Notes under the pieces: generated by a model
Databases searched by the model: none
The model's input: only the letters and a program-made list of their open reading frames with translations
Told to the model about the DNA's origin: nothing
Position numbers and translations under genes: made by a program
Origin: Porphyra umbilicalis
Taxonomy: Eukaryota > Rhodophyta > Bangiophyceae > Bangiales > Bangiaceae
Direction: 5' to 3'
DNA length: 64,000 bases
NCBI GenBank assembly: GCA_002049455.2
Contig: KV919092.1
Span: forward strand, 1-64,000
Shown here: positions 1 to 64,000 of the stretch, piece after piece
Numbering within the stretch: position 1 is the stretch's first letter
Layout of the letters: the number at the start of each line of letters is the position of its first letter

Positions 1-277
1 CGGCCCGCATGAATAGGTCGGCCGCGCAGCGAGCAAAAAAAATAAAGGCACGTGATGAGTCGTCGACTCCGCGCACGCACACGGCAACGGGGCGTCCCGC
101 CGCGGCGGCCACGCGTCCCGCCACGGCTGCTTGGCGGCGCCCCTCCGTGACAGCCCGCTCTCCCATCGCGACAGCCGCTACCACCCAACCAGCCGCCATT
201 ATCGGTGTTTCCCCCCGCTCTCCCCCGACTCTGCCCACGGCCGCCGCCCCCCCCCCCCCACCCCCCCCCGCACGTAC

Positions 278-1356
278 CTGTACATTCCCCACCGGTCGTG
301 TGTGTCCGGGCAGGCGCGCCACCTGCCGTCGGTGCCCCACCGACCACACGCGCACGTCCCCCGACGCCGTGCCGAGCAGCACCCGCCACCCATCCGGCGT
401 AAACGACGCGGCCGTGCCTTCGCTGGCGCCGCTGAGCGTCTGCAAGACGACCCCCGAAAAAGCGTCGAGGAGCACCACCCCCGACGGGGTGCTGAGGAGC
501 ACCAACCGCCCGTCGGGCGAAAATGCAAACGCCCGCACGCCCGGCGCGTCGGGTCTGTCGCGGCGCCGCGGGGGCCGGCGCGCGGGGGCGCCCCCCCCCC
601 ACCCCCCAACGGCGCGGCGGGGCCGGGCGCGACGGTCGTCCCCGCCGCCACGGGCGAACGGGTGGCAGCCGCGGCGGCGGCGGCGGCACCGCTCTGCTCC
701 CGCACCATCCACGTGCAAAAGGGCCCCGCGTCGGCCTTGCGCTCGTCAAACAGCCGCACGACGGTGAGGGGGTTCCCCCCCCCCGGGTGCACGTCCGGGT
801 GGGCGGTGGCAAAGACCACCCCCGACGGGTCGTACGCGACGGCCGAGCGCCCGCGAACGCCCCGCACGAGGCCCCGCGGGGACGTGGACGACACATCCCA
901 CAACCGCACCGTGCCGTCGAGCGACGCCGACGCAAAGGCGCCAAAGCCGGCGCCGGCGCCGCCGCCGCCAGGGCCGATGCCCCCACCAGCGCCAGCCGGG
1001 GGCAGGACCGCGAGGCTCGTCACGCACCCCCGATGGCCGACAAACGACCGGTGCACAGCCGTCGTGTTGATCGACAGCATGCGGATGGTGTCGTCAAACC
1101 CATTGGCCGCCCCGACGAGCAGGTCGTCCGGGCCGGTGGGGAGGAAGGCCAGCTGCCCCGCCCCAAAATGTTTGACGTCCACGGGGCGCCTGCCGGCGGG
1201 CGTCCCCCGCGTCACCGAGTGCACGTGCAGGGCAGCGTCGTGGGCAGAGGAGACGACCATGCCCCCATCGGGGGAGATGGTCAAGCAGTCGACAGGGCAG
1301 AACGTGCGGGGAAAGACAGACACGCGCTTGAGGCGCCGAATCGACTCGTCCGTCAT
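278..1356 (-). CDS. WDR82: WDR82/Swd2-like WD40-repeat protein (3' end beyond window)
   Basis: WD40 propeller protein of the WDR82/Swd2 type, in known family members a subunit of Set1/COMPASS H3K4 methyltransferase and of PNUTS-PP1 termination complexes in the nucleus. The reading from ATG 1356 (TDESIRRLKRVSVF) parallels the family N-terminus. It is followed by DDTIRMLSIN, SFVGHRGCVTSLAV, SLDGTVRLWDV, VVRLFDERKADAGPF, and, in another frame, GVRAFAFSPDGRLVLLSTPS, SFTPDGWRVLLGTASGDVRV and QVARLPGHTRPVGNV, which together follow WDR82 blade order. The frame changes between about 700 and 540, in or near the C/G homopolymers at 590-605; this may be an intron, an assembly indel or a real lesion. A GT donor (CAG|GTACGTG, read on the minus strand) ends the exon at 278, so the last blade should lie left of the window. 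An ATG at 1410 is an alternative start. The family assignment is fairly sure; the exon structure is not. Confidence 0.72.
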
Positions 1357-1410
1357 GGCAATGGGGGGGGTGCCGACGGGCAGCGTCACGGCTGGGCCGC
1401 CAAAGGGCAT

Positions 1411-2591
1411 GGGGTAAGGGAGGGGGGGGCGGGGCATGGACTTTCGCCTCCCGCGCATGGTGGAGCAGCACGAGTGAAGAGGTGGGGATGGACACGAGAA
1501 GGGAGAGCCGGGCTGGCAAAGAGGAGGCACAGTTGACGTAAAGAGGGTGTACGGTACTTGCTTGGGGTGATACAGAGGAGGCGGCGGGGCTGAGGAGACA
1601 GGGGTTGGGGTATAGAGCAAGTGGACGAACAAGGAAACGACGGGCGGGAATGTTGGCGGCATGGCACGAACAAGAAGCACCCAAATCCGCTGGTTTTGGT
1701 GAAAATACACGGTTGCCTTCTCTTCAAATGGGCGCAACGCGAAACATTCCGCTGCCAGACACGAGCGTGGAGCACGTCATACAGGCATGTGAGTCGATAT
1801 CTATCACGCGATAGTGATCGCCATAATTGTCTCGAAATCACCGAAATCATGCAAGCAAGCGCTGATGATGATCGTCTGTGGGCCACGTGTTCGTATTTAA
1901 TATGAAGAAATATCTGTCATGCAGCAAGTGGAACAAGCGGGTCCTGGACTCGCTGTCACCGCCTCCGACGGTCTTTCCCTGCGGAGCTCGCCTGCTCAAT
2001 GCCCCTGCTGCACTACCGGCATGTGCGCACCCGACCGCCGCCTTGCAGGTGGGAGGAGTGCTGCTATATGCCATGCTACACTCTTGCTCGGCCGCACGCC
2101 GCGTGGCGGCGGCCGCCGCTATCGCCGTCGTGATGGCGTGTGTCGGTTCGGCGGTCGTCGCCGCCGCCTTTCCGCCCACATGCGTGCCATCTCTTCGCAA
2201 ACTGGTCGCCGTTTCTCCTCCCCCCGGCATTCCCGAGGGCAATGCCTCTTAGACCCCAAACCTGGTGAGGGTGGCCGTGTGGCAATCGCGGTCGGCCCAT
2301 AGCCACCCCCCCGGAATCCCCACACATCGCTCTGGCCTTCCCACATGGCAAAACGTCGTTTGTGTCCCACCCCCGGTTAGTCACCACTGCTCACGTGAGT
2401 TAGCGTGGAGTCCGGGACACTCATTGGGTGAGCCAGCGACACAAGATCCGCGACATCCGGCCAATACCAACAGCCGCTAGCGGCTGTTTAGGAAGGACAC
2501 GAGTGCTCGCCTCTCAGGCCCGTTCTTAGTTGGAGGTTCGTGTGATGTGACGAGCGCTGCGGGGCATCCGATTGGCTAACCTCTGTGACAG
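1411..2591. other. Intergenic, no supported gene
   Basis: This is 5' flank of the WD40 gene. An open frame at 1878-2252 (+) is Ala-rich, matches nothing I know and overlaps equally plausible frames on the other strand, so it is not called. Confidence 0.4.
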
Positions 2592-2636
2592 TGTGACGAA
2601 CGTACGTACGCGGACGGGCCGCGTACGTTCGTCACA
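2592..2636. repeat. Hairpin-forming inverted repeat
   Basis: Left arm 2592-2613 pairs with right arm 2619-2636 over 18 bp; a 4-nt duplication bulges in the left arm, and the loop (2614-2618) is 5 nt. The sequence is seen directly; its function is unknown. Confidence 0.8.
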
Positions 2637-2685
2637 GTGATCACAACGCAAGTCCACTGCTGCGACAATGAAGGACAAAATAGAA

Positions 2686-2850
2686 GTATTGCAGTCTGCT
2701 CAATTTTGCCGGTCCGGGCCGGGACAGAACGCAATCAGGACAGACTCTCAGCCATCCACTCAGCCGGATACGACCTGATGGCCAATAGGATTCCGTCCTG
2801 ATTGCGTTCTGTTCCGGCTCAGGCAGGCAAAATTCAGCAGACTGCAATAC
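2686..2850. repeat. MITE-like foldback element
   Basis: Arms 2686-2740 and 2796-2850 are inverted copies of about 55 bp with only a few mismatches and small indels around a 55-bp centre. No coding content. This looks like a small non-autonomous foldback or MITE unit. Confidence 0.8.
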
Positions 2851-3752
2851 GTGCTGTCGATCAAAAATGTTGTCGAGGTGGGAGCGTCGCTCAAACTTGC
2901 GGTCTGAAGACGCCACGGCGGACGCAACACCCACCCCAAGGACACGGACCCGAGGTGCCCCTCTCGCCCAGCTTGGCGTCAGGTGTGCGCCGGCACACCC
3001 GACGCCGCAGCTGGGGAGAAGCTGGGGAGAAGCACAGCTAGGGAGAACGTCACGGAAGGGAATGGGGGGGGGGGCGTATGGCGCTGACAGTCAACGTGGC
3101 GGGGTTTACACGACAAAAGGGGTAGACGGCGGGCGCTGGTCGGCTGGCCTTGGCCGAAGCGAGGACTGGACAAGCAGTGTGGATCGCAGTTCGCGTTACA
3201 AGTGCCATCATTGTTCGCAACAATTTCTCCGTATTAATACCGCGTCACACCAAGGCACTGGCGCGTGTTCGTTTCTTAGATTTTTTGCCATCACACGAAC
3301 GGGCACAGCACAGGAAGCTCAACTAAGAACGGGCCTCACTGTGCTGTGGCGCATGTGCGCAACCTCAGGGGGCTGGCTGCTCCTCGGCGTGGTCCATCGC
3401 GCTTGTCGCTTGCCATCGGGCGGCCAGCTTGGTAGGTGGCACGGCTGCCGAGGTGCCTGTGCTGCCCGCCCTATGGTCAGCAGACGCGGCCGCCGTCCTC
3501 CCGCTCTCCTCCTGCCCTCCTTTCGTTCTCCTCCTGCCGCGTGCTGCCTTTTGCTGTTTGGTGTAGTCATCGCGTCCGCCCGCGCGCAACCGCTGCGGTC
3601 TGGGACATTCACGTGTCTTTGTTCCAGGCTGCTTCTCCCCCATCGGTGCGTCAAAGACGGCCTGCAGTATTAAGTGTTTGTGGTTGCCGACGCGCGCATT
3701 GCCTACCGTGGTCGCCGGTGTCGCATTCCGCAGAGCGCCTGGTGCGGGCGCC
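2851..3752. other. Intergenic / upstream of K+ channel gene
   Basis: A long + frame (2867-3673) crosses this region but has no recognisable domain and biased low-complexity content. It probably contains the 5' UTR and promoter of the channel gene. Confidence 0.4.
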
Positions 3753-5485
3753 ATGGCCAGCCCCTTGCCGGTGGATGAGCGGTCGTCCCTGCTGCAACGG
3801 TCGGCGGAAGGGGTGGCCGACAAGGCGAGCCGCAAAGGTTTTGCAGCCTTCGAGGCAGGCCCAGACTGGCAGGCGGGCGACGACGGCGGCGGTGGTGGCG
3901 GCAGGGACGCGGGCGCCGTCACCCGCTCGTTCACCCTCTTCCCCCTGCGTGGCCAATCCCGCGAGCGCTACTTTGCCCGCCGCTCTCAGACGGGTGGCGG
4001 GGGCTTGGCCCCTTTCGGCAGTGGTGATGGCGGCGTCAATGGAGGCGGCGGCGGTCACGGTCCGTCGGCGCACCGGCGCCAGCGGGTCGCACGCATGGCT
4101 GCGCGGCTCGGCCTTTCGGCCAAGGCGCGGGAAAAGCTGGACGCCCAACTGGAGGCGGCGGGCCAGCCTGAGGCGGCCGCCGGCTCTGGCGCCGTGTTGG
4201 TGGACGGGGGGTCAGACGCCAGAGGTGACGACTATGTCCGCAGCGTGGCCGGCGCAGGCCGCGACGAGGTGGCCGAGGACGTTGACGAGCGCGTTGCAGC
4301 GCTGCTCTCCTCTCTAGCGGAGGAGGAGGAGAGCACCGCACGTCTGCTGGCGCTGTCGACGGCGGCGGTGGCGGCGCACATTGCGACGGCGGTGGTCGTG
4401 TACCACGTGTTGGAGGGGTGGTCATGGACGGACTGTGTCTACTTTACTGTCGTGTCGGTGCGTTGCGGTGAAAGGGCGAGCAGGTGTGGGGAGTGCGAGG
4501 GAACGCGCGTGGAGCATGTGGACGGGCTGTGGGGGTATGTTCTTCGTCGTGCAGTGTTGCGCTTGGCGTGCCAAAAGCTCACCTTTCCTCTTGCTCCTGT
4601 TGGCTCTGCTCCTTTCTTGTCCCGTGCCTGGCTGGTTTGGTGTCTCTACACGTGTCGCACACGCCCTCCGCTGTCAATCTTCAGCTCCTCACTGTTGGTT
4701 TTGGTGATCTAGTGCCGACGCACAACTCGACCAAGATATTTACCTGCTGCTTCGCGTTTGTGTCGATTGCGTTGATCACCGCAGCGCTCAACTTCATCAT
4801 TGGCTTCATCGTCGACCGGCAGGAGGAGATGGTGCTCGGAAGCCTGTTTGACAGGGAAGCCGCCGCTGCCGAAGGCGAGACGAACAACCACCCCCAAAAC
4901 TCCTTCTCCACCGTGGCGTCGGACGTGGAGAACCCTGACGACAACGACGAGGCGGCGGCGTCCGCCGACTACGTGACGGCGGGGGAGCGACACGAATTGA
5001 TCGTGGCCACGACGCTGTACCTGCTCGTTCTCGTCTGTGGCGCAGTCGTTTTTTCCCTCCTCCAGGGCCTTTCGGTCGTCGACGCTGTGTACCTGGTGTG
5101 CATGAGCGCTACGACGATTGGATTTGGAGACCTCGACCCGTCCACGCCCACGTCGCGCCTCTTTGCCACCGTCTGGTTGATTTTCTCGACGCTCGGCCTG
5201 GCCAAGGTGCTCGCCGACTACACCGACACGCGGTTGCGGGCCAAACAGCGCCGCGCGTCGGCGCGGCTGCTCTCCGCCAACCTAACCGAGTCGGACTTTC
5301 AGTTGCTCGACCAGGACGGGGATGGGACGGTGAGCAACCTCGAGTACATGAGAATGATGCTGCTCAAGACTGGCAAGGTGCGGCAGGAGGACCTTGATGA
5401 GATCCAGCGCAGCTTCGCCCGCCTGGACCGGGATGGGTCTGGTAACATTGATCGGCACGAGATGCTGCACGCTTCGAATCCGTAG
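3753..5485 (+). CDS. Two-pore domain K+ channel with two EF hands (TPK/KCO-like)
   Basis: Potassium channel with two pore domains, of the plant/algal TPK type, usually vacuolar and Ca2+-regulated. Coding sequence is join(3753..4457, 4685..5485), 501 aa. The 227-nt intron has donor GTGCGT and acceptor CAG, and joining it makes the first pore helix and filter YFTVVSLLTVGFGD; the exon-2 frame follows in phase. Residues 1-210 are a long soluble N-terminus with a basic patch. TM1 (about 215-230), filter 1 TVGFGD, TM2 (SIALITAALNFIIGFIVD), an acidic linker, TM3 (LYLLVLVCGAVVFSLL), filter 2 TIGFGD (about 378) and TM4 follow. Two canonical EF-hand loops, DQDGDGTVSNLE and DRDGSGNIDRHE, lie near the C-terminus. 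An ATG at 3753 opens the only Met-initiated version. The gene is convergent with the LeuRS gene, with 267 bp between the stops. Confidence 0.93.
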
Positions 5486-5752
5486 CAGTTGCAGAGATGG
5501 GGGGGGGAGCGGAGACCCACCGACTGCGTGGAGCGACAGGACGTGCGGCTGTGTAGTAGCCTTGTTTGTCGGGCCGGCCAGCCGGGCGAGTGGGGAATGC
5601 CCAAAAAAGCTACTGGGGAATGCGCAGCGTCCAGTGACCAAGAATTCAGAGGCCAAACGATGCGTACACACAAACAGACGGGGACCTCCAACATTCGACA
5701 GACCCTCACGCATCCCCCGTAAACACACGCTCGACGCGTCAGCGCCCCTACA

Positions 5753-8700
5753 CTACGCCGCTCCTGCTTGCGGGTCGTGCCGCAGCTCAAACGCCGGTTT
5801 TCCAGGCAAGGCGTCGGCGGCGGCGCCCTCGGACGATGCCAGCGCGTCGACGACCTCTAGGGCCACCAAGTCCAGCTGATCGACCACAAACGTGCGGTTC
5901 TCCTCCAGCACGTCCCGCTCCACAAACGGCAGCGTGCGGGTCAGCGCGCCGACGCCCGTCGATAGCACCTCGTCGCGCACCATGGCCACAAACGGCATGA
6001 CGCGCTTCATGTTTTTCTTCCAGCCCGCTTGGATGTCGCCTGGCATCGCCACCTTGACGCGGGCGGGAAGGTCCGCCGCAAACGATCCCGCCTCTCCGTC
6101 CCAGGCGCCGCGCAGGGTGTCGAGCGCGGCGCGCTGCCACGTGGGCGTCTCAACGCACACGTGCACGCGGAGGGTGTTGAGGCGAGGCGCGTCCGCCGCG
6201 GGCGCGCCCTTGCCCTTTCCCCGCGCCTTTTTGGGTTGTTGGGCGACGCGCACGCGGTGGAGGAGGTCGTCGAGGTAGGCAGCCGCCTCGAGCAGCGCGC
6301 CGTCGCTGTCCGACACGGTCGCCGCCGGCCAGCGGGCGTGCATGACCGACTCGGTTTTGCCGAGGCCGACCGCCCACAGCTTCTCCGCCACGTGGGGGCA
6401 GATGGGCGCGAGCATGACCGTTTGGGCTTCGACAAAGCGGCGGAAGAGCGACCGCCGCATGCGCGTGAGTGTGTCGGTCGTCTTGTCCGCCCCGACCGCC
6501 ACGCGGTAAATGCCGACGGCGGCCTGCATTTCGTGAAAGCCGACCTTGAGCGCCTCCCGGTAGAGCATCTTGTCGTACGCCACGTTGGTGGCGACCAACG
6601 CCTTTTCCAACTGCGCCCCAAACACCCGGTCCGCAAACCGCGGCGGCGTCTCGTCGCCGACCATGCCGTCGGCAACGGACGCGCCGTCCGTCACCAGCGT
6701 TAGGAGGGCGGTGAGCTTGAGCACCGCGTCGTCCGCGGTCGCCTTGGCGAAGTTGGCGTCCTCCCCCGTGTCCCCCGCGTCGGCGAGCGCAAAGCGCACG
6801 GCGTCGGCTGAGTACTTGGCGACGCCCTCCCGCAGCGTCATGAAGTTGCCCGTCGACTTGGACATCTTGTCCGCGTTGAGCAGCAGGTGCCCATTGGTCC
6901 GCACCGCCCGCGGCCAGTGCTCTTTCGGGAAGACCGCCACGTGGGTGTAGATGAAGAAGGACAAGTGGTTGCGAATGAGATCTTTGCCGCTGACCCGCAA
7001 GTCCACCGGGTACCAGTAGCAAAACTCGCGGCGGAGCGCGTCGGCCACGTCGGCGGGCACGGGCAGGCCCGCCGGGTCGCCCTGCCCGAGCAGCACGTAA
7101 TCCCAAACCGCGTCGGTCATGTCGGTGGCGGCCACACCGGCGGGCCCCGGCTTGGCCCCGTCCATGTTGGACGTCCCACCCTGCAGCAGGTGCGCGACGG
7201 TGTAAAAGGCCATGTAGATGGTCGAGTCGGAGAGCGACTCGACGAGCCACCGCTCGTCCCACGGCAGGCGGGTGCCGAGGCCAAACTGGCGGGAGCAGCC
7301 CCACTCGCGGAGCCACGCGAGGGCCTCCTCAAAGCGGGACCGCGTCTCGGGCGCGTACGTCTCCATAGCGGCGAGGGCGCCCTCCGTCGCCGACCGCCAC
7401 TCGTCCTCCCCGTACGTCAGGTACCACTGGTCGCTCCACGCGACGACGCACTCGGCGCCCGAGCGGGACATGACCGTCTTTTCCGGCTCGGCGTAGGAGA
7501 CCGCCGTGCCGTCGGCCAGCATCTCGGCGCGGATGAGCGGCTTGGCCGCCTCCACGCCCATCCCCTCGTGGGTGCCGACGAGGAGGGTGCCCGAGTAGAA
7601 GCCCTTTTTGTACACGTCCTCCTTGGCCGCGTCGAGGGCGACGCGGTCGTTTTGGCTCTTTACCCCAAACTGGTCGCACGCGGCGACCGCCGCCAGGTCC
7701 CCATACCCGGGCGTGTGGATGATGGGGATGGGCGTCACGCCCTCCACCCACGCGTCGTCGACGCCGAGCTTGGCCCGCAGCGGCTGCTTCTCCTGCAAGT
7801 CCCGCAAGCCCCGATAATCGTCGGGCGCGTCAGACGGAACAGACGTGACGACGCCCGTGCCTTTGGCCATGGAGACGGTCAGCAGGGGCAGCACCCGGAT
7901 GGTGCGTGGCGCCCGGGGCGAGCGCAGCGACAGGCCCAGCAGCTGCTCGCCGGTGAGCGTGGCGACCGGGTCGGGGACGACGCCAAAGGCCGCCTCGTCG
8001 GCGGAAAACAGCGCCTGGTGCGCCATGTTGGCCGCCGCGTGCGGGGAAACCACCCACAGCGTGCCGGCCGCGTCGGGGTAGACCCCGTACTGCCCCGTCG
8101 GGAGCACCCACACGTTGGTCTGCCCGTACATGGTTTCCGCCCGCAGCGTTGCGGCGGCGAGAATCACCCTTTTCCCCTCAAAGGCGGCCGGCAGGCGCCC
8201 CGCCGGGCACTCCTCGGGCACAACCTCCATCTTGATGAGCGTGTACTCTTGGGGGCCGATGCCCTCCCCCGACGCGCGGTCGTGGTCCGCGCACGGCTGC
8301 CCGTCGACGGTCGACCAAACGGCCAAGCGTTTGCCAAACTTGACCTTGCCCCGCCCCCGCAGCGTGTTGAGCTGCCACCGCACAAACGAGTCGTAGTAGG
8401 CATTGACGTTGGTCGTGATAAAGGCGCGGCGCCAGTCGACCTTGACGCCGAGCGCGCGCACGTCCGCCACGCCCTCGGCGGGGAAGAAGCGGAGCCAGGT
8501 CAGCGGGTCGGCAAACGAGGGGATGTCCACTGCCGGGATGCCCGACTGCGCCAGGATCTCCCACTGGTACTTGGCCTTGCCGGCCTTGGCGGCGACCTTG
8601 GATTTGCCGCCGCGGGCGGCGGGCGCGCCTGCCGCCGCCGCCTGTGCCGACGCCCCCGCCGCCCCCTCGTCATCGCGGGGAAACACCGGCGGGGTGCCAA

Positions 8701-9022
8701 ACTTTTCCATCTCCCGCCGCAGCTTGTCGGCACACGCCTGGATGGGCATGCCCGTGCAGTGAAAGGCAAACGGGTAGAGGCACCGGTCGCCGCGGAGGCG
8801 GCGGTAGCCAACGGCAAACTCAGCCTTGGAGAGGGAAAAGGCGTGGCCCAAGTGCAGAAAGCCGTTCATGTAGGGGTAGGGGAAGGTCACCAGGAACTTG
8901 GGCGGGGGGGGGGCGCCTTCGGCGGCCGCCGGCGCGTCCTCCTCAAAGATCTTTTCAGCCTCCCAGCGGGCTTGCGCCTCGGCCTGCAGCACGAGGAGTT
9001 CATCGCGGCGTTTGGTCGACAT
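5753..9022 (-). CDS. LARS1: Leucyl-tRNA synthetase, cytosolic (archaeal/eukaryotic) type
   Basis: Class I aminoacyl-tRNA synthetase charging tRNA-Leu. From ATG 9022 it is 1089 aa without an intron, close to other cytosolic LeuRS. Visible motifs are FPYPYMNGFLHLGHAF (HIGH motif, residues 57-60), the CP1 editing domain with ATLRAETMYGQTNVWV (about 290) and GTGVVTSVPSDAPDDY (about 385), a WSDQWY stretch, the catalytic loop KMSKSTGNF (about 718), and an anticodon-binding helical domain followed by a C-terminal extension. The frame stays open upstream to a Met at 9211, giving a 63-residue Ala/Val-rich extension through a G/C homopolymer that encodes poly-Pro. That could be a targeting extension or simply 5' UTR, and I favour 9022. 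The antisense 809-codon frame over this gene is a shadow. The stop is TAG. Confidence 0.95.
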   Translation of the reverse strand: MSTKRRDELLVLQAEAQARWEAEKIFEEDAPAAAEGAPPPPKFLVTFPYPYMNGFLHLGHAFSLSKAEFAVGYRRLRGDRCLYPFAFHCTGMPIQACADKLRREMEKFGTPPVFPRDDEGAAGASAQAAAAGAPAARGGKSKVAAKAGKAKYQWEILAQSGIPAVDIPSFADPLTWLRFFPAEGVADVRALGVKVDWRRAFITTNVNAYYDSFVRWQLNTLRGRGKVKFGKRLAVWSTVDGQPCADHDRASGEGIGPQEYTLIKMEVVPEECPAGRLPAAFEGKRVILAAATLRAETMYGQTNVWVLPTGQYGVYPDAAGTLWVVSPHAAANMAHQALFSADEAAFGVVPDPVATLTGEQLLGLSLRSPRAPRTIRVLPLLTVSMAKGTGVVTSVPSDAPDDYRGLRDLQEKQPLRAKLGVDDAWVEGVTPIPIIHTPGYGDLAAVAACDQFGVKSQNDRVALDAAKEDVYKKGFYSGTLLVGTHEGMGVEAAKPLIRAEMLADGTAVSYAEPEKTVMSRSGAECVVAWSDQWYLTYGEDEWRSATEGALAAMETYAPETRSRFEEALAWLREWGCSRQFGLGTRLPWDERWLVESLSDSTIYMAFYTVAHLLQGGTSNMDGAKPGPAGVAATDMTDAVWDYVLLGQGDPAGLPVPADVADALRREFCYWYPVDLRVSGKDLIRNHLSFFIYTHVAVFPKEHWPRAVRTNGHLLLNADKMSKSTGNFMTLREGVAKYSADAVRFALADAGDTGEDANFAKATADDAVLKLTALLTLVTDGASVADGMVGDETPPRFADRVFGAQLEKALVATNVAYDKMLYREALKVGFHEMQAAVGIYRVAVGADKTTDTLTRMRRSLFRRFVEAQTVMLAPICPHVAEKLWAVGLGKTESVMHARWPAATVSDSDGALLEAAAYLDDLLHRVRVAQQPKKARGKGKGAPAADAPRLNTLRVHVCVETPTWQRAALDTLRGAWDGEAGSFAADLPARVKVAMPGDIQAGWKKNMKRVMPFVAMVRDEVLSTGVGALTRTLPFVERDVLEENRTFVVDQLDLVALEVVDALASSEGAAADALPGKPAFELRHDPQAGAA

Positions 9023-10559
9023 GGTGGGGGGCGGGGGGGGGGGGGGGGGGGGGGACCCGGCAAAGGCGACTGCAGCAGCGACAGCGGCGCCGGTCGCAGC
9101 GAGGACGGTAGCGGCAGCGACCGCCCCTCGACCGCCACGAGGGGCGATCCACCGGATCCGGTCCACGTCGACGCCCGTCGACGCAACGTCGGTGCTTTCA
9201 GAGCGTGGCAATTTTCGACATCAATGACTGAAAGCGCGTACGCGAAAACACCCTGGCATAGAGTTGTGCAGAGATCTAAGACCATCTATTTGTGTAAGTT
9301 TCGAAGCATCATTTAGGCTGGAAACATGCCGCGTCGAGCTTCACTTGGCACGTGGCTATATTTTTCATGCACTGCATTGGTTTATATTTTTTCATCTCCC
9401 TGCGGGCGTCCACGGGCAGGCGCGCGCGCCCGAGCCGTCCGCCCCGGAGCGCGCCGGCCCCCCACCGCAGAACAACTGTACAGCACTCCATACCATCATT
9501 TACCATAGTGCATCACCTGCTCCAGAGCGCTTATCACGTGCGGTACGCAACTGCATCAGGAGCAGTCGATGTGTGGCACGCGAATCGCTGCAGAGACAAC
9601 AGCTGCGAAGCAAAACAAGGTGCGCGAGCAACAGAGCAAACCAGAGACACATGCAGAGACGAACGAAGCAATATGCATTGTAGCCCTTATGTACACGGAC
9701 GCTCGTGCGCTTCAACTCCAAGCAGACAGCGGCCGAAAATTTAAATGAAGAGGGAAAAACGCCCCTCATGAAGATACAGAAAGATGCGGCCATCCACAGC
9801 AGCGTGAACAGCATCAACCCCCAACGCAGCCACCTCGAACTGCCCGTCCGCCGACGCGCCACCCAGGCGACGCCCTGCTTGCGACAGTCTTAAGTCACGC
9901 ACGGCTCGCCGACAGCCTCACCCCCCCCAGCCCTCCAGCCTCACACCGACGTCCGCCTCCGCCGCCGCTACCGCGCAGTTTACCCGGCCCCCGGGGCAAA
10001 CGCCACGCCACTCCCGCCCCCTCGTCCATGATGTCTAGGCTTGTTGCCAACAGCAAGCCTATCGCAACAGGGGGCGCGGGCGCAGGAGCCGCCGTCTCCG
10101 CCGTAGGGGCTGCCACCGGCAAGCCAGTGGCGTCCTCACCCCCCCCCCCTCCGGCCCCACGGCCCTCAACCCCTCCACAAACCCCCGAACGTACACCTCC
10201 ACAACCCCCCGAACGTATCCCCCGGTCCAGTCTCCTCCTTCCACGACCTACCGTGCGGTCAGCTGCGCGACCTCCCGCACGGCTAGTTTCGCCACCGCGA
10301 CACCACCACCCCCTCGCACGGACCACACGCACGGCGCCGCCCTCTTCTCGTTACAGGCCCGCGCACAGCACCACGCGGGCAGCTGCGTCACGCCACTCGC
10401 GACTGCCCGCTTCAGTCACTGCGCGCCGCGGTCACGCCACATTCCACGCGTCTCGGCTGTCCCCGATCTTGTCCCTCTCCTGCGCGTTCAAAACTAAAAA
10501 CGCGTTCGCAGAAATACCCTGGACTTGTTTACAACGTGCGAAGCAGCCGCCGACGACCA
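9023..10559. other. Intergenic; one weak single-TM ORF
   Basis: The LeuRS 5' flank contains a run of about 20 G at 9030-9052. A minus frame at 9500-9862 (120 codons) starts with a hydrophobic segment (GLMLFTLLWMAASFCIFM) and might be a small membrane protein, but nothing else supports it. Confidence 0.3.
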
Positions 10560-11930
10560 GCGCAGTGCACCTCGTTGCTGGATCCATCACGAGCCCGGTT
10601 CTGGCCCAAATTGCTCGTAAACGCTCGTTGAAAACGGGCTCCTGCTCGCGCGCTGGGAGTGTTTGCTCGTATCCCGTCCAAAAAACTCGTTGTGGCGTGC
10701 TGGCGACGAGATTAGGGCGTGATTACGAGCTCTATGAAGTCCGCTCAAGTTCTTACAAGTGCGACTTGATACACTAAACGGGTGCGGTGCTCAGTACCGG
10801 ATCTGTGCTGAGTAGGGCAAGAAATACGTAGTGCTGGTACGGTAGGGCGACGATGGAGGACATCGGGAAGGTCAGCCAGCGGAAGGGCCGGTGGAGCACG
10901 TGGCGGGGCGGGGAAGTGCCAGCGGGGGGGGGGGGGGGGGGGCGTTGGTGGAGGTGGCGGGGGTGCGGCCGCCACGCAGGCGGCTCGGTCTCCGCAGCCG
11001 CGGTGGTCATCGCAGCGGGATGGGCGGTGGGGCAGGTGGCAAGGCGGGGCAGAGCCAGCGGGGGGGGGCACGGCGGGGGTGGCGGGGGCGCGGCCGCCAC
11101 GCGGGGCGGGGCCATGGCGGAGGTGGCGGGGGTGCAGCCGCCACACGGGCGGCTCGGTCGCCGCAGCGGCGGTGGCTGTCGCAGCGGGAGGTAGCCGACG
11201 CTGCCGTAGCCGCCACTGGCGCAAGCACAGGCCGGCGGCGGGGAAGCACGGTAAAAAAGGTGGAGAATGGCAGCAGCAGTGGGTAACCGGCACAGAGTCG
11301 GCAGAGCGACGCGGATATCGTGCCGCAAGCCCCGCAACCCCCCCGGGGTGGGGGGCGTCGGAACCCGCTTTCTCCGCACGGGATGCACAGTTCTTTGGCA
11401 ATTGTCACAGAACTTGGTGGGAAGTGAGTTCATGATACCGAGACCATTCCCTTTCGCCGTTCACGGAGGGACAGTTGCCGCTCTGGTGGCTGGCAATAAA
11501 TACCGTCAAGTCGCAGAGAAGGGGGAGCTAAGTGTGAGAACCCGGTACTCGTGCAGCCTCTCGACACCCGTGCTCGACTTAATACACGCGCCTCGACAAG
11601 GGTGTCCTAATGCAAGCGTGCAGAAATCGCAGAAACACCCCGTTGAGAGAACGGGAGAGCTCGCACGCGCTTGTTGAGCATCTGCGTACGTTTGCATACG
11701 GGCATTCACACTATGGCCCTTTACACCATAGGAGGCGCTTCCAGAGACGCTTCTGATGCATCCAAAAAGTCGGTGTAAAATGCTCGACTGCAAAAGTATG
11801 CAAGTGAAAACATGGTTTGCACGAGAAAAACGCTCCACAGAGGCGTTTACGAGGGGTCGTGCAAGTTCTGAACGAGCAATTTGAGCCAGAACCGGGCTCG
11901 TGGTGGATCCAGCAACGAGGTGCACTGCGC
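10560..11930. repeat. 1.4-kb unit bounded by 59-bp inverted repeats
   Basis: 10560-10618 and 11872-11930 are inverted copies, 57 of 59 positions identical. Between them lies a very G-rich stretch (10850-11250) with G runs and no credible gene. It may be a non-autonomous element or the edges of an inversion. Confidence 0.75.
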
Positions 11931-12959
11931 AGCCCACGCGAACCACACCCCTCGCGCGGCCGCGCATCCTCGGCAAACAAGCCACCGCCAAAAAGCACCG
12001 ACGCCGCCGCCGCCCACGCCGCCGCCGTCACCGCCGCGCCTCTCCCCCCCAGCCACAAGCAGACAAACACTCTCGCACCTCCAGACGTGCACACCGCCGC
12101 CGGCCTGCCGTCGCACCCGTCCCGATCGCCACGGCCGCGGCAGTTGGGCGCCGCCGCCGCTGCCGCAGGCAGGCCGTCGTCGAACTCCGCGCCGCCGCCC
12201 CCCACCGGCGCGTCGGCGGCGGTGCGCACGCCCGCTGGCGGTGGCAGCGGCGACGGTGGGGCCATGGACCACAGCCCGGTGCCGCCGCCGCCGCCGTCGC
12301 AGCCACCACCCGTCGCAGTGGCGGCGATGGCGGGCGTGACAGCGGCGGCAACCGCGGCACGGGAGGGGGCGGTGGCACTGCCGGCGCTCTTTTCCGCTCC
12401 CAACGGCGGCGGAGCTCGTCCGCCATCAGACAGTGGCGGGGGCGAGGAGTGGGGGGGCACCACAACGGGCGGGGCCGCCGTCAACGCTGCCGCCGCGTCG
12501 GCGCGGGGGCGGCGGCGCCTCGGACCATGCCATATCGCGCGCGACGGGCGGTGCGGCCGCCGGCGGGGACACCCACACGAGCGAGCGGGGGGGTGGGTGG
12601 AGCTGGTCGCCTTGTCTGCGCGGCGGCCGACCGCGCGCCGGCTGTGTTGGTCGCGGGCGGTCGCGCACCGACGCGCGCGCGGAGGGTGTGTCGGGCGTGT
12701 GCGGCCGCCGCGGTGGTGACCCCGACGACAGCGGTGGTGCGGCCGTCGGCAGCTCCCGCCGGCCGTCCGGGAGCCCTCTCCTTCAGGACGATGGGCCGCG
12801 AGCGTCTCCTTGAAAATTCGAACAGAATGTGTTTTGGTTGTCCCGTGGAGCGCCATCGCCGGACTTCACCACAAAATAAAGTCCACGCGTCTGACCAGAT
12901 CGAAGTTTCTGGGGATTTGAGCGCACCACCCTCATTCTGAGGCAACTGACCCGGACATC
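11931..12959. other. GC-rich low-complexity DNA
   Basis: Open frames exist on both strands (11817-12719 + and 11711-12856 -), all Ala/Pro/Gly/Arg-rich, with no domain and no way to choose between them. No gene is called. Confidence 0.4.
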
Positions 12960-12989
12960 CTATGAAAGGCGACGTACGGCGTCCGTATG

Positions 12990-13700
12990 ACCGCGGCTGA
13001 CATGCTACAAACGAGAAATGCTACAGAAAGTGCTGGACGTATGTTGCGCACCGAACCATGGCCAAAGGAACCGCAGCAGTGATATATACACTGCGTACCG
13101 CCCGAAAAGGTGTGCATACGGGGCCAACCGCAATTACTCCCGCGCGTGCACTGGAGGAAAAAAAAAGTTATGTGTGTGACCACATGCGCATGTTGATAAG
13201 TACCCTAGACTAAAGTCCAGGGAATTTTGAAGAACAAAAATTCCGTCGATAGCATCTTAGGGGCAGGTTCCACCAATTACTTCCTCAATTTATCAACCGA
13301 CGCGGTCATATGCAGCACGCATCCTCGTTTCCAGCTCGTCTGAAGCACAGACCGCCCGTTTCAAGCCATCTGAACGAGAAAAAAAAACTTAGTTCACATG
13401 GTTGGACCTCACGAACGCCCAACGTACGGCCATGCTGCCAAAACACATGCAGAGATACGGTGCAGAGTGACGCTTCTAACCATGTCGGACTGACCGTACA
13501 GCGACGTCCGCCTGAGCCGTACGAGGTCTCTCCGCGGCCACCCCGCTTTTTCGCAAGTACTCCCGCAACGTGCACTAGCTCGGGAAAAACTTATAATGGG
13601 AGCCTCTATGCGCATGTTGGATAGTACCCTGTCCTAAGGGCCAGGGGAAAGGAGCAACAGTCAAATACCGTAGATACGCGTCAAAAATAAGCCAGGACCT
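12990..13700. repeat. Diverged tandem duplication of a noncoding block
   Basis: About 13120-13230 and 13545-13650 share an ordered set of blocks: ACTCCCGC..CGTGCACT, a poly-A run, TTAT.., CATGCGCATGTTG, TAGTACCCT and a CCAGG box. Weaker similarity extends upstream to about 12990 and 13420. The spacing is about 425 bp. The region has lower GC than its surroundings and no gene. Confidence 0.6.
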
Positions 13701-13859
13701 CGCCCTCGAGTGACACCTCGTTGGGCCGTGTAGTACGTCGATCAGAACCAATCCCCGATGATTTTCAGAGACCACACCTCTAAAATAGATCGTGGGGGCT
13801 GTTTCCAACGTCTGAGAGGGGGTAGAGTTGTAAACGTTTTAACCAACTCCCCCATTTGA

Positions 13860-16570
13860 TGCCATTGCGATGGGGCCACTTTCCGCGCCTTGTGCTGCTC
13901 ATGTTCAATTTATCACCCGATTCGAAGCCATTGTAGCCTCCTCACTGCTCGGGGGGACCTCGCATTCACGCGATAAAACTGCCACACATGCCATGTGGCG
14001 GGGCAGGGGGCAGCCAACGGCGGTGCCTATCCTGGGTGCCGTCTGCCGGTCTACCGCCGCCGGCGTGCCCATGAGCGGCCGCGCCGCCGGCGCTGCCCCG
14101 CCGGTAGCCCAGGCGGCCGGCGTGGTGGCCGCGACTGCGCGCGCCGCGGCCGAAAGGCACGGGGACATGGCACCGTCGGCGGCCGTTCCGACAGCCGAGC
14201 GGGCGGGGAGCGCCTCCGCCGTCGCCGCCGCCACCAACACCGCCGCCGGCTGCCAAGCCGCGTCGCGCGGCGCGGCACCGGAGGGGGCCGACCCGCCGGT
14301 CGCGAAGGGGGGAGGGACGTAGCCTCGGCACCCTTCCCGCCAGCACCCGATGGCCACCGGCAAAGGGCGCCGCGGCCAGTGGTTCGCGGCGCGGAGGTGG
14401 CGGAGTTGAGCGAGGCAGCCTATGCGTGCCACGCCGCGGCCACCCCTTACCCACCAGCAAGGGCCGCCACGCGGTAGCCGTCGGCGGCGGCGGCTGCCAG
14501 GTAGGCGAAAATCGCAGCGGCCGCTGCTGCTACCCTTCCGGCCACCGACCACCGCGCCGCGCGCTGTGCCGTGCCGTAGAGGGGAGATGACCGGCGGGCA
14601 GTGACGGGGCTGGACGGCGCAGCGTCGCTAGCACCACCCCAGCAGGTGGCCCCAGCGGGTGGCAGCATGGTCGTCGCCCCTGTTGCGGGCGCCGCGGCCA
14701 TACCCGCCTCCACCGAAGCCGGGGACGGCCACGGCGCCGGCGCCTCCGTGCTGGAGCTCGCGGGCGCTGGCGAAGCAGCAGCGGCTTTTTCCGCGTCTGA
14801 AAACGGGTGAGGATAAGCCTCGTCGCCGTCGGCGGCAGTGGCGGCGTCCCAGTCTACGGGAATTGTTGCACCGCCACCGCCCCCACCGCGGTACCTACCA
14901 CAGATCAAAAACGCCTGGCGCACTTCTGGGGGTGGCCGCCCAGCCGGCGGAAACCGGGCAGAGTGACCCAGGGGCGGCCGCAGCCGCTCCGAAAAACCCC
15001 CGCTGAGGTACTGCGTTCTCTGTTGTGGGACCAAGGGTACTTTGGGGCAACACGTTGCGCGTACGGTTAAGTACGAGCCGGATCAAGTACGACCGACTCA
15101 ACGGATCGAGTGTAAGGGTGCTGACGGGCGCAATGCCCAACATAAGCAGCTCCTGGAGGACGGCAAGGCCGACGGTGGGACGGCCACAGACGGCCACGTA
15201 ACCGACCGCCGCTCGGTGTGGGACCCAGGCGGGGAGTCTTGGGGCGCACGGGCGGCGGGGCGGAGCGAGTCGACGGGCGGAGACAACCCTCCCGGCGAGA
15301 GCCACGCGAGCGTGTGGCTGGGCGCGACGCCCGGTTTACACCAGAGGTGTAACGCGGCGCTGAGGGCCGGTGGGAGAGCCACGTAAGGGTCGCGCAGGGG
15401 GCGCTTTCAGTTGCTGGCTGGCGACAGCGGCGCCTGCGCCGGGACAGGCGGACACCGCGTTCCTGGGCAGACAGGGCGCCAGCGCGCAGGGGGCGCGTGG
15501 CAGGCGAGCAGGGCAAGGGGAGGCGTGCGGGGGGGAGCCCGCGCGGGGAGCACATCACCGCCGAGAGAGTATATAGGGCGGCTGAGGAGGCAGAACTGGC
15601 AGGTGAGAACAGAAGCAAGAAACAGAACCTTTCCCACCATCCTTCCTCCACAACAGGTTATGGTCCCAGCATGCGCGGTTAGCTTCACAGATGTCGTAGG
15701 TTTGAATCCCGCGGCTTGCTCCAGGGTATCGGGGCCGGGTTGGAAATTGCAGGTTGGCAGTTTCGAGCCGATCGAGGAATGGTTCCTGGTCGCTGTGGAG
15801 TTGGGGGGAGTGTTGAATTGGATTCAGCAACTCCCCAGGACCAGTCACACCGGTCTGTGGCGTAGTTGGTTTTTCGACCTCAACATTCTCGCGCAGCGCT
15901 GGGGCCGGTGAGGGGAGGGCACGGTCACGTTGGGTAGAAAAAACCGCAGATTGAGTACGACAGTGAGGTTGGGCAATATCGGCGTGCCGGCGGCCGCTGG
16001 CACGGTTTCATGCAGCACCCCCCCGCACTCTTGGCCCCCCTCCTTCCTTTCAAGAAATTGTCGTATCTCGCAGAGTGGTTCCTGTTTGGACAGCAGAGAC
16101 AGCTTGTAGCCGCGTGACCAGACACAGAATCTTGCCCGGAGGTGCGCTGCTGCTGACTGCCCCTCACCATCAGGACTGTGCAACCGAGCCGCGAGAGATG
16201 TGGGGTGCCCGCCATTTTGCGCGGCAGCCCTGACTCGCACATTTGACCACACGGCATGCCGCTGCCCCCTCGCACACCGGTGTCTCTCGTGCACCACCTG
16301 CTCATCGTCAGACATCTGGTGCCCTCGAACGAACGCCCTTTTTCGTCCGTTTCTCGTTCGGATTGCATCCGCCGAACGAATCGGCATTCGTTTGTCCCAG
16401 CGATCGGCAGTCGTCCGGTTAGACGAGCGGCCGAATGAGAGGCCTTTCGTCCGGACAGACGTTGGGGCCCGAAATACAGCTCGGTACCATCCTGACAGTA
16501 CTTCTTTTGGTTGCCATAATTTCTCTAATATGGATGATGACTAAGACTGCAGAGCTAAGGACACAAGTCC
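13860..16570. other. GC-rich accessory DNA, no supported gene
   Basis: Ala/Gly-rich frames lie at 13870-14322 (+), 13905-14552 (-) and 14447-15034 (-). They overlap and match no family. From 15600 to 16570 the base composition is more even and no long coherent frame is seen. Confidence 0.4.
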
Positions 16571-16574
16571 GCTT

Positions 16575-16965
16575 GCCTCACCACCTTCCCCCTCACCGCC
16601 TTCTCCCTCACCACCTTCCCGTCACCGCCTTCCCGTCACCACCTTCTCCCTCACCACCTTCTCCCTCTCCGCATAGTCCCTCTCCACATTAGAGAGCGTC
16701 GGCAAGTCAAATGTGGGTCGGCGGCGTGGATCGAGGATACGTTTCGTGCCACGTAGCAGCCGCTACCCACATTTGGAACCCATTTGTGGCTATCTGGGTC
16801 ATCCGACCAACGCCAAATACCGGTCGGTGAAGACCACGTGGCTACACACGTGGCGCTATTTGTGCCACCACCGCTCGTCTCAGCCCGGGCTTGACGCCCA
16901 CCACGGGCGCTTGTGTCTCCAGTTTCGGGTGTATCGAGAAGGCGCATCATCTTGCACCGTATTAA
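16575..16965 (+). repeat. Minisatellite-bearing small element, copy A
   Basis: A pyrimidine minisatellite of CACCTTCTCCCT type (16575-16690) is followed by AGAGAGCGTCGGCAAGTC and by imperfect inverted blocks around AAATGTGGGT and ACCCACATTT. The same order is found in reverse at 20935-21262 (copy B). Confidence 0.6.
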
Positions 16966-16974
16966 ATTAATGCG

Positions 16975-17603
16975 GCGGGAGTGTCAGCGTTGGGCACAGT
17001 CTTGTTGACTGTGCTGGGGTCGGTTCTTGGCCGGTGCGCGAAGGCCTCTGTTGTTCTGTCCGTGCTTGTAAAATGTTGGGCGGTGGTGATATTGGTGAGT
17101 GCGCGAGCGGCGAGGTGTGGGACTCTTCGTCAAGAAAGGGCGACTCAACGGCGTTTGTGGTCGGTGCGTGCGGGTGCGCGGGGTGCTCGGCGGAGGTGTG
17201 CAACTATGGAAATGGCGGCTCTGCGGCATTGATTGTCGGGGTGGGCGGGTGCGCGGGGTGCTTGGCGGAGGTGTGGGGCTTTGGCAAGAGCGGTTCGGCG
17301 GCGTTGGTGGTCTGTGTGGGCGGGTACGCGGGGTACTCGGAGGGGGTGTCGGCGTTCGGCAAGGGCAAGCCGGAAGCGTTTGCGGTTGGTCGGGGCGAAT
17401 GCGCGGGGGGCTTTCCGGTTCTGTCGGCCTCCAGCAGCTGTGGCTCCGCGGCGTTGGTGGTCGGGCTGGGTTGGTGCCCGAGGCACTATGTGGGGGTGTC
17501 GCCGTTGGGCAAGGGCGGGTTGGTGGCGGGGGTACTAGGTGTGGGGGGGCGCGCGAGAGGCTTGGCGAGCGTGTCAGTGCTTGGAAAGGGTGTCGTGCCT
17601 TAA
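16975..17603 (+). repeat. 75-bp tandem repeat
   Basis: At least six units of 75 bp lie in register from about 17100 to 17600; weaker units extend upstream to about 16975. Because 75 is a multiple of three, one frame (17034-17603) is open throughout. Confidence 0.75.
17034..17603 (+). CDS. Hypothetical protein of 25-residue repeats
   Basis: The reading is 189 codons. From about residue 40 it is built of 25-residue units of the pattern GKGGSAALVVGVGG-x-AG-x3-EGVS-x-F, five to six times in perfect length register, ending at TAA 17601. Each unit has a Gly/Ala/Val-rich hydrophobic core and sporadic Cys. The length register and different residues at many positions are consistent with, but do not prove, selection on the protein. 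The minus strand also has an open frame over part of the array. The start is uncertain, since the repeat continues upstream in another frame. I recognise no family. Confidence 0.35.
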   Translation: MREGLCCSVRACKMLGGGDIGECASGEVWDSSSRKGDSTAFVVGACGCAGCSAEVCNYGNGGSAALIVGVGGCAGCLAEVWGFGKSGSAALVVCVGGYAGYSEGVSAFGKGKPEAFAVGRGECAGGFPVLSASSSCGSAALVVGLGWCPRHYVGVSPLGKGGLVAGVLGVGGRARGLASVSVLGKGVVP

Positions 17604-18101
17604 AGAAAGGTTTTGTACTGCATCTGTGAAGCTGTCACATGGTTTGAGTTCTTTGTTGGTGGCTTACCGCTACCAGGGGGGGTCAGGTTGCTCCATCGTT
17701 GTGCATCCACTGCAGTGCTGGGTTCTTCAGCTGCCAGGCGGGTCGGCAAGCTAGACAGCAGGGTCTATGAAACTGCTGCGTTTGTAATAGTGGTCATGAA
17801 CTTGGGACCACGCTTACGTCAGAGTGGGGCGCAGGCTGCGCAGGACAGTGTATTTTTTTCGTGTCAGGCTTCCTGGCCAAGACGCATGCAGAGAGGCCGG
17901 AAATAAGCACGCTGTCGGAGGCAGGCTGCTGTCCATCAGGGTGCGGCACGTGCCTGCTGCCGCGCTCGTGGTGGTGGACAGGTGACAGGTGCATGCTCAA
18001 CAGGTCGCCTTCTGATTCCTATCCGCGGGCAAAGAGCCTGGCCACCGCACACACGGGAAAACAATGCAAAAAAAAGAAGACGAAAGGACCGATCCAAACT
18101 C

Positions 18102-20290
18102 TCACCACAACCCTTCCTCGTCGGTGAGCCCTGAAAAGGTATCGCTGTCACTTGCGGTCGAATCGCCTGACTCCTCGCCGCCGACCGCCGTGTCAACCAC
18201 GATTCGGCTCATGCTGGCACGAGCACGAGACCTTTCCGACTCAGACAGCACAGGAACCGTCGATGGGTCGGCAGGAAGAAGGTGGGCGTTGAAGCGCAGA
18301 AGGCAGTGCATCTCCATGTGCTCAGGCAGGATCCTGGAGCGGTCTTTGCGGAGCACCATGCCTGCGACGGAGAAGTCCCGTTCAGATGCCGCCGACGAGC
18401 CGGATGCACCAAGCAGAGCACATGCGACCAGGTGGAGGAGGGGAAAGTCGGCAGCGTGCGAGCGCCAAAACGCAAGCCCGTCGTCGCTGGCGGTGTGTGT
18501 CGCGAGGAAGGAGTCCAGCTCGCGAGTGACGGTATCCAGCGGCGAGTCAGTTTCGGCAACGTCGCTCTCATCCGAGTCCCAGCCAACAAGGGTGGTACGG
18601 CACATTCGGCGCTCCTCCTGCAGCAGACCCTCGCGTGAAGTCGCTCTAGGATTGACTTGCGCGACATGGGCTGCGGTCGCCAACACCGCACCACGAGCAC
18701 GCTCGATCGGGCTCCCCTGCCCAACACGGGCGGCGGCCTTGCGGAGCATCGTAGCTCCTCCCGGAGTGACGAGGGCGGCAGCCAGCACGGCGTCATTCGC
18801 CGGCCAGTTCTTGATATCGCTCTCCGCGCTGAAGAACCGCGCGTCGATCTCGTCTTGCAGGATCCTGACTATTTTGGCGGCCTCGTCGCGCAAGCCGTCA
18901 GCGTCGCGTGTGGCCTCCAAGGGCACAATCTTGTGCTTGTACATGCGGTTGTCCAGTTCCATGGCGTTCGTACTCTCCTTGTCCAGCCCGAGGAATAGAA
19001 GAATGGCCCCACGGCCGACGGCTAGCGGCTTCTCGTACGGCTTAGGGCATGGGAAGACACCGAGTCGCATGGTGCGACGCAGCCGGCTGACGAGCCCCAG
19101 GGCATCAGCAACCGTCAAACTGGTACTCTACATCGCCACACAAGCCTCGAACGCGGGCTGCAGCCTTCCAATCAGGTGGCGGACGGCCTCCCAATCGGAC
19201 CTCCATAACCGACGCTCCCGCTGAGCAGCCGTTAGGTCGTCCAGCTTTCAAAACTCAACCAGCCTTGGCATGAGTGTTAAAAGTCTAACGAGAGCAAGAT
19301 ATGTGGATCCCCACCGAGTTGGTGACTCGGTCAGCAGCTTGCGCGGCGCATTGTCCCCATCGAAAAGTACGGAGTTCAGCTTCTCGACGCTTGCCGTCGA
19401 CTTGTGGAAGAGGTTTCCAATCTTGCGAGCACGGCTGAGCAGGTCAGTAGCGCCCGGATTTGCGCCACCCGTCCTTGACGTCGATGAAGAGGATGTCGCG
19501 CCCGCCCGCGCCGCCCTTCCTGCCGCCTTCTTGCCAGTTCCGCCAAGGGCAACCTTGACCGCCAAGTGTAGGGTGTGGGCAGCGCAGGGCACCCAGCGCG
19601 GCCACAGCTGTGTCAACGCCTTCTTGACGTTTGAGCCAGAGTCGGAGGTCGACTAGCTCACATCCTCGGTGCGCACACCATACGCTTGAAGCGACGATGT
19701 TGCCGTAGTGGCGCCAAGCGTTTCTCGACTGGCCGTGCTTGAGGAAGAAGGTGGCGGTCACCCCGACGAGAGCGCAAACGCGACGACGAACCACGAAGTG
19801 ACCCCTCTGGCCATCTTCGGTCCCCGTGAACGTATCCCACAAATCGTTGGCGTGGGGCCACGTTGTCCAGCATTTCTCCCCGCTCTTGTTGGGGTACTAC
19901 GTTGCACCTGCGTGGAAGATGCGACTTGGGCAACTCGATAAGGACGAAGCCGTGTAGGGCCCGATGATAGTCGCCAAAAAGTCTTGGCCGCACGCCGCAA
20001 AGGCCAGCACATCCGCGCTTTCATCTTGGCTGCGCTGGGGCGGGATTGGCGTTTGCATCAACGCCACGCCCCGACCTCCAGGTGCCACCTCGTCCTCGAG
20101 TCCATCGCTACGGCTGCTGGAGGTTCCACCGATGGATGCCATGGTGCAGATTGCCCAACGAGTTCTCAACAGGGGATGCGGGGGGTGCCGGCCAGAGAGA
20201 GGCGCTTATGCCACCCCTTCGTGGCTTGACGCGTTGAGGGAGCGACACATTTGCTGCTGGCACAAACCGACAGCAGGTCTCCTTTTATTC
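18102..20290 (-). pseudogene. hAT-family transposase, degraded
   Basis: Cut-and-paste transposase relic. In one frame the C-terminal part reads through 19616..18102 with in-frame stops at 19248-19250 (TGA) and 19128-19130 (TAG). Visible hAT landmarks are SDSGSNVKKALTQLWPRW, CAAHTLHLAV, SPTRWGSTYLALVRLL, and the C-terminal dimerisation domain SGSSAASERDFSVAGMVLRK with LPEHMEMHCLLRFNAHL. Upstream fragments in other frames (WDTFTGTEDG, ALVGVTATFF, DESADVLAFA) continue the N-terminal half, with a further TAG before SDSGSN. A Cys/His-bearing stretch near 20200-20290 could be the remnant of a BED finger. Multiple stops and frameshifts mean it is inactive. I could not find TIRs or a target duplication. 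Confidence 0.85.
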
Positions 20291-20934
20291 GCTGATGTCG
20301 ATTCGACGTTAGCGGCTCACTTCGCTCGGATGAGACAGGTGCCTTATCTGACGGTTCGATTGCATCCCTGCAGATGGAGTCGCAGGCACGAACGCCGCCA
20401 TCGTCCTGACCATGCATCTTGCCGGATAAAGCGGAGTGTGTCAAGTCCGATCTGAGTACAGTCTATTCTGGGACAAGAGCTCTTTTAAGGACTGCTCTAC
20501 TCGCTTCCCTCGAAATTGAGTACATTACGAGCTTCCCGCCTCACCCTATATCCCGAATGGATACGAGTACCCGGCTCGGATACATCCCTCACGGATTTAT
20601 CCTTACCAACCCCTTGTATTAATACAAGCTGCCTTTGTCAACCGGCACCATACCCCCCCCGATGCCGTAATCCCCCCCCCTCCCCCCCACGCCCTTAACT
20701 GCCGGCGCCCCTCCATCCAAAACTCGCACTATGTCCACTGTGTCCCATCTCCATCGACCGCCGCCCTGTCATATGGTCGGCCGGGGCGTTTCCCCAAGGG
20801 GGAAGGGGTGATGGTGCTTGGGGTGGAGGTAAATTGGAAGGTGTTGCTCGCACAGAGGTCGCTGCTGTGCCGTTGCGGTAGATGAGGAGAGCTCAAATTG
20901 TGTCGACCGTTATTTGGACACTTGCCGACGCTAA

Positions 20935-21262
20935 ATGTGGGTAAGATGTGGGTACATCCGACGTGGGTCGGCGATCCACATTCTACCGACATTTGATACC
21001 CACGCCCGACTTGTCGACGCTCTCTACTACCGCTCTCCGCATTGCCCCCCCCCGCCTTGCCCGTCCCCGCCTTGTGCTTCCCCGCCTTGCGCCTCCCCGC
21101 CTTGCGCCTCCCCGCCTTGCGCCTCCCCGCCTTGCGCCTCCCCGCCTCGCGCCTCCCCGACTTGCACCTCCCCGCCTTGCCCCGCCTCGCCTTGACCCGC
21201 CCGGCCTTGCCCCGCCTGGCCTTGCCCCGCCCCGCGTTCACCCGCCCCGGAAGGCGGTGGTC
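20935..21262 (-). repeat. Minisatellite-bearing small element, copy B
   Basis: A minisatellite with a 15-bp unit (CTCCCCGCCTTGCGC and variants, about 21040-21260) adjoins inverted AAATGTGGGT/ACCCACATTT blocks and the AGAGAGCGTCGACAAGTC box. It is the opposite-strand counterpart of 16575-16965. The minisatellite unit differs between the copies while the flank is conserved. Confidence 0.65.
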
Positions 21263-21689
21263 GACTTGCCTATCTATCTTTTGTCGTGTGGAAACGGTTT
21301 TATCCTTTCGCAGAGTGGCTCTGGTGTAATGGTGTTAAGCATATGGCGCTTCCCCCAATTTTGGACGCACCGCTGATGGGTTGCAAAAAGACCGGCAGCC
21401 GCCGCAGACCAATCGGCGGCCGATGCCGGACTCTCACGCCTCTACCATTGCTTCGTCGCCTGTTGCACCCCCGCCGCGACAGAGGCGGGTACAGAGCTCG
21501 CCGCGCGAAGCGCGCCACGTACAGCTTGGCGCCTGCATGGCTGACGTCGGCTGCGTGTCCTGGTCACGCTGATTCAACCTCGGCGCACCGACGGGGATGA
21601 GCGCGAGCGAGGAGGCGTTAGCGCGCCGCCGCGCCGAGCGCGAGTTGCAGAGAGGGGCGAACGGGCAAGTCTCTGGCGGCCGAGCCGCC

Positions 21690-24300
21690 GCTGTTGGCGC
21701 AAGTGCAGCCGCGACCTATGGTGCTGTAGCTGCTAGTGGGGAATGTGGCGGAGTCGGCGGGGCAGCGGGGTGCGTCGGTGGCACCCGTGCCGCCGCTGGC
21801 GACGGCGATCAAGCTGCGGCCGGCAGTGCTATCCCTGTTGGTGCGGGGGGCGCGCACGTCGGCGGCGGGCGTTCCGCCCCTCCTGGTGGCGGCCTAGTCG
21901 CAGGAAGCGTTGCTTTCGCTGTCTGTGTAGGGGTCGGGGCAGGTTGGCCGCGCCTGCGCCACAGCTGCCGAAGGCGGCGAAGCCGCGGTCGGCAGAACTC
22001 TTTGCTGTCGCCGAAGGTGGGGGGGGCGGCCAGTTCTGTGGCGCCCGTGCCGCCGCTGGCGGTTGCGGCCATACCGCGGGAGGCGGGTCTGTGGCTGGTG
22101 GTGGGGGTGGGTGTTGTTCGACAGCGCCTGTGTCGACGCTGGCGGCGACGGCCAAGCCCAGTAAGGCGGTGCTGCTCATGTGGGTGCGTCGGGCGAAAAC
22201 GTCTGCGGCCCCCGTGCGGCCGGTGATGGTGGCGGTAGAGCCGCGACCGGCAATGCTTTGGCTACCGGTCGGGGGTGCTTCCAAGCCATCGGGGCGCGGG
22301 AGTGCATCGGTGGCGCCCTTTCCGCCGTTGGCGGCGGAGATCAGGCTGCGGCCGGCTGTGCTGTCGCTGAAAGTGGTAGGGGAGGCTTAGCAGATGGCGG
22401 CCGTGCCGCCGCTGGCGGTGGCGCCCATGCCGCGGTCTGCGGGTCTCTGGCTGGTGGTAGGGGGGGGTCAGTTCGGCGGCGCCTGTGCCGCCGCCGCCGG
22501 CCACGAACAAGCCCAGGCAGCCGGTGCCGTTGATGAAGGTGCGTGCGACGAACAAGTTGGCGGCGCCCGTGCGGCCGCTGCTGGCGGCGGCTCTGCCGCG
22601 CCCGGCGGTGCTGTTGGTGTCCAAGGGGGTGTGCAGCAGGTCGGCGGCGCCCGTGCCGTCGCTGTCTGGTTCAAGACAGCCGCAGCCGACAGTGCTGTTG
22701 CTGTTGTGGGGGGGGGGGCAAGTCAGCGGGGCGGGGGCGCATGTCGGTGGCGCCCGTGTTGTTGCTGGCGGCGGCAATACAGCCGTAGGCGGCAGTGCTG
22801 TTGATTCTTGCTGCCTATGGCGACGGCGACAAAGCCGCCGCCGCCGGTCGCTGTCGGTTGGGAACGTCGCCCGAGTCGGTGGGGCGGAGACGTACGTCTG
22901 TAGCGTCGGTGCCCCCGCTAGCGGTGGCTATCAAGCTGCGGCCGGCAGAGTAGTCGCTGCATATGCCTATGAAAAGGCGGTGGAGCCCGTGCCGCCGCTG
23001 GCGCTGGCGGCCAAGCCGCAAAAGGCCGTGCAATTGCCGTCGGTGGGAGGGTCGGGGCAAGCTTGCGGCGCCTTTGCCACACCTGGCGGTGGCGGCCATC
23101 CCAGGGGCGGCGATGCTTTTTTTTGGTCTTTCGCGGGGGTGGCCAAGTCGTTGCGGCGAGGGTTCGAGTGGATGACGCCCGTGCCGCCGCTGGCGGTAGC
23201 GATGTACCACCGAGCAACGGTGCTGCAGATGTCGGTGGGGGGGGGGCCAAGTCGGTGGGGCGGGGGGTAAAATGGGTGGCGCCAGTTTCGCGGCTGTCGG
23301 CGGAGTTCCAGCCGCTGGCGGCGGTCCCGACACTGTACGTGCCGGGGGCAGGCAATTCGGTGGCGACTGAGCCGCCGCTGGCGGCGGCGGCGGGACGGCG
23401 AGCAGCGGTCCTGTTGCTGTCCGTGGGGGGACGGGGCATGTCGGCGGCGCCCGTGGCTCTTCTGCCGGCAGCTTCCAAGCCGCAGGAAACGGTGCTGTCG
23501 CTGCCGGTGGGGGGGGGGGCACGTCGGTGGCGCCCTCGCCGCCGCTGTCGGCAGAAAAGTAGCCGCGGCCGACCGTGCGGTCGCTTTTATCGAGGGGAGG
23601 GGGCACATCAGTTTTGCGGGAGCGCACATCGGCGGCGGCCGTGCTGCCTCTGGCGGCGGTGATCAGGCCGCGGCCGGCGGCACTGTTGCCGAGGATAGGG
23701 TGGACGGCCCATTCGGTGGAGTGCGTGCCGCCGCTGGTGGCGGTGGCCAAGCCCAGGTGGGCGGTGCTGTCGATGAAGGTGTGTGGGGCGGGCACGTCGG
23801 TGGCGCCCGTGCCGCCGCTGCGGGCAGCAGCCAAGCCACGGGCGGCCGCACTGTTCTCTCCGGCTGGGGCGAGGGCACTTTGGTGGAGCGCGGGTGCATG
23901 TCGGTGGCTCTCGCGCCGGCGGTTGCGGCGACGATACACCCGCGACGGACGGGGCTGTCGCTATCGGTGGGGCGACGAGGCAAGACGGCGGCGCCCGTGC
24001 CGCTGCTTGCGGCCGCGGCCAAGCCGCGGACCGCGGTGCTGTGGATGTCGGTTGGGGGATGGGACAAGTAGGTAGGGCGGGGCGGCCAGTTGGTGGCGCT
24101 CATGCCACCGCTGGCGGCTGCGATACAGCCACGGCCAACGGTGCTCCTGCAGTCCCTGGTGAGTGGGGTCAAGTTGGTGGTGCGGGGGCGCACATCGATT
24201 GCGCCCGTGCAGCCGCCTCCGGTGGCGGCCAAGCCGCAGGTAGCGGTTCCGTCTCTGTCGGTGGGGGGGGGGGGGGCGAACGTCGGTGGCGCACGTGCAG
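21690..24300. repeat. Degenerate minisatellite array, unit about 76-106 bp
   Basis: Roughly 28 units share the core GCGCCCGTGCCGCCGCTGGC, then an AAGCCGCGG-type box, GGCAGTGCTGTTGCTG and a G-run. Core anchors occur for example near 22205, 22310, 22398, 22476, 22561 and 22646. Stops are scarce, so long Ala/Gly/Val-rich (+) or Pro/Thr-rich (-) frames appear on both strands (for example 22815-23939 -). These are a by-product of the repeat and are not called as genes. Confidence 0.75.
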
Positions 24301-25136
24301 TGGGTGACGGAGGCGATCAAGCCGCGGCCGCGGCAGGCGGCAGCCGCGTCGATGGCGGTGACCGTTGCGCCGGCAAGACCTCGCCGCCAACCGGGCCGTA
24401 TGCAACCGCCACGTGCAACAGGTTTACGTATGCGCACGCGGCCGCTGCCGCGAGCTCGACGGCGGGCGCGACGGAACGCCTGCTGCGCGACGCTGCAAAC
24501 CGGCTGGCGGTGGACATTCACGGGATCAGCGCCACCCGCCTGTCGGCGGCTGCGGTGGTAGCGGCGGAGACGGGTTAAGCGGAACGCGCGCCGCGTGGTG
24601 CCGTGCGACCGATGCTGCTGCCGTGCCATGGGGGTGGTGGCGCTCGTCGTGGCGCAACGGGGTGGGGGCGTGGCGGGGACCGCCGCCGAAGCGGCGGCGC
24701 CCAACGTGCCCTCCGCAAACGTGCTCTCGTCCTTCTCTAGGTGGTTCAACGGGGTGGCCGCCGTGGCGGCGGGCGCCGCAGACGAGGTGAACCCCGCGGC
24801 CGCCGCGTCGGTAGAACAGGTGGAGATGGAGGGTGGGGCGCCCGTCGGCAACGCGCGCGCGACCACCACGGCGGCTTTGTCGGACGCACTGTTCGGTGCG
24901 CAGGCGGGGGCGGCCGGCGGGCACCACGCGTCCCGCCACGGCGCTGGGCATGCCCGCTGACGACGGAGAGGGTTAGTGTTTTTTCTTGCTTTGTCGCTTA
25001 TTTTCCTCTGTTGTGCTTTCCGTTCCGACCGCAGTAGTCCAATCGTTGAGACATGCAAGGCCAATGTTGGCCCGAGGGCGAGGCAAGTCCTTCCGCTCTG
25101 TGCTGCTTTAATTAAATGTACTGAGAAAGAAAAGAC
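24301..25136. other. GC-rich stretch after the array, weak ORFs
   Basis: The + frames 24090-24578 and 24595-24960 have a more even composition (for example NVLSSFSRWFNGVAAVA) and could be exon remnants, but they have no known domain. From 24960 to 25110 the DNA is AT-richer. Confidence 0.3.
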
Positions 25137-25420
25137 ATGTGCTCCGCGCGGGCCATGTGTGCCCCGTCGACGTGGACTGCCAAGTACGCATGGATGCACC
25201 GCAGCTGTCCTCGAGCGCGAAGGTTCTCCGTCGAGCGGTGGACCAATTCCGACCTCACAATCAAGCAAGAACCCGCAGGGATATCCACGCGCACCGGGGG
25301 TGGTAAAGCAACAGGCTCAGTTCCAGCCGATGCGCCGCCAAAGATACGAGGCCACAAGTCCACAAATGTCCCCTTCTCAAACGAAACATAAACAATAAAA
25401 AAAAGTCGCCCCAGACCCAC
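25137..25420 (-). pseudogene. 2-oxoglutarate oxygenase/cupin-like C-terminal fragment
   Basis: The minus frame reads GTFVDLWPRIFGG, then RVDIPAGSCLIVRSELVHRS, then LRCIHAYLAVHVD. This resembles the C-terminal strand pattern of double-stranded beta-helix oxygenases (PAGS-x-L-V-x-R-x-D/E-L-V-H-x-x, then R-x-H-x-Y). The frame upstream of about 25420 changes across a poly-A/T stretch, and the N-terminal metal-binding half is not visible, so this is a fragment or an exon of a gene I cannot reconstruct. The family call is a similarity judgement by eye. Confidence 0.4.
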
Positions 25421-26027
25421 CCTGCTCCACGTACAGGCCGGTGTCAGTGCGGGCCAGTTGCGCAGGTGCGCGAGGCATCGTGATGAGCACATGAGGGGTG
25501 ACACCATCATACGCAACGCTGAGCCCGTTGCCGACACTCGCAGTGACCGTCGCGAGCGTCACGCGTACCTCCCGCGCAAACCTGTTACGTTGGCGGCCGG
25601 CTCGACCACCGCCCCCGCGTGGCACCGGCACTTGCCGACGCCCGGTATCTGCAACATCTCCGAGCTCCTCCATCTGTTCATGCAGCTGCCAGTTGATGAT
25701 GGGCTGAGCGGTTCGGGCCGACATCCGGTAGGCCCCGTGGCGTACAAAGCCCGTCCACTAGGAAGGAATAGCGTCTCCCATTAGGACCCAGCCGCTTCCC
25801 CCCTCCCCAAGCGCCTCCCCCAGCGTCTCTTGGCCGACCGCGTACGCCTCGTCAGCGTGCTCGTCCTCAGACGCGCTATCCATTTGGGCCTTAGACGCCG
25901 CGGGCGCCCCTCGCGCAAAACCGCGAGCAGCCGCAAGAGCTCTGGGCAGAGCGCCCCTGTCCTCGGTTCCGGCACTTGTAGCAGCACGCGACGCGGGGCA
26001 GGACGCCCCCGCTCCCGCCTTCCCCTC

Positions 26028-26066
<39 letters not shown>

Positions 26067-28250
26067 TGCTGCCGCCGCCGCCGACGCTGCCGCCGCAGCC
26101 GCCGCACGCACTCTCGACAGCACAGCGGGTGGGCGGGCCCGGGGCGCCCCCCCCGTGCACCGCCATCGCCCGTGTTAGGTGTAGCAGGGCCCTGGGCAAG
26201 ATTGAGCGCTGCTGAGACACCCGCCGCAAAATGCGCTGCCGACAGTGTCCGGGCCACCAACAGCGCGGCATCCGGACAAGACAGAGACGAATCATCTTGT
26301 GCGGTGGCCGCGGCTGTGGTGGGCGTCGGCCGTACCCTGGTACCAGCTGCGCTAGAAGGTGCCGGCTCCATCGCGAGGATGTCTGCCACCGACGCCGCCG
26401 CAGAGGGGTGGGCCCGGGAAAGGTTTTCTTGAGGTCTGGTGGCGGCTGTAGCTGGCCTCAGCGATGCCCTTGTCGGCGCCTATAGGGCCTCATGTGCGGA
26501 CGGCTCGTCTGCCGCCGCGTAGACCATCAACGCCGCTGCGGGTGCGCCGGACCCGGAGGGCTCATCTTGGGCGGATGCGGCAAATTGCAGAGCGGCCGAT
26601 GCCATTGCGGCGCCCACTGCTGACGGGGCGGTGGACGCAGCTGCTGACGGGCCAGTGGACGCAGCGCCCTCGGGGGATGGGCAACCGAGAGAAGACGATG
26701 GGGGGGGGGCAAGGGGGGGTGAGTGGGAAGGTTGTGTGGGGGGAGCGAACGAGGGCTGAGGCACTGCGTCCAGAACCATCGCCGCGCCCACCGCCGGCGG
26801 AGCGGCGGGCGCCGCGCCCACGTGACGTTGGGAAGCGGCGGAGGACATAAAGAGCGGGGGATGAGGGTCACCAGAGGGGACAGAAGCCGGGGTCGACGTC
26901 AAGGCTGGGGGAAAGGACCAGACCGTGAGAGTAAGGCGAGAGAACGGTGTGCAGCGGAGTGCTGCCGTGCCCATCGATGCAATTGCCGACGCTGGCGCCG
27001 TGGAAGGGACTTGCGCACCGCCGCCGTCGACAGTGCCGCCCAAAGTGGGATGCTTGACGATCGTCTTCTCGATTGGCCGCGGCGCGTGTGGTCGACGGTT
27101 GGCGGGTCTGGTTGAAGACCCGCCACTTCCCCCCCTCGCCAACCTCGGCGGCCATGGGTACTGCCCCGCGCGTTGTCGCGAACTGTGCTGCGGCGGCTCC
27201 CGTCGCTGCGAGTACCGCTGGGAGATGACGACGAGTTAGACGTTGACAACGTCAGGTGGAAGCACGAGGGATGCGTGGGCGTTGCGGGTTCTGTGCAGAA
27301 GGCCCAGCGGCAGTGGGGTAGCGAAAAGGGGGTTGAAGAACGACACAGTAGCAGTCCAGGGATGCCGGAGCCACGAGAGAGACTGTTACGCACAGTTGTA
27401 GGTTGGGCCCCCCGCGCAGCCAGTGACAATGTCGTCCGCTGTACTTAACTAGTTGGCGCTCACGAGGTGAAGGCGCAGGGCCAGGCGCCCAGCTCAAAAA
27501 AATAACAGGCTCGGATGCAATGGGCTCTCCAGGGGCGGCGCGCTCGACCGCTCTCCAAGCGACCGTAAGAGCGGCAGAAGCAGACCACGCACGCCTTGGG
27601 CACGACCGCACCCAGGACAGGCTTGCCCAAATTATAACGTACCTGCCACGGCCATCGACGCCCGGCGGGGACGGGCGACTCAGGCAGACTCCAAGCTGTC
27701 CACGCACCCGGTGCCAGGCCCTGGCGCTGCCGCCGGCGCTTGCTCCTCGGCGGGCGCCGGGGCGGCTGCATCAGGGACGGTGGCCATCGGCGGCGTGCCC
27801 TTGCCCGCCACCCCCCCATTTCTCTCCCCCGCTCGTACCTCTCGAAGCCCTGAGGGCTCGCCCCAAGGCGCTGCTGATCAACCTCCTTGCGGCCACATGC
27901 GCGGCCGCTTGCCTCAACCACGACGCGTGGACGGAAGAAAGAACCCACTAGAGCAACGGCGCACGTCCAGGTCGCATTTCTCGGGCTCGCCGCGGCGGCA
28001 GGGTGTATTGCATGTCCTCAGTCGCGGCTACCGCTGGCGTTCGGGCGCTGGCGACGTGGAATGTTGGCGGAAGTGCGGGGGCGTGCCCGACTGACACGCC
28101 TCTGGCGGTAGGAGAGCCACCTCGGGCGGGCAGCAGTGCGATGGTGCTCACTGCTCGCCCTGTGCGTGTGCCGCAGGATTGTGCATCACGCCCCTTTTTC
28201 GAGGGCTGCATGGGCGATGGACGCCCAATTACGCCCTTCGGCACGCCCCG
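25421..28250. other. GC-rich low-complexity DNA, no supported gene
   Basis: GCC/CGC trinucleotide runs occur at about 26010-26110. Overlapping Ala/Pro/Arg-rich frames lie on both strands (25758-26389 -, 26480-27142 -, 27460-27948 -). None shows a domain. Confidence 0.35.
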
Positions 28251-30378
28251 CTGACAGGCACACCCCCTTTCACACCCCATACTTAGTTTCCAAACGGCCA
28301 ACATAAGTTAAACGTAACCATCAATTAATCAATTAATTCACTGCACCCTCCTCATGTGGCATCCAGGGCGCCATACTTATTGCTTTGGTTGGCGTTTCAT
28401 TAAGTATGAACATCACGCCCAGTAAGTATGCAGATCACGCCCCTGTCAGGCCCCAGATTTGGGCGTGCAGGGCGTGACACGCCCAAAACACGTGAAATTG
28501 CAGGCCCCAGGCGTGCTGCACAACCCTAGTGTGCAGGACCTGTAACAGCAAGCCCCAAATAATGAGTACGCTTCATGCCCAGGAGCGGAGGTGGGGGTGA
28601 GCGCGCCGGGCCGATGACGCGCGGGGAAGTAGTGGAGTCAGGGGCCGCCAATTGACGCTGCAGGTCACGCCTTGCACGAGGGAGCAGAAGAAATATTGTG
28701 AGGGCTCCACAGCTGACGGGCGCCTTCCGCCAAGCGTGCCGGAGCCGGTGCAACAGGGCTCCCGCCTACGACAACACCATCGTCACGTCGTCCTTGCTGC
28801 CGCCCAAACGGCCGCGACCCGTGGTGCCGACGTCGGCGACGCTGACGGATTCGTCGGCGTCAGCTTTAGCTGCGCGGACGTTGTCAAGAGCCCAAAGTAA
28901 CCGGCGGCTGCGGCGCCGGCTGGGGCCTCGGCGCCGCTGGGGACAGCGCCAGCGCGGACGGCATCACTGGTGAGGCTGTATCCGAGTGGGGCGACACGAC
29001 GCCTCGCGGGCGCCACTCAGCGGAACCCGCCGCCCACTACCGCCTAGGGTGACGCTGGTTCCATGCAGGCACGGCCCGCCACGGTCCGTCCTCCCTGCCT
29101 GTGCCGGCTCGCTGGGCGTGCCGCCGCCCCACCCTGTGCTGTCACAAAAGAAAGATGGACGTAGTCTCTGCCGATACTTGGGCTTCCGCGCCTGGTCCCC
29201 CTCCTGCCGATCGCGCCGCGCATTGAGAAGAGCGCTGTTGGTAGCCATCGTCGCCCCAATCAGCACGACGGCAATGCCGCTCCCGCACTGCAAACACCAC
29301 TACCGTCGACCCAAAAACCTTGTTTTAGCCGGTGTGGTTGCCGCCCAGGGCGCTCGCTTCGCGGCGGCGGCGGCGGGAGCGGCGGCGGCGGCAGCGGCTG
29401 CTGCGGCAGCGGGAGTGGCGGCGGCGGCGGCAGCGGCGGCGGCGGCGGCGGCCGCGAAGGTGGTAACGGAGGCGAAGGCTATCGCGCAAGCGGCGACGGC
29501 AGCTGCGACGCCTTCTTAATCGGAGGCACCAGCAGCGGTGACGGCGGCTACTGTGAATTCTGCAGCTTTGAGGGCGGTGCCGTCGGCGCCGACGCCGGCT
29601 GCCACGGCGCCAGGCTCCTCGGCTGGCCACCGCATCCCCCCCCCACCCCCTCGAACTCAACAACACCGACTCGCACTGACATCGTCACAGACAGTAGAGT
29701 TTTTGGCATGGCCGCGGACCCTCAGCCGCAGGAGGTCGCCGCTGCAGCAATGCAGCGACGAGGCGTGGTTCCTCCATCCATCAGCGGCTCCCCCGCCCAG
29801 CTTGTGTCGGCAGCGGCCTTGACCCCTCTCACCCACATGCTCCCCGGTGCCGCCACCGACGTATTTCTGAAACATAAAATAGGCGCGCTGGCCGCATTGG
29901 TTGTGTACTTCGTCTGTGGTGGCAGCGGAAACGGCCACAAGCATGTCCTACGCCGTCGCTTTCGGGCGTTCAACAGCCGGGATGTGGAGCGGCCGCACAC
30001 CCAGCGCCGCCGCCGGCCATGAGGTCGGCCAAACCCTATGGCGGCCGCACAGCCGCCACTCCTTTCGCGCGCGTGCGTGCGGTGGCGGCAGTGAACGTCG
30101 CTACCCCCTTGCAGCCGGCGGCGGAGCTGGGAGAGGTGGTAAGAGGAGCGACAAAGGTGCATCAAGACGAGACGAAAGAAAGGGGGAGGTGGGGTGGAGG
30201 CGCAGGTGCCCAACACCGCGCGGCCCATCGAGGAAGCCGTGCCACGTCCATTCCGTCCCAGGCGTCCCACTTGATGTCGTAAACGTATTGCGGAAGACCC
30301 CAGGATGTGGCCGTGGCTGCCCCAGCCGTGTGTCAGCTTGTTTCTCCCAACCCCCACCCTCACCTCCCCATTGCTAAT
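28251..30378. other. Mixed intergenic DNA with poly-Ala GCG run
   Basis: 28300-28500 is AT-rich and contains several repeats of a CACGCCC box in both orientations. 29350-29470 is a GCG/GCA repeat that would encode poly-Ala. No gene is supported. Confidence 0.35.
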
Positions 30379-32335
30379 TCACGATGCTGCCGGGGGTTGA
30401 GGAGCAGGGCTGACCTCGTACGGACCATAAATTCTTGCCTTGGCCTCCTTCATCCTCTCCTCAAACGGGGGTGACTGCAGCATTTGTCCGACGTTGCTCG
30501 GTAAGTCGTGGTCAACGGCAAGCGTACAAAGGACGTCCCGCAACCCGCTCGTTCGCGCCGTTTTGGGCCAGTAGATGCGGTCCTCGATGTCGACCTTCGC
30601 CAAAATCGCTGCCGCCGTCACCGCCTCGTCGATGGCCTTCCTCTCATCGTCCGTGAACTTGATGGTGCTCGTTTTTTCTGCGGTGGCCTCGGCGGCCGGA
30701 GTCTCCATGATGCGGGGAACCACGCCGTGAAGCCACGACAGCTGCCGCATGTAGACGTCCCCATTGTTGGTGACAACGTTGTTGATTTCGGTCCTCTTGG
30801 CCGAGTTGAGTTTTGGCACTGCCGCGCCATTTCTGGACGCAGCTGCTGACTCTTCCGACGCCAGATCGTGTACCTGTTTGATGACTTAGGAGCCAAACAA
30901 CCCGGGGGACCCCTCGGACACGTGCAGTATGGATACCATCTCCGTCAGCTGCTTCCACAGCGCCTTGGACACGAGACGCTTGGAAAGAAGCTCCGGCTCC
31001 ATCGCGGTGGCGTAAAGGATCTCGTGCTTCACCTTGTGCCTTCCTCCGTACTCCTTGTCAGCATCCCTGGCCAGCGCAAGCGAGACATCGGGCTCGAGGG
31101 GCGCGCCGGGCCGACGGAGCTTCTTGACCGTGCGCACCGTTCTCACATCAGGAGTTGGCTGGAGGGGGGGCACCGCGGCATGGGGTCTTTTTTGCCCGCG
31201 GGCTATCTCTGCCAGAACCTGCCATTGGTGATGCGCGGTCGCCGTGTTGTAGTTGATGTGCGATTCGACCGTGGTTGTGAGGTTGACGACGCCGTTGCCG
31301 ATCTGGACGAGCAGGTCCGTGAGCTCCTCGTGTCGCTGCTCGTGGCGCTCATCGACGGCCGCAGAGTCCTCCTGCCCCTTGAGGCGCGTGAACTCCAAGT
31401 TCGCCCGTTCAGACGGCCGCAAAGACGTGTCCTCGGGCCTCCCTGGTGATGGGGTAGCCGGGTATGTAGGCGGGGCCCCTGGCAGCGGTAGACGGGAAGG
31501 GGTAACGCGCGGAGGGGTAGCACTCGAAAATGGGGGGTTGGAGGGGGGGGGGGGATTGAGGAAGTGGGGAGTGGAGCAGCGGGCGACATAGTCGGATGGA
31601 GGGGGGAAGGAGTGGACCCCGCGAGCCGCTCAGGATCACCTGGAAGGTCATCTTCTGCCACAGCAACAGGGGGAAGAAGAGGAAGAACTCGGGGTGCCGG
31701 ACGACGAAAGGCCGAACGGGGGGTACGACAGGGCGGCTGCAGAGCAGCAACAGTCCGCAGCGCGGGAGCAACGGTAACTGCGTCGGGGTTGGCGAGACGT
31801 GGGCCACTGAAGGCCAATGCCGCATTCTCGGGGGTAGCGCGGAGCACAACAGTCGGGAGGGGCTCATCCAGGAGCACGTCGGATGGGTGGTAGGTAGCAT
31901 CTTGGAAGTCCTCGAGGTGCTCGAGTCCCTGCTGCATTGTCACCAATACGTGGTGCCTGAGCGCCACGGTCATCGGGGCCCAAACCGTCTACGACCGGGA
32001 ATTGTGCACCATCAGTTTGGTCCTCAGCGCCCGTATCGAGGGGCGATCCGAAATCGGAATGTTCCGCTGCTGGCAGTACGAGATGAGCTCCTCGAAGGTG
32101 GTCTCTGTCCCGTCGAGGATGTCCTGGGGCACCACCCTGTGTACGGGGAGTCAAGAAGTCGCGCAACGTCGGAGTCCCGACCTTGCTCCCCCGCCCATGC
32201 CGCCTACGTTCTCTCAATCTGCTCGACAAGGGCGCGCTCGTTCACAGCGCGAGCGTCCACCTTCTGTGCCGGCGCGTCATTGCGCACGGCCACGCGAATG
32301 GCCAAAGTTGGGGTCGGAGGTGTCGAGTCCGTCAT
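30379..32335 (-). CDS. Multi-exon hypothetical protein
   Basis: I do not recognise this gene, but splicing makes it coherent. Exon 1 is 32335..32208 (MTDSTPPTPTLAIRVAVRN.. to EQIER). A 71-nt intron (GTAGGC..ACACAG) leads in phase to exon 2 at 32136 (VVPQDILDGTETTFEELISY), ending at 31996. A putative 39-nt intron (31995..31957) removes an in-frame TAG. The next exon runs from 31956 through a Pro/Ser-rich linker, where a C-run near 31541-31556 requires a 1-2 nt shift. The frame then stays open from LRPSERANLEF to ALWKQLTEMVSILH. A putative 48-nt intron (30921..30874) removes an in-frame TAA at 30886-30888, and the reading ends at TGA 30379 after FTDDERKAIDEAVTAAA and VDIEDRIYWPKTARTSGLRD. The charged helical C-terminal half looks like real protein. 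If the mini-introns are not spliced, it is a pseudogene. Confidence 0.55.
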
Positions 32336-34547
32336 GGCAAGAAGAGAGGTGGTATAAAAGTTGGGGGTAGGGAAGGGAGGGGCAGCAGGGGCAGGTCAAT
32401 GGGAGGGTAGAGAGCGGGAGGGGGGAAGGTCACGATCGCGCTGGACGCATGCGGTACTTGGCCGATGGGACAGGGTCTCAGTCACGGCTGCGCGACACAG
32501 TCAATGCTGCGTGACTGGCGCAAAGGACGAGCCGGACGACGACTGAGCGCGGAACCGCCTGGCGCAGTCGCCGATTAGAGGCTTTCGCGCCATGTCAGAG
32601 GATTTTTGGGTGCACGACTCACAATGTCAATGCTCGAGAAGGGTGGCCACTTCTAATGCACGATCGAATCTGCTCTTTGCTGGTGCTGGCAGAATAGCGA
32701 GTCAATCAAAATTTACGACCAATAGAAACGTCATGTTCTAGGCTGGTCAGGCAGCGGCGTGCCAGATAGGGGCGGCAAAGAAAGATACTTGCCCTGACCA
32801 CTCCCGCGCATCCGCCCCCTCCGGTGCCGTGGTGCTGACAGTAGCGGTGGCGGCCGGGCGCGGGACCGCTCGCTGCACCGCGGCCACCGACGCCTCGTGC
32901 AGAGGCGCATGTCGCCGCGCCGCCGCCGCTGCCCCGCCGTTGGCCGTGGTTGCCAGCAGGACAACGGGCTGCTGTGATGGAAGCAGCAGCGGGCACCGCA
33001 GCCACGCCGCGGGATCGGATTTCACTCAATGCTCGCATGTGCGGAAAGGCACTGTTGCGGACACATATCGGTGCAAAACAGCATGTTAATGTGGGTGATA
33101 GTCCTTTCTGACTGTATAGGCGTGATCAGGGACGTCACTTTACCCAGAGGAAATGATGAAGTCAAGCGCCGCACGACTTGTGGTTCTTGGCACCCTGCTG
33201 TCCCAAGACGTGTTGCCCTTGCCCACTTGGCATGTCCATGGCATCCTCCACGTGTTAGCAGACGTCCGACCCAAAAAGAACACCACGTCACAATCGACCG
33301 GGGAGCTCAAGTAGGATAGAGGACAATCCCTGGTCACGTCGGTATGCTCAGAATAGTACAACAAGGGCTCCTTCATGCTCATATGACACCCTACCTGCTG
33401 CCCTTCACGCGTGCCCTGCGACCGATATGAGCTTGAAACGAAGTTGGTCCAAGGGAGTCTTGTTGAATATTCTAATCAGGTCCAGTGGTCAAAAGGTTTC
33501 TATTCAATGTCGAGACGATGTGCAGCCTGAGTACAGCACGACGCAGCCGCAGCTCCTTGCATGAAACTATCATTGAGAGGCCTCAAGTTGCTTGACGCCT
33601 GACCGTCACGGCTCCCCAGGCAGTGACCGTGCCACGAGACTTTAGTAGCATACGTCGAGTGAAAGCTGTCATCTGGACAGTATCTGAATGTCTGTTGATG
33701 GTCGCTTTTTGGCCGAATAGCTACAACCTCTGGCGCAGGGTCTTTCCATGGGCCCCGTCAATCCAAGACGAGGGTCACTGCCCGCACGCCGCCATGGTCT
33801 CACAGCTCCCCCCTCCCGATTCTCGTATACGAGCAAGTGATAGTTCATACGTTCGCACAATGGGGGAAGGAACTAGGTGGGATACACACGTGAGTGGAAG
33901 TAGCATGAGGTCACCGTTGTCGAGCCCGCTGTTGCGGCGGTGGCCAGCCTGGGGGATGTCTTTGGCTACCTGTTGTGGGATGCTCCGGTGGACCGGACCA
34001 CCGCTGTGCGCGAGGCAGCGAGAATAAACTAGGAGCTCATTGCTGGAGTGCCCCAGATTGTTCGTCAGAGCAGTGCCAACACTGGCCAGTCCAATGGATC
34101 ACGTGCGTTTCTCTGGCACTGCGTCATCTTATGGATACCGTATGTGCCTTCTGTTCCTGCCTGTAGCGATTTCCATTCCTGTATGTTGGAAAGAGCACTA
34201 CGGCCAGTCTCCCATACTGTGCTCTGTTTCTTCTGACCAGCTGGAAACAATACGGGAATCCTATGTTCGCGCGTCTGTCCTTATCTAGCAGGATCTCCTT
34301 GGCAGATGTCACGTCGGCCGCGGCCGGGTGGGCGGCCAGGCAGGAAAACACACAAAACGAGAAACACTTGTAGTGGCGACGGGCTGTCAGTGGGGATAAG
34401 GGCAGCAATGGCCGCGGTAGCCGAGGATTGGGGCGCGGAGCGGCACTGAAACAGCACTGGTGGGGCGGTGGTATCGGCCACGTCAGGTCCCCGGCACGTC
34501 GTCAGGCCAGTGTGCGTCGAAATTGACAACCCGCCCCACAATGCCAA
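32336..34547. other. Intergenic, no supported gene
   Basis: 32340-33040 is GC-rich; 33040-34450 has balanced composition with only short frames on both strands. Nothing recognisable. Confidence 0.4.
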
Positions 34548-34720
34548 TTTGCGCCCCCGAGCCCCCCCAGCACGCCTCTCAGCTCCCCCCGACCCCCCAC
34601 CAAATCCCCCCCAAACCCCCCCAACCCCGCCCCCTACCCCCCCCCAACCCTTCCTTCAGCACCCCCCCCAGCACCCCCCTAATCCCTCGAATCCCCCTCC
34701 CCCCCCCCCACACCCCTGAA
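34548..34720 (+). repeat. C-rich polypyrimidine tract
   Basis: Many C runs of 5-11 are separated by one to three other bases. The complementary G-rich strand could form G-quadruplexes. It lies about 200 bp upstream of the copia pol relic. Confidence 0.7.
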
Positions 34721-34917
34721 GAGAGCCCCCACGATCTCTTGTTGCCCCACACACGATCTCTTGTAGCCCACTGATCGTTGTGGTTCGTTTTTTTCGTGAT
34801 ACTAGGCCCGTTGGGCTGTGAGCTGCTTTGGCCCGCGCTCTGCTGGCCAAGGCGCTAACCATCGGGCCCCGTGCGCTCGTTGCGGTGCTAAATTCGGCCT
34901 CGCCGTTTCTGCACCGT

Positions 34918-37733
34918 GTCGTCGTCAAGCTGCACACGCAGTACGGGTAGATACCGGCGGCTCGCCTCAATGCTCTTGTGCAGGATCAAGCTTTCACTGA
35001 CGGCGCAGTCTTCACCAAGGAGTCGGCCGTCGTCGCCGCCTGTGACGTGTGCGTCCGGTCGGGACCACGCCCGCCTCGCCCGCTGGCAACAATCCCCAGA
35101 GGGCCTTGTTTTAACGACACCGCTACGGTGTATTGGGCAGAAGTGGACTCCCTTCATCGCTTCCTCCTTGTGGTGGATCTTGGAACTCGTTTGCCAAGGC
35201 CGCGCACATCCCCGATCGGGACACCCACACGGTGAGCCGCGCTTTCGTCGCCGGCTGGCTTGTCCATCATGGTTACCCGCGGCGGCTGCTGGCTGACCTC
35301 GGCCCCGAGTTTGACGGCAACCTATGGCGTACGATGGGTGGTCGTTTCAACATCGGCATCGAATCGACCGCCGCGCAAGCTCACTTCTTCGACGGGATCG
35401 TGAAACGCTTCAATGTTACGCTCAAGACGATGCTGCACCGTATGCGGCTGGACATCCCCTCGTCGCCCTTCCAAGAGCTCCTCGACCTTTCTTGTCTAGA
35501 AAAGAACTCGATGGGAACGCACCACGGCGCCTCGCCTTACCAGTTGATGAGTGGCTCGACGCCGCGCGTGCCGACGGCGCTGATCGACGACAGTTCAGCT
35601 CTCTCCAAGCGGCGGGTTCCCACGGACGATGCCCTTCACCAGACGCTGTCAGCTCTGAGCACGGCTCGCCTGGCGCACACACAGGCCGAGGAGAATCAGT
35701 CGCTTTGTCGCGCTCTCTCGCGCAACGCCACGAATGTGCCGCCGCCCGCCTGGGCGCGGGGCGACGTCTTTTATTACTGGACTGAGGGTACGGGCATCGG
35801 CGCCGTCTCATGGCAGCGCCCATGGCACTGACGTAGCTGTGGCCAATGACGCGACTAGTTTACAGAGTGGCAACGCTTGGCTAAATAGACACTCTAGTAA
35901 GATCCGGCGTGTGCCTGCCCGAGAGCATTCAGTCGCAGACGACCCCTCTTCCTCGCCCACTGATTTCGCGACCACCACGCTCCTGGCCCAGACCCCTGGC
36001 CGTGCCGCTGGCGAGACGCTCAGGCCCACCGTTCCTCGCTCTCCGCATCCCCCGCTGTCGCGCACTGCCGCCAGTTGGGCGGTCGTTGACGGGGCAGTGG
36101 CCGCGCTCAACCGGGCTGGCACCCCGCGGCCTCCCGTGTCCGCGCCGCCGCCACCGCCGCCGCCACCGCCGCCGCCACCGCCGCGTACGCCGTGGACGGG
36201 TCGCACGCGCGGGCGCTCGGATCAACATGTGCGTTTCTTTGTTGCTGACTGCCCGTCCACGGGCATCGCGGCTTTGGCCATGACCGACACTGTGGATTTC
36301 GCTCTCCACAAGTACGCACGGGCGTCGCATGTAATCGACTCGGCCCTTGCCTGCGACCCGAGTGGGGCGCACCGCGAGACCCGTCGTCGCGCCTCTCAGC
36401 GGGCGTTGCTTGCTTCTACCTCCCTCCTCACTCCTCACCCCGCCGTCAAATCCAAAGAGGTCCTGCGTGTCTATGCGGTCCGGGCGGAGCGCATCCGAAA
36501 GACCGCGCCGCACGCCGCTGCTCGTGCCACGCGGCTGCGCCGTGCCCGCGGCCAGGTGCTGCTGACCCTTGCCATTTCGCGCGCGCTCGCCTCTGCCCTA
36601 AAGCGTTCGGGGGTGGACGAGCACCCCATCCTCGTCACCCGCCGGGACCAGCGCAGCCGCGCCGAGGTTCCCATCGCCTCGGCCGGCGCAGCCTTCGATG
36701 ATGCGATTGCGGACGTGTTGGGTTCCTGGGCGTCCTTGGGCGTCTACAAGGAGGTTGCATACGCCGGCCAACGCGTCATCTTCACGCGATGAGTGCTTTC
36801 AATCAAGGAGCCGGCCAGTTCTACAGAGCCGCCGCGCCACATGGCTTGCCTCGTTCTGCGGGGCTTCCAGGACCAATGGAAGGATTGCGTGGAATGTACA
36901 TCCCCGACGGCGGCCAGCTACACGCTCCGCCTTCTTCTCTCTGCCCTCGCCTCCTTTGGTTTCGTGCCGCGCACTGTGAAAATCCGCACTGCGTTCCTTC
37001 AAGGCTTTCCCTTTGACCGGCCGAACCCTGTCTTCGTTCTACCCCCCACGCAGGCCCGCTCCCCGCCGGTGGTTGTTTGGCGGCTGCGACAGTGCGTGTA
37101 CGGCCTCATAGACGCTTCGCCGCGCCGGTACAAGAGCATGTTGCTGCTGATGCGCGACATCGGCCTCGCGCTGTGCACCTTGGACCACGACCTATTAGAC
37201 GGCGTCGGGACGGCCGCCTGGAACTGGTGGTCGCTGCGCATGTGGAAGATCTTCTGTTCGGTGGCACCGCCACGGCGGTCACGGGGTTTGAGGCGTTTAT
37301 TCCAACCCGCTTCTCCGTGGGCCCTACCAAGATCTGTGTCTTTACGTTTACCGGCCTCTCCGTTCGTATGGTGGATGGTGCCTCCACCTCTGCCGCCTCA
37401 ATCCGTGTCGACCAAGAGGCGTACGTCGACACGATCGAAGCGATCGACATCCGCCCGGTCCGCGTGGGGAAGCCTCGGTCCCTTTTCGATGCTGCTGAGC
37501 TCACGTCTTATAGCCGCGCCACCGGCGCCCTCCTGCGGGCCACGGGTCAAACCACTCCCTGGCTCGCCGGCGCGGTGGCGCTCCCTACCCGTCGATTCAC
37601 ACGCGCTGTTGTGGCATACCTGACCCTTTCCAACCGAGTGATCACGGACGCCCGTCGGTCCCACAGGGCGCGCGTCTGTGCTCGCGTCCGCCTCCGCCAT
37701 CCTTCATTAGAGAGCCGCCTGGTAGAGGACTAG
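34918..37733 (+). pseudogene. Ty1/copia retrotransposon pol, degraded
   Basis: Pol relic with several frame changes. In order: a GAG-pre-integrase-like zinc region (VVKLHTQYG then a TAG, later AACDVCVRSG); the integrase core (YWAEVDSLHRFLLVVDLGTR, SRAFVAGWLVHHGYPRRLL, ADLGPEFDGN, DGIVKRFNVTLKTML), where Lys occupies the position usually held by the catalytic Glu; a Pro-rich linker; then RVT_2 reverse transcriptase (VPIASAGAAFDDAIADVLG, TR-stop-VLSIKE, MACLVLRGFQDQWKD, VKIRTAFLQGFPFD, VVWRLRQCVYGLIDASPRRY). The YVDD box appears as HVEDLLFGGT in another frame, followed by RVDQEAYVDTIEAI. A TGA at about 36790 sits where copia RT has a conserved Trp. No gag, protease or clear LTR was found. It is inactive. 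Confidence 0.85.
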
Positions 37734-38052
37734 CCTCGCCGGGCGCACCATGAAGACAACAAGATTTTCTTACACTGGAGTCGCCGGCGGACGACGGTGC
37801 TAGCAGTGGCGGAGTGGGCGGTGGCGGCGATGGTGGCGGAGACAGCAGTCGCGCCTCGCGGATGCCAAACCGGTGCATTCGCTCGTAGCCGGCGCCGACG
37901 GCGAGCGGCGCGACAACCCCAGTGCCCCACAGGCAGAAAAAAAAACGGATGTCCGAAGGACTCAGCACCGGAAATCCGGGAAACTGACCGGAAACCGAGA
38001 TTTCGGAAGACGCATGACAACCAGGAGAGCATCAGGTGCATTTCTTCTCAGG

Positions 38053-38457
38053 ATATTGCTGATCCCCGCATTTTGTCCTGGTGGACGGAGACTGACGTGT
38101 GAACCGACACGCTTCACCAATCAGATGCGCCTCTGGGACTGACTTGGTGCTCCTGAATGCTTACATGTGCCCATACAGCCTGGAAATCAACATCAGCTCC
38201 TCATTTTTTCTGCACTTTTGGCAAGGAGACAGTAGACAATCTCAAGATCTCGCGTGGGCAGCTTGCTCCGTGCCAAGAAAAGCAGATCAAGCGGCAGCAA
38301 ACAGTGAGTTTTGCTGGATGCAAGGTCCTGGCATCGAATGCGGCCTGTCTATTGGCTTTGATTTCTTCTTTCTGTCGTTTTAGACCAATAGCGTGCTTTT
38401 ATTCAGAGTCTCTCTCTGTCTCTGTCCCCCAGGACAAAATTCGGGGATCAGCAATAT
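38053..38457. repeat. MITE-like element with 29-bp terminal inverted repeats
   Basis: 38053-38081 and 38429-38457 are inverted copies with one mismatch. The interior (about 350 bp) has much lower GC than the window and no ORF of note. I could not define a target-site duplication with certainty. Confidence 0.75.
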
Positions 38458-38934
38458 ATGCTTCTAGGTGGCTCTCGGGCCGTCATCATGATGGCCATGA
38501 TGCCGTGATGTCAACCAGTTGTGGAGAATCACTTTTGCAACCTTCTTGTTCTTGTGCAAAGCAAAGCGGAGCCCGGATCTGTATTTTTACAATCCCCGAT
38601 TCGCACAGATCACAAGCGAACTTGTGTTTTTGCTGCTGTGCTAATTTTAGTCAGTGTCAGTCTGTCTATCGAAGGGCATGACAGGTGTCCGTGAATCCGT
38701 AGTCTCCGTACTTTCATGAAACGGCCGGTACGGTCGAGGACGCAATCGTCGATGAAATTGTTTCGTTTGTTGTCTGCGATCGTCCAGTCGGCCGCGGTCC
38801 CATGGGTGTCGACCGCTGTGGTGGTGCGCGACGGTAGACCGGTCCCGCCGAGGTCGCCGTCCTCATCCCGCTGGCGTGCCCCCGCTGGCGTGCCCCCCCT
38901 CCTCTTGTCGCGCGCATTCCCTTAGCCCTTCATC

Positions 38935-39594
38935 ATGGGCAAGTTGTACGTTTCTGAGACTTTCCACTGCATGAGTCTGTTATTGCTGTGCCTCTGCCTT
39001 GTTTTAGGGAGAGGACGACGGGTGCCTTTCATTGATGATTCATCGACTCCATAGCCTGATTATGGGATGTTTCGCAGTTCTCAGAGGGCATCGTTATTGA
39101 CTCGTGCGCTGTTCTTGACATTCCTTCTCGTCTTGATGGTCTCGATTGTTTTTTTTCCTATATCCTCACCCGGACTGTTGCTCCCCCGCAGCCTGAAGCC
39201 TGGGAAGGTCGTGATTGTCCTTGGCGGCCGCTTTGCCGGTAAGAAGGCGGTCATCGTGCACACCGTGAACCAGGGCTCGAATGAGCGCCGCTTTGGCCAT
39301 GCCCTCGTAGCCGGCATTGAGCGGTACCCGCTCAAGGTCACGAAGTCGATGAACAAGCGCACGCTCGCCAAGCGCTCCCGCATCAAGCCGTTTGTCAAGG
39401 CCGTCAACTACAACCACCTGATGCCGACGCGGTACGCGCTCGACCTCGGCGATGGCGTCAAGTCGGCGGTGCCCATGGATGCGGCCAACAACCCGACGGC
39501 GCGGGTTGGAGCGCGCAAGCAGGTGAAGAAGCTGTTGCAAGAGCGGTACAACTCGGGCAAGAACAAGTGGTTCTTTACTAAGCTCCGCTTCTAG
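38935..39594 (+). CDS. RPL27: 60S ribosomal protein eL27
   Basis: Component of the large cytosolic ribosomal subunit. Coding sequence is join(38935..38945, 39192..39594), 137 aa. The first coding exon is only 11 nt (MGK plus two bases of codon 4). The 246-nt intron has donor GTACGT and acceptor GCAG, and joining it restores MGKFLKPGKVVIVLGGRF, the conserved N-terminus with a KOW-type motif. Further hallmarks are HALVAGIERYP, AKRSRIKPFVKAVNYNHLMP and the C-terminus SGKNKWFFTKLRF followed by TAG. Length and order are as in other eukaryotes. The gene is convergent with the UBE2J-like gene (426 bp between stops). Confidence 0.97.
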
Positions 39595-40020
39595 GCATTG
39601 GGTGTCAATGAACATTTCCATTTTTCTCTATTCCTCGTGTCTCGCATGGTGCATGTCAGCCGCCCTCAATGGTATGCTCGAGGTGGGATATGAGCAACCC
39701 AGAAGCAGCGGTCGCAAGTGTGATGGGTGGCGTATGGTGGGTCGGACGCACGCGCGGTGCCTCGACCGAGCATCGAACGCACGAAACAACCGCCCGTCGC
39801 TGGCTTTGGTGGCCGTACGCCAAACCCAATAGCGTTTTTTTAACATCATTGCACCATCTATCGATCCCAGGTGCGCAAGACATGATGTGCTCAACGCACC
39901 TCCTCTTCCGTCGCACAACCAATACACCGGATTCCGGAAGCGACGCCACGGGCCACAGGCAAATATACACGACGCAAAGCGCACCTTCAACACTTCCAGA
40001 CCTGCCACCCTCCCAAACCC

Positions 40021-41311
40021 CTAGAAAAGCGCTAGCGCTAGGCGGCGTGCGAGCAGCCCGCCAATGACGCTCGCCACAAACCAAGCGGCCATCAACAGCG
40101 TTTCCTCCCCGCCGCTGTCGTTGGCTACGTCCCGGTCACCCGACGGGCGCCGCAGCACAGCCGCCGCCTGCTCCGGTGCGGTCGCCGCATCCTCGGTCGC
40201 CGTGCCGCGCTGCCGCAGTTCCGCTGCCACCGTCGGCTGTGGCGTCTCAACACTGGCGGCCCCCGCTGGGCTGGCCGAGACGGTCGCAGGTGACGGCGAG
40301 GCACCGCTGAGCGACGTCGCTGGTGCACCTGCCATAGCGGCAATCCCTGCCGCTGCCACAGGCTGTGGTGCCGGCGCGCCCGCCGGCCCCGCAGTATGCG
40401 ATGCCACATCTACCGCGGCTGCTGTAGACATAGGTGAATCTCCACTGCTTGGCACTGCTTCCGTCACCGTTGGAGCCGTGGCAGTCGACCCGGCCTCGGC
40501 CGCCGCCACAAGCGGCTCCACGGACGCCGCAGCGGACGCAGACGGTGCCACCGGTGCAGGACGTGCCACCGCCATCGGCGGCAGCTGTGTCGCCACCGCT
40601 GCCCCGCACCGAGGGCACACGTAGCCCAAGCTCTTCTTGGCCAGCGCCTTCCGCTCTTTGTCCGGATAATCGAGGGCACCGAGGCCCGTCGGCTTCGAAG
40701 GCATGAAACCGACAAGAGCGGTGAGGATGGTGCGGATGCCCCAGCTCGGCTGCCACAACTCCTCGTGGTGGGAGGTGACAGACAGGCAGATTCGGGTGCC
40801 AGTCTCAAAGCGCCCGTTTGGGGTTAGAAACATGATTTCAGGCGCCTGTGATGCACCCAAACGGCTCCATGATCAGCAGAGCGGGTGCACCCACCAGAAG
40901 CAATCGAGCAAGGGAGCAGAAAAAAGAAAAAAGGGTGAGTGTCAACTCAGCGCCCGTATAAATCGAAGAAAGGGAGCACATCCGGTTAAAAAGCAGACAC
41001 ACCGAACAAGACGTCCAGACATTCCAGCACCTCAACAGGGACATCGGCCCCCCACCGTCACGTACCTTCAGCGGATACTCTGGCGGCAACAAGATGCGCC
41101 CGTGGTACAGCCCGCCCTCAAACGCCGTCTCGGGCGGCCCCCGAACCGTAAAGTGCATCTCAAAGAGGTCCGACTCCAACGGTGCCGCCGTGAATAGCGC
41201 GCCTGGCCGCTCGCTCTCGGCGGCCAGCTCCGCAACCTCCTTGAGGATGCGCTTCACCGCCGCCGACGACTGCATTCCATTGCCGCTCGCGCTGCCGCTC
41301 CCACGCGCCAT
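40021..41311 (-). CDS. ER-membrane ubiquitin-conjugating enzyme E2, UBE2J/UBC6 family
   Basis: Tail-anchored E2 acting in ER-associated degradation. Coding sequence is complement(join(40021..40845, 41066..41311)), 356 aa. Exon 1 gives VKRILKEVAELAAE, FEMHFTVRGPPETAFEGGLY and HGRILLPPEYPLK. The 220-nt intron (GTACGTG..CACAG) joins in phase to APEIMFLTPNGRFETGTRIC. The family's TxNGRF replaces the HPN motif, and the catalytic Cys is residue 102. It continues with WQPSWGIRTILTALVGFMP, GALDYPDKERKALAKKS and a CPRCG pair. An Ala/Pro/Ser-rich linker of about 130 residues precedes a C-terminal membrane anchor (LMAAWFVASVIGGLLARR) and TAG. UBE2J1 versus J2 cannot be told apart. Confidence 0.95.
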
Positions 41312-42904
41312 CGCGCACCGCCAGAGCCCTCACCCCTTCCGCCTCGTGAACCCAGCAAGGTACTCGGTGCGTCAATGAGCGAAGAGATGCAGATATGGGA
41401 CGCCGCGGCACATGAAGCAAATGGCGCAGACGACGACCCCGCGCGCTGCTAGCTAGCCGACGAAAGTTTGAGTCACAGCTGAAGAGGAGCAGCGACACGC
41501 GCTGTAACAATGCCACAACCCCAAGACCACCGCCCAGCAGCCCGGCCTGGTTGCCGACCACACCACAACGCGTACGCAACGGCCTGCAGGGACGGTGAAT
41601 GAAAAACGTCGGGGAGCCGGAACGGGTAAAAGAGGAAGGGACGCGAGGCGCTCCAGCATGTGAGGCTGGTGTGCCAGTCGCGGGCTGGCGCAGCACCAGC
41701 GGAAGGCGGCCTGGGTGGCGGCACGCAGCACGCTGGTTCTGACGGTGTGCGCTCGCGCAGCAGCTGCAGGGCCCGCCTCGACTGTCCAGTGTCGCAAGGT
41801 AGCACCCACTCTGTTCAGTCAACATGAGAGGCTGCCAGCCAGGGCCAATCATGAGTTGTTGACTGTGCTGCCCAATCAGAAGCACAGCATGGAAAACACT
41901 TGCCACGATAATTTCCGGTGATGCAGCGCGAACGGGGAATGATGTGACCACAAATGAGCGGATAACGATACTGTATTCCTCATCATTCAAGGATATGTGC
42001 GCCAACTTGGGCAGCGAATTTCGTCTCTCATCCGGCAGAGGTTCGTGCAGCGCCACCTGCGTAGCGGGCCAGAACAGAGCGGGATCGCCAGTATATCTCC
42101 GCTCCCGGTGCACAACTGTAGTCGCCTCTTTGACAACAGCAATGAAGTCTGTCACTATTTTGCATCGTCAGTTCTGCACCGGAACGTGAAGAATGAGACT
42201 ACAGTGCGTTCTTGTTATAAGAGACAGCTGATTCAGCTCAATACGAATAAAAAGTAGCACGGACTGGAATGGAACACTCGCGCGTCATCTTCACGCAGCT
42301 CTACCATGGCAGCGTTCAGCCGCAGGTCGATGGCCTTGAGAGCAAGTCTATCCGTGGGCCATTGTGCTATCGCCATCTGGCCGTATTTTTTTGGCTATGG
42401 CCAAGAGCATCTCTATCAGTCAATTCTAAAGTCTGTCTCACTCTATTAGTCCTCTGAGAACCGCACTTTTTTGGGAAAGACCAGAACTCCGCCGCTACGA
42501 CCGCAAATGACAAGCAGTCTTCACACAAGGGATAGAGACCCCCCAAACCTTTTTACTGCAAGAAATGGTACACATTCTTTTGTAGGAAGCCCTTCAACGG
42601 CACACCTATGTCGAAAAGATACGGCTCAGTCGCTTCGTTTTCAGGCCTTCCGGCACACTGGGCGAGCCGCACGAGGTCACAGCACCGTTTTTCGCATTTT
42701 TCCCATGTTCATATGGTGGTTTTCCCAATTTTGGCCACGCCGCGGGAGGCGTAGTTTGCCCAAACTATTATGGACCACTTAGTCTCGATTGTGCTCTGAA
42801 TTGACCTCGATCTTCGCCACAGCCAATAGTAATGGAGGACCGCGGGATCATGACATCACAGCCGATGTTTTCAATGTGCGCATCCCGTTCCGACATGTTG
42901 CCTG
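41312..42904. other. Intergenic, no supported gene
   Basis: Balanced base composition, no long frames. It contains the 5' flank of the E2 gene. Confidence 0.4.
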
Positions 42905-43045
42905 CACGCCTGTTCCCGTCGCAGCCGACTGAGCCCCGTGCCTGTCTCCGTCGCAACCGACTGAGCCCCGCGCCTGTCTCCGTCGCAACCGACTGAGCCC
43001 CGCGCCTGTTTCCGTTGCAGCCAACCGAGTCCCGCGCCTGTTACA
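42905..43045. repeat. 32-bp tandem repeat, four units
   Basis: The anchor GTCGCA/GTTGCA recurs at 42918, 42950, 42982 and 43014, exactly 32 bp apart. The unit is of the form GTCGCAACCGACTGAGCCCC plus CGCGCCTGTCTCC. Confidence 0.85.
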
Positions 43046-43319
43046 GACAGGCCGCCACGCGAGGATACATACAGTGCGACGACCCTTCCAGCGCCGACTC
43101 ACGAGAGTAATTCCCCAACCCGCCGTCAGTGCCGCAACCCGGGGGGCGTGGTGTGCCGCGGTGATCCGAGCGCGGATCACGGCAGGGTGACGACGGTCAC
43201 CGCGGCGTCCGGGTATCGTGGGGGTCGTCGCCGCAACGGTGGCGACGACGGCGGCGGCAGGTGCCGACGGCTGTCTCGGTGGGACGGCGCCAGGTCCCGA
43301 CGACGGCGGTGGCGGTGGC

Positions 43320-44430
43320 ACGGCCGCAGGTGACGACTGCGGCAGGTGCGACGGCGGTCGCGGTGCGACGGCGGTCGCGGTGCGACGGCGGCCGGTGCCG
43401 ACGGCGGTCGCGGTGCGACGGCGGCCGGTGCCGACGTCGGTCGCGGTGCGACGGCGGGGCGTGGCGACGGCGGCAGGTGCGGGCGGCGGCCGGTGCCGAC
43501 GACGGTCGCGGTGCGACGGCGGCCGGTGCCGACGTCGGTCGCGGTGCGACGGCGGGGCGTGGCGACGGCGGCAGGTGCGGGCGGCGGCCGGTGCCGAAGA
43601 CGGTCGCGGTGCGACGGCGGTAGGTGGCAACCAGTGACGGTGCCGACGGCGGCCGGTGCCGACGGCGGTCGCGGTGCGACGGCGGGGCGTGGCGACGGCG
43701 GCAGGTGCGGGCGGCGGCCGGTGCCGACGACGGTCGCGGTGCGACGGCGGTAGGTGGCAACCAGTGACGGTGCCGACGGCGGCCGGTGACGACGCAGGTC
43801 GCGGTGCGACGGCGGGGCGTGGCGACGGCGGCAGGTGCGGGCGGCGGCCGGTGCCGACGACGGTCGCGGTGCGACGGCGGTAGGTGGCAACCAGTGACGG
43901 TGCCGACGGCGGCCGGTGACGACGCAGGTCGCGGTGCGACGGCGGGGCGTGGCGACGGCGGCAGGTGCGGGCGGCGGCCGGTGCCGACGACGGTCGCGGT
44001 GCGACGGCGGTAGGTGGCAACCAGTGACGGTGCCGACGGCGGCCGGTGACGACGCAGGTCGCGGTGCGACGGCGGGGCGTGGCGACGGCGGCAGGTGCGG
44101 GCGGCGGCCGGTGCCGACGACGGTCGCGGTGCGACGGCGGTAGGTGGCAACCATTGACGGTGCCGACGGCGGCCGGTGACGACGCAGGTCGCGGTGCGAC
44201 GGCGGGGCGTGGCGACGGCGGCAGGTGCGGGCGGCGGCCGGTGCCGACGACGGTCGCGGTGCGACGGCGGTAGGTGGCAACCAGTGACGGTGCCGACGGC
44301 GGCCGGTGACGACGCAGGTCGCGGTGCGACGGCGGCAGGTGCCGACGGCGGCCGGTGCCGACGGCGGTCGCGGTGCGACGGCGGCACGTGGCGACGGCGG
44401 CAGGTGCGGACGGCGTTGACGGTGGGAGGT
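43320..44430. repeat. 130-bp homogenised satellite array
   Basis: The anchor CCAGTGACGG recurs at 43631, 43761, 43891, 44021, 44151 (one base changed) and 44281, exactly 130 bp apart. Adjacent units are almost identical. The 5' flank (43320-43620) has shorter sub-repeats made of the same GGTCGCGGTGCGACGGCGGC modules. Because 130 is not a multiple of three and stops are absent on the minus strand, three minus-strand frames stay open for 367-548 codons. I treat these as artefacts. Confidence 0.92.
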
Positions 44431-44438
44431 CGGTCGTC

Positions 44439-45218
44439 ATGACGAGGTGCAGCATTTGCCAGTTTGTCAGCACCGCGGACGGGCAGACGCACAACGCTCG
44501 GACGTGCCCTCTCAGGCAGACGCATTGTCGGCGTTCGCTACATGAGGGGCACCCTTTCCATGAGCCTGGGCAATGCGTCAGTGCAACGTGTGTTCACAAG
44601 CAGAAATGTAACACCTGTGGCTTGTTTGGCCATCTCTACGGCACGCAGGCGCTCACCGTGGAGCGGTGGAGGCTTAACAAGAAGGGCCGCCTCGTGCGGA
44701 AGCCGACCAAACGGCCCCTCTGCAAGGAAGACTTTGTGTGCGCTCTCATGACCGACGTGTCCATCCAAAGCATGGTTGACAACTCCGTCAGCGTCTCCAC
44801 AGCGGCAGCGCAGGACGCGCACACGCGGCGGGTGGCGACGTCGCGCCTACGAGGAAACACAAACGTAGAGCAGCTGGACATCGACGAGACGGTCAATGTC
44901 ATGGAGGGGTTGAACAGCGATGCCGCTGTCCTCCAAAAGGAGAACAAGACGCAGATCAAGACGCTCTACAAAAATCTCCACCTCGGCGCCGTGGCGGCCA
45001 ACCGCCTGGCCGCTTCGGCCGCCGAGAGTAGTTTTGACGAGGCCACGCCGTCTCCCTCCGACAGTGAGCACGGTGCCCACATGTTGAGCACGTCATCTGG
45101 TAGCGAGGCGGCCGCGGCAGCTGCCGGCGCCAGGCGCAGCCGTGGCCGAGGGCGCAGACCCCGGGGCTCTGGCAACAGAGGGACGGGGCGTAGGGGCAGC
45201 GGCAGCGGTGGCGGCAGC

Positions 45219-45261
<43 letters not shown>

Positions 45262-46136
45262 GCTGTAGCGGCGGTGATCGCAGTGGCAGCGGCGGCAGCG
45301 GAAAGAAGAAGATGGCGCTGAAATCTACGCGGGCGCACAACGCGGGGCGGCAGAGCCGGACGGACCGCTACGCGGCGGCCGTGGCGAAAGGGCAGAGGGC
45401 GTCGCCTTCCAAGAGAGGCGTCACAGGCAAGGGAAAGGGTCCGGCCCGAAAGGGGTCGATGGCGGCGGCACCAATTGATGTCGACGATCTCGACGACAAT
45501 GACAGCTTAGTGGCAGTGAACGATGGGTGGCCTGCGGGGACGCGAGCGCGGTTTGAAACTCGCCTGCCCGAGTTTTTCTCGCCGCGCTTCGGTGGAAACC
45601 CCCCCGCACGCATTGCCCACGCCGTCGTTGTCCAGCTTTATCAGTGCCCGATCGAAGACGTCGACGCTGAGATGGCCGGGGTGGTCGTCAAGGGGGCGTC
45701 GGACTCGCAGTTGCGTGGTTACATGCTAACCTCTGGCACGTTGTCCGCGGCGCAGGTTGCGGAGTGGCTGTGCTGCGCCATGACCTCCGCACTCCGCTTC
45801 GCGACGCTGCCAAGCATGGCCATGGCGCTTGAGCGCGTTGTTAACAAGGCGGCCGCGGAAGCTGCGAACGCTTCTGGCGTTGGGGTGGCTGCAGCCGCCG
45901 CTCGGGCGGCCGCCGGACCTGTCGCCACTGCTGCGCCACGGGGCTGTGTCCCACGCCTTGCAACAGTAGCAGATGCTGCCACCGTTCCGCCCGTGCGGCC
46001 CGCGGCCGCCGTCGTGCCGACCCTGACAGCTGTGTCCCCCGCGGCTGCGGGTTCGACGCCGGCGTTCTCTGGCATCCCCCCGGTCGCGGCCACAACTAAG
46101 GCGGCCACGGTCGAGGCCGGTGAGCGATCGTGTTGA
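44439..46136 (+). CDS. Cys/His-rich zinc-module protein A (unknown family)
   Basis: 565 aa from ATG 44439, just after the 130-bp array. Residues 1-67 carry an 11-ligand pattern: C4-x2-C7-x10-H18-x4-C23 (THNARTCPLR), C30, C46-x4-C51-x-H53-x3-C57-x2-CG-x2-GH65. The last part matches the start of a CCHC zinc knuckle (CxxCGxxGH), and the HNxRTC stretch recalls knuckles in MULE/SWIM proteins. A W-x-L..GR..DFVCAL segment follows (about 75-110), then a helical region, an RGR/Gly-rich tract (GGC repeat 45190-45270), a basic GKGKGPARK patch, an acidic IDVDDLDDND motif resembling a SUMO-interacting motif, a predicted helical domain (ARFETRLPEFF to ERVVNKAA) and an Ala/Pro tail. The start is supported by the paralogue at 52201, whose Met lies at the same place. 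No introns. Function unknown; nuclear nucleic-acid binding is an inference. Confidence 0.7.
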
Positions 46137-47457
46137 ACCACTGGTGACAAGGTGCTCGTGCTGAGGTGCAGCAGGAGAAGGGAATCCCAGTTGATAGACA
46201 CATAGAGGCGGGGGTGGGCCCCAAATGGTGGGTTTCAGACGGATCTCGGGGACTAGCCCCGAGGGACGGACATCGGCAGACAAGAAACCTGCTCGCTCCA
46301 ACACTTTGTTGCCTCAGGCTAGTTCTTTTTTTCTTCATGTAGGTCGTGCACCGTGGTGAGGGCTCCAACCGCCCTTCTTGTACTCCTCTCGACGATTTCT
46401 GAACACATATGGCGCCCCCCCTGCCATCGCTCAATACAGAAGCACCGTGACTCCTGGGCTTGCCTCCCCCACCGCACCCATAGCCAATTTGGCCGCCACA
46501 CCCCCTCCTACGCCCCCGCCCGCCCACCGCCACCGTCAGCACTGCGCCAATCGTCACTGCTGGCGGCCGGCATGGCGCAATGTGGGGCACACCCGTTGGC
46601 CTGAACGCCGCCTTTTTTCGCACGGGGGCATCTGGCCCTCGCACCAAGTCGATGTGCGACTTGGCCGCGAACGGGCGCGGCTGTGTTCTGCGGCGGGGCG
46701 ACCGAAAAACGGTCCCTGCAGTGTCGTGGGCTGCCAAAGGATGACCCAGGAACGACGGCACCAGCAGGACTCCGGTACCGTGCAAGCGGCCAGCAGTTTC
46801 AGAGGTCATCTGAAGCAATACTGGTATTTCGGGCATCAAAATTGAGCAACAACAAAGATCCGTTGACTGTCCATCAATGGGCGGGGCAGCAATCGCTGGA
46901 GCCTCCAATCGCCCCCAACGTGTGCCAGACTCAGCCCTCCCTTTCTCTCTGTCTCCCCGGCGGCCTTTCGTGTGTTGGCCAGGATCTTACACGAGACTGG
47001 TATCCCTCAGAGGTTGCCCCTTAGGGGCGCCTGCCGCCCCCCTGGGGCGTCCACAGCCACCCCAAACGGAAGGGATCCCACATGGCCTGCATCTTCGGCG
47101 CCCCGTCGCCGTGGGGTCGCACTCGACTCAGTACACTCTCTCAGTTGCCCGTTTCTCCACAGGAAAGGTCCGTGGCTACGGGCCGCACATCTTCAGTCCA
47201 CCAACCCAGTGGTCACACGGAGACGCTGGACACCGGGAGCGCCATTCGGCGCTGTTGCGGCGTTCACTCTGTTTTCTCACCTCGGCCGTGCGCGCGCGGT
47301 GCCCGTCCGATGCTGCAACCACTCTGGTCTCTTGTCGCTCCAATCATGGTAACTGCGTTATCGCCTGCAGTACGACGGGAATGTTGTTCGCAAGGGCGTT
47401 CCTGGCGACTTGGACACATCGTGTCAACCGGGTGCGCTCCGCTCGCCCGACGTCGCC
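46137..47457. other. Region between zinc-module and ePHD genes
   Basis: A minus frame at 46096-46908 and + frames to 47352 have no recognisable domain. Part of this may be 5' exon or leader of the ePHD gene. Confidence 0.35.
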
Positions 47458-48032
47458 GTCGCGAACGTCTCTCTCGTCGGCGTCGGCTGCACAGCCGTCG
47501 GCGCCGGTCCCGCCGCTGTTGACGCCGCGGCCAGCGGCGGTGCCGTCGGCGCAGTCTAGCGCATCCCCACACCCTCCATCGCCTCCGCCGCCGCCGACGC
47601 CGCCGCCGTCGCTGCCAGCGGCGGTGCCGTCGGCGCAGCCGAGCGCGTCGCCACCACAGCCAACGGCATTGCCTCCGCGCCGCCGCGATCGCCGCCGCGG
47701 CCACCGCCTCCGCCGCCGCCCCCATCACCGGCGCGGAGCGTCGGTGCCGTCTTCACAGCGTGACGCCTCGCCACCACAACAACCGCCACCGCCACCGCCT
47801 CCGCCGCCGCCCCCACCGCCGGTGCCGAGCGTCGGTGCCGTCGTCACAGCGTGGCGCGTCGCCACCACAACCACCGCCACCGCCATCACCTCCGCCGCCG
47901 CGGCCACCGCCGCCGCCGCCGCCGCCAGCGCTGGTGCCGAGCGGTGGTGCCTTCGGCGCGGCCGCGCGCCCCGGTCGTCATGAACCCCCTTCCGCCCACA
48001 CCTCCGCCCACACCTCCGCCGATGGCACCGCC

Positions 48033-48063
<31 letters not shown>

Positions 48064-48090
48064 CCAGCGCCGGTGCCGTCGACGCAGCGT
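47458..48090 (+). repeat. Pro-codon (CCG/CCA) repeats with VPS-x-ASP spacer
   Basis: About five units of poly-Pro codons are each followed by a GTGCCGTC-type box (VPSAQ/VPSxQR-xASP). The motif appears successively in different frames, so small indels separate the units. The last unit is in frame with the ePHD gene. Confidence 0.65.
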
Positions 48091-50112
48091 ACCGCGTCGC
48101 TGCCCTCTCCACTACCAGCGGCCGGGCCGCGTCCTCAGCGGCGTTCTCTGTTCCCGCCTGCTGCCGGACACCCGGACCATGACATTCCTGTGATTTCTCT
48201 GATCACTCCACCCGCGTCGCCCAAGGCGGCCGGCGTTGCACCTACTCAGCAACCCTCTACAAGTCGTCCGTTCCCCGCGTCGAACGAGTTGGCATCCTCG
48301 CGCCAACCCGCTTCCGCTCTGTCACGCCCAGCTCTTCGGGAACCCCGTCCCTCCCGTCATCGCGCTCGCCGTCAGTCTACTACCCCAATTTCCTATAATC
48401 CACGGGGGTGGCGTTTTGCCCCCTCGAAGACCCCCCCGTCGGGATTCTCCTCCGATGAGGTGGAAGACGGCCTACCCCCACCGCCCCGCATTGTCCGGGG
48501 ACTCACCGAGTTCCCTTCGTCCGTTGCGACGAGGGAGCAAGCTCGGCTGGACAGCGCATGGTGGTATCGCTTGGTGGCGGCGGACAGGCGTAAGCAGGAC
48601 AGGGAGAAGACTGTCGAAGGGGCAGCTGCGACCGAGCCGTACTCGGGGAAGGGGAAGGGCCCCGCCGGCAGCGGCTCTGCGGGCGGCTCAGCCGCGGTGG
48701 CGACGGAGCCCATCAAGGGCGGTGTCTCGTGGTGGCAGGTCACCGAACGTGCGGGAGCCCCGTCGGTTGGCCGGAAGAAGGCGCGCACGAAGCCAGTTGT
48801 GGAGCAGGCCGAGCCCGTGTGCGCCTTCTGTCCGAAGGTCAACCGTACTGGCGGGACCCTGCCGTCGCCCCTGATCGGCCCGTTCACGTTCCGGCAGGGA
48901 AAGAGCTTCTATGTGCACCACATCTGCGCCATGTGGGCGCCCGAAGTCTACCACGACCCCGAGACGGACAACATGCGCAACGTCGTCGCAGCATATCACC
49001 GCAGTCGGGGCCTGACGTGCTCGGTGTGCATCACCAACAGCGCGACGGTGGGCTGCTACGTGGCCGAGTGCAGGCACGCGTACCACTACTGCTGTTTGTA
49101 CGGCCACCCTCCTCCCTCAAAGTCGCACCCCGAGGAGAACGGACCATGTGTCAGGCACGACGAGCACTACGCGGCTTTCTGCCCGGCGCACGCGGCAAGG
49201 GCCAACGACGAAGCGTTCGTGCGGCGCATGACCGACGACGCGGCTTTGTCAACGTTTCTGTCGGACCGCGCGGCAGCGGTGCAAGCCGCACTGGAGGATG
49301 AGCCTACCCAGGGCATGGACTGCCCCAACTATGCAGTGACTGGTGTCCGGCGCAACGAAACGGAGACCATCTTCTGTCGGGTGTGGGGCGTATCTTCCGT
49401 CGAGTTCGACACCGCATGGGTTACCGTCGCTGGGCACCCTTACCGACGGGTCGTCCGCAGCGGCGAGCGGGTTGCGACCCGAGATCATCCTCGGCAAGTC
49501 CCTCGGTGCGCTCTTTCGGTCGCGCTGCGCGCAGGAGGGGCGGGCGCCGCACGTGGAGGTGCCGCCGGTATCCAGACGTCGCTGGCGAATGTCGGTGACG
49601 CGGTGGCGCCCGACGACGGGAATGCCAGTGCCGCGGCAGCCGCCAGTGCAGCGGATGCAGCTGGTGAGCTAGCGGCGGGGGGAAGGCAGCGGGGAGAAGC
49701 CGAGGTCGCGGCTGCTGGTCAGTCCCCCGTTTTCCTCTTACGCAACGTCAGACGAGTACAGGGCGTTGGACGAGGCGCTTTCCGGCGGTCGCTTCCGGCA
49801 GTACCTGGTTCCTTTTTGCGCACGACTGTCGTCAGGAGTGTGCCCACCCGTCGACTGTCCCTACCGGTGGGCATGGGCGGTGCCGAGTCTCTGAGGCCGC
49901 TCGGTCGTGGGGGACCGGCTACTGATGGTGGTGGCCGCGTGGGGTCGGCTGTTCGCGGTGGTGGAGCAGCTGCTGCTGGCGGTACCGGCGAGGGGTCAGC
50001 CGGCAACGGTGGGGAGTCGGTGAGCCGCTCTTTTAACGGGTGGCCGCCGCCGCGGCCGCTGCCAGGTCCCAACGCCGAAGAGGGAGCATCTTGGAATGAC
50101 AAGCAGGAATAG
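47980..50112 (+). CDS. Extended PHD-finger (ePHD) protein
   Basis: Likely chromatin-associated protein. From ATG 47980: a Pro-rich start, a disordered region with ISYNPRGW and SDEVEDGLPPPP, the helix LDSAWWYRLVAADRRKQ, and an ePHD domain at about 280-405. That domain has CAFC, FRQGKSFYVHHICAMWAPEV, CSVC, CYVAECRHAYHYCC and FCPAHA, the C2HC knuckle plus atypical PHD pattern known from AF10/PHF6/JADE-type proteins. A segment with ETIFCRVWGVSS..HPYRRVVR follows. Near 49466 the better coding frame shifts by one base (SGLRPEIILGKSLGALFRSR, then YRALDEALSGGRFRQYLVPF) and stops at TGA 49892, with one TAG that a 33-nt intron starting GTGAGC could remove. The open frame I list continues instead to 50112. 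So the C-terminus is either frameshifted or mis-assembled, and the start may lie further upstream. Confidence 0.75.
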
Positions 50113-50489
50113 ACAGTTTTTTTTTTGTCACAAGCGACAAACAGCGCCCGCGTGCGCGCCCCACCTCCACAACCCGCGCCACCTGCACACCAGCCAGCAG
50201 CCCTGCCGCCGGCTCGGCCGTTGCGTGGGTAGGACCGCACTCTTCACCACCTCCCGTGCTCCCCGCCCCCCGCGGCACACACCATCATGACGCAAACCCC
50301 GTCGCACCGATCGCCCCAGACCAGCATTCGCCTCCTCCCCGTTCATCACTGCCGCGGCCGGCCGCCGCGGGCACAGCCGCGAGCGCGCGTGCGTCGGGCG
50401 CACTGATGCCCCGCGCCATGTCGCCGGGGGCCGGCGAGGACGCGGAGGCGGTGGCGTTGCTCTTGGCGGCCGGCGATAACGCGGCGGCG

Positions 50490-51020
50490 GCGAAGCTGCT
50501 CGGCGAGGGCGGCGCCGGGACAAGACTCGGCGGCGACGGCGGCGGCGGCTGCGGAGGTGGTGGCGACGGCGGCGATGGAGGCGGCGGCGGCCGCCACAGA
50601 CGCGGCCGGCACCACCATTGCGCCGTTGCAGCCGACATTGCGACGCCGCCGCCGCCGACGCCGCCGCAGCCGACCCCGCCGCCGCCGCCGATGCCACCGC
50701 CGCCGCCGCGGCCGCCGCCGCCGCCGACGCCACCGCCTCCGCCGCCGCCGCCGCCGTCGCCGCCGAGCCTCGTCCTGGCGCCGCCCTCGCCGAGCAGCGT
50801 CGCCGCCGCCGCGTGATCGCGGCGGAGGTGGTGGCGGCGGCGGCGATGGTGGCGGCGGCGGCGGCCGCAGACGCGGCCGGCTCCACCATTGCGCCGTTGC
50901 AGCCGACATTGCGCCGCCGCCGACAACGCCGGCGCCGCAGCCGACGCCGCCGCCGCCGCCGATGCCACGGCCGCCGCCGCCACCGCCGCCACCGCCACCA
51001 CCGCCGCCGCCGCCGCTGAT
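50490..51020. repeat. 270-bp GC-rich duplication with internal inverted repeats
   Basis: A block with AGACGCGGCCGG and CCATTGCGCCGTTGCAGCCGA recurs at about 50598 and 50868 (270 bp apart). A 55-bp block at about 50490-50545 recurs inverted at about 50750-50805. The rest is GCC/GGC runs. The frames on both strands are low-complexity and are not called. Confidence 0.75.
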
Positions 51021-52200
51021 GTGCTCAGAAGCCTCTCCCAAAGACCTCGTCTGCGCCACTCGGGACGGACCGCGCTGGCCTCGTAGCAGCGGCGCTGCAA
51101 CGCCGCCGCCGACGCATTGCCGGCGGCAATGAGGGTGGGGGGAGCAGGGCAGAAGCCGCCAGAGCGCGACAACCTGTCGGTGTGGAACGCCAAACGGTGT
51201 GCGGAGCAGCCAGCGCCATGGTGGGGGGTGAGGGGACCCCGCGGGAAAGAGGGGGGGGGGGGGCACGAACGAGCTGCGGGGCGCGCGCAGGGGAGGGTGG
51301 GAAAGTAGGGGGGGGAAGGTTGCAGCCGGGCCGCTGGCCGCGCAATGGGATCAAACGATGAGCTCCCTGGAAACGCACAGGACGGACGGCAACGCCACTT
51401 TTCGTCAAGGACGACCAGCCCACAATGACAGTGATGATGTGGCCAATTGGATTCCGTCGTTCACGCGAGATGTTGAACAACCGTCCTCTTCGCCAAAAAA
51501 AGGAAGCCCCCAGGGCGATCAATTCATTTCCACGACAGAGGGCGGGACTTTGGACGAGAGTCTTCACTGTTGCATTTGCACCGGAAGAGTCACTATCGAC
51601 AGCCAGCTCCTTGGGCGCGTCTGGGAGGCCACATGGAACGTTGGCGCCCTTCAGCTTCAAGATACGACACTGAACGCACTTTCAGCAGCCCAGAGAGCTC
51701 TGAACCATGGCAGCTCCAACCTTTCTTCAGACTGTGAGCAAAATGCATGCGAGTTGGCGGATCTCTGGCCGATCTCCACCGGCGAGCACCCTCCAGCGTC
51801 GGTCCAGTCTCGGGACGGCGAAGAAAGGACGCCGTCCCGCGACCACCCAATGGGTCCAACGTAGTGCCGTCGTCTTCCTCGGTGCCCGGCGCCAGGCACT
51901 GGCAAGGGTTGGTCATTCTCGTCGCTGTCGCCCTGTCGTCGACATCCTCCCAACCGCCATCGCAGCGCACCCCTCCCAACATCTCATCGGCGAGAACACG
52001 AGTCGTGTTCCTGGTACGTGAGCAGTTGTGGCTCCCTTATGGCGAGAGAGCATATGTTTTATTGGACAAACGCAGTACGGTACGACTCGTGTTATGAGCA
52101 GTGTTCTGACCCACTCGCTGTATTGAAATGTTCCTCGACGTGGCCCCACGCTTTCAAATGCATGTCATCTGCTGAGCTCCATACAGGGGCACGAAGAATC
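51021..52200. other. No supported gene
   Basis: Frames 51358-51864 (+) and 51025-51660 (-) overlap and match nothing. The region probably contains the 5' flank of zinc-module gene B. Confidence 0.35.
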
Positions 52201-52671
52201 ATGCTTTGCGTCCTGTGCAGGTTCCAGAGCGCCGCCGGGGAACGAGGCCACAGTGCTCGTTGCTGCCCGTTGCGAGAGCTGGAGTGCCGCCACACGCTCT
52301 CCGAGGACAGCCCGTTTGTTCTCCCCGGGCGCTGCCTCAATGAGCATTGCGTTCATCTCCAGCCCTGCTCCGCGTGCGGTCTGATCGGCCACTCGCGCTT
52401 CACCCTCAAGTTGGACACCGCGCGATGGGAGCTTTCGGCTGGCGGGCGGCCCATCCACCGCCTGCACTCCCCCAGGGCGCTCACTCGTCAGGACTTTGTG
52501 TGCCAGTTGGTGAGCGAGCGTCAAGTTCTGCGACTCGTCGCGTCTGCCCATGCATTGGCTCTGGCTCGGACGTATCCTGTTTTCTCGACATTCAATTTTT
52601 TTCGTCTTGCGGGAGGACGCTTGCTTCCCACTGGGTTGCGCGTTGTGGTGGGAATGCACAGCAGTAAATAA
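52201..52671 (+). CDS. Cys/His-rich zinc-module protein B (paralogue of A)
   Basis: 156 aa from ATG 52201. The first 64 residues align without gaps to protein A: C3-x2-C6-x10-H17-x4-C22 (CCPLR), C29, C45-x4-C50-x-H52-x3-C56-x2-CG-x2-GH64, all 11 ligands conserved at constant spacing although other residues differ widely. The downstream segment is also shared (W-E-L-x3-GR then ALTRQDFVCQLVSE against W-R-L-x3-GR then PLCKEDFVCALMTD). After about residue 115 the two diverge, and B ends soon after without A's Gly-rich, basic and acidic regions. It may be a short paralogue, a truncated copy, or the first exon of a longer gene. The frame is open further upstream (52018) without similarity to A. Confidence 0.62.
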   Translation: MLCVLCRFQSAAGERGHSARCCPLRELECRHTLSEDSPFVLPGRCLNEHCVHLQPCSACGLIGHSRFTLKLDTARWELSAGGRPIHRLHSPRALTRQDFVCQLVSERQVLRLVASAHALALARTYPVFSTFNFFRLAGGRLLPTGLRVVVGMHSSK

Positions 52672-53041
52672 GGCGCAGCCTGAGCCACGCCGAAGCTGCT
52701 CCGAGAGACCGAACCGCCGCAGCACGGTGGGCATCAAAACTCGCCTTGACAGTGACGGGCGAATAGGACGGCTCCGAGCGGATCAAGAGCTGTGAAGACA
52801 GAAACCGGTCAGGCGTTTGCTCCGCCTCGTCCGATTTTTCGATAACCATTGATCCAGAAACCATCGCAGGCTCTCTCCCCGCCAGCGTTTGCTTGGTCTT
52901 GGACGCGTGGCTCTCCTGTTTTCACCACCTCTGCCCATCCCTGCTCCACGCACTCTCCTCTCGCTTTCCACCATTCACCATCCACACTCCAACCCCTTCT
53001 GTCTGCTACTACTCGTAGCTCCGGCCATCGCCTCCTCCACA

Positions 53042-53596
53042 ATGTGTGCGAGTCGCTCCGGCTCCCGCGACGACGGCAAGGCAGCCGAGAAGCCGCACTC
53101 TCTTCCCGCGACGGCGGAACACGGCCGGCCGGCGCGGGCGACAGAGCAGGCTGCGCTTGCGCGCATCGGCCAGTTTGTTCGGCAGGCAGGCTCGCTAGGA
53201 CTGCGTGTGCAGCGCACGACGATTGCGCCTGCGCCTGTCCCGCACCGCGGTCGTACCCCCAATGAGCCAGGGCCCACCCTCATCTTTAGTGACGAGAGCA
53301 GCGTCGGTCCGTGCATTGTCTCGGTGGAGCAACCCACCGCGAGCACCGGCAGCTCCAGCGGCCGGCCTTTCAACGAGCCGGTGATGCCGCCCAGCGACTC
53401 GGAGGCGGAGACGCAGGTTCCTCGTCGGGCTGGTGGGGAGGAGAACGGGCATCGCGGCCGTCTCGTCGATGGTGCCGGCCGCGGTACCGGCGGCGCTGCT
53501 GCTACTGTGGCGGGCCCGAGAATGGCGGCTGCATCATCGGCCGGTGACGGCAAGGGAGGCTTGTCGGGTGCTGCGGGTACAAGCAGCAGCGACTAG
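53042..53596 (+). CDS. Hypothetical protein, 184 aa
   Basis: Unrecognised. The reading from ATG 53042 has mixed composition with stretches such as ALARIGQFVRQAGSLGLRVQ and GPTLIFSDESSVGPCIVSVE, an acidic SDSEAE patch and a Gly/Ala-rich tail, ending at TAG 53594. A pyrimidine-rich leader (CTCTCC, CCACC) precedes it. It could be a separate gene or a further exon of the zinc-module/ePHD group. The opposite strand is also open over most of it, which lowers confidence. Confidence 0.35.
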   Translation: MCASRSGSRDDGKAAEKPHSLPATAEHGRPARATEQAALARIGQFVRQAGSLGLRVQRTTIAPAPVPHRGRTPNEPGPTLIFSDESSVGPCIVSVEQPTASTGSSSGRPFNEPVMPPSDSEAETQVPRRAGGEENGHRGRLVDGAGRGTGGAAATVAGPRMAAASSAGDGKGGLSGAAGTSSSD

Positions 53597-56279
53597 GGTG
53601 CCATCTTGTGGGACCGCTGCGCACGCTCTCGCTTCATCATTACGTGGGGGACTCGGGGGGTGCGTTTCTCAGAATGTGAGGGGGGTGTGGGTGGGTGTTG
53701 TGTCTTCGTGCTACTCTGTGCTTCGAACTGATGTCTTCTTGGATACCACAGTACGCGTGCGGCGGCCCCGTGCTGCGCACGCGCGACGGTCGGGCGGCAT
53801 GCGCCGCCCGCGCGCAGCGCCGCCCGTCACGTGTCGGTCGCGCCCCTGGGCCAGACGCCCAACAGCGGCGCGCTCGGTCGAGGACGGGTGCGGGTGGGCG
53901 TTTGGGAGCCAACCCTTTGAGGCGCACCGTCGTCCGAGGGCGCTCGCCAGACCGCCGCGGCCTCGGGTGGCGGGGGCAACGGGCGTCTACCCTCTAGTCT
54001 CCAGTGGCCGCTGGGACGAGTCGCCCCGGCCCGTTGGCGCGCATGCGGCCGGCGCGGCGGCCGACGTGTCGTGCAAAGGTGGTCGGTCACTGGCCGCCAG
54101 CGAGGCAGCGGCGGCGTGCGGGGGCCGACACCCGTGGCCCGCCTCGCCACGGCTGCAGCGTGAGGTGCGCGAAACGGGTGGTGAGGATGCCGGGGGGGTG
54201 GGCATGTGCAGGTCGCGTCCAGAGCGCCACGTGCCGAGGGCGGACCGGCGACTCGACACTACACGCAGCGGGTCTGGTTGTGCTGGAGGTCAGGGAGCTG
54301 ACCATGGCCGGCGGTGGCGGAGGTGGGCGCGCTTGGTTGCCGCAGACGGTCGTACAAGCGAGTTGGCGGCAGGGCTCGTCGGTACCGCTTTGTTGTCTGT
54401 ACTCGCAGACGTCCGTCGTAACCGTTGCTATGGTCAGCGCCATGGGAACGCGACAACTTCCGCAACGTAGACACGAGCCCCATGCGTGCGAGTAAAAGGA
54501 ACAAAAAGACCTGCAACCTGACTACCCTAGTCTCTGCGTAGCTCGCAGCACGCGATCTCATCACACACCCCCGCCCCGTCAAACCTCCTATATCTCGGCC
54601 ATCCCTGTTACATTCGGTCATTTGTACACCTCGCCCGACGCGACGTTGATACGCACGAAGTGGGGGAGGTGGTCTCCATCGGCGTGCCGCACGACGTCGC
54701 TCGTCGCCTGGTGCCGCCGCGGTCGCCGGGCGGCGACGGTCACTGTTGGGGGGGCGGCGCCGCGCGGCGCCGGGCGGTCGCCGCCGCCACGGCCCCCGCT
54801 CCGTGCCCCGCGTGCCCCGACGCACCCAGACGGTGGCGGCGGCGGATGGGCTGGCGGCGGAACCGCGCGTCGATGACGCGCATCCGGTGAGTGGACGCCC
54901 GACTGGCGACAACAGGTGGGACAGGGTGGACGCTTTCCGGCGCGGAGGTTGGGTGAGGCGCAGCAGGGCGGCGCAACGGCGGGGGGGAGGCGGTGGGCGT
55001 GGGGCGGGGGTAGTGTGGGCCGCGTCTGTCAGTCGACGCGCGGTCACCGTCCCGCGACGTCGTTCCGCCGCGCGGTGCTCCCGCGCCTGTGCTGGCGTGG
55101 CGCTCACTTGCCCCGCCAGCGTTGCCGCCGTCACTGGCTCGGACGTGGAGCCACCCGACGGCCGCCGCCGATTGCGGGACGACGACGGTGATCTCGTGGC
55201 GGACAGCGGTGTTATCAATCTACACATACGAGAAGCGACGGCATTTTGGGGCACAGGGAAAAGAGGAAAAGACATCGTGAGTTATATGTTTAGACGGGCA
55301 TGAGCACACAGGCTGCTTTCCACAGAGAAAAAGGAGACAATGTCATGGAACAGCGCTGCTGTGATGGCCACCACATCGACCACTGCTTCATTCACCAAAG
55401 ACAAGCTCGTGGGGGGCACGAGACGATGCCGGAGATCAACGTACACGAATAGACGACTGAAGCAAAATGCGCGAAAGAGGGTTAGAACAGCACACGTACA
55501 GGGTGAATGCGTCGGAAGACAATCAGAACAGGAGAGGACGATAACCCAAAGATGGGACGGTGTTGGAGCCGTCGCGTCCACACGGCGACGGCGGCATACC
55601 GAGCGGACAAGGACGGCCTCGCAACGAGCGGACGAGTGCAGCCAACGACGCGGGCATGGGGACGGCGTCACGACGGGGGCGACCTGTGGCCTCCCGACCC
55701 ACCAGCCGAGCACAGAGACAGGTGATCGCGAGAGCAGCAACCGGGACGACCGGCGCCAAAAGTGAGAGCGCTTGGACATGCAGCAAGGAGATGTTGCAGA
55801 CGTTTCGGCAGCCATGTCGTGAGATATGGGATCAGAATGATACTTCGGACCGAAACGGCCCTGAAGTCTCCAAACTGGACAGGATATTCATCATTTTTGG
55901 AGTAGCCCCCGCCGTTTTCCCGGAGTTGGTACGCAGGGGATGCGTTTCGGACGACAATGTCATGTAGTTGTTTTCGATCCATGTCGCGCTTCGAGTTCCA
56001 CTCCCTGTGCTGTTCATGCCATATGCGGATTCGGAAATCGACCGCGGCTGAGGCTGATAGACAGGCTACTTGATAGCTGTCAGCCAAAACCATTTAGGCC
56101 GGGCGCCTGGCAGACAGCAAACGCAGCGACCATCCCACTCCCATCACTTGCAACCCGTCCGCAGCAGCGACGGCTGCGGCATCCGCGTCTCGCGCTACGC
56201 TGGCAGCCACCCGTCCCCCTCCCAACCTGCTGCCGCATGGTGGCGGTGACGGAGGCGCCCGCAGCGCCGGCCGCCACTG
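53597..56279. other. GC-rich accessory DNA, no supported gene
   Basis: Arg/Ala-rich frames overlap on both strands (53433-54470 +, 54259-55275 -). From 55300 to 56090 the composition is balanced with only short frames. Nothing recognised. Confidence 0.35.
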
Positions 56280-57080
56280 TGCCTCGAACACGGCGGCCGG
56301 CGCCACTGCACTGGCGGCGGTGACGCGGAGGCGACGGCGGCGCCCGCGGAGTCCGCCGCCGCTCTGCCGTGGACACGGTGGCTACGGCCTCTGCACTAGC
56401 GGCGGTGAGGCGGCGACGACGGTGGTGCTGCGGCGCTCGCGGCGTCCGCCGCCGCTCTGCTGTGGACACGGTGGCTACGGCCTCTGCACTGACGGCGGTG
56501 AGGCGGCGGCGACGGTGGTGCTGCGGCGCTCGCGGCGTCGGCCGCCGCTTTGCCGCGAAGACGGCGGCCACCGCCTCTGCACTGGCGGCGGTGAGGCGGC
56601 GGCGACGGCGGTGATGGCGGCGCTCGCGGCGTCGGCCGCCGCTTTGCCGCGAGCACGGTGACCACCGCCTCTGCGCTGGCGGCGGTGAGGCGGCAGCGAC
56701 GTCAGTGACGGCGGCTTCGGGCGCCGCTCGGCCTCGGACACGGTGGCTACTGCCTCGGTTGTGGCGGCTATGATGGCGGCGGCGACGGCAGTGGCGATGG
56801 CGGTGCCCGCGGCGTCCGCCGCAGCTCAGCCACGGAAAACGGCGGATACCTCTTGGGTAGTGGCGGCAATGGCGGCGGCTGTGACGGCGGCGGTGACGGC
56901 GGCGCCCGCGGCGGTGACCGCCGCTCGGCCGCGAACACGGCGGCCACCGCCTCTGTTGTGATGGCTATGTTGTGGCGGCGGTGAGGCGCCGATGACGGCG
57001 GCGCCCGCGGCAGGACCGCCGCTCGGCCGCGAACACGGCGGCCGTCGCCTCGGTAGTGGTGGCGGTGACGGCGGCCCCCG
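56280..57080. repeat. 90-bp tandem repeat, degenerate
   Basis: The block GTGGACACGGTGGCTACGGC recurs at about 56373 and 56463, with diverged forms near 56553 and 56649, 90-96 bp apart; looser units continue to about 57080. The arms contain GGC/GTC runs. Frames on both strands are repeat-derived. Confidence 0.75.
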
Positions 57081-57577
57081 CGGCATCGACCCCCGCTTGG
57101 CAGCTGCGCCGGCGCCGTAGCCGCCGGACCTGGCGAGCGTGCGCGTGGCCTCGGTAGTCCCTGGCGGCGGCGCCAAGGATTCTGTCGCCAAGCCTGTGAC
57201 GGCCATCGCCCGGCGGCGCTGATCGCGGGTGGAGCGGGTCGTCCCATCGAGGTTGGCCGCAGCTGAGCGGCGGGGGTTGGGGGAGGACTACCGGGCTGCC
57301 GCCCAAGCTCGCAACGGTCGGCGGAGGATGAGGGGAAGGCGGCAGTCACACTGTGTGGCGCTAGGATTCACAACCAACACTGGTGGCTGGGGCTGGTATC
57401 CACAGTCGGCACCGGGACGATTGCCTCTCTGAAGAATAATAGAACCTACTTTGTCAAGCGCACCAACGCCACGTGCAAACACACCCACACTTCAGAGGAA
57501 AAGGCACTGGCTACTGGCTCCAGACGTGCAGCCAGAAACAGAATAGAGATACCATCAACAAAGAAAGAATCACCAAC

Positions 57578-58834
57578 TCACGCAGGAGCCACACCCGTCA
57601 GGAGCCGGGAGATCTCGTGCGACACACGGGAGAACTGGCCGGCCACCTGGGCAGTGGTGAGCATGCCGACGGCGGCAGCCATCAGGTGGAAGGGCTTGTC
57701 CAAGTACCGCCCGTCCTCGTACACGAGCGACCTCACGTGCTCCTTGAGATCGGCGAAGACGCCCTCGATCGGCTGCAAGTTTGGAGAGTACGGAGGGAGC
57801 CGCACATAGTGGATGCCATTCGCCTGCATATACTCGTCCCCCCAGTGGTCGTGGATGCTCGCGTTGTCGTACAGCACTACGCAGGCGTCCGGCTGCATCT
57901 CGCACGGCAGCCCCGGGATGTACGTGTTCATGAGCGCGTGAAGACATTGAAGGAACAAGCGCCAGTCGTCCGACGTCTGCGCATTGCCGACTATGACGGT
58001 CTGCCACCACAGCACGCCGTGCGTCAGCGTCACGCCCATCATCGTGCTCGTCCGCTTCATCGTCCGCGTGTACCGGTCGCGCAGGACGCACGGCACGTTC
58101 CTCCGGGATCTACCAAAGCGACGTAGCATGTCGCTCCCCGCCGTGTGCGTCTCGTCGCACGACACGAGGCATCGCATAGGAATCTCATTGACCAGGACAG
58201 CAAACGCCCGTTGGGCCGCCTCGGAGCTTTCTGCGTACAGCCGCTCAATCTTCTTGCGAGTGTAGCCGTGGTACCGCAGCACGCGGTACACTGTCGCCGC
58301 GCTGACCCAACGATGGTCGCTGGTGGGGTAGTCCAAGCTCAGCGCCACGAGCAGGTCCACGTGGTCACGCAAAAACGCCGCCGGCTCCGTCTCCACAAGG
58401 GTGAGGATGGCGCGCGTGAGATGTGGGTTGCGGATGGCCGCGTCGTTGTGGTGGTTTCGCAGCCGTGAATGGCACCAGACCGTGCCGTTTGTCTCAAAGT
58501 GCTGGATCCAGCGGCGCATGGACCGCTCCGAGCATCCAATAATCTCGGCCACGTCGCCGGAGGGGTAGCCCTCTCCCAGTAGACCGAGCACGTGCTCGCG
58601 CGTCTCCTCCGAGAACATGTCGATGCCGTCGGGGGCAGCGTCGCAGTCGTCCCCGGACAGCTCCGACGCGTCCGTCTCGGTTGACGACGAAGATATTGAT
58701 GACAGTGTCGAGTCCGTCCCGACAGACGTCGTTGAGCTCGTCCCGGCCGACATCACACACGACGACAGCGAGTCCTCGGTCGACGACCTGCGCGCGGAGA
58801 AGATCGTCTGCACGACGCCAGCCGACACGGACAT
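57578..58834 (-). CDS. IS630/Tc1-mariner-superfamily DDE transposase
   Basis: Intact-looking 418-aa transposase from ATG 58834 to TGA 57578; the frame is open further upstream through a repeat. A Ser/Asp-rich N-terminus is followed by an HTH region (FSEETREHVLGLLGEGYPSG, DVAEIIGCSERSMRRWIQHF), a second winged-helix part ending at TVYRVLRYHGYTRKKIERL, then the DDE domain: SCDETHTAGSDMLRRFGRSR (first Asp), ACVVLYDNASIH (second Asp) and LPPYSPNLQPIEGVFADLKE (catalytic Glu). By my count 33 residues separate the last two acidic residues, one fewer than in Tc1. This is the DDE_3 pattern, which catalyses cut-and-paste transposition usually into TA. No TIRs were identified. No stops or frameshifts interrupt it, so it could be recent. 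Confidence 0.9.
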   Translation of the reverse strand: MSVSAGVVQTIFSARRSSTEDSLSSCVMSAGTSSTTSVGTDSTLSSISSSSTETDASELSGDDCDAAPDGIDMFSEETREHVLGLLGEGYPSGDVAEIIGCSERSMRRWIQHFETNGTVWCHSRLRNHHNDAAIRNPHLTRAILTLVETEPAAFLRDHVDLLVALSLDYPTSDHRWVSAATVYRVLRYHGYTRKKIERLYAESSEAAQRAFAVLVNEIPMRCLVSCDETHTAGSDMLRRFGRSRRNVPCVLRDRYTRTMKRTSTMMGVTLTHGVLWWQTVIVGNAQTSDDWRLFLQCLHALMNTYIPGLPCEMQPDACVVLYDNASIHDHWGDEYMQANGIHYVRLPPYSPNLQPIEGVFADLKEHVRSLVYEDGRYLDKPFHLMAAAVGMLTTAQVAGQFSRVSHEISRLLTGVAPA

Positions 58835-58928
58835 CACGCGGCAACGCCCCGTCGGCGGCGAGCGGGGACGGAGAAGCACGCTGAGAACGGTGGCGGTGAC
58901 CCGTCGGCGGCGGGAAGGGACGGAGGGG

Positions 58929-59300
58929 GACGACCGCCGATGAACGCGTCGGTGCCCCGTCGGTGGCGGGCGAAAGGAAGCGGGCGGCGAGGGACACACG
59001 CGGAGGAAGGCGCCGGTGCGCCGTCGGCGGCGGGCAGGGACGGAGGGGGACGACCGCTAAGGAACGCGCCGGTGCCCCGCCGGTGGCGGGCGAGAGGAAA
59101 CGGGCCGCGAGGGACACACGCGGAGGAAGGCGCCAGTGCGCCGTCGGCGGCGGCCAGGGACGGAGGGGGACGACCGCCAAGGAACGCGCCGGTGCGCCGT
59201 CGGTGGCGGGCGAGAGGAAACGGGCGGCGAGGGACACACGCGGAGGAATGCGCCGGTGCCCCGTCGTCATTGGCGTGCGGGAACGGGCGGCGGAGGCGAG
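58929..59300. repeat. 120-bp tandem repeat at the 5' side of the transposase
   Basis: The anchor GACGACCGC recurs at 58929, 59049 and 59169, exactly 120 bp apart, with near-identical units. Partial diverged units continue to about 59480. The upstream extension of the transposase frame (58835-58999) falls partly in it, which is why the ATG at 58834 was preferred. Confidence 0.88.
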
Positions 59301-59480
59301 GGAGACGCCCAGCAATCACGCGGCGCTCCTCGGATGGCCGGCGGTGAGGGGGATGCACACCCAAAAAGGTGACGCCGCCCCGTCGGCGGCGGCGAGGGAC
59401 GGGGCAGCACGCCGAGAAAGGTGGCGCCGCCCCCGCAGGCGGCGGGCAGGGTCGGAGGGGGACGCACGCTGAGGAAGGCG

Positions 59481-62400
59481 GCGGTGCCGCGTCCGTGGCG
59501 GGCGGAAATGGACAGCGGCGGAGAAGGCGACACAGAGCAGCGCGGGGGCGCCCCCTGGGTGGCGGGTGGGGATGGTGGGGAGGTCGAAGCGGCGGCGAAG
59601 GGCAAGACGCTGTGGCGCACGCGCCACCGACCGAGAGGGAGCGCGGGGGAATCCTCCAGGGGTCGCGCGGGAACCCGCCAGAGGACACGGGGGAACCCGC
59701 ATGCCCGACGTTGCCCACAAGGAAAAGGCAACGCGACCTGCTCGAAGAGAGCGGTCCGTAAAGCTGTCTGTCGGGTTATCAGCTTGAATTGTTGTGCGGA
59801 TTGTCACGGAAACCAGTGCCATTCGCCGCACCAGTGCCTGTCAGTGCGGGAAATGGGTCGGCCGAGCGGAATTTAGATGTGCCCCAGTCACGAATGACGC
59901 GGTCAGACGAAGTTTGATTTCGGCCCACTGAACGTCAGCTGCCTATCTGATTTGGCCCGTTCCGGGCCAACCCACATTGCCGTGAGTCGAGCTGTGAATA
60001 GACCAATGAGGGTGCTTCGCCTGCTCCAGGGGATGCTGACAGCGTCCGATGGGGGGTGATACTTTGCCCGCCCCTGGAGGCTCAGAGCAAAGGTGAATGC
60101 TCTCATTAAGAACTACACCCCCACTGAGAGCCCCAGTTAGGGGTTCTCATTTGGGTCATTTGCTGAGGACACGATACTTTGCCCACCCGCGCCGCGTGCA
60201 CGCCTGGCTGGCACAAGCGCATTCTCTGGGGGCCACCGGAGAGCCGAATATGTGGGACTGGGCCACATACATCTCGTCCAGGTACCGGGGGCCATCGAGA
60301 GAGGCACACATGACAGAGCTGCTGGCGTCCCGCTTGCACTCGTCATCAGCGATTCTGATGCATTGGGGGGGGGGGGGGGATGGCATGTCATAGTTTCCGC
60401 AAACTACGCCTCCCGCGGCGTGGCCAAAATTGGGAAAACCACCATATACCTCGTGCATTCGAGTGCACTATTCTGCGCAGGGCTCCAATCCCACTGGCCG
60501 AAGGTAGACGTTCGTAAAGAGTATGTCGAGAAGAAGCGTAAGCGTTTTGTTGCAGCGATCCCCTGACATTGGGAGGCTACTTAAAAGTTCGCTCATCCAG
60601 AAGTGCGGTCTCTTGCGCGACTTTTGAGATTCGATATCACGAGATCCGGCAGTCCATAGAGTCGCGCGCTTCGTCAGTAGCCAATGAGCGCCTGTGCATG
60701 GGCACTCCCAAAATAAATCCAAGAATGCCCTCGAAAGCCTCTTTGAGTGGCTCAAGCGCCATCGCACACCTACCCGCCCACCCTTTCCCCGCCGTCGCTG
60801 TCGTACCTTCCGCGGTCGCTGTCGTGGGGCAGCGTGTGCGTGCCACTGCACCGGTGGCCGAAGCGGACTATTCGCTCCAGAAAAGCAACGGCACCGCCGG
60901 GGAGCGCTATGCGGGGGATGGGCGGGGGGAGGGTGGCGGGGGGGTTGGGGGAACAGCTGCTCCGCACAACTGCAGTTGCTTTGCGTCGGCGGTGACGAGC
61001 GTCGCGCCGGCGGCGACGAGCGCCGCACTGCATTTCAGCGCGGCGGCTGACGCCGCCGGCGACGGGCGTGCTCCAACCGCCGACGTGGTCGCGTGCGCCG
61101 CACCCGCCGTCGCAAGCGGCGTCAGCGCTACGGCTGCACCTGCCGCTGCCAGCGGCGGAACTGCGATCGCAACCGTATCCGCCACCATGCCTACATCCAC
61201 CGCCCCGTTGTCGACCCCACAGCCCGCGCGGGCCAACTGCGCCGGCCCACCACCAGAAGGGCCCGAGCGTGGGCGGGTGGGGGGGGGGGGGGGCAGGGGA
61301 CGGAGGCGGCACTGCGCTCAGAGGGCGCGCGTGCCGGGGCGGTGGCAGCCGGCGCCGACAGCCAGGGCAGCATGCCGCTGACGCCGGTGGGCGTCCAGCT
61401 GTGCACAGAAGTCGGAGGCCGCTGCCAGAAAGTTGATATGGCTGACGTTTCTCAGATACTTGTTCACCGTGAATTCTCTTCCCTTGGTCAACTGTCACCG
61501 TACTTGCTCCTTATCCGTGCGGCATCACAAGATCTCGCTCACGAGGCTGAAAACGTAGCCTCCCTGTCCTTGCGTTCTTCCCGATTTGGTCAGTCATAAA
61601 TCGGGTGCTGTCGAGAATCGGGCGGATCGGATGCCCCTGATCGATACGAATGCGGAAGTGGGCATCAATGGGTGGGATGTGCTGCGCTTCGCGCTCCGTT
61701 TTTTCTTCTGAGGACCCAAGGGCCACCCTCTGATACGTCTACGAAGTTTGGGGTCGATTGATGTACATGCGCCGAAACCAGAGCCGTTTTTCCATAGGAC
61801 TAATAAGATGAGATAGACTTTGGTGCTATACATGCAAATCCAGCTGCTCATCCCCTTCTAAAGGCCCATACCTCTCGGATGACTCGCAAAGCACCTTCCA
61901 GTACAGATGATGGCCTTGTATGGTTCGAAGTCCGCGCACAGAGGGCCTGTGGTAAGGTAGCCAAAACAATTCCGAACTGGCGCGTTCGAGAGACGCTGTT
62001 GCTCGTCGATCTATTGGTCCACGTCTTTGGCACAAAGGATGGCTATAGCTATCCTTCTGGCTATCATGCGCACGTTTGGCACGAAGGATAGCAATATGGC
62101 ACAGAATGTGGCAAAATGACCTCCCGATAGAGACGCCCTTGGCCATCGGGTGGCAAAATGGCACACCGATAGACTTGATCTATCCACGAATTACTCAAAT
62201 GGTTCCAGCCTTTTCTCCAGGATAACCCAGTGAATGTTCTGTGGGCATCAAGCATCGCACTGCAGGCGACTCGCTCTGTGTTGCTATTCGTGCTGTGATA
62301 CGCAAAAGCACGGTTGGTATCCTCAAGTGGTGGGCCGATATGTATTGGGGAGAGACACCACTTTCCGAGCTGAGGAAAACCATGGGTCGTAGGGGCGAAA

Positions 62401-62713
62401 TGTACCGCGGGTACTAGAACTAATGGACACAGATTCCGATGTAGGGCGCCACAGACAGACAGTTATGCATCCCGTCTCCCAACGACACAGTCATGCATGG
62501 TAGGCCTTATTTCCCGCTCCATCACAATACTCCATGGTCAGGAGGCATGCCAGTCCCATTTTCGCTCAGACAATATTGGTGCTCAGGTGTTGTATCGCAT
62601 GAGTGCGGCAGCATCGGCGGACAGAAAGGAGAGAAGACAGCTCCATGAGGCACACGATGTTGGCTCTTGGGGGTTTCAGGAAGATCAGCAGGACACATCA
62701 TCGAGCCCGACGA
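59481..62713. other. No supported gene
   Basis: 60750-61420 is Ala/Pro-rich GC DNA with a 12-G run near 61280 and overlapping frames. 61600-62600 is AT-richer with repeated TGGCACAAAGGAT / TGGCACGAAGGAT words and a palindrome around 62037-62058. Nothing coding is recognised. Confidence 0.35.
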
Positions 62714-62820
62714 CTACAGCCGTTCTCCCAAAAACCCCGCACTCCAACAGTTGCAAAAGAGTTCCAAATCGGCCTCTGCGGGGTCGTAGAGGCCGATCTG
62801 GAACGGGAGAACGGCTGTAG
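62714..62820. repeat. Nested inverted repeat
   Basis: The outer arms 62714-62729 and 62805-62820 are perfect complements (16 bp). The inner arms 62761-62777 and 62788-62804 are complements over 17 bp with one mismatch, with a 10-nt loop. On the right side the arms are contiguous; on the left a 31-nt segment (62730-62760) interrupts them. Confidence 0.85.
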
Positions 62821-64000
62821 CAGATCAACCAAGGGTCCAGATGCATCTCACAAGTCCCATTCGCTCGATTGTGAAGAAGTAAAAAAAAAAGCAACGCTGC
62901 TGAAATGAATTTCAGTCTGGTCGTCGAAAGCGGATGCTCCGGGCTCACGCCTAAAGTTTTAGTTAAGACCCCCGTCTCCTGGTTTTAACCAATGGGAAAC
63001 CAGAATGTCGGCTCGGTATGCTCTTGGGCCAACTAAAAGAGGTATGTGGCGACTGTCAGCACGAGTGGGCGACACGTATGCTGCCCTGGCGGTGCTTGTG
63101 AGAGGGCTTCGTAGGGTCAGATCAGACCCAGAAGACCGCCCTTAACTAGGTAGGCGTGGGCTGGCGGGTCAACCCTTTCCCAGCAGGTCAACGCGCGGCC
63201 CTGCTATTGCTGGGGGTGTGTTGTCCATCCTCGCTGGGATCCGCGGCACCAGCAGGTTCACAAGCAAACACACAGCGGCGCCTCAGCCACACTGCGTGTG
63301 CCTCCACTAATGCCGTCCGGCAAGCGCCGTGGCGGCCTGCGATTCATCGGCGGTCCGGTGCACGCACGCCCGCGCGGCTGCCACCACGGCCGCGCCTCGT
63401 GGGTCAACAGTGACCTCGCGTGGCGCCCTTCGTGGTTGGGCGCCCCCGACCGGGGGTGTGGGGAGACGTCCTCTCCCCCGCCGCACAGATCTCGGTGCTG
63501 AAGGCCGCCTGCCGCGGGTGCGCGCCCGCACGTTGCCGCGCCGCCATTGCCGCGCGGTCGCCACTCTCCATTTGGCGCGCGCGGCGGCCAGCAGAGGCGC
63601 CACAGCGCCTCCGTGCCGCACTGTCACTTTCGATGGCAACGAGGCCGCGGCGAGGAGGCAGCACCCGACAGCGCACGGCGGAGAAGGAGTAGATCGGCGC
63701 GGCCTGACGACCGCGGCCGACAGCCAGCGGGGCAGGGAGGCGGGGGCACCATTCCTGCGGCCCCGCCGCGGCCGTGGCCATGGCGGCCGTCTAGGCGCCG
63801 AGATGAGTCACTTCCGCTTGATCCATATTGGAGAGGGGGGCTGACGCCCCGACGTGGCCGCACAGGTCACCGCGTCGCGCGCAGCGTGTGGCCCGCGGGC
63901 GGTGGCCAGTGCCGATTTCAGCGCACAACAACCGGATGGAGGCCCCCCGTTGGCGCCGCGGAGCGTCTGCAGGGGAGAGCTGCCGCCCGCCCCGATGGCA
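62821..64000. other. No supported gene; window end
   Basis: 62900-63150 has balanced composition. From 63300 the DNA is GC-rich with overlapping Arg/Ala-rich frames on both strands (63329-63844 +, 63404-63781 -). None has a recognisable domain. Confidence 0.35.

Follow-up and report, generated by a model that had tools for sequence, protein, structure and literature searches.

The TBE transposons of Oxytricha are about 4 kb in length, and VANDAL elements use a MULE-type transposase. Autonomous members of the IS630/Tc1/mariner group are described as usually containing one ORF, with sizes of 1.38-6.98 kb for the Sailor group (PMC8533490). The VANC proteins of Arabidopsis transposons are reported to bind motifs of their own element, often in tandem repeats, and to remove silent marks (PMC5735166; PMC10398659). 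The combination of a SET methyltransferase with a mariner transposase is described for SETMAR (PMC8616336). In SETMAR, a host gene is fused to a domesticated transposase.

The element reported here lies in the window, i.e., the whole stretch of 64,000 nucleotides of Porphyra umbilicalis DNA that was analyzed, and is almost certainly an IS630/Tc1/mariner-type DNA transposon that has inserted at a TA site and is equipped with its own DDE_3 transposase. It has the TA duplication, terminal inverted repeats, DDE_3 catalytic domain and N-terminal helix-turn-helix (HTH) region of that group but differs from it in its size (11.8-25.5 kb in this family), its several conserved genes and a catalytic triad spacing of 33. 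The account of TBE in PMC4724952 names neither an ePHD gene nor an E(z)-like one. As in VANDAL elements, accessory genes adjoin the transposase and the tandem-repeated DNA differs between copies; VANC proteins, however, are described with the domains DUF1985 and DUF287 (PMC5735166), for which A, B and the ePHD protein of the window gave no Pfam match at E up to 1, and anti-silencing is shown for VANC but proposed here. Unlike the fused gene of SETMAR, the CXC+SET gene that the sister elements described below carry is a separate gene inside many mobile elements. With Enhancer of zeste/EZH2 these genes share the CXC and SET domains, but they are transposon-borne and occur at 92 merged loci, some of which are fragments. 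Our literature search found no description of such elements, and an earlier one may exist.

The transposon in the window

The original prediction, made from the sequence of the window, had suggested that two Cys/His genes and an ePHD gene may be the cargo of a large mobile element. Such an element could be demonstrated directly from its inverted repeats, TA duplications, uninterrupted target sites, transposase and many copies, and it is nearly certain that the three genes are cargo of this one transposon. Its limits are based on the unit common to other loci, the terminal repeats, the TA and the uninterrupted sites, and its features are:

42712..42713, left target-site duplication TA
42714..60444, whole transposon, 17,731 bp
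42714..42759, + strand, left terminal inverted repeat, 46 bp, matching the right repeat exactly (46/46 bp; 53 of the first 55 bp)
42907..43042, short array of 4.2 tandem copies of a 32-bp unit
43252..44415, tandem repeats with a 65/130-bp unit that precede gene A (7.9 copies of the 130-bp unit at 43378-44406)
44439..46136, + strand, gene A, 565 aa, with the Cys/His module at residues 1-120 and a C-terminal conserved part at about 292-469
47980..50112, + strand, ePHD protein, 710 aa
52201..52671, + strand, gene B, 156 aa, carrying the second Cys/His module; the gene model is probably incomplete
53012..53416, + strand, another reading frame with conservation (39% identical to C250 over 137 aa, E 6e-19)
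56248..57063, internal tandem array with a 93/99-bp unit
57578..58834, - strand, DDE_3 transposase, 418 aa
58894..59266, tandem array with a 120-bp unit, upstream of the start of the transposase gene
60399..60444, - strand, right terminal inverted repeat, 46 bp
60445..60446, right target-site duplication TA

C250 and similar numbers denote other contigs of the same genome that hold related copies. The extension of the element to position 60444 and its own transposase on the opposite strand had been missed by the original prediction.

The terminal-repeat pattern of the window matches 19 ends genome-wide at no more than three mismatches, against 0 for the reversed-pattern control. The joined window flanks match at least 40 uninterrupted target sites at 94-97% identity (40 scored of 100 candidates), each alignment crossing the junction and covering bases 3-399 or more of the 400-base query; these sites carry one TA, the window element a TA at both ends. 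Both ends of the C115 element start with TATGG. The transposase was recognized by PF13358 (E 1.7e-11) and HTH_23 (E 1.7e-6, 28.1 bits vs. a cut-off of 24.6), with a triad picked by motif as D227-D323-E357, in which 33 residues separate the second D and the E; its match to Sleeping Beauty in the PDB was non-significant (E 0.52). The copies on C131 and C68 are near-identical (97.2-98.9% over long stretches), and the transposase dS among near-identical copies is 0.003-0.010, which together point to recent spread.

The 32-bp unit is present in five of the nine copies examined (window, C68, C94, C121 and C219), and the period of the 65/130-bp array varies from copy to copy. Arrays upstream of A reach a TRF score of at least 130 in seven of the nine copies, with C18 the weakest of these; the array of C250 is weak (score at most 73), and none was found in the 942 bases present upstream of A in C346. 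The association with a satellite that had been suggested holds insofar as the tandem array at 43378-44406 is part of the element, and not otherwise; a satellite-linked host gene family is ruled out because the array is internal to the element and variable.

The Cys/His module, the ePHD gene and their conservation

Proteins A and B indeed share, as proposed, an ungapped pattern of 11 Cys/His ligands (C4, C7, H18, C23, C30, C46, C51, H53, C57, C60 and H65 in A numbering), the first cysteine lying one residue nearer the start in B (residue 3) than in A (residue 4). The cysteine of the DFVC segment, C101, is a twelfth shared ligand candidate. Over 120 aligned residues the two are 40% identical (E 5e-28) with a single gap, located after the ligand block, a sequence resemblance far beyond chance. 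Among 15 module members, i.e., two from the window and 13 from nine other contigs of the same genome, C4, C7, H18, C30, C57, C60 and C101 are invariant and C46 and H65 nearly so, while C23, C51 and H53 vary. The earlier view that no nameable zinc finger fits this spacing holds so far: the best Pfam match of these 15 members has E 0.028 (zf-CCHC_6; A reaches 14.7 bits where the cut-off is 22), the best sequence match in the PDB has E 0.29, and A carries Q instead of C at residue 70, so that it departs from the CCHC zinc knuckle pattern C-x2-C-x4-H-x4-C. As far as tested by these Pfam and PDB searches, a named zinc finger is thereby ruled out. Given the two window sequences of the module, AlphaFold produced no usable fold (pLDDT 39.9).

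B as annotated probably represents an incomplete gene, since its frame is open already from the ATG at 52039, its conservation with the C250 relative is lost near 52569 and the stretch at 53012-53416 is conserved separately. This stretch, which perhaps represents the 3′ part of B, also matches C250 on its opposite strand (42% over 90 aa, E 5e-6); the translation of 53042-53596 has no Pfam match. The ePHD gene lies between A and B, all three on the + strand, as the original prediction had it; its protein matches PF13771 (zf-HC5HC2H; E 1e-9, 38.9 bits vs. a cut-off of 29.1) and PF13832 (E 3.4e-7, above the curated cut-off), and its best PDB sequence match is Jade-1 (E 6e-8).

Codon comparisons of diverged copies indicate purifying selection on module A, the ePHD protein and the transposase. 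Among window-type pairs whose dS exceeds 0.35, dN/dS ranges from 0.07 to 0.11 for module A (0.09 for window-C18, 0.08 for window-C250), from 0.09 to 0.25 for the ePHD protein (residues 275-500: 0.10 for window-C121, 0.11 for window-C18, 0.20 for window-C250) and from 0.11 to 0.22 for the transposase (0.15, 0.18 and 0.15 for window-C121, window-C18 and window-C250, respectively). B and the rest of A are under weaker constraint (0.20-0.41 in window pairs), B itself having 0.41 with C18 and C121 and 0.35 with C250. Very close copies give 0.17-1.31, which fits decay of many recent copies. In comparisons with C115 and C346, where dS is mostly near saturation, dN/dS is 0.26-0.44 for the module and 0.12-0.43 for the transposase. 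These values were obtained by the Nei-Gojobori method on tblastn-aligned codons of the window and nine contigs, codons with stops being omitted; some comparisons lack copies whose frames are broken (C121 for module A). The ranges leave out close pairs, the C115/C346 comparisons, and C131 (A-module) and C219 (B), for which the other paralogue matched best.

An element family with two kinds of chromatin-type cargo

The predicted module matches no Pfam family and is found at no fewer than 167 places in this one genome (150 and 18 further places, merged); the related transposase is found at at least 101 places. Both counts are lower bounds because only part of the candidates was scored (150 of 209 and 150 of 171 in the module searches, 100 of 385 in the transposase search). 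The ePHD search gave 43 matches (47 of 47 candidates scored) and the SET search 116 (108 of 108), merged to 92 loci; the SET and module lists still include fragments of single genes. Among the matches listed, a module lies within 25 kb of 75 of the 101 transposases, against about 10 (9.5%) expected under uniform placement, and SET and ePHD genes lie within this distance of 47 and 32, respectively. Either an ePHD or a SET gene is near 79 of the 101 listed transposases, both together near none. For 10 of the 101 transposases and for 28 of the 167 places with a module, none of the listed partners lies within 25 kb.

Both ends were found for 12 elements, that of C250 chosen for prior gene matches and the other 11 end pairs taken from genome-wide end patterns; the paired ends are 11.8-25.5 kb apart and all 12 elements contain module and transposase. 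The further module copies with ePHD neighbors that the original prediction had proposed to look for exist, an ePHD gene being present in five of six window-type elements. All six sister-type elements carry instead an Enhancer-of-zeste-like CXC+SET gene. In most members of the family, the transposase is accompanied by one chromatin-type protein and by one or two proteins with the Cys/His module. The suggested link to chromatin stands by domain content only (ePHD; CXC+SET in the sister elements).

The two sister-element proteins read, from C115 and C346, have CXC followed by SET, both above the Pfam cut-offs, and the best PDB sequence match of the C115 SET region is EZH2 (E 1e-33). After the Asn-His pair, C115 reads NHRRKELAN, which departs from NHSVNPNC of EZH2, whereas C346 (NHSSDSPN) is nearer to the canonical motif, so that predicted activity may vary. 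Between two sister elements, CXC+SET has a dN of 0.37 and a dS of ~2.2. A probable host E(z), at C76, has neither a listed module nor a listed transposase within 40 kb.

Possible roles of the cargo

The explanation that we consider best, with a probability of roughly 55%, is that the Cys/His proteins bind this giant Tc1/mariner-type element and aim its chromatin factor at Polycomb-type silencing; the mechanistic part of this is what we infer. The module would fold round zinc and bind DNA of the element, e.g., its internal tandem arrays, and proteins bearing it would recruit the element's own chromatin protein to the element copies. This protein would then disturb or redirect host Polycomb (H3K27) silencing, allowing expression of the transposase and spread of the element, and the ePHD and E(z)-like proteins would be two solutions to a single problem. 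In another red alga, transposable elements are reported to be marked by H3K27me3 and to become expressed upon knockout of E(z) (PMC13353863, citing Hisanaga 2023), and a review presents repression of transposable elements as a proposed ancestral role of PRC2 (PMC8788455). C5 DNA methyltransferase (PF00145) was detected 0 times in this genome, while 10 of 14 control genomes did give matches. The binding of VANC proteins to tandem repeats of their own elements offers a parallel. Speaking against the explanation are the weak array of C250 and the lack of one in the C346 bases, the altered SET motif of C115, the weaker constraint on B and the rest of A, and the transposases and module places that have no listed partner.

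It is possible, if rather doubtful, that the Cys/His proteins are instead transposition factors which, alongside the transposase, bind terminal or subterminal DNA. The ePHD or E(z)-like protein would in that case steer insertion to a chromatin state and have no part in silencing. Among the listed partners of the transposase, the module is indeed the most constant, its copy in A is as strongly constrained as the transposase, and for the ciliate TBE, also Tc1/mariner, a zinc-finger ORF under purifying selection is reported (PMC4724952). However, targeting would more naturally be done by a domain fused to the transposase, and an E(z)-like protein would exceed a mere reader. Self-restraint, in which the element's Polycomb-type factor silences the element itself and so limits copy number and damage to the host, is unlikely: E(z) proteins are by family silencing enzymes and C346 has kept a near-canonical NHS motif, but the near-identical copies point to recent spread.

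Large DNA transposons are able to capture host genes, and the dN/dS of 0.49-1.12 for B, the ePHD protein and the rest of A in very close copies is what genes caught by chance and carried unused might show. Such a passenger status is nevertheless very improbable, as diverged copies show purifying selection on A, the ePHD protein and B, and divergent element types have one module in common. Still less credible is an endogenous virus or virus-like element using a Tc1/mariner-type transposase. Several genes between ends 11.8-25.5 kb apart would suit it, but Pfam revealed no viral hallmark in A, B, the ePHD protein, the transposase or the frames at 46877-47983, 53042-53596, 53469-54470 and 54259-55275, and an IMG/VR search, which reaches close relatives only, confirmed no relative; on these grounds we reject it.

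Returning to Polycomb-directed interference, elements with ePHD or E(z)-like cargo may interfere with the very machinery that silences them. Somewhat short of an even chance, in our estimate, is the fuller version of a transposon-encoded Polycomb hijack, in which the family took up E(z), the catalytic subunit of the host's silencing complex (an ePHD chromatin reader in the branch of the window element), and a transposon-specific zinc module would target it to the copies. Tc1/mariner elements are usually small and have one gene; here the same kind of transposase drives elements of 12-25 kb with accessory genes under selection, and an entire branch has dozens of copies of E(z)-like CXC+SET genes. 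Counts of E(z)/SET genes in such algae may, consequently, be inflated by transposons. Elements that carry the catalytic subunit of PRC2, or an ePHD protein instead, would make the opposing side of the contest between PRC2 and transposable elements testable.

A transposon around the Cys/His and ePHD genes

The locus of the two Cys/His proteins A and B and the ePHD gene belongs to a transposon. When it was compared with stretches from seven further contigs of this genome, a repeat unit became apparent from approximately 42711 to 60449, with the following features:

42714-60444: element proper, 17,731 bp, inverted-repeat ends beside TA
44439-46136, plus strand: gene A, open frame of 565 aa
47980-50112, between A and B: ePHD protein (PF13771, E 1e-9)
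52201-52671, plus strand: gene B, open frame of 156 aa
57578-58834, strand opposite to A and B: transposase, 418 aa (DDE_3, E 1.7e-11; HTH_23, E 1.7e-6)

The terminal inverted repeats are identical over 46 of 46 bp and TA adjoins both ends. A query of 200 bases from each flank with a single TA (400 bases in total) gave at least 40 matches (40 scored among 100 candidates) of 94-97% identity, each spanning at least bases 3-399 of 400 across the junction, and the element thus interrupts a repeat that is continuous in its other copies. This repeat, at 42514-42713 and 60447-60646 of the window, is dispersed (at least 40 further copies), and contig C85 holds many copies in tandem at ~192600-231500 with a period of ~3.14 kb. 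The D-D-E triad of the transposase has intervals of 95 and then 33 residues. The original prediction had considered that these genes could be cargo of a large mobile element, which the inverted repeats, TA, uninterrupted sites and DDE_3 transposase bear out; the ePHD gene that it placed between A and B is likewise supported by the PF13771 match, and Jade-1 is the top match of its protein among PDB sequences (E 6e-8). The 130-bp array that it noted is present, and all four tandem-repeat regions of at least 300 bp found by TRF in the 64 kb window (43252-44415, 50644-51015, 56248-57063, and 58894-59266) lie inside the transposon.

Elsewhere in the window, a fragment with a hAT dimerisation domain (18102-19070, minus strand; PF05699, E 1.5e-9) is a further DNA transposon relic, and a weak reverse-transcriptase match below cut-off (36841-37623, plus strand; PF07727, E 1.5e-4) is a probable Copia relic. 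An open frame of 1089 aa (5753-9022, minus strand) has HLGH and KMSKS motifs resembling leucyl-tRNA synthetase, and we take it to be a candidate ordinary host gene.

A and B are paralogous, as predicted, with 40% identity across 120 residues (BLASTP, E 5e-28); all eleven Cys/His ligands originally named are common to both without gaps, and the DFVC cysteine is a twelfth. Across 15 aligned module members C4, C7, H18, C30, C57, C60, and C101 are invariant. The view that the module fits no nameable zinc finger also held: no Pfam family was recognised for whole A (best E 0.76), whole B (0.16) or the 15 trimmed members (lowest E 0.028), and the profile of these members matched nothing among PDB sequences below E 0.29. 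A CCHC knuckle was ruled out because the fourth ligand is not in the required position. Judged from its residues alone, the module presumably binds zinc, and we rate it as a probably undescribed protein module.

The element family and its sister type

The suggested gene family has further copies and ePHD neighbours in this genome. In the 83.8 Mb searched, the module occurs at 167 or more places after merging (queries from B and from contig C346), the transposase at no fewer than 101 (100 of 385 candidates scored), and the ePHD region gave 43 matches. A module lies within 25 kb of 75 of the 101 listed transposases (9.5% expected) and a transposase within 25 kb of 97 of the 167 module places (5.8% expected), and the Cys/His proteins are the most constant listed partners of the transposase. 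The commonest arrangement of at least three genes, in 10 clusters, is module, ePHD, module, and then an oppositely oriented transposase. No listed transposase, ePHD or SET was located within 25 kb of 28 of the 167 module places, and 10 of the 101 transposases had no listed partner within this distance. Six window-type elements have both ends (five by end-pattern search, plus that on C250); each encloses a module and a transposase, and ePHD is present in five, the one on C51 having no listed ePHD. In the stretches examined of C346, C219, and C94 no paired ends were found. Terminal-repeat matches on C257 (73899-73926 and 80718-80745) and C253 (82062-82087), contigs without a listed module, ePHD, transposase or SET, are possibly internally deleted copies. 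On C346 a module gene and a transposase are separated by ~24 kb, and between them lies a protein with two heavy-metal-associated stretches (C346:65359-66987, minus strand; PF00403, E 7e-24); the 30 kb examined there yielded no paired ends, and the protein is possibly cargo.

A sister type carries an Enhancer-of-zeste (E(z))-like gene. The element on C115 ends in a 26/26 bp inverted repeat beginning with TA and contains two modules. It also encodes a DDE_3 transposase (E 1.3e-14) and a protein of 1198 aa in which both preSET_CXC and SET are recognised; among PDB sequences, EZH2 best matches the final 252 residues of this protein (E 1e-33). Its SET region has 116 genome matches, merging into 92 loci, with a module (66 loci), a listed transposase (51) or either (78) within 25 kb; an ePHD match lies within 20 kb of none of the 92 and within 40 kb of one. 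For 47 of the 101 listed transposases a SET match lies within 25 kb and for 32 an ePHD match, and no transposase has both. The terminal-repeat pattern of the C115 element yielded 19 ends at up to three mismatches (reversed-pattern control, 0), and the paired ends on six contigs all enclose module, SET, and transposase. Neither a module nor a transposase is listed within 40 kb of the CXC+SET gene on C76, likely the host E(z).

Selection and age of the copies

For the window, dN/dS against C18 was 0.09 in module A, 0.11 in ePHD residues 275-500, 0.18 in the transposase, 0.24 in A outside the module and 0.41 in B; against C250 it was, in the same order, 0.08, 0.20, 0.15, 0.20 and 0.35. Constraint on module A and ePHD is thus close to that on the transposase, and it is weaker on B and the remainder of A. 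Very close copies span 0.17 to 1.31, as ongoing decay of numerous recent copies would predict. Close copies, with 97.2-98.9% identity over kilobases of C68 and C131, indicate recent spread; module A of C121 is broken into separate frames and the C219 copy of B lies in two parts ~6 kb apart. For the CXC+SET region of two sister elements dN is 0.37 and dS 2.2, near saturation.

Silencing and the possible role of the cargo

GC content is near 65%, and 10 of 11 phycobilisome-family matches fall on the plastid-like contig C665; together these suggest that the host is a red alga, perhaps one of the Bangiales. A search for the C5 DNA methyltransferase domain that was positive in 10 of 14 control genomes (prokaryotes) gave no match in this genome. 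For the red alga Cyanidioschyzon merolae it is reported that transposable elements bear H3K27me3 and are expressed upon E(z) knockout (PMC13353863). A transposon here would, we infer, meet Polycomb-type silencing and not DNA methylation.

TA-targeted movement is typical of such transposases. The transposase would move the element at TA, which the ends and empty sites support, and the Cys/His proteins, as putative zinc DNA-binding proteins, may mark the element copies, perhaps by recognising the tandem arrays. Those upstream of A change in period between copies, and the target repeats of VANC, the anti-silencing proteins of Arabidopsis VANDAL transposons, are also reported to vary among copies (PMC5735166). 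The chromatin protein (the ePHD protein of the window type or the E(z)-like protein of its sister) could be brought to the copies by the Cys/His proteins and there blunt or redirect silencing. The mutual exclusion of ePHD and E(z)-like cargo suggests interchangeable roles. The altered SET motif of C115, however, speaks against this scheme, and the same traces would be expected from self-silencing by the element or from insertion targeting.

Autonomous IS630/Tc1/mariner members are described as usually having one ORF (PMC8533490), red algae are reported to contain maT-group Tc1/mariner elements (PMC7325037), and SETMAR, a SET-mariner fusion, is described as a host gene (PMC8616336). Our literature search, its scope excluding the Porphyra genome paper, found no giant Tc1/mariner with E(z) or ePHD cargo. 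We rate the giant elements as a known kind of transposon in a new form, carrying a seemingly undescribed module.
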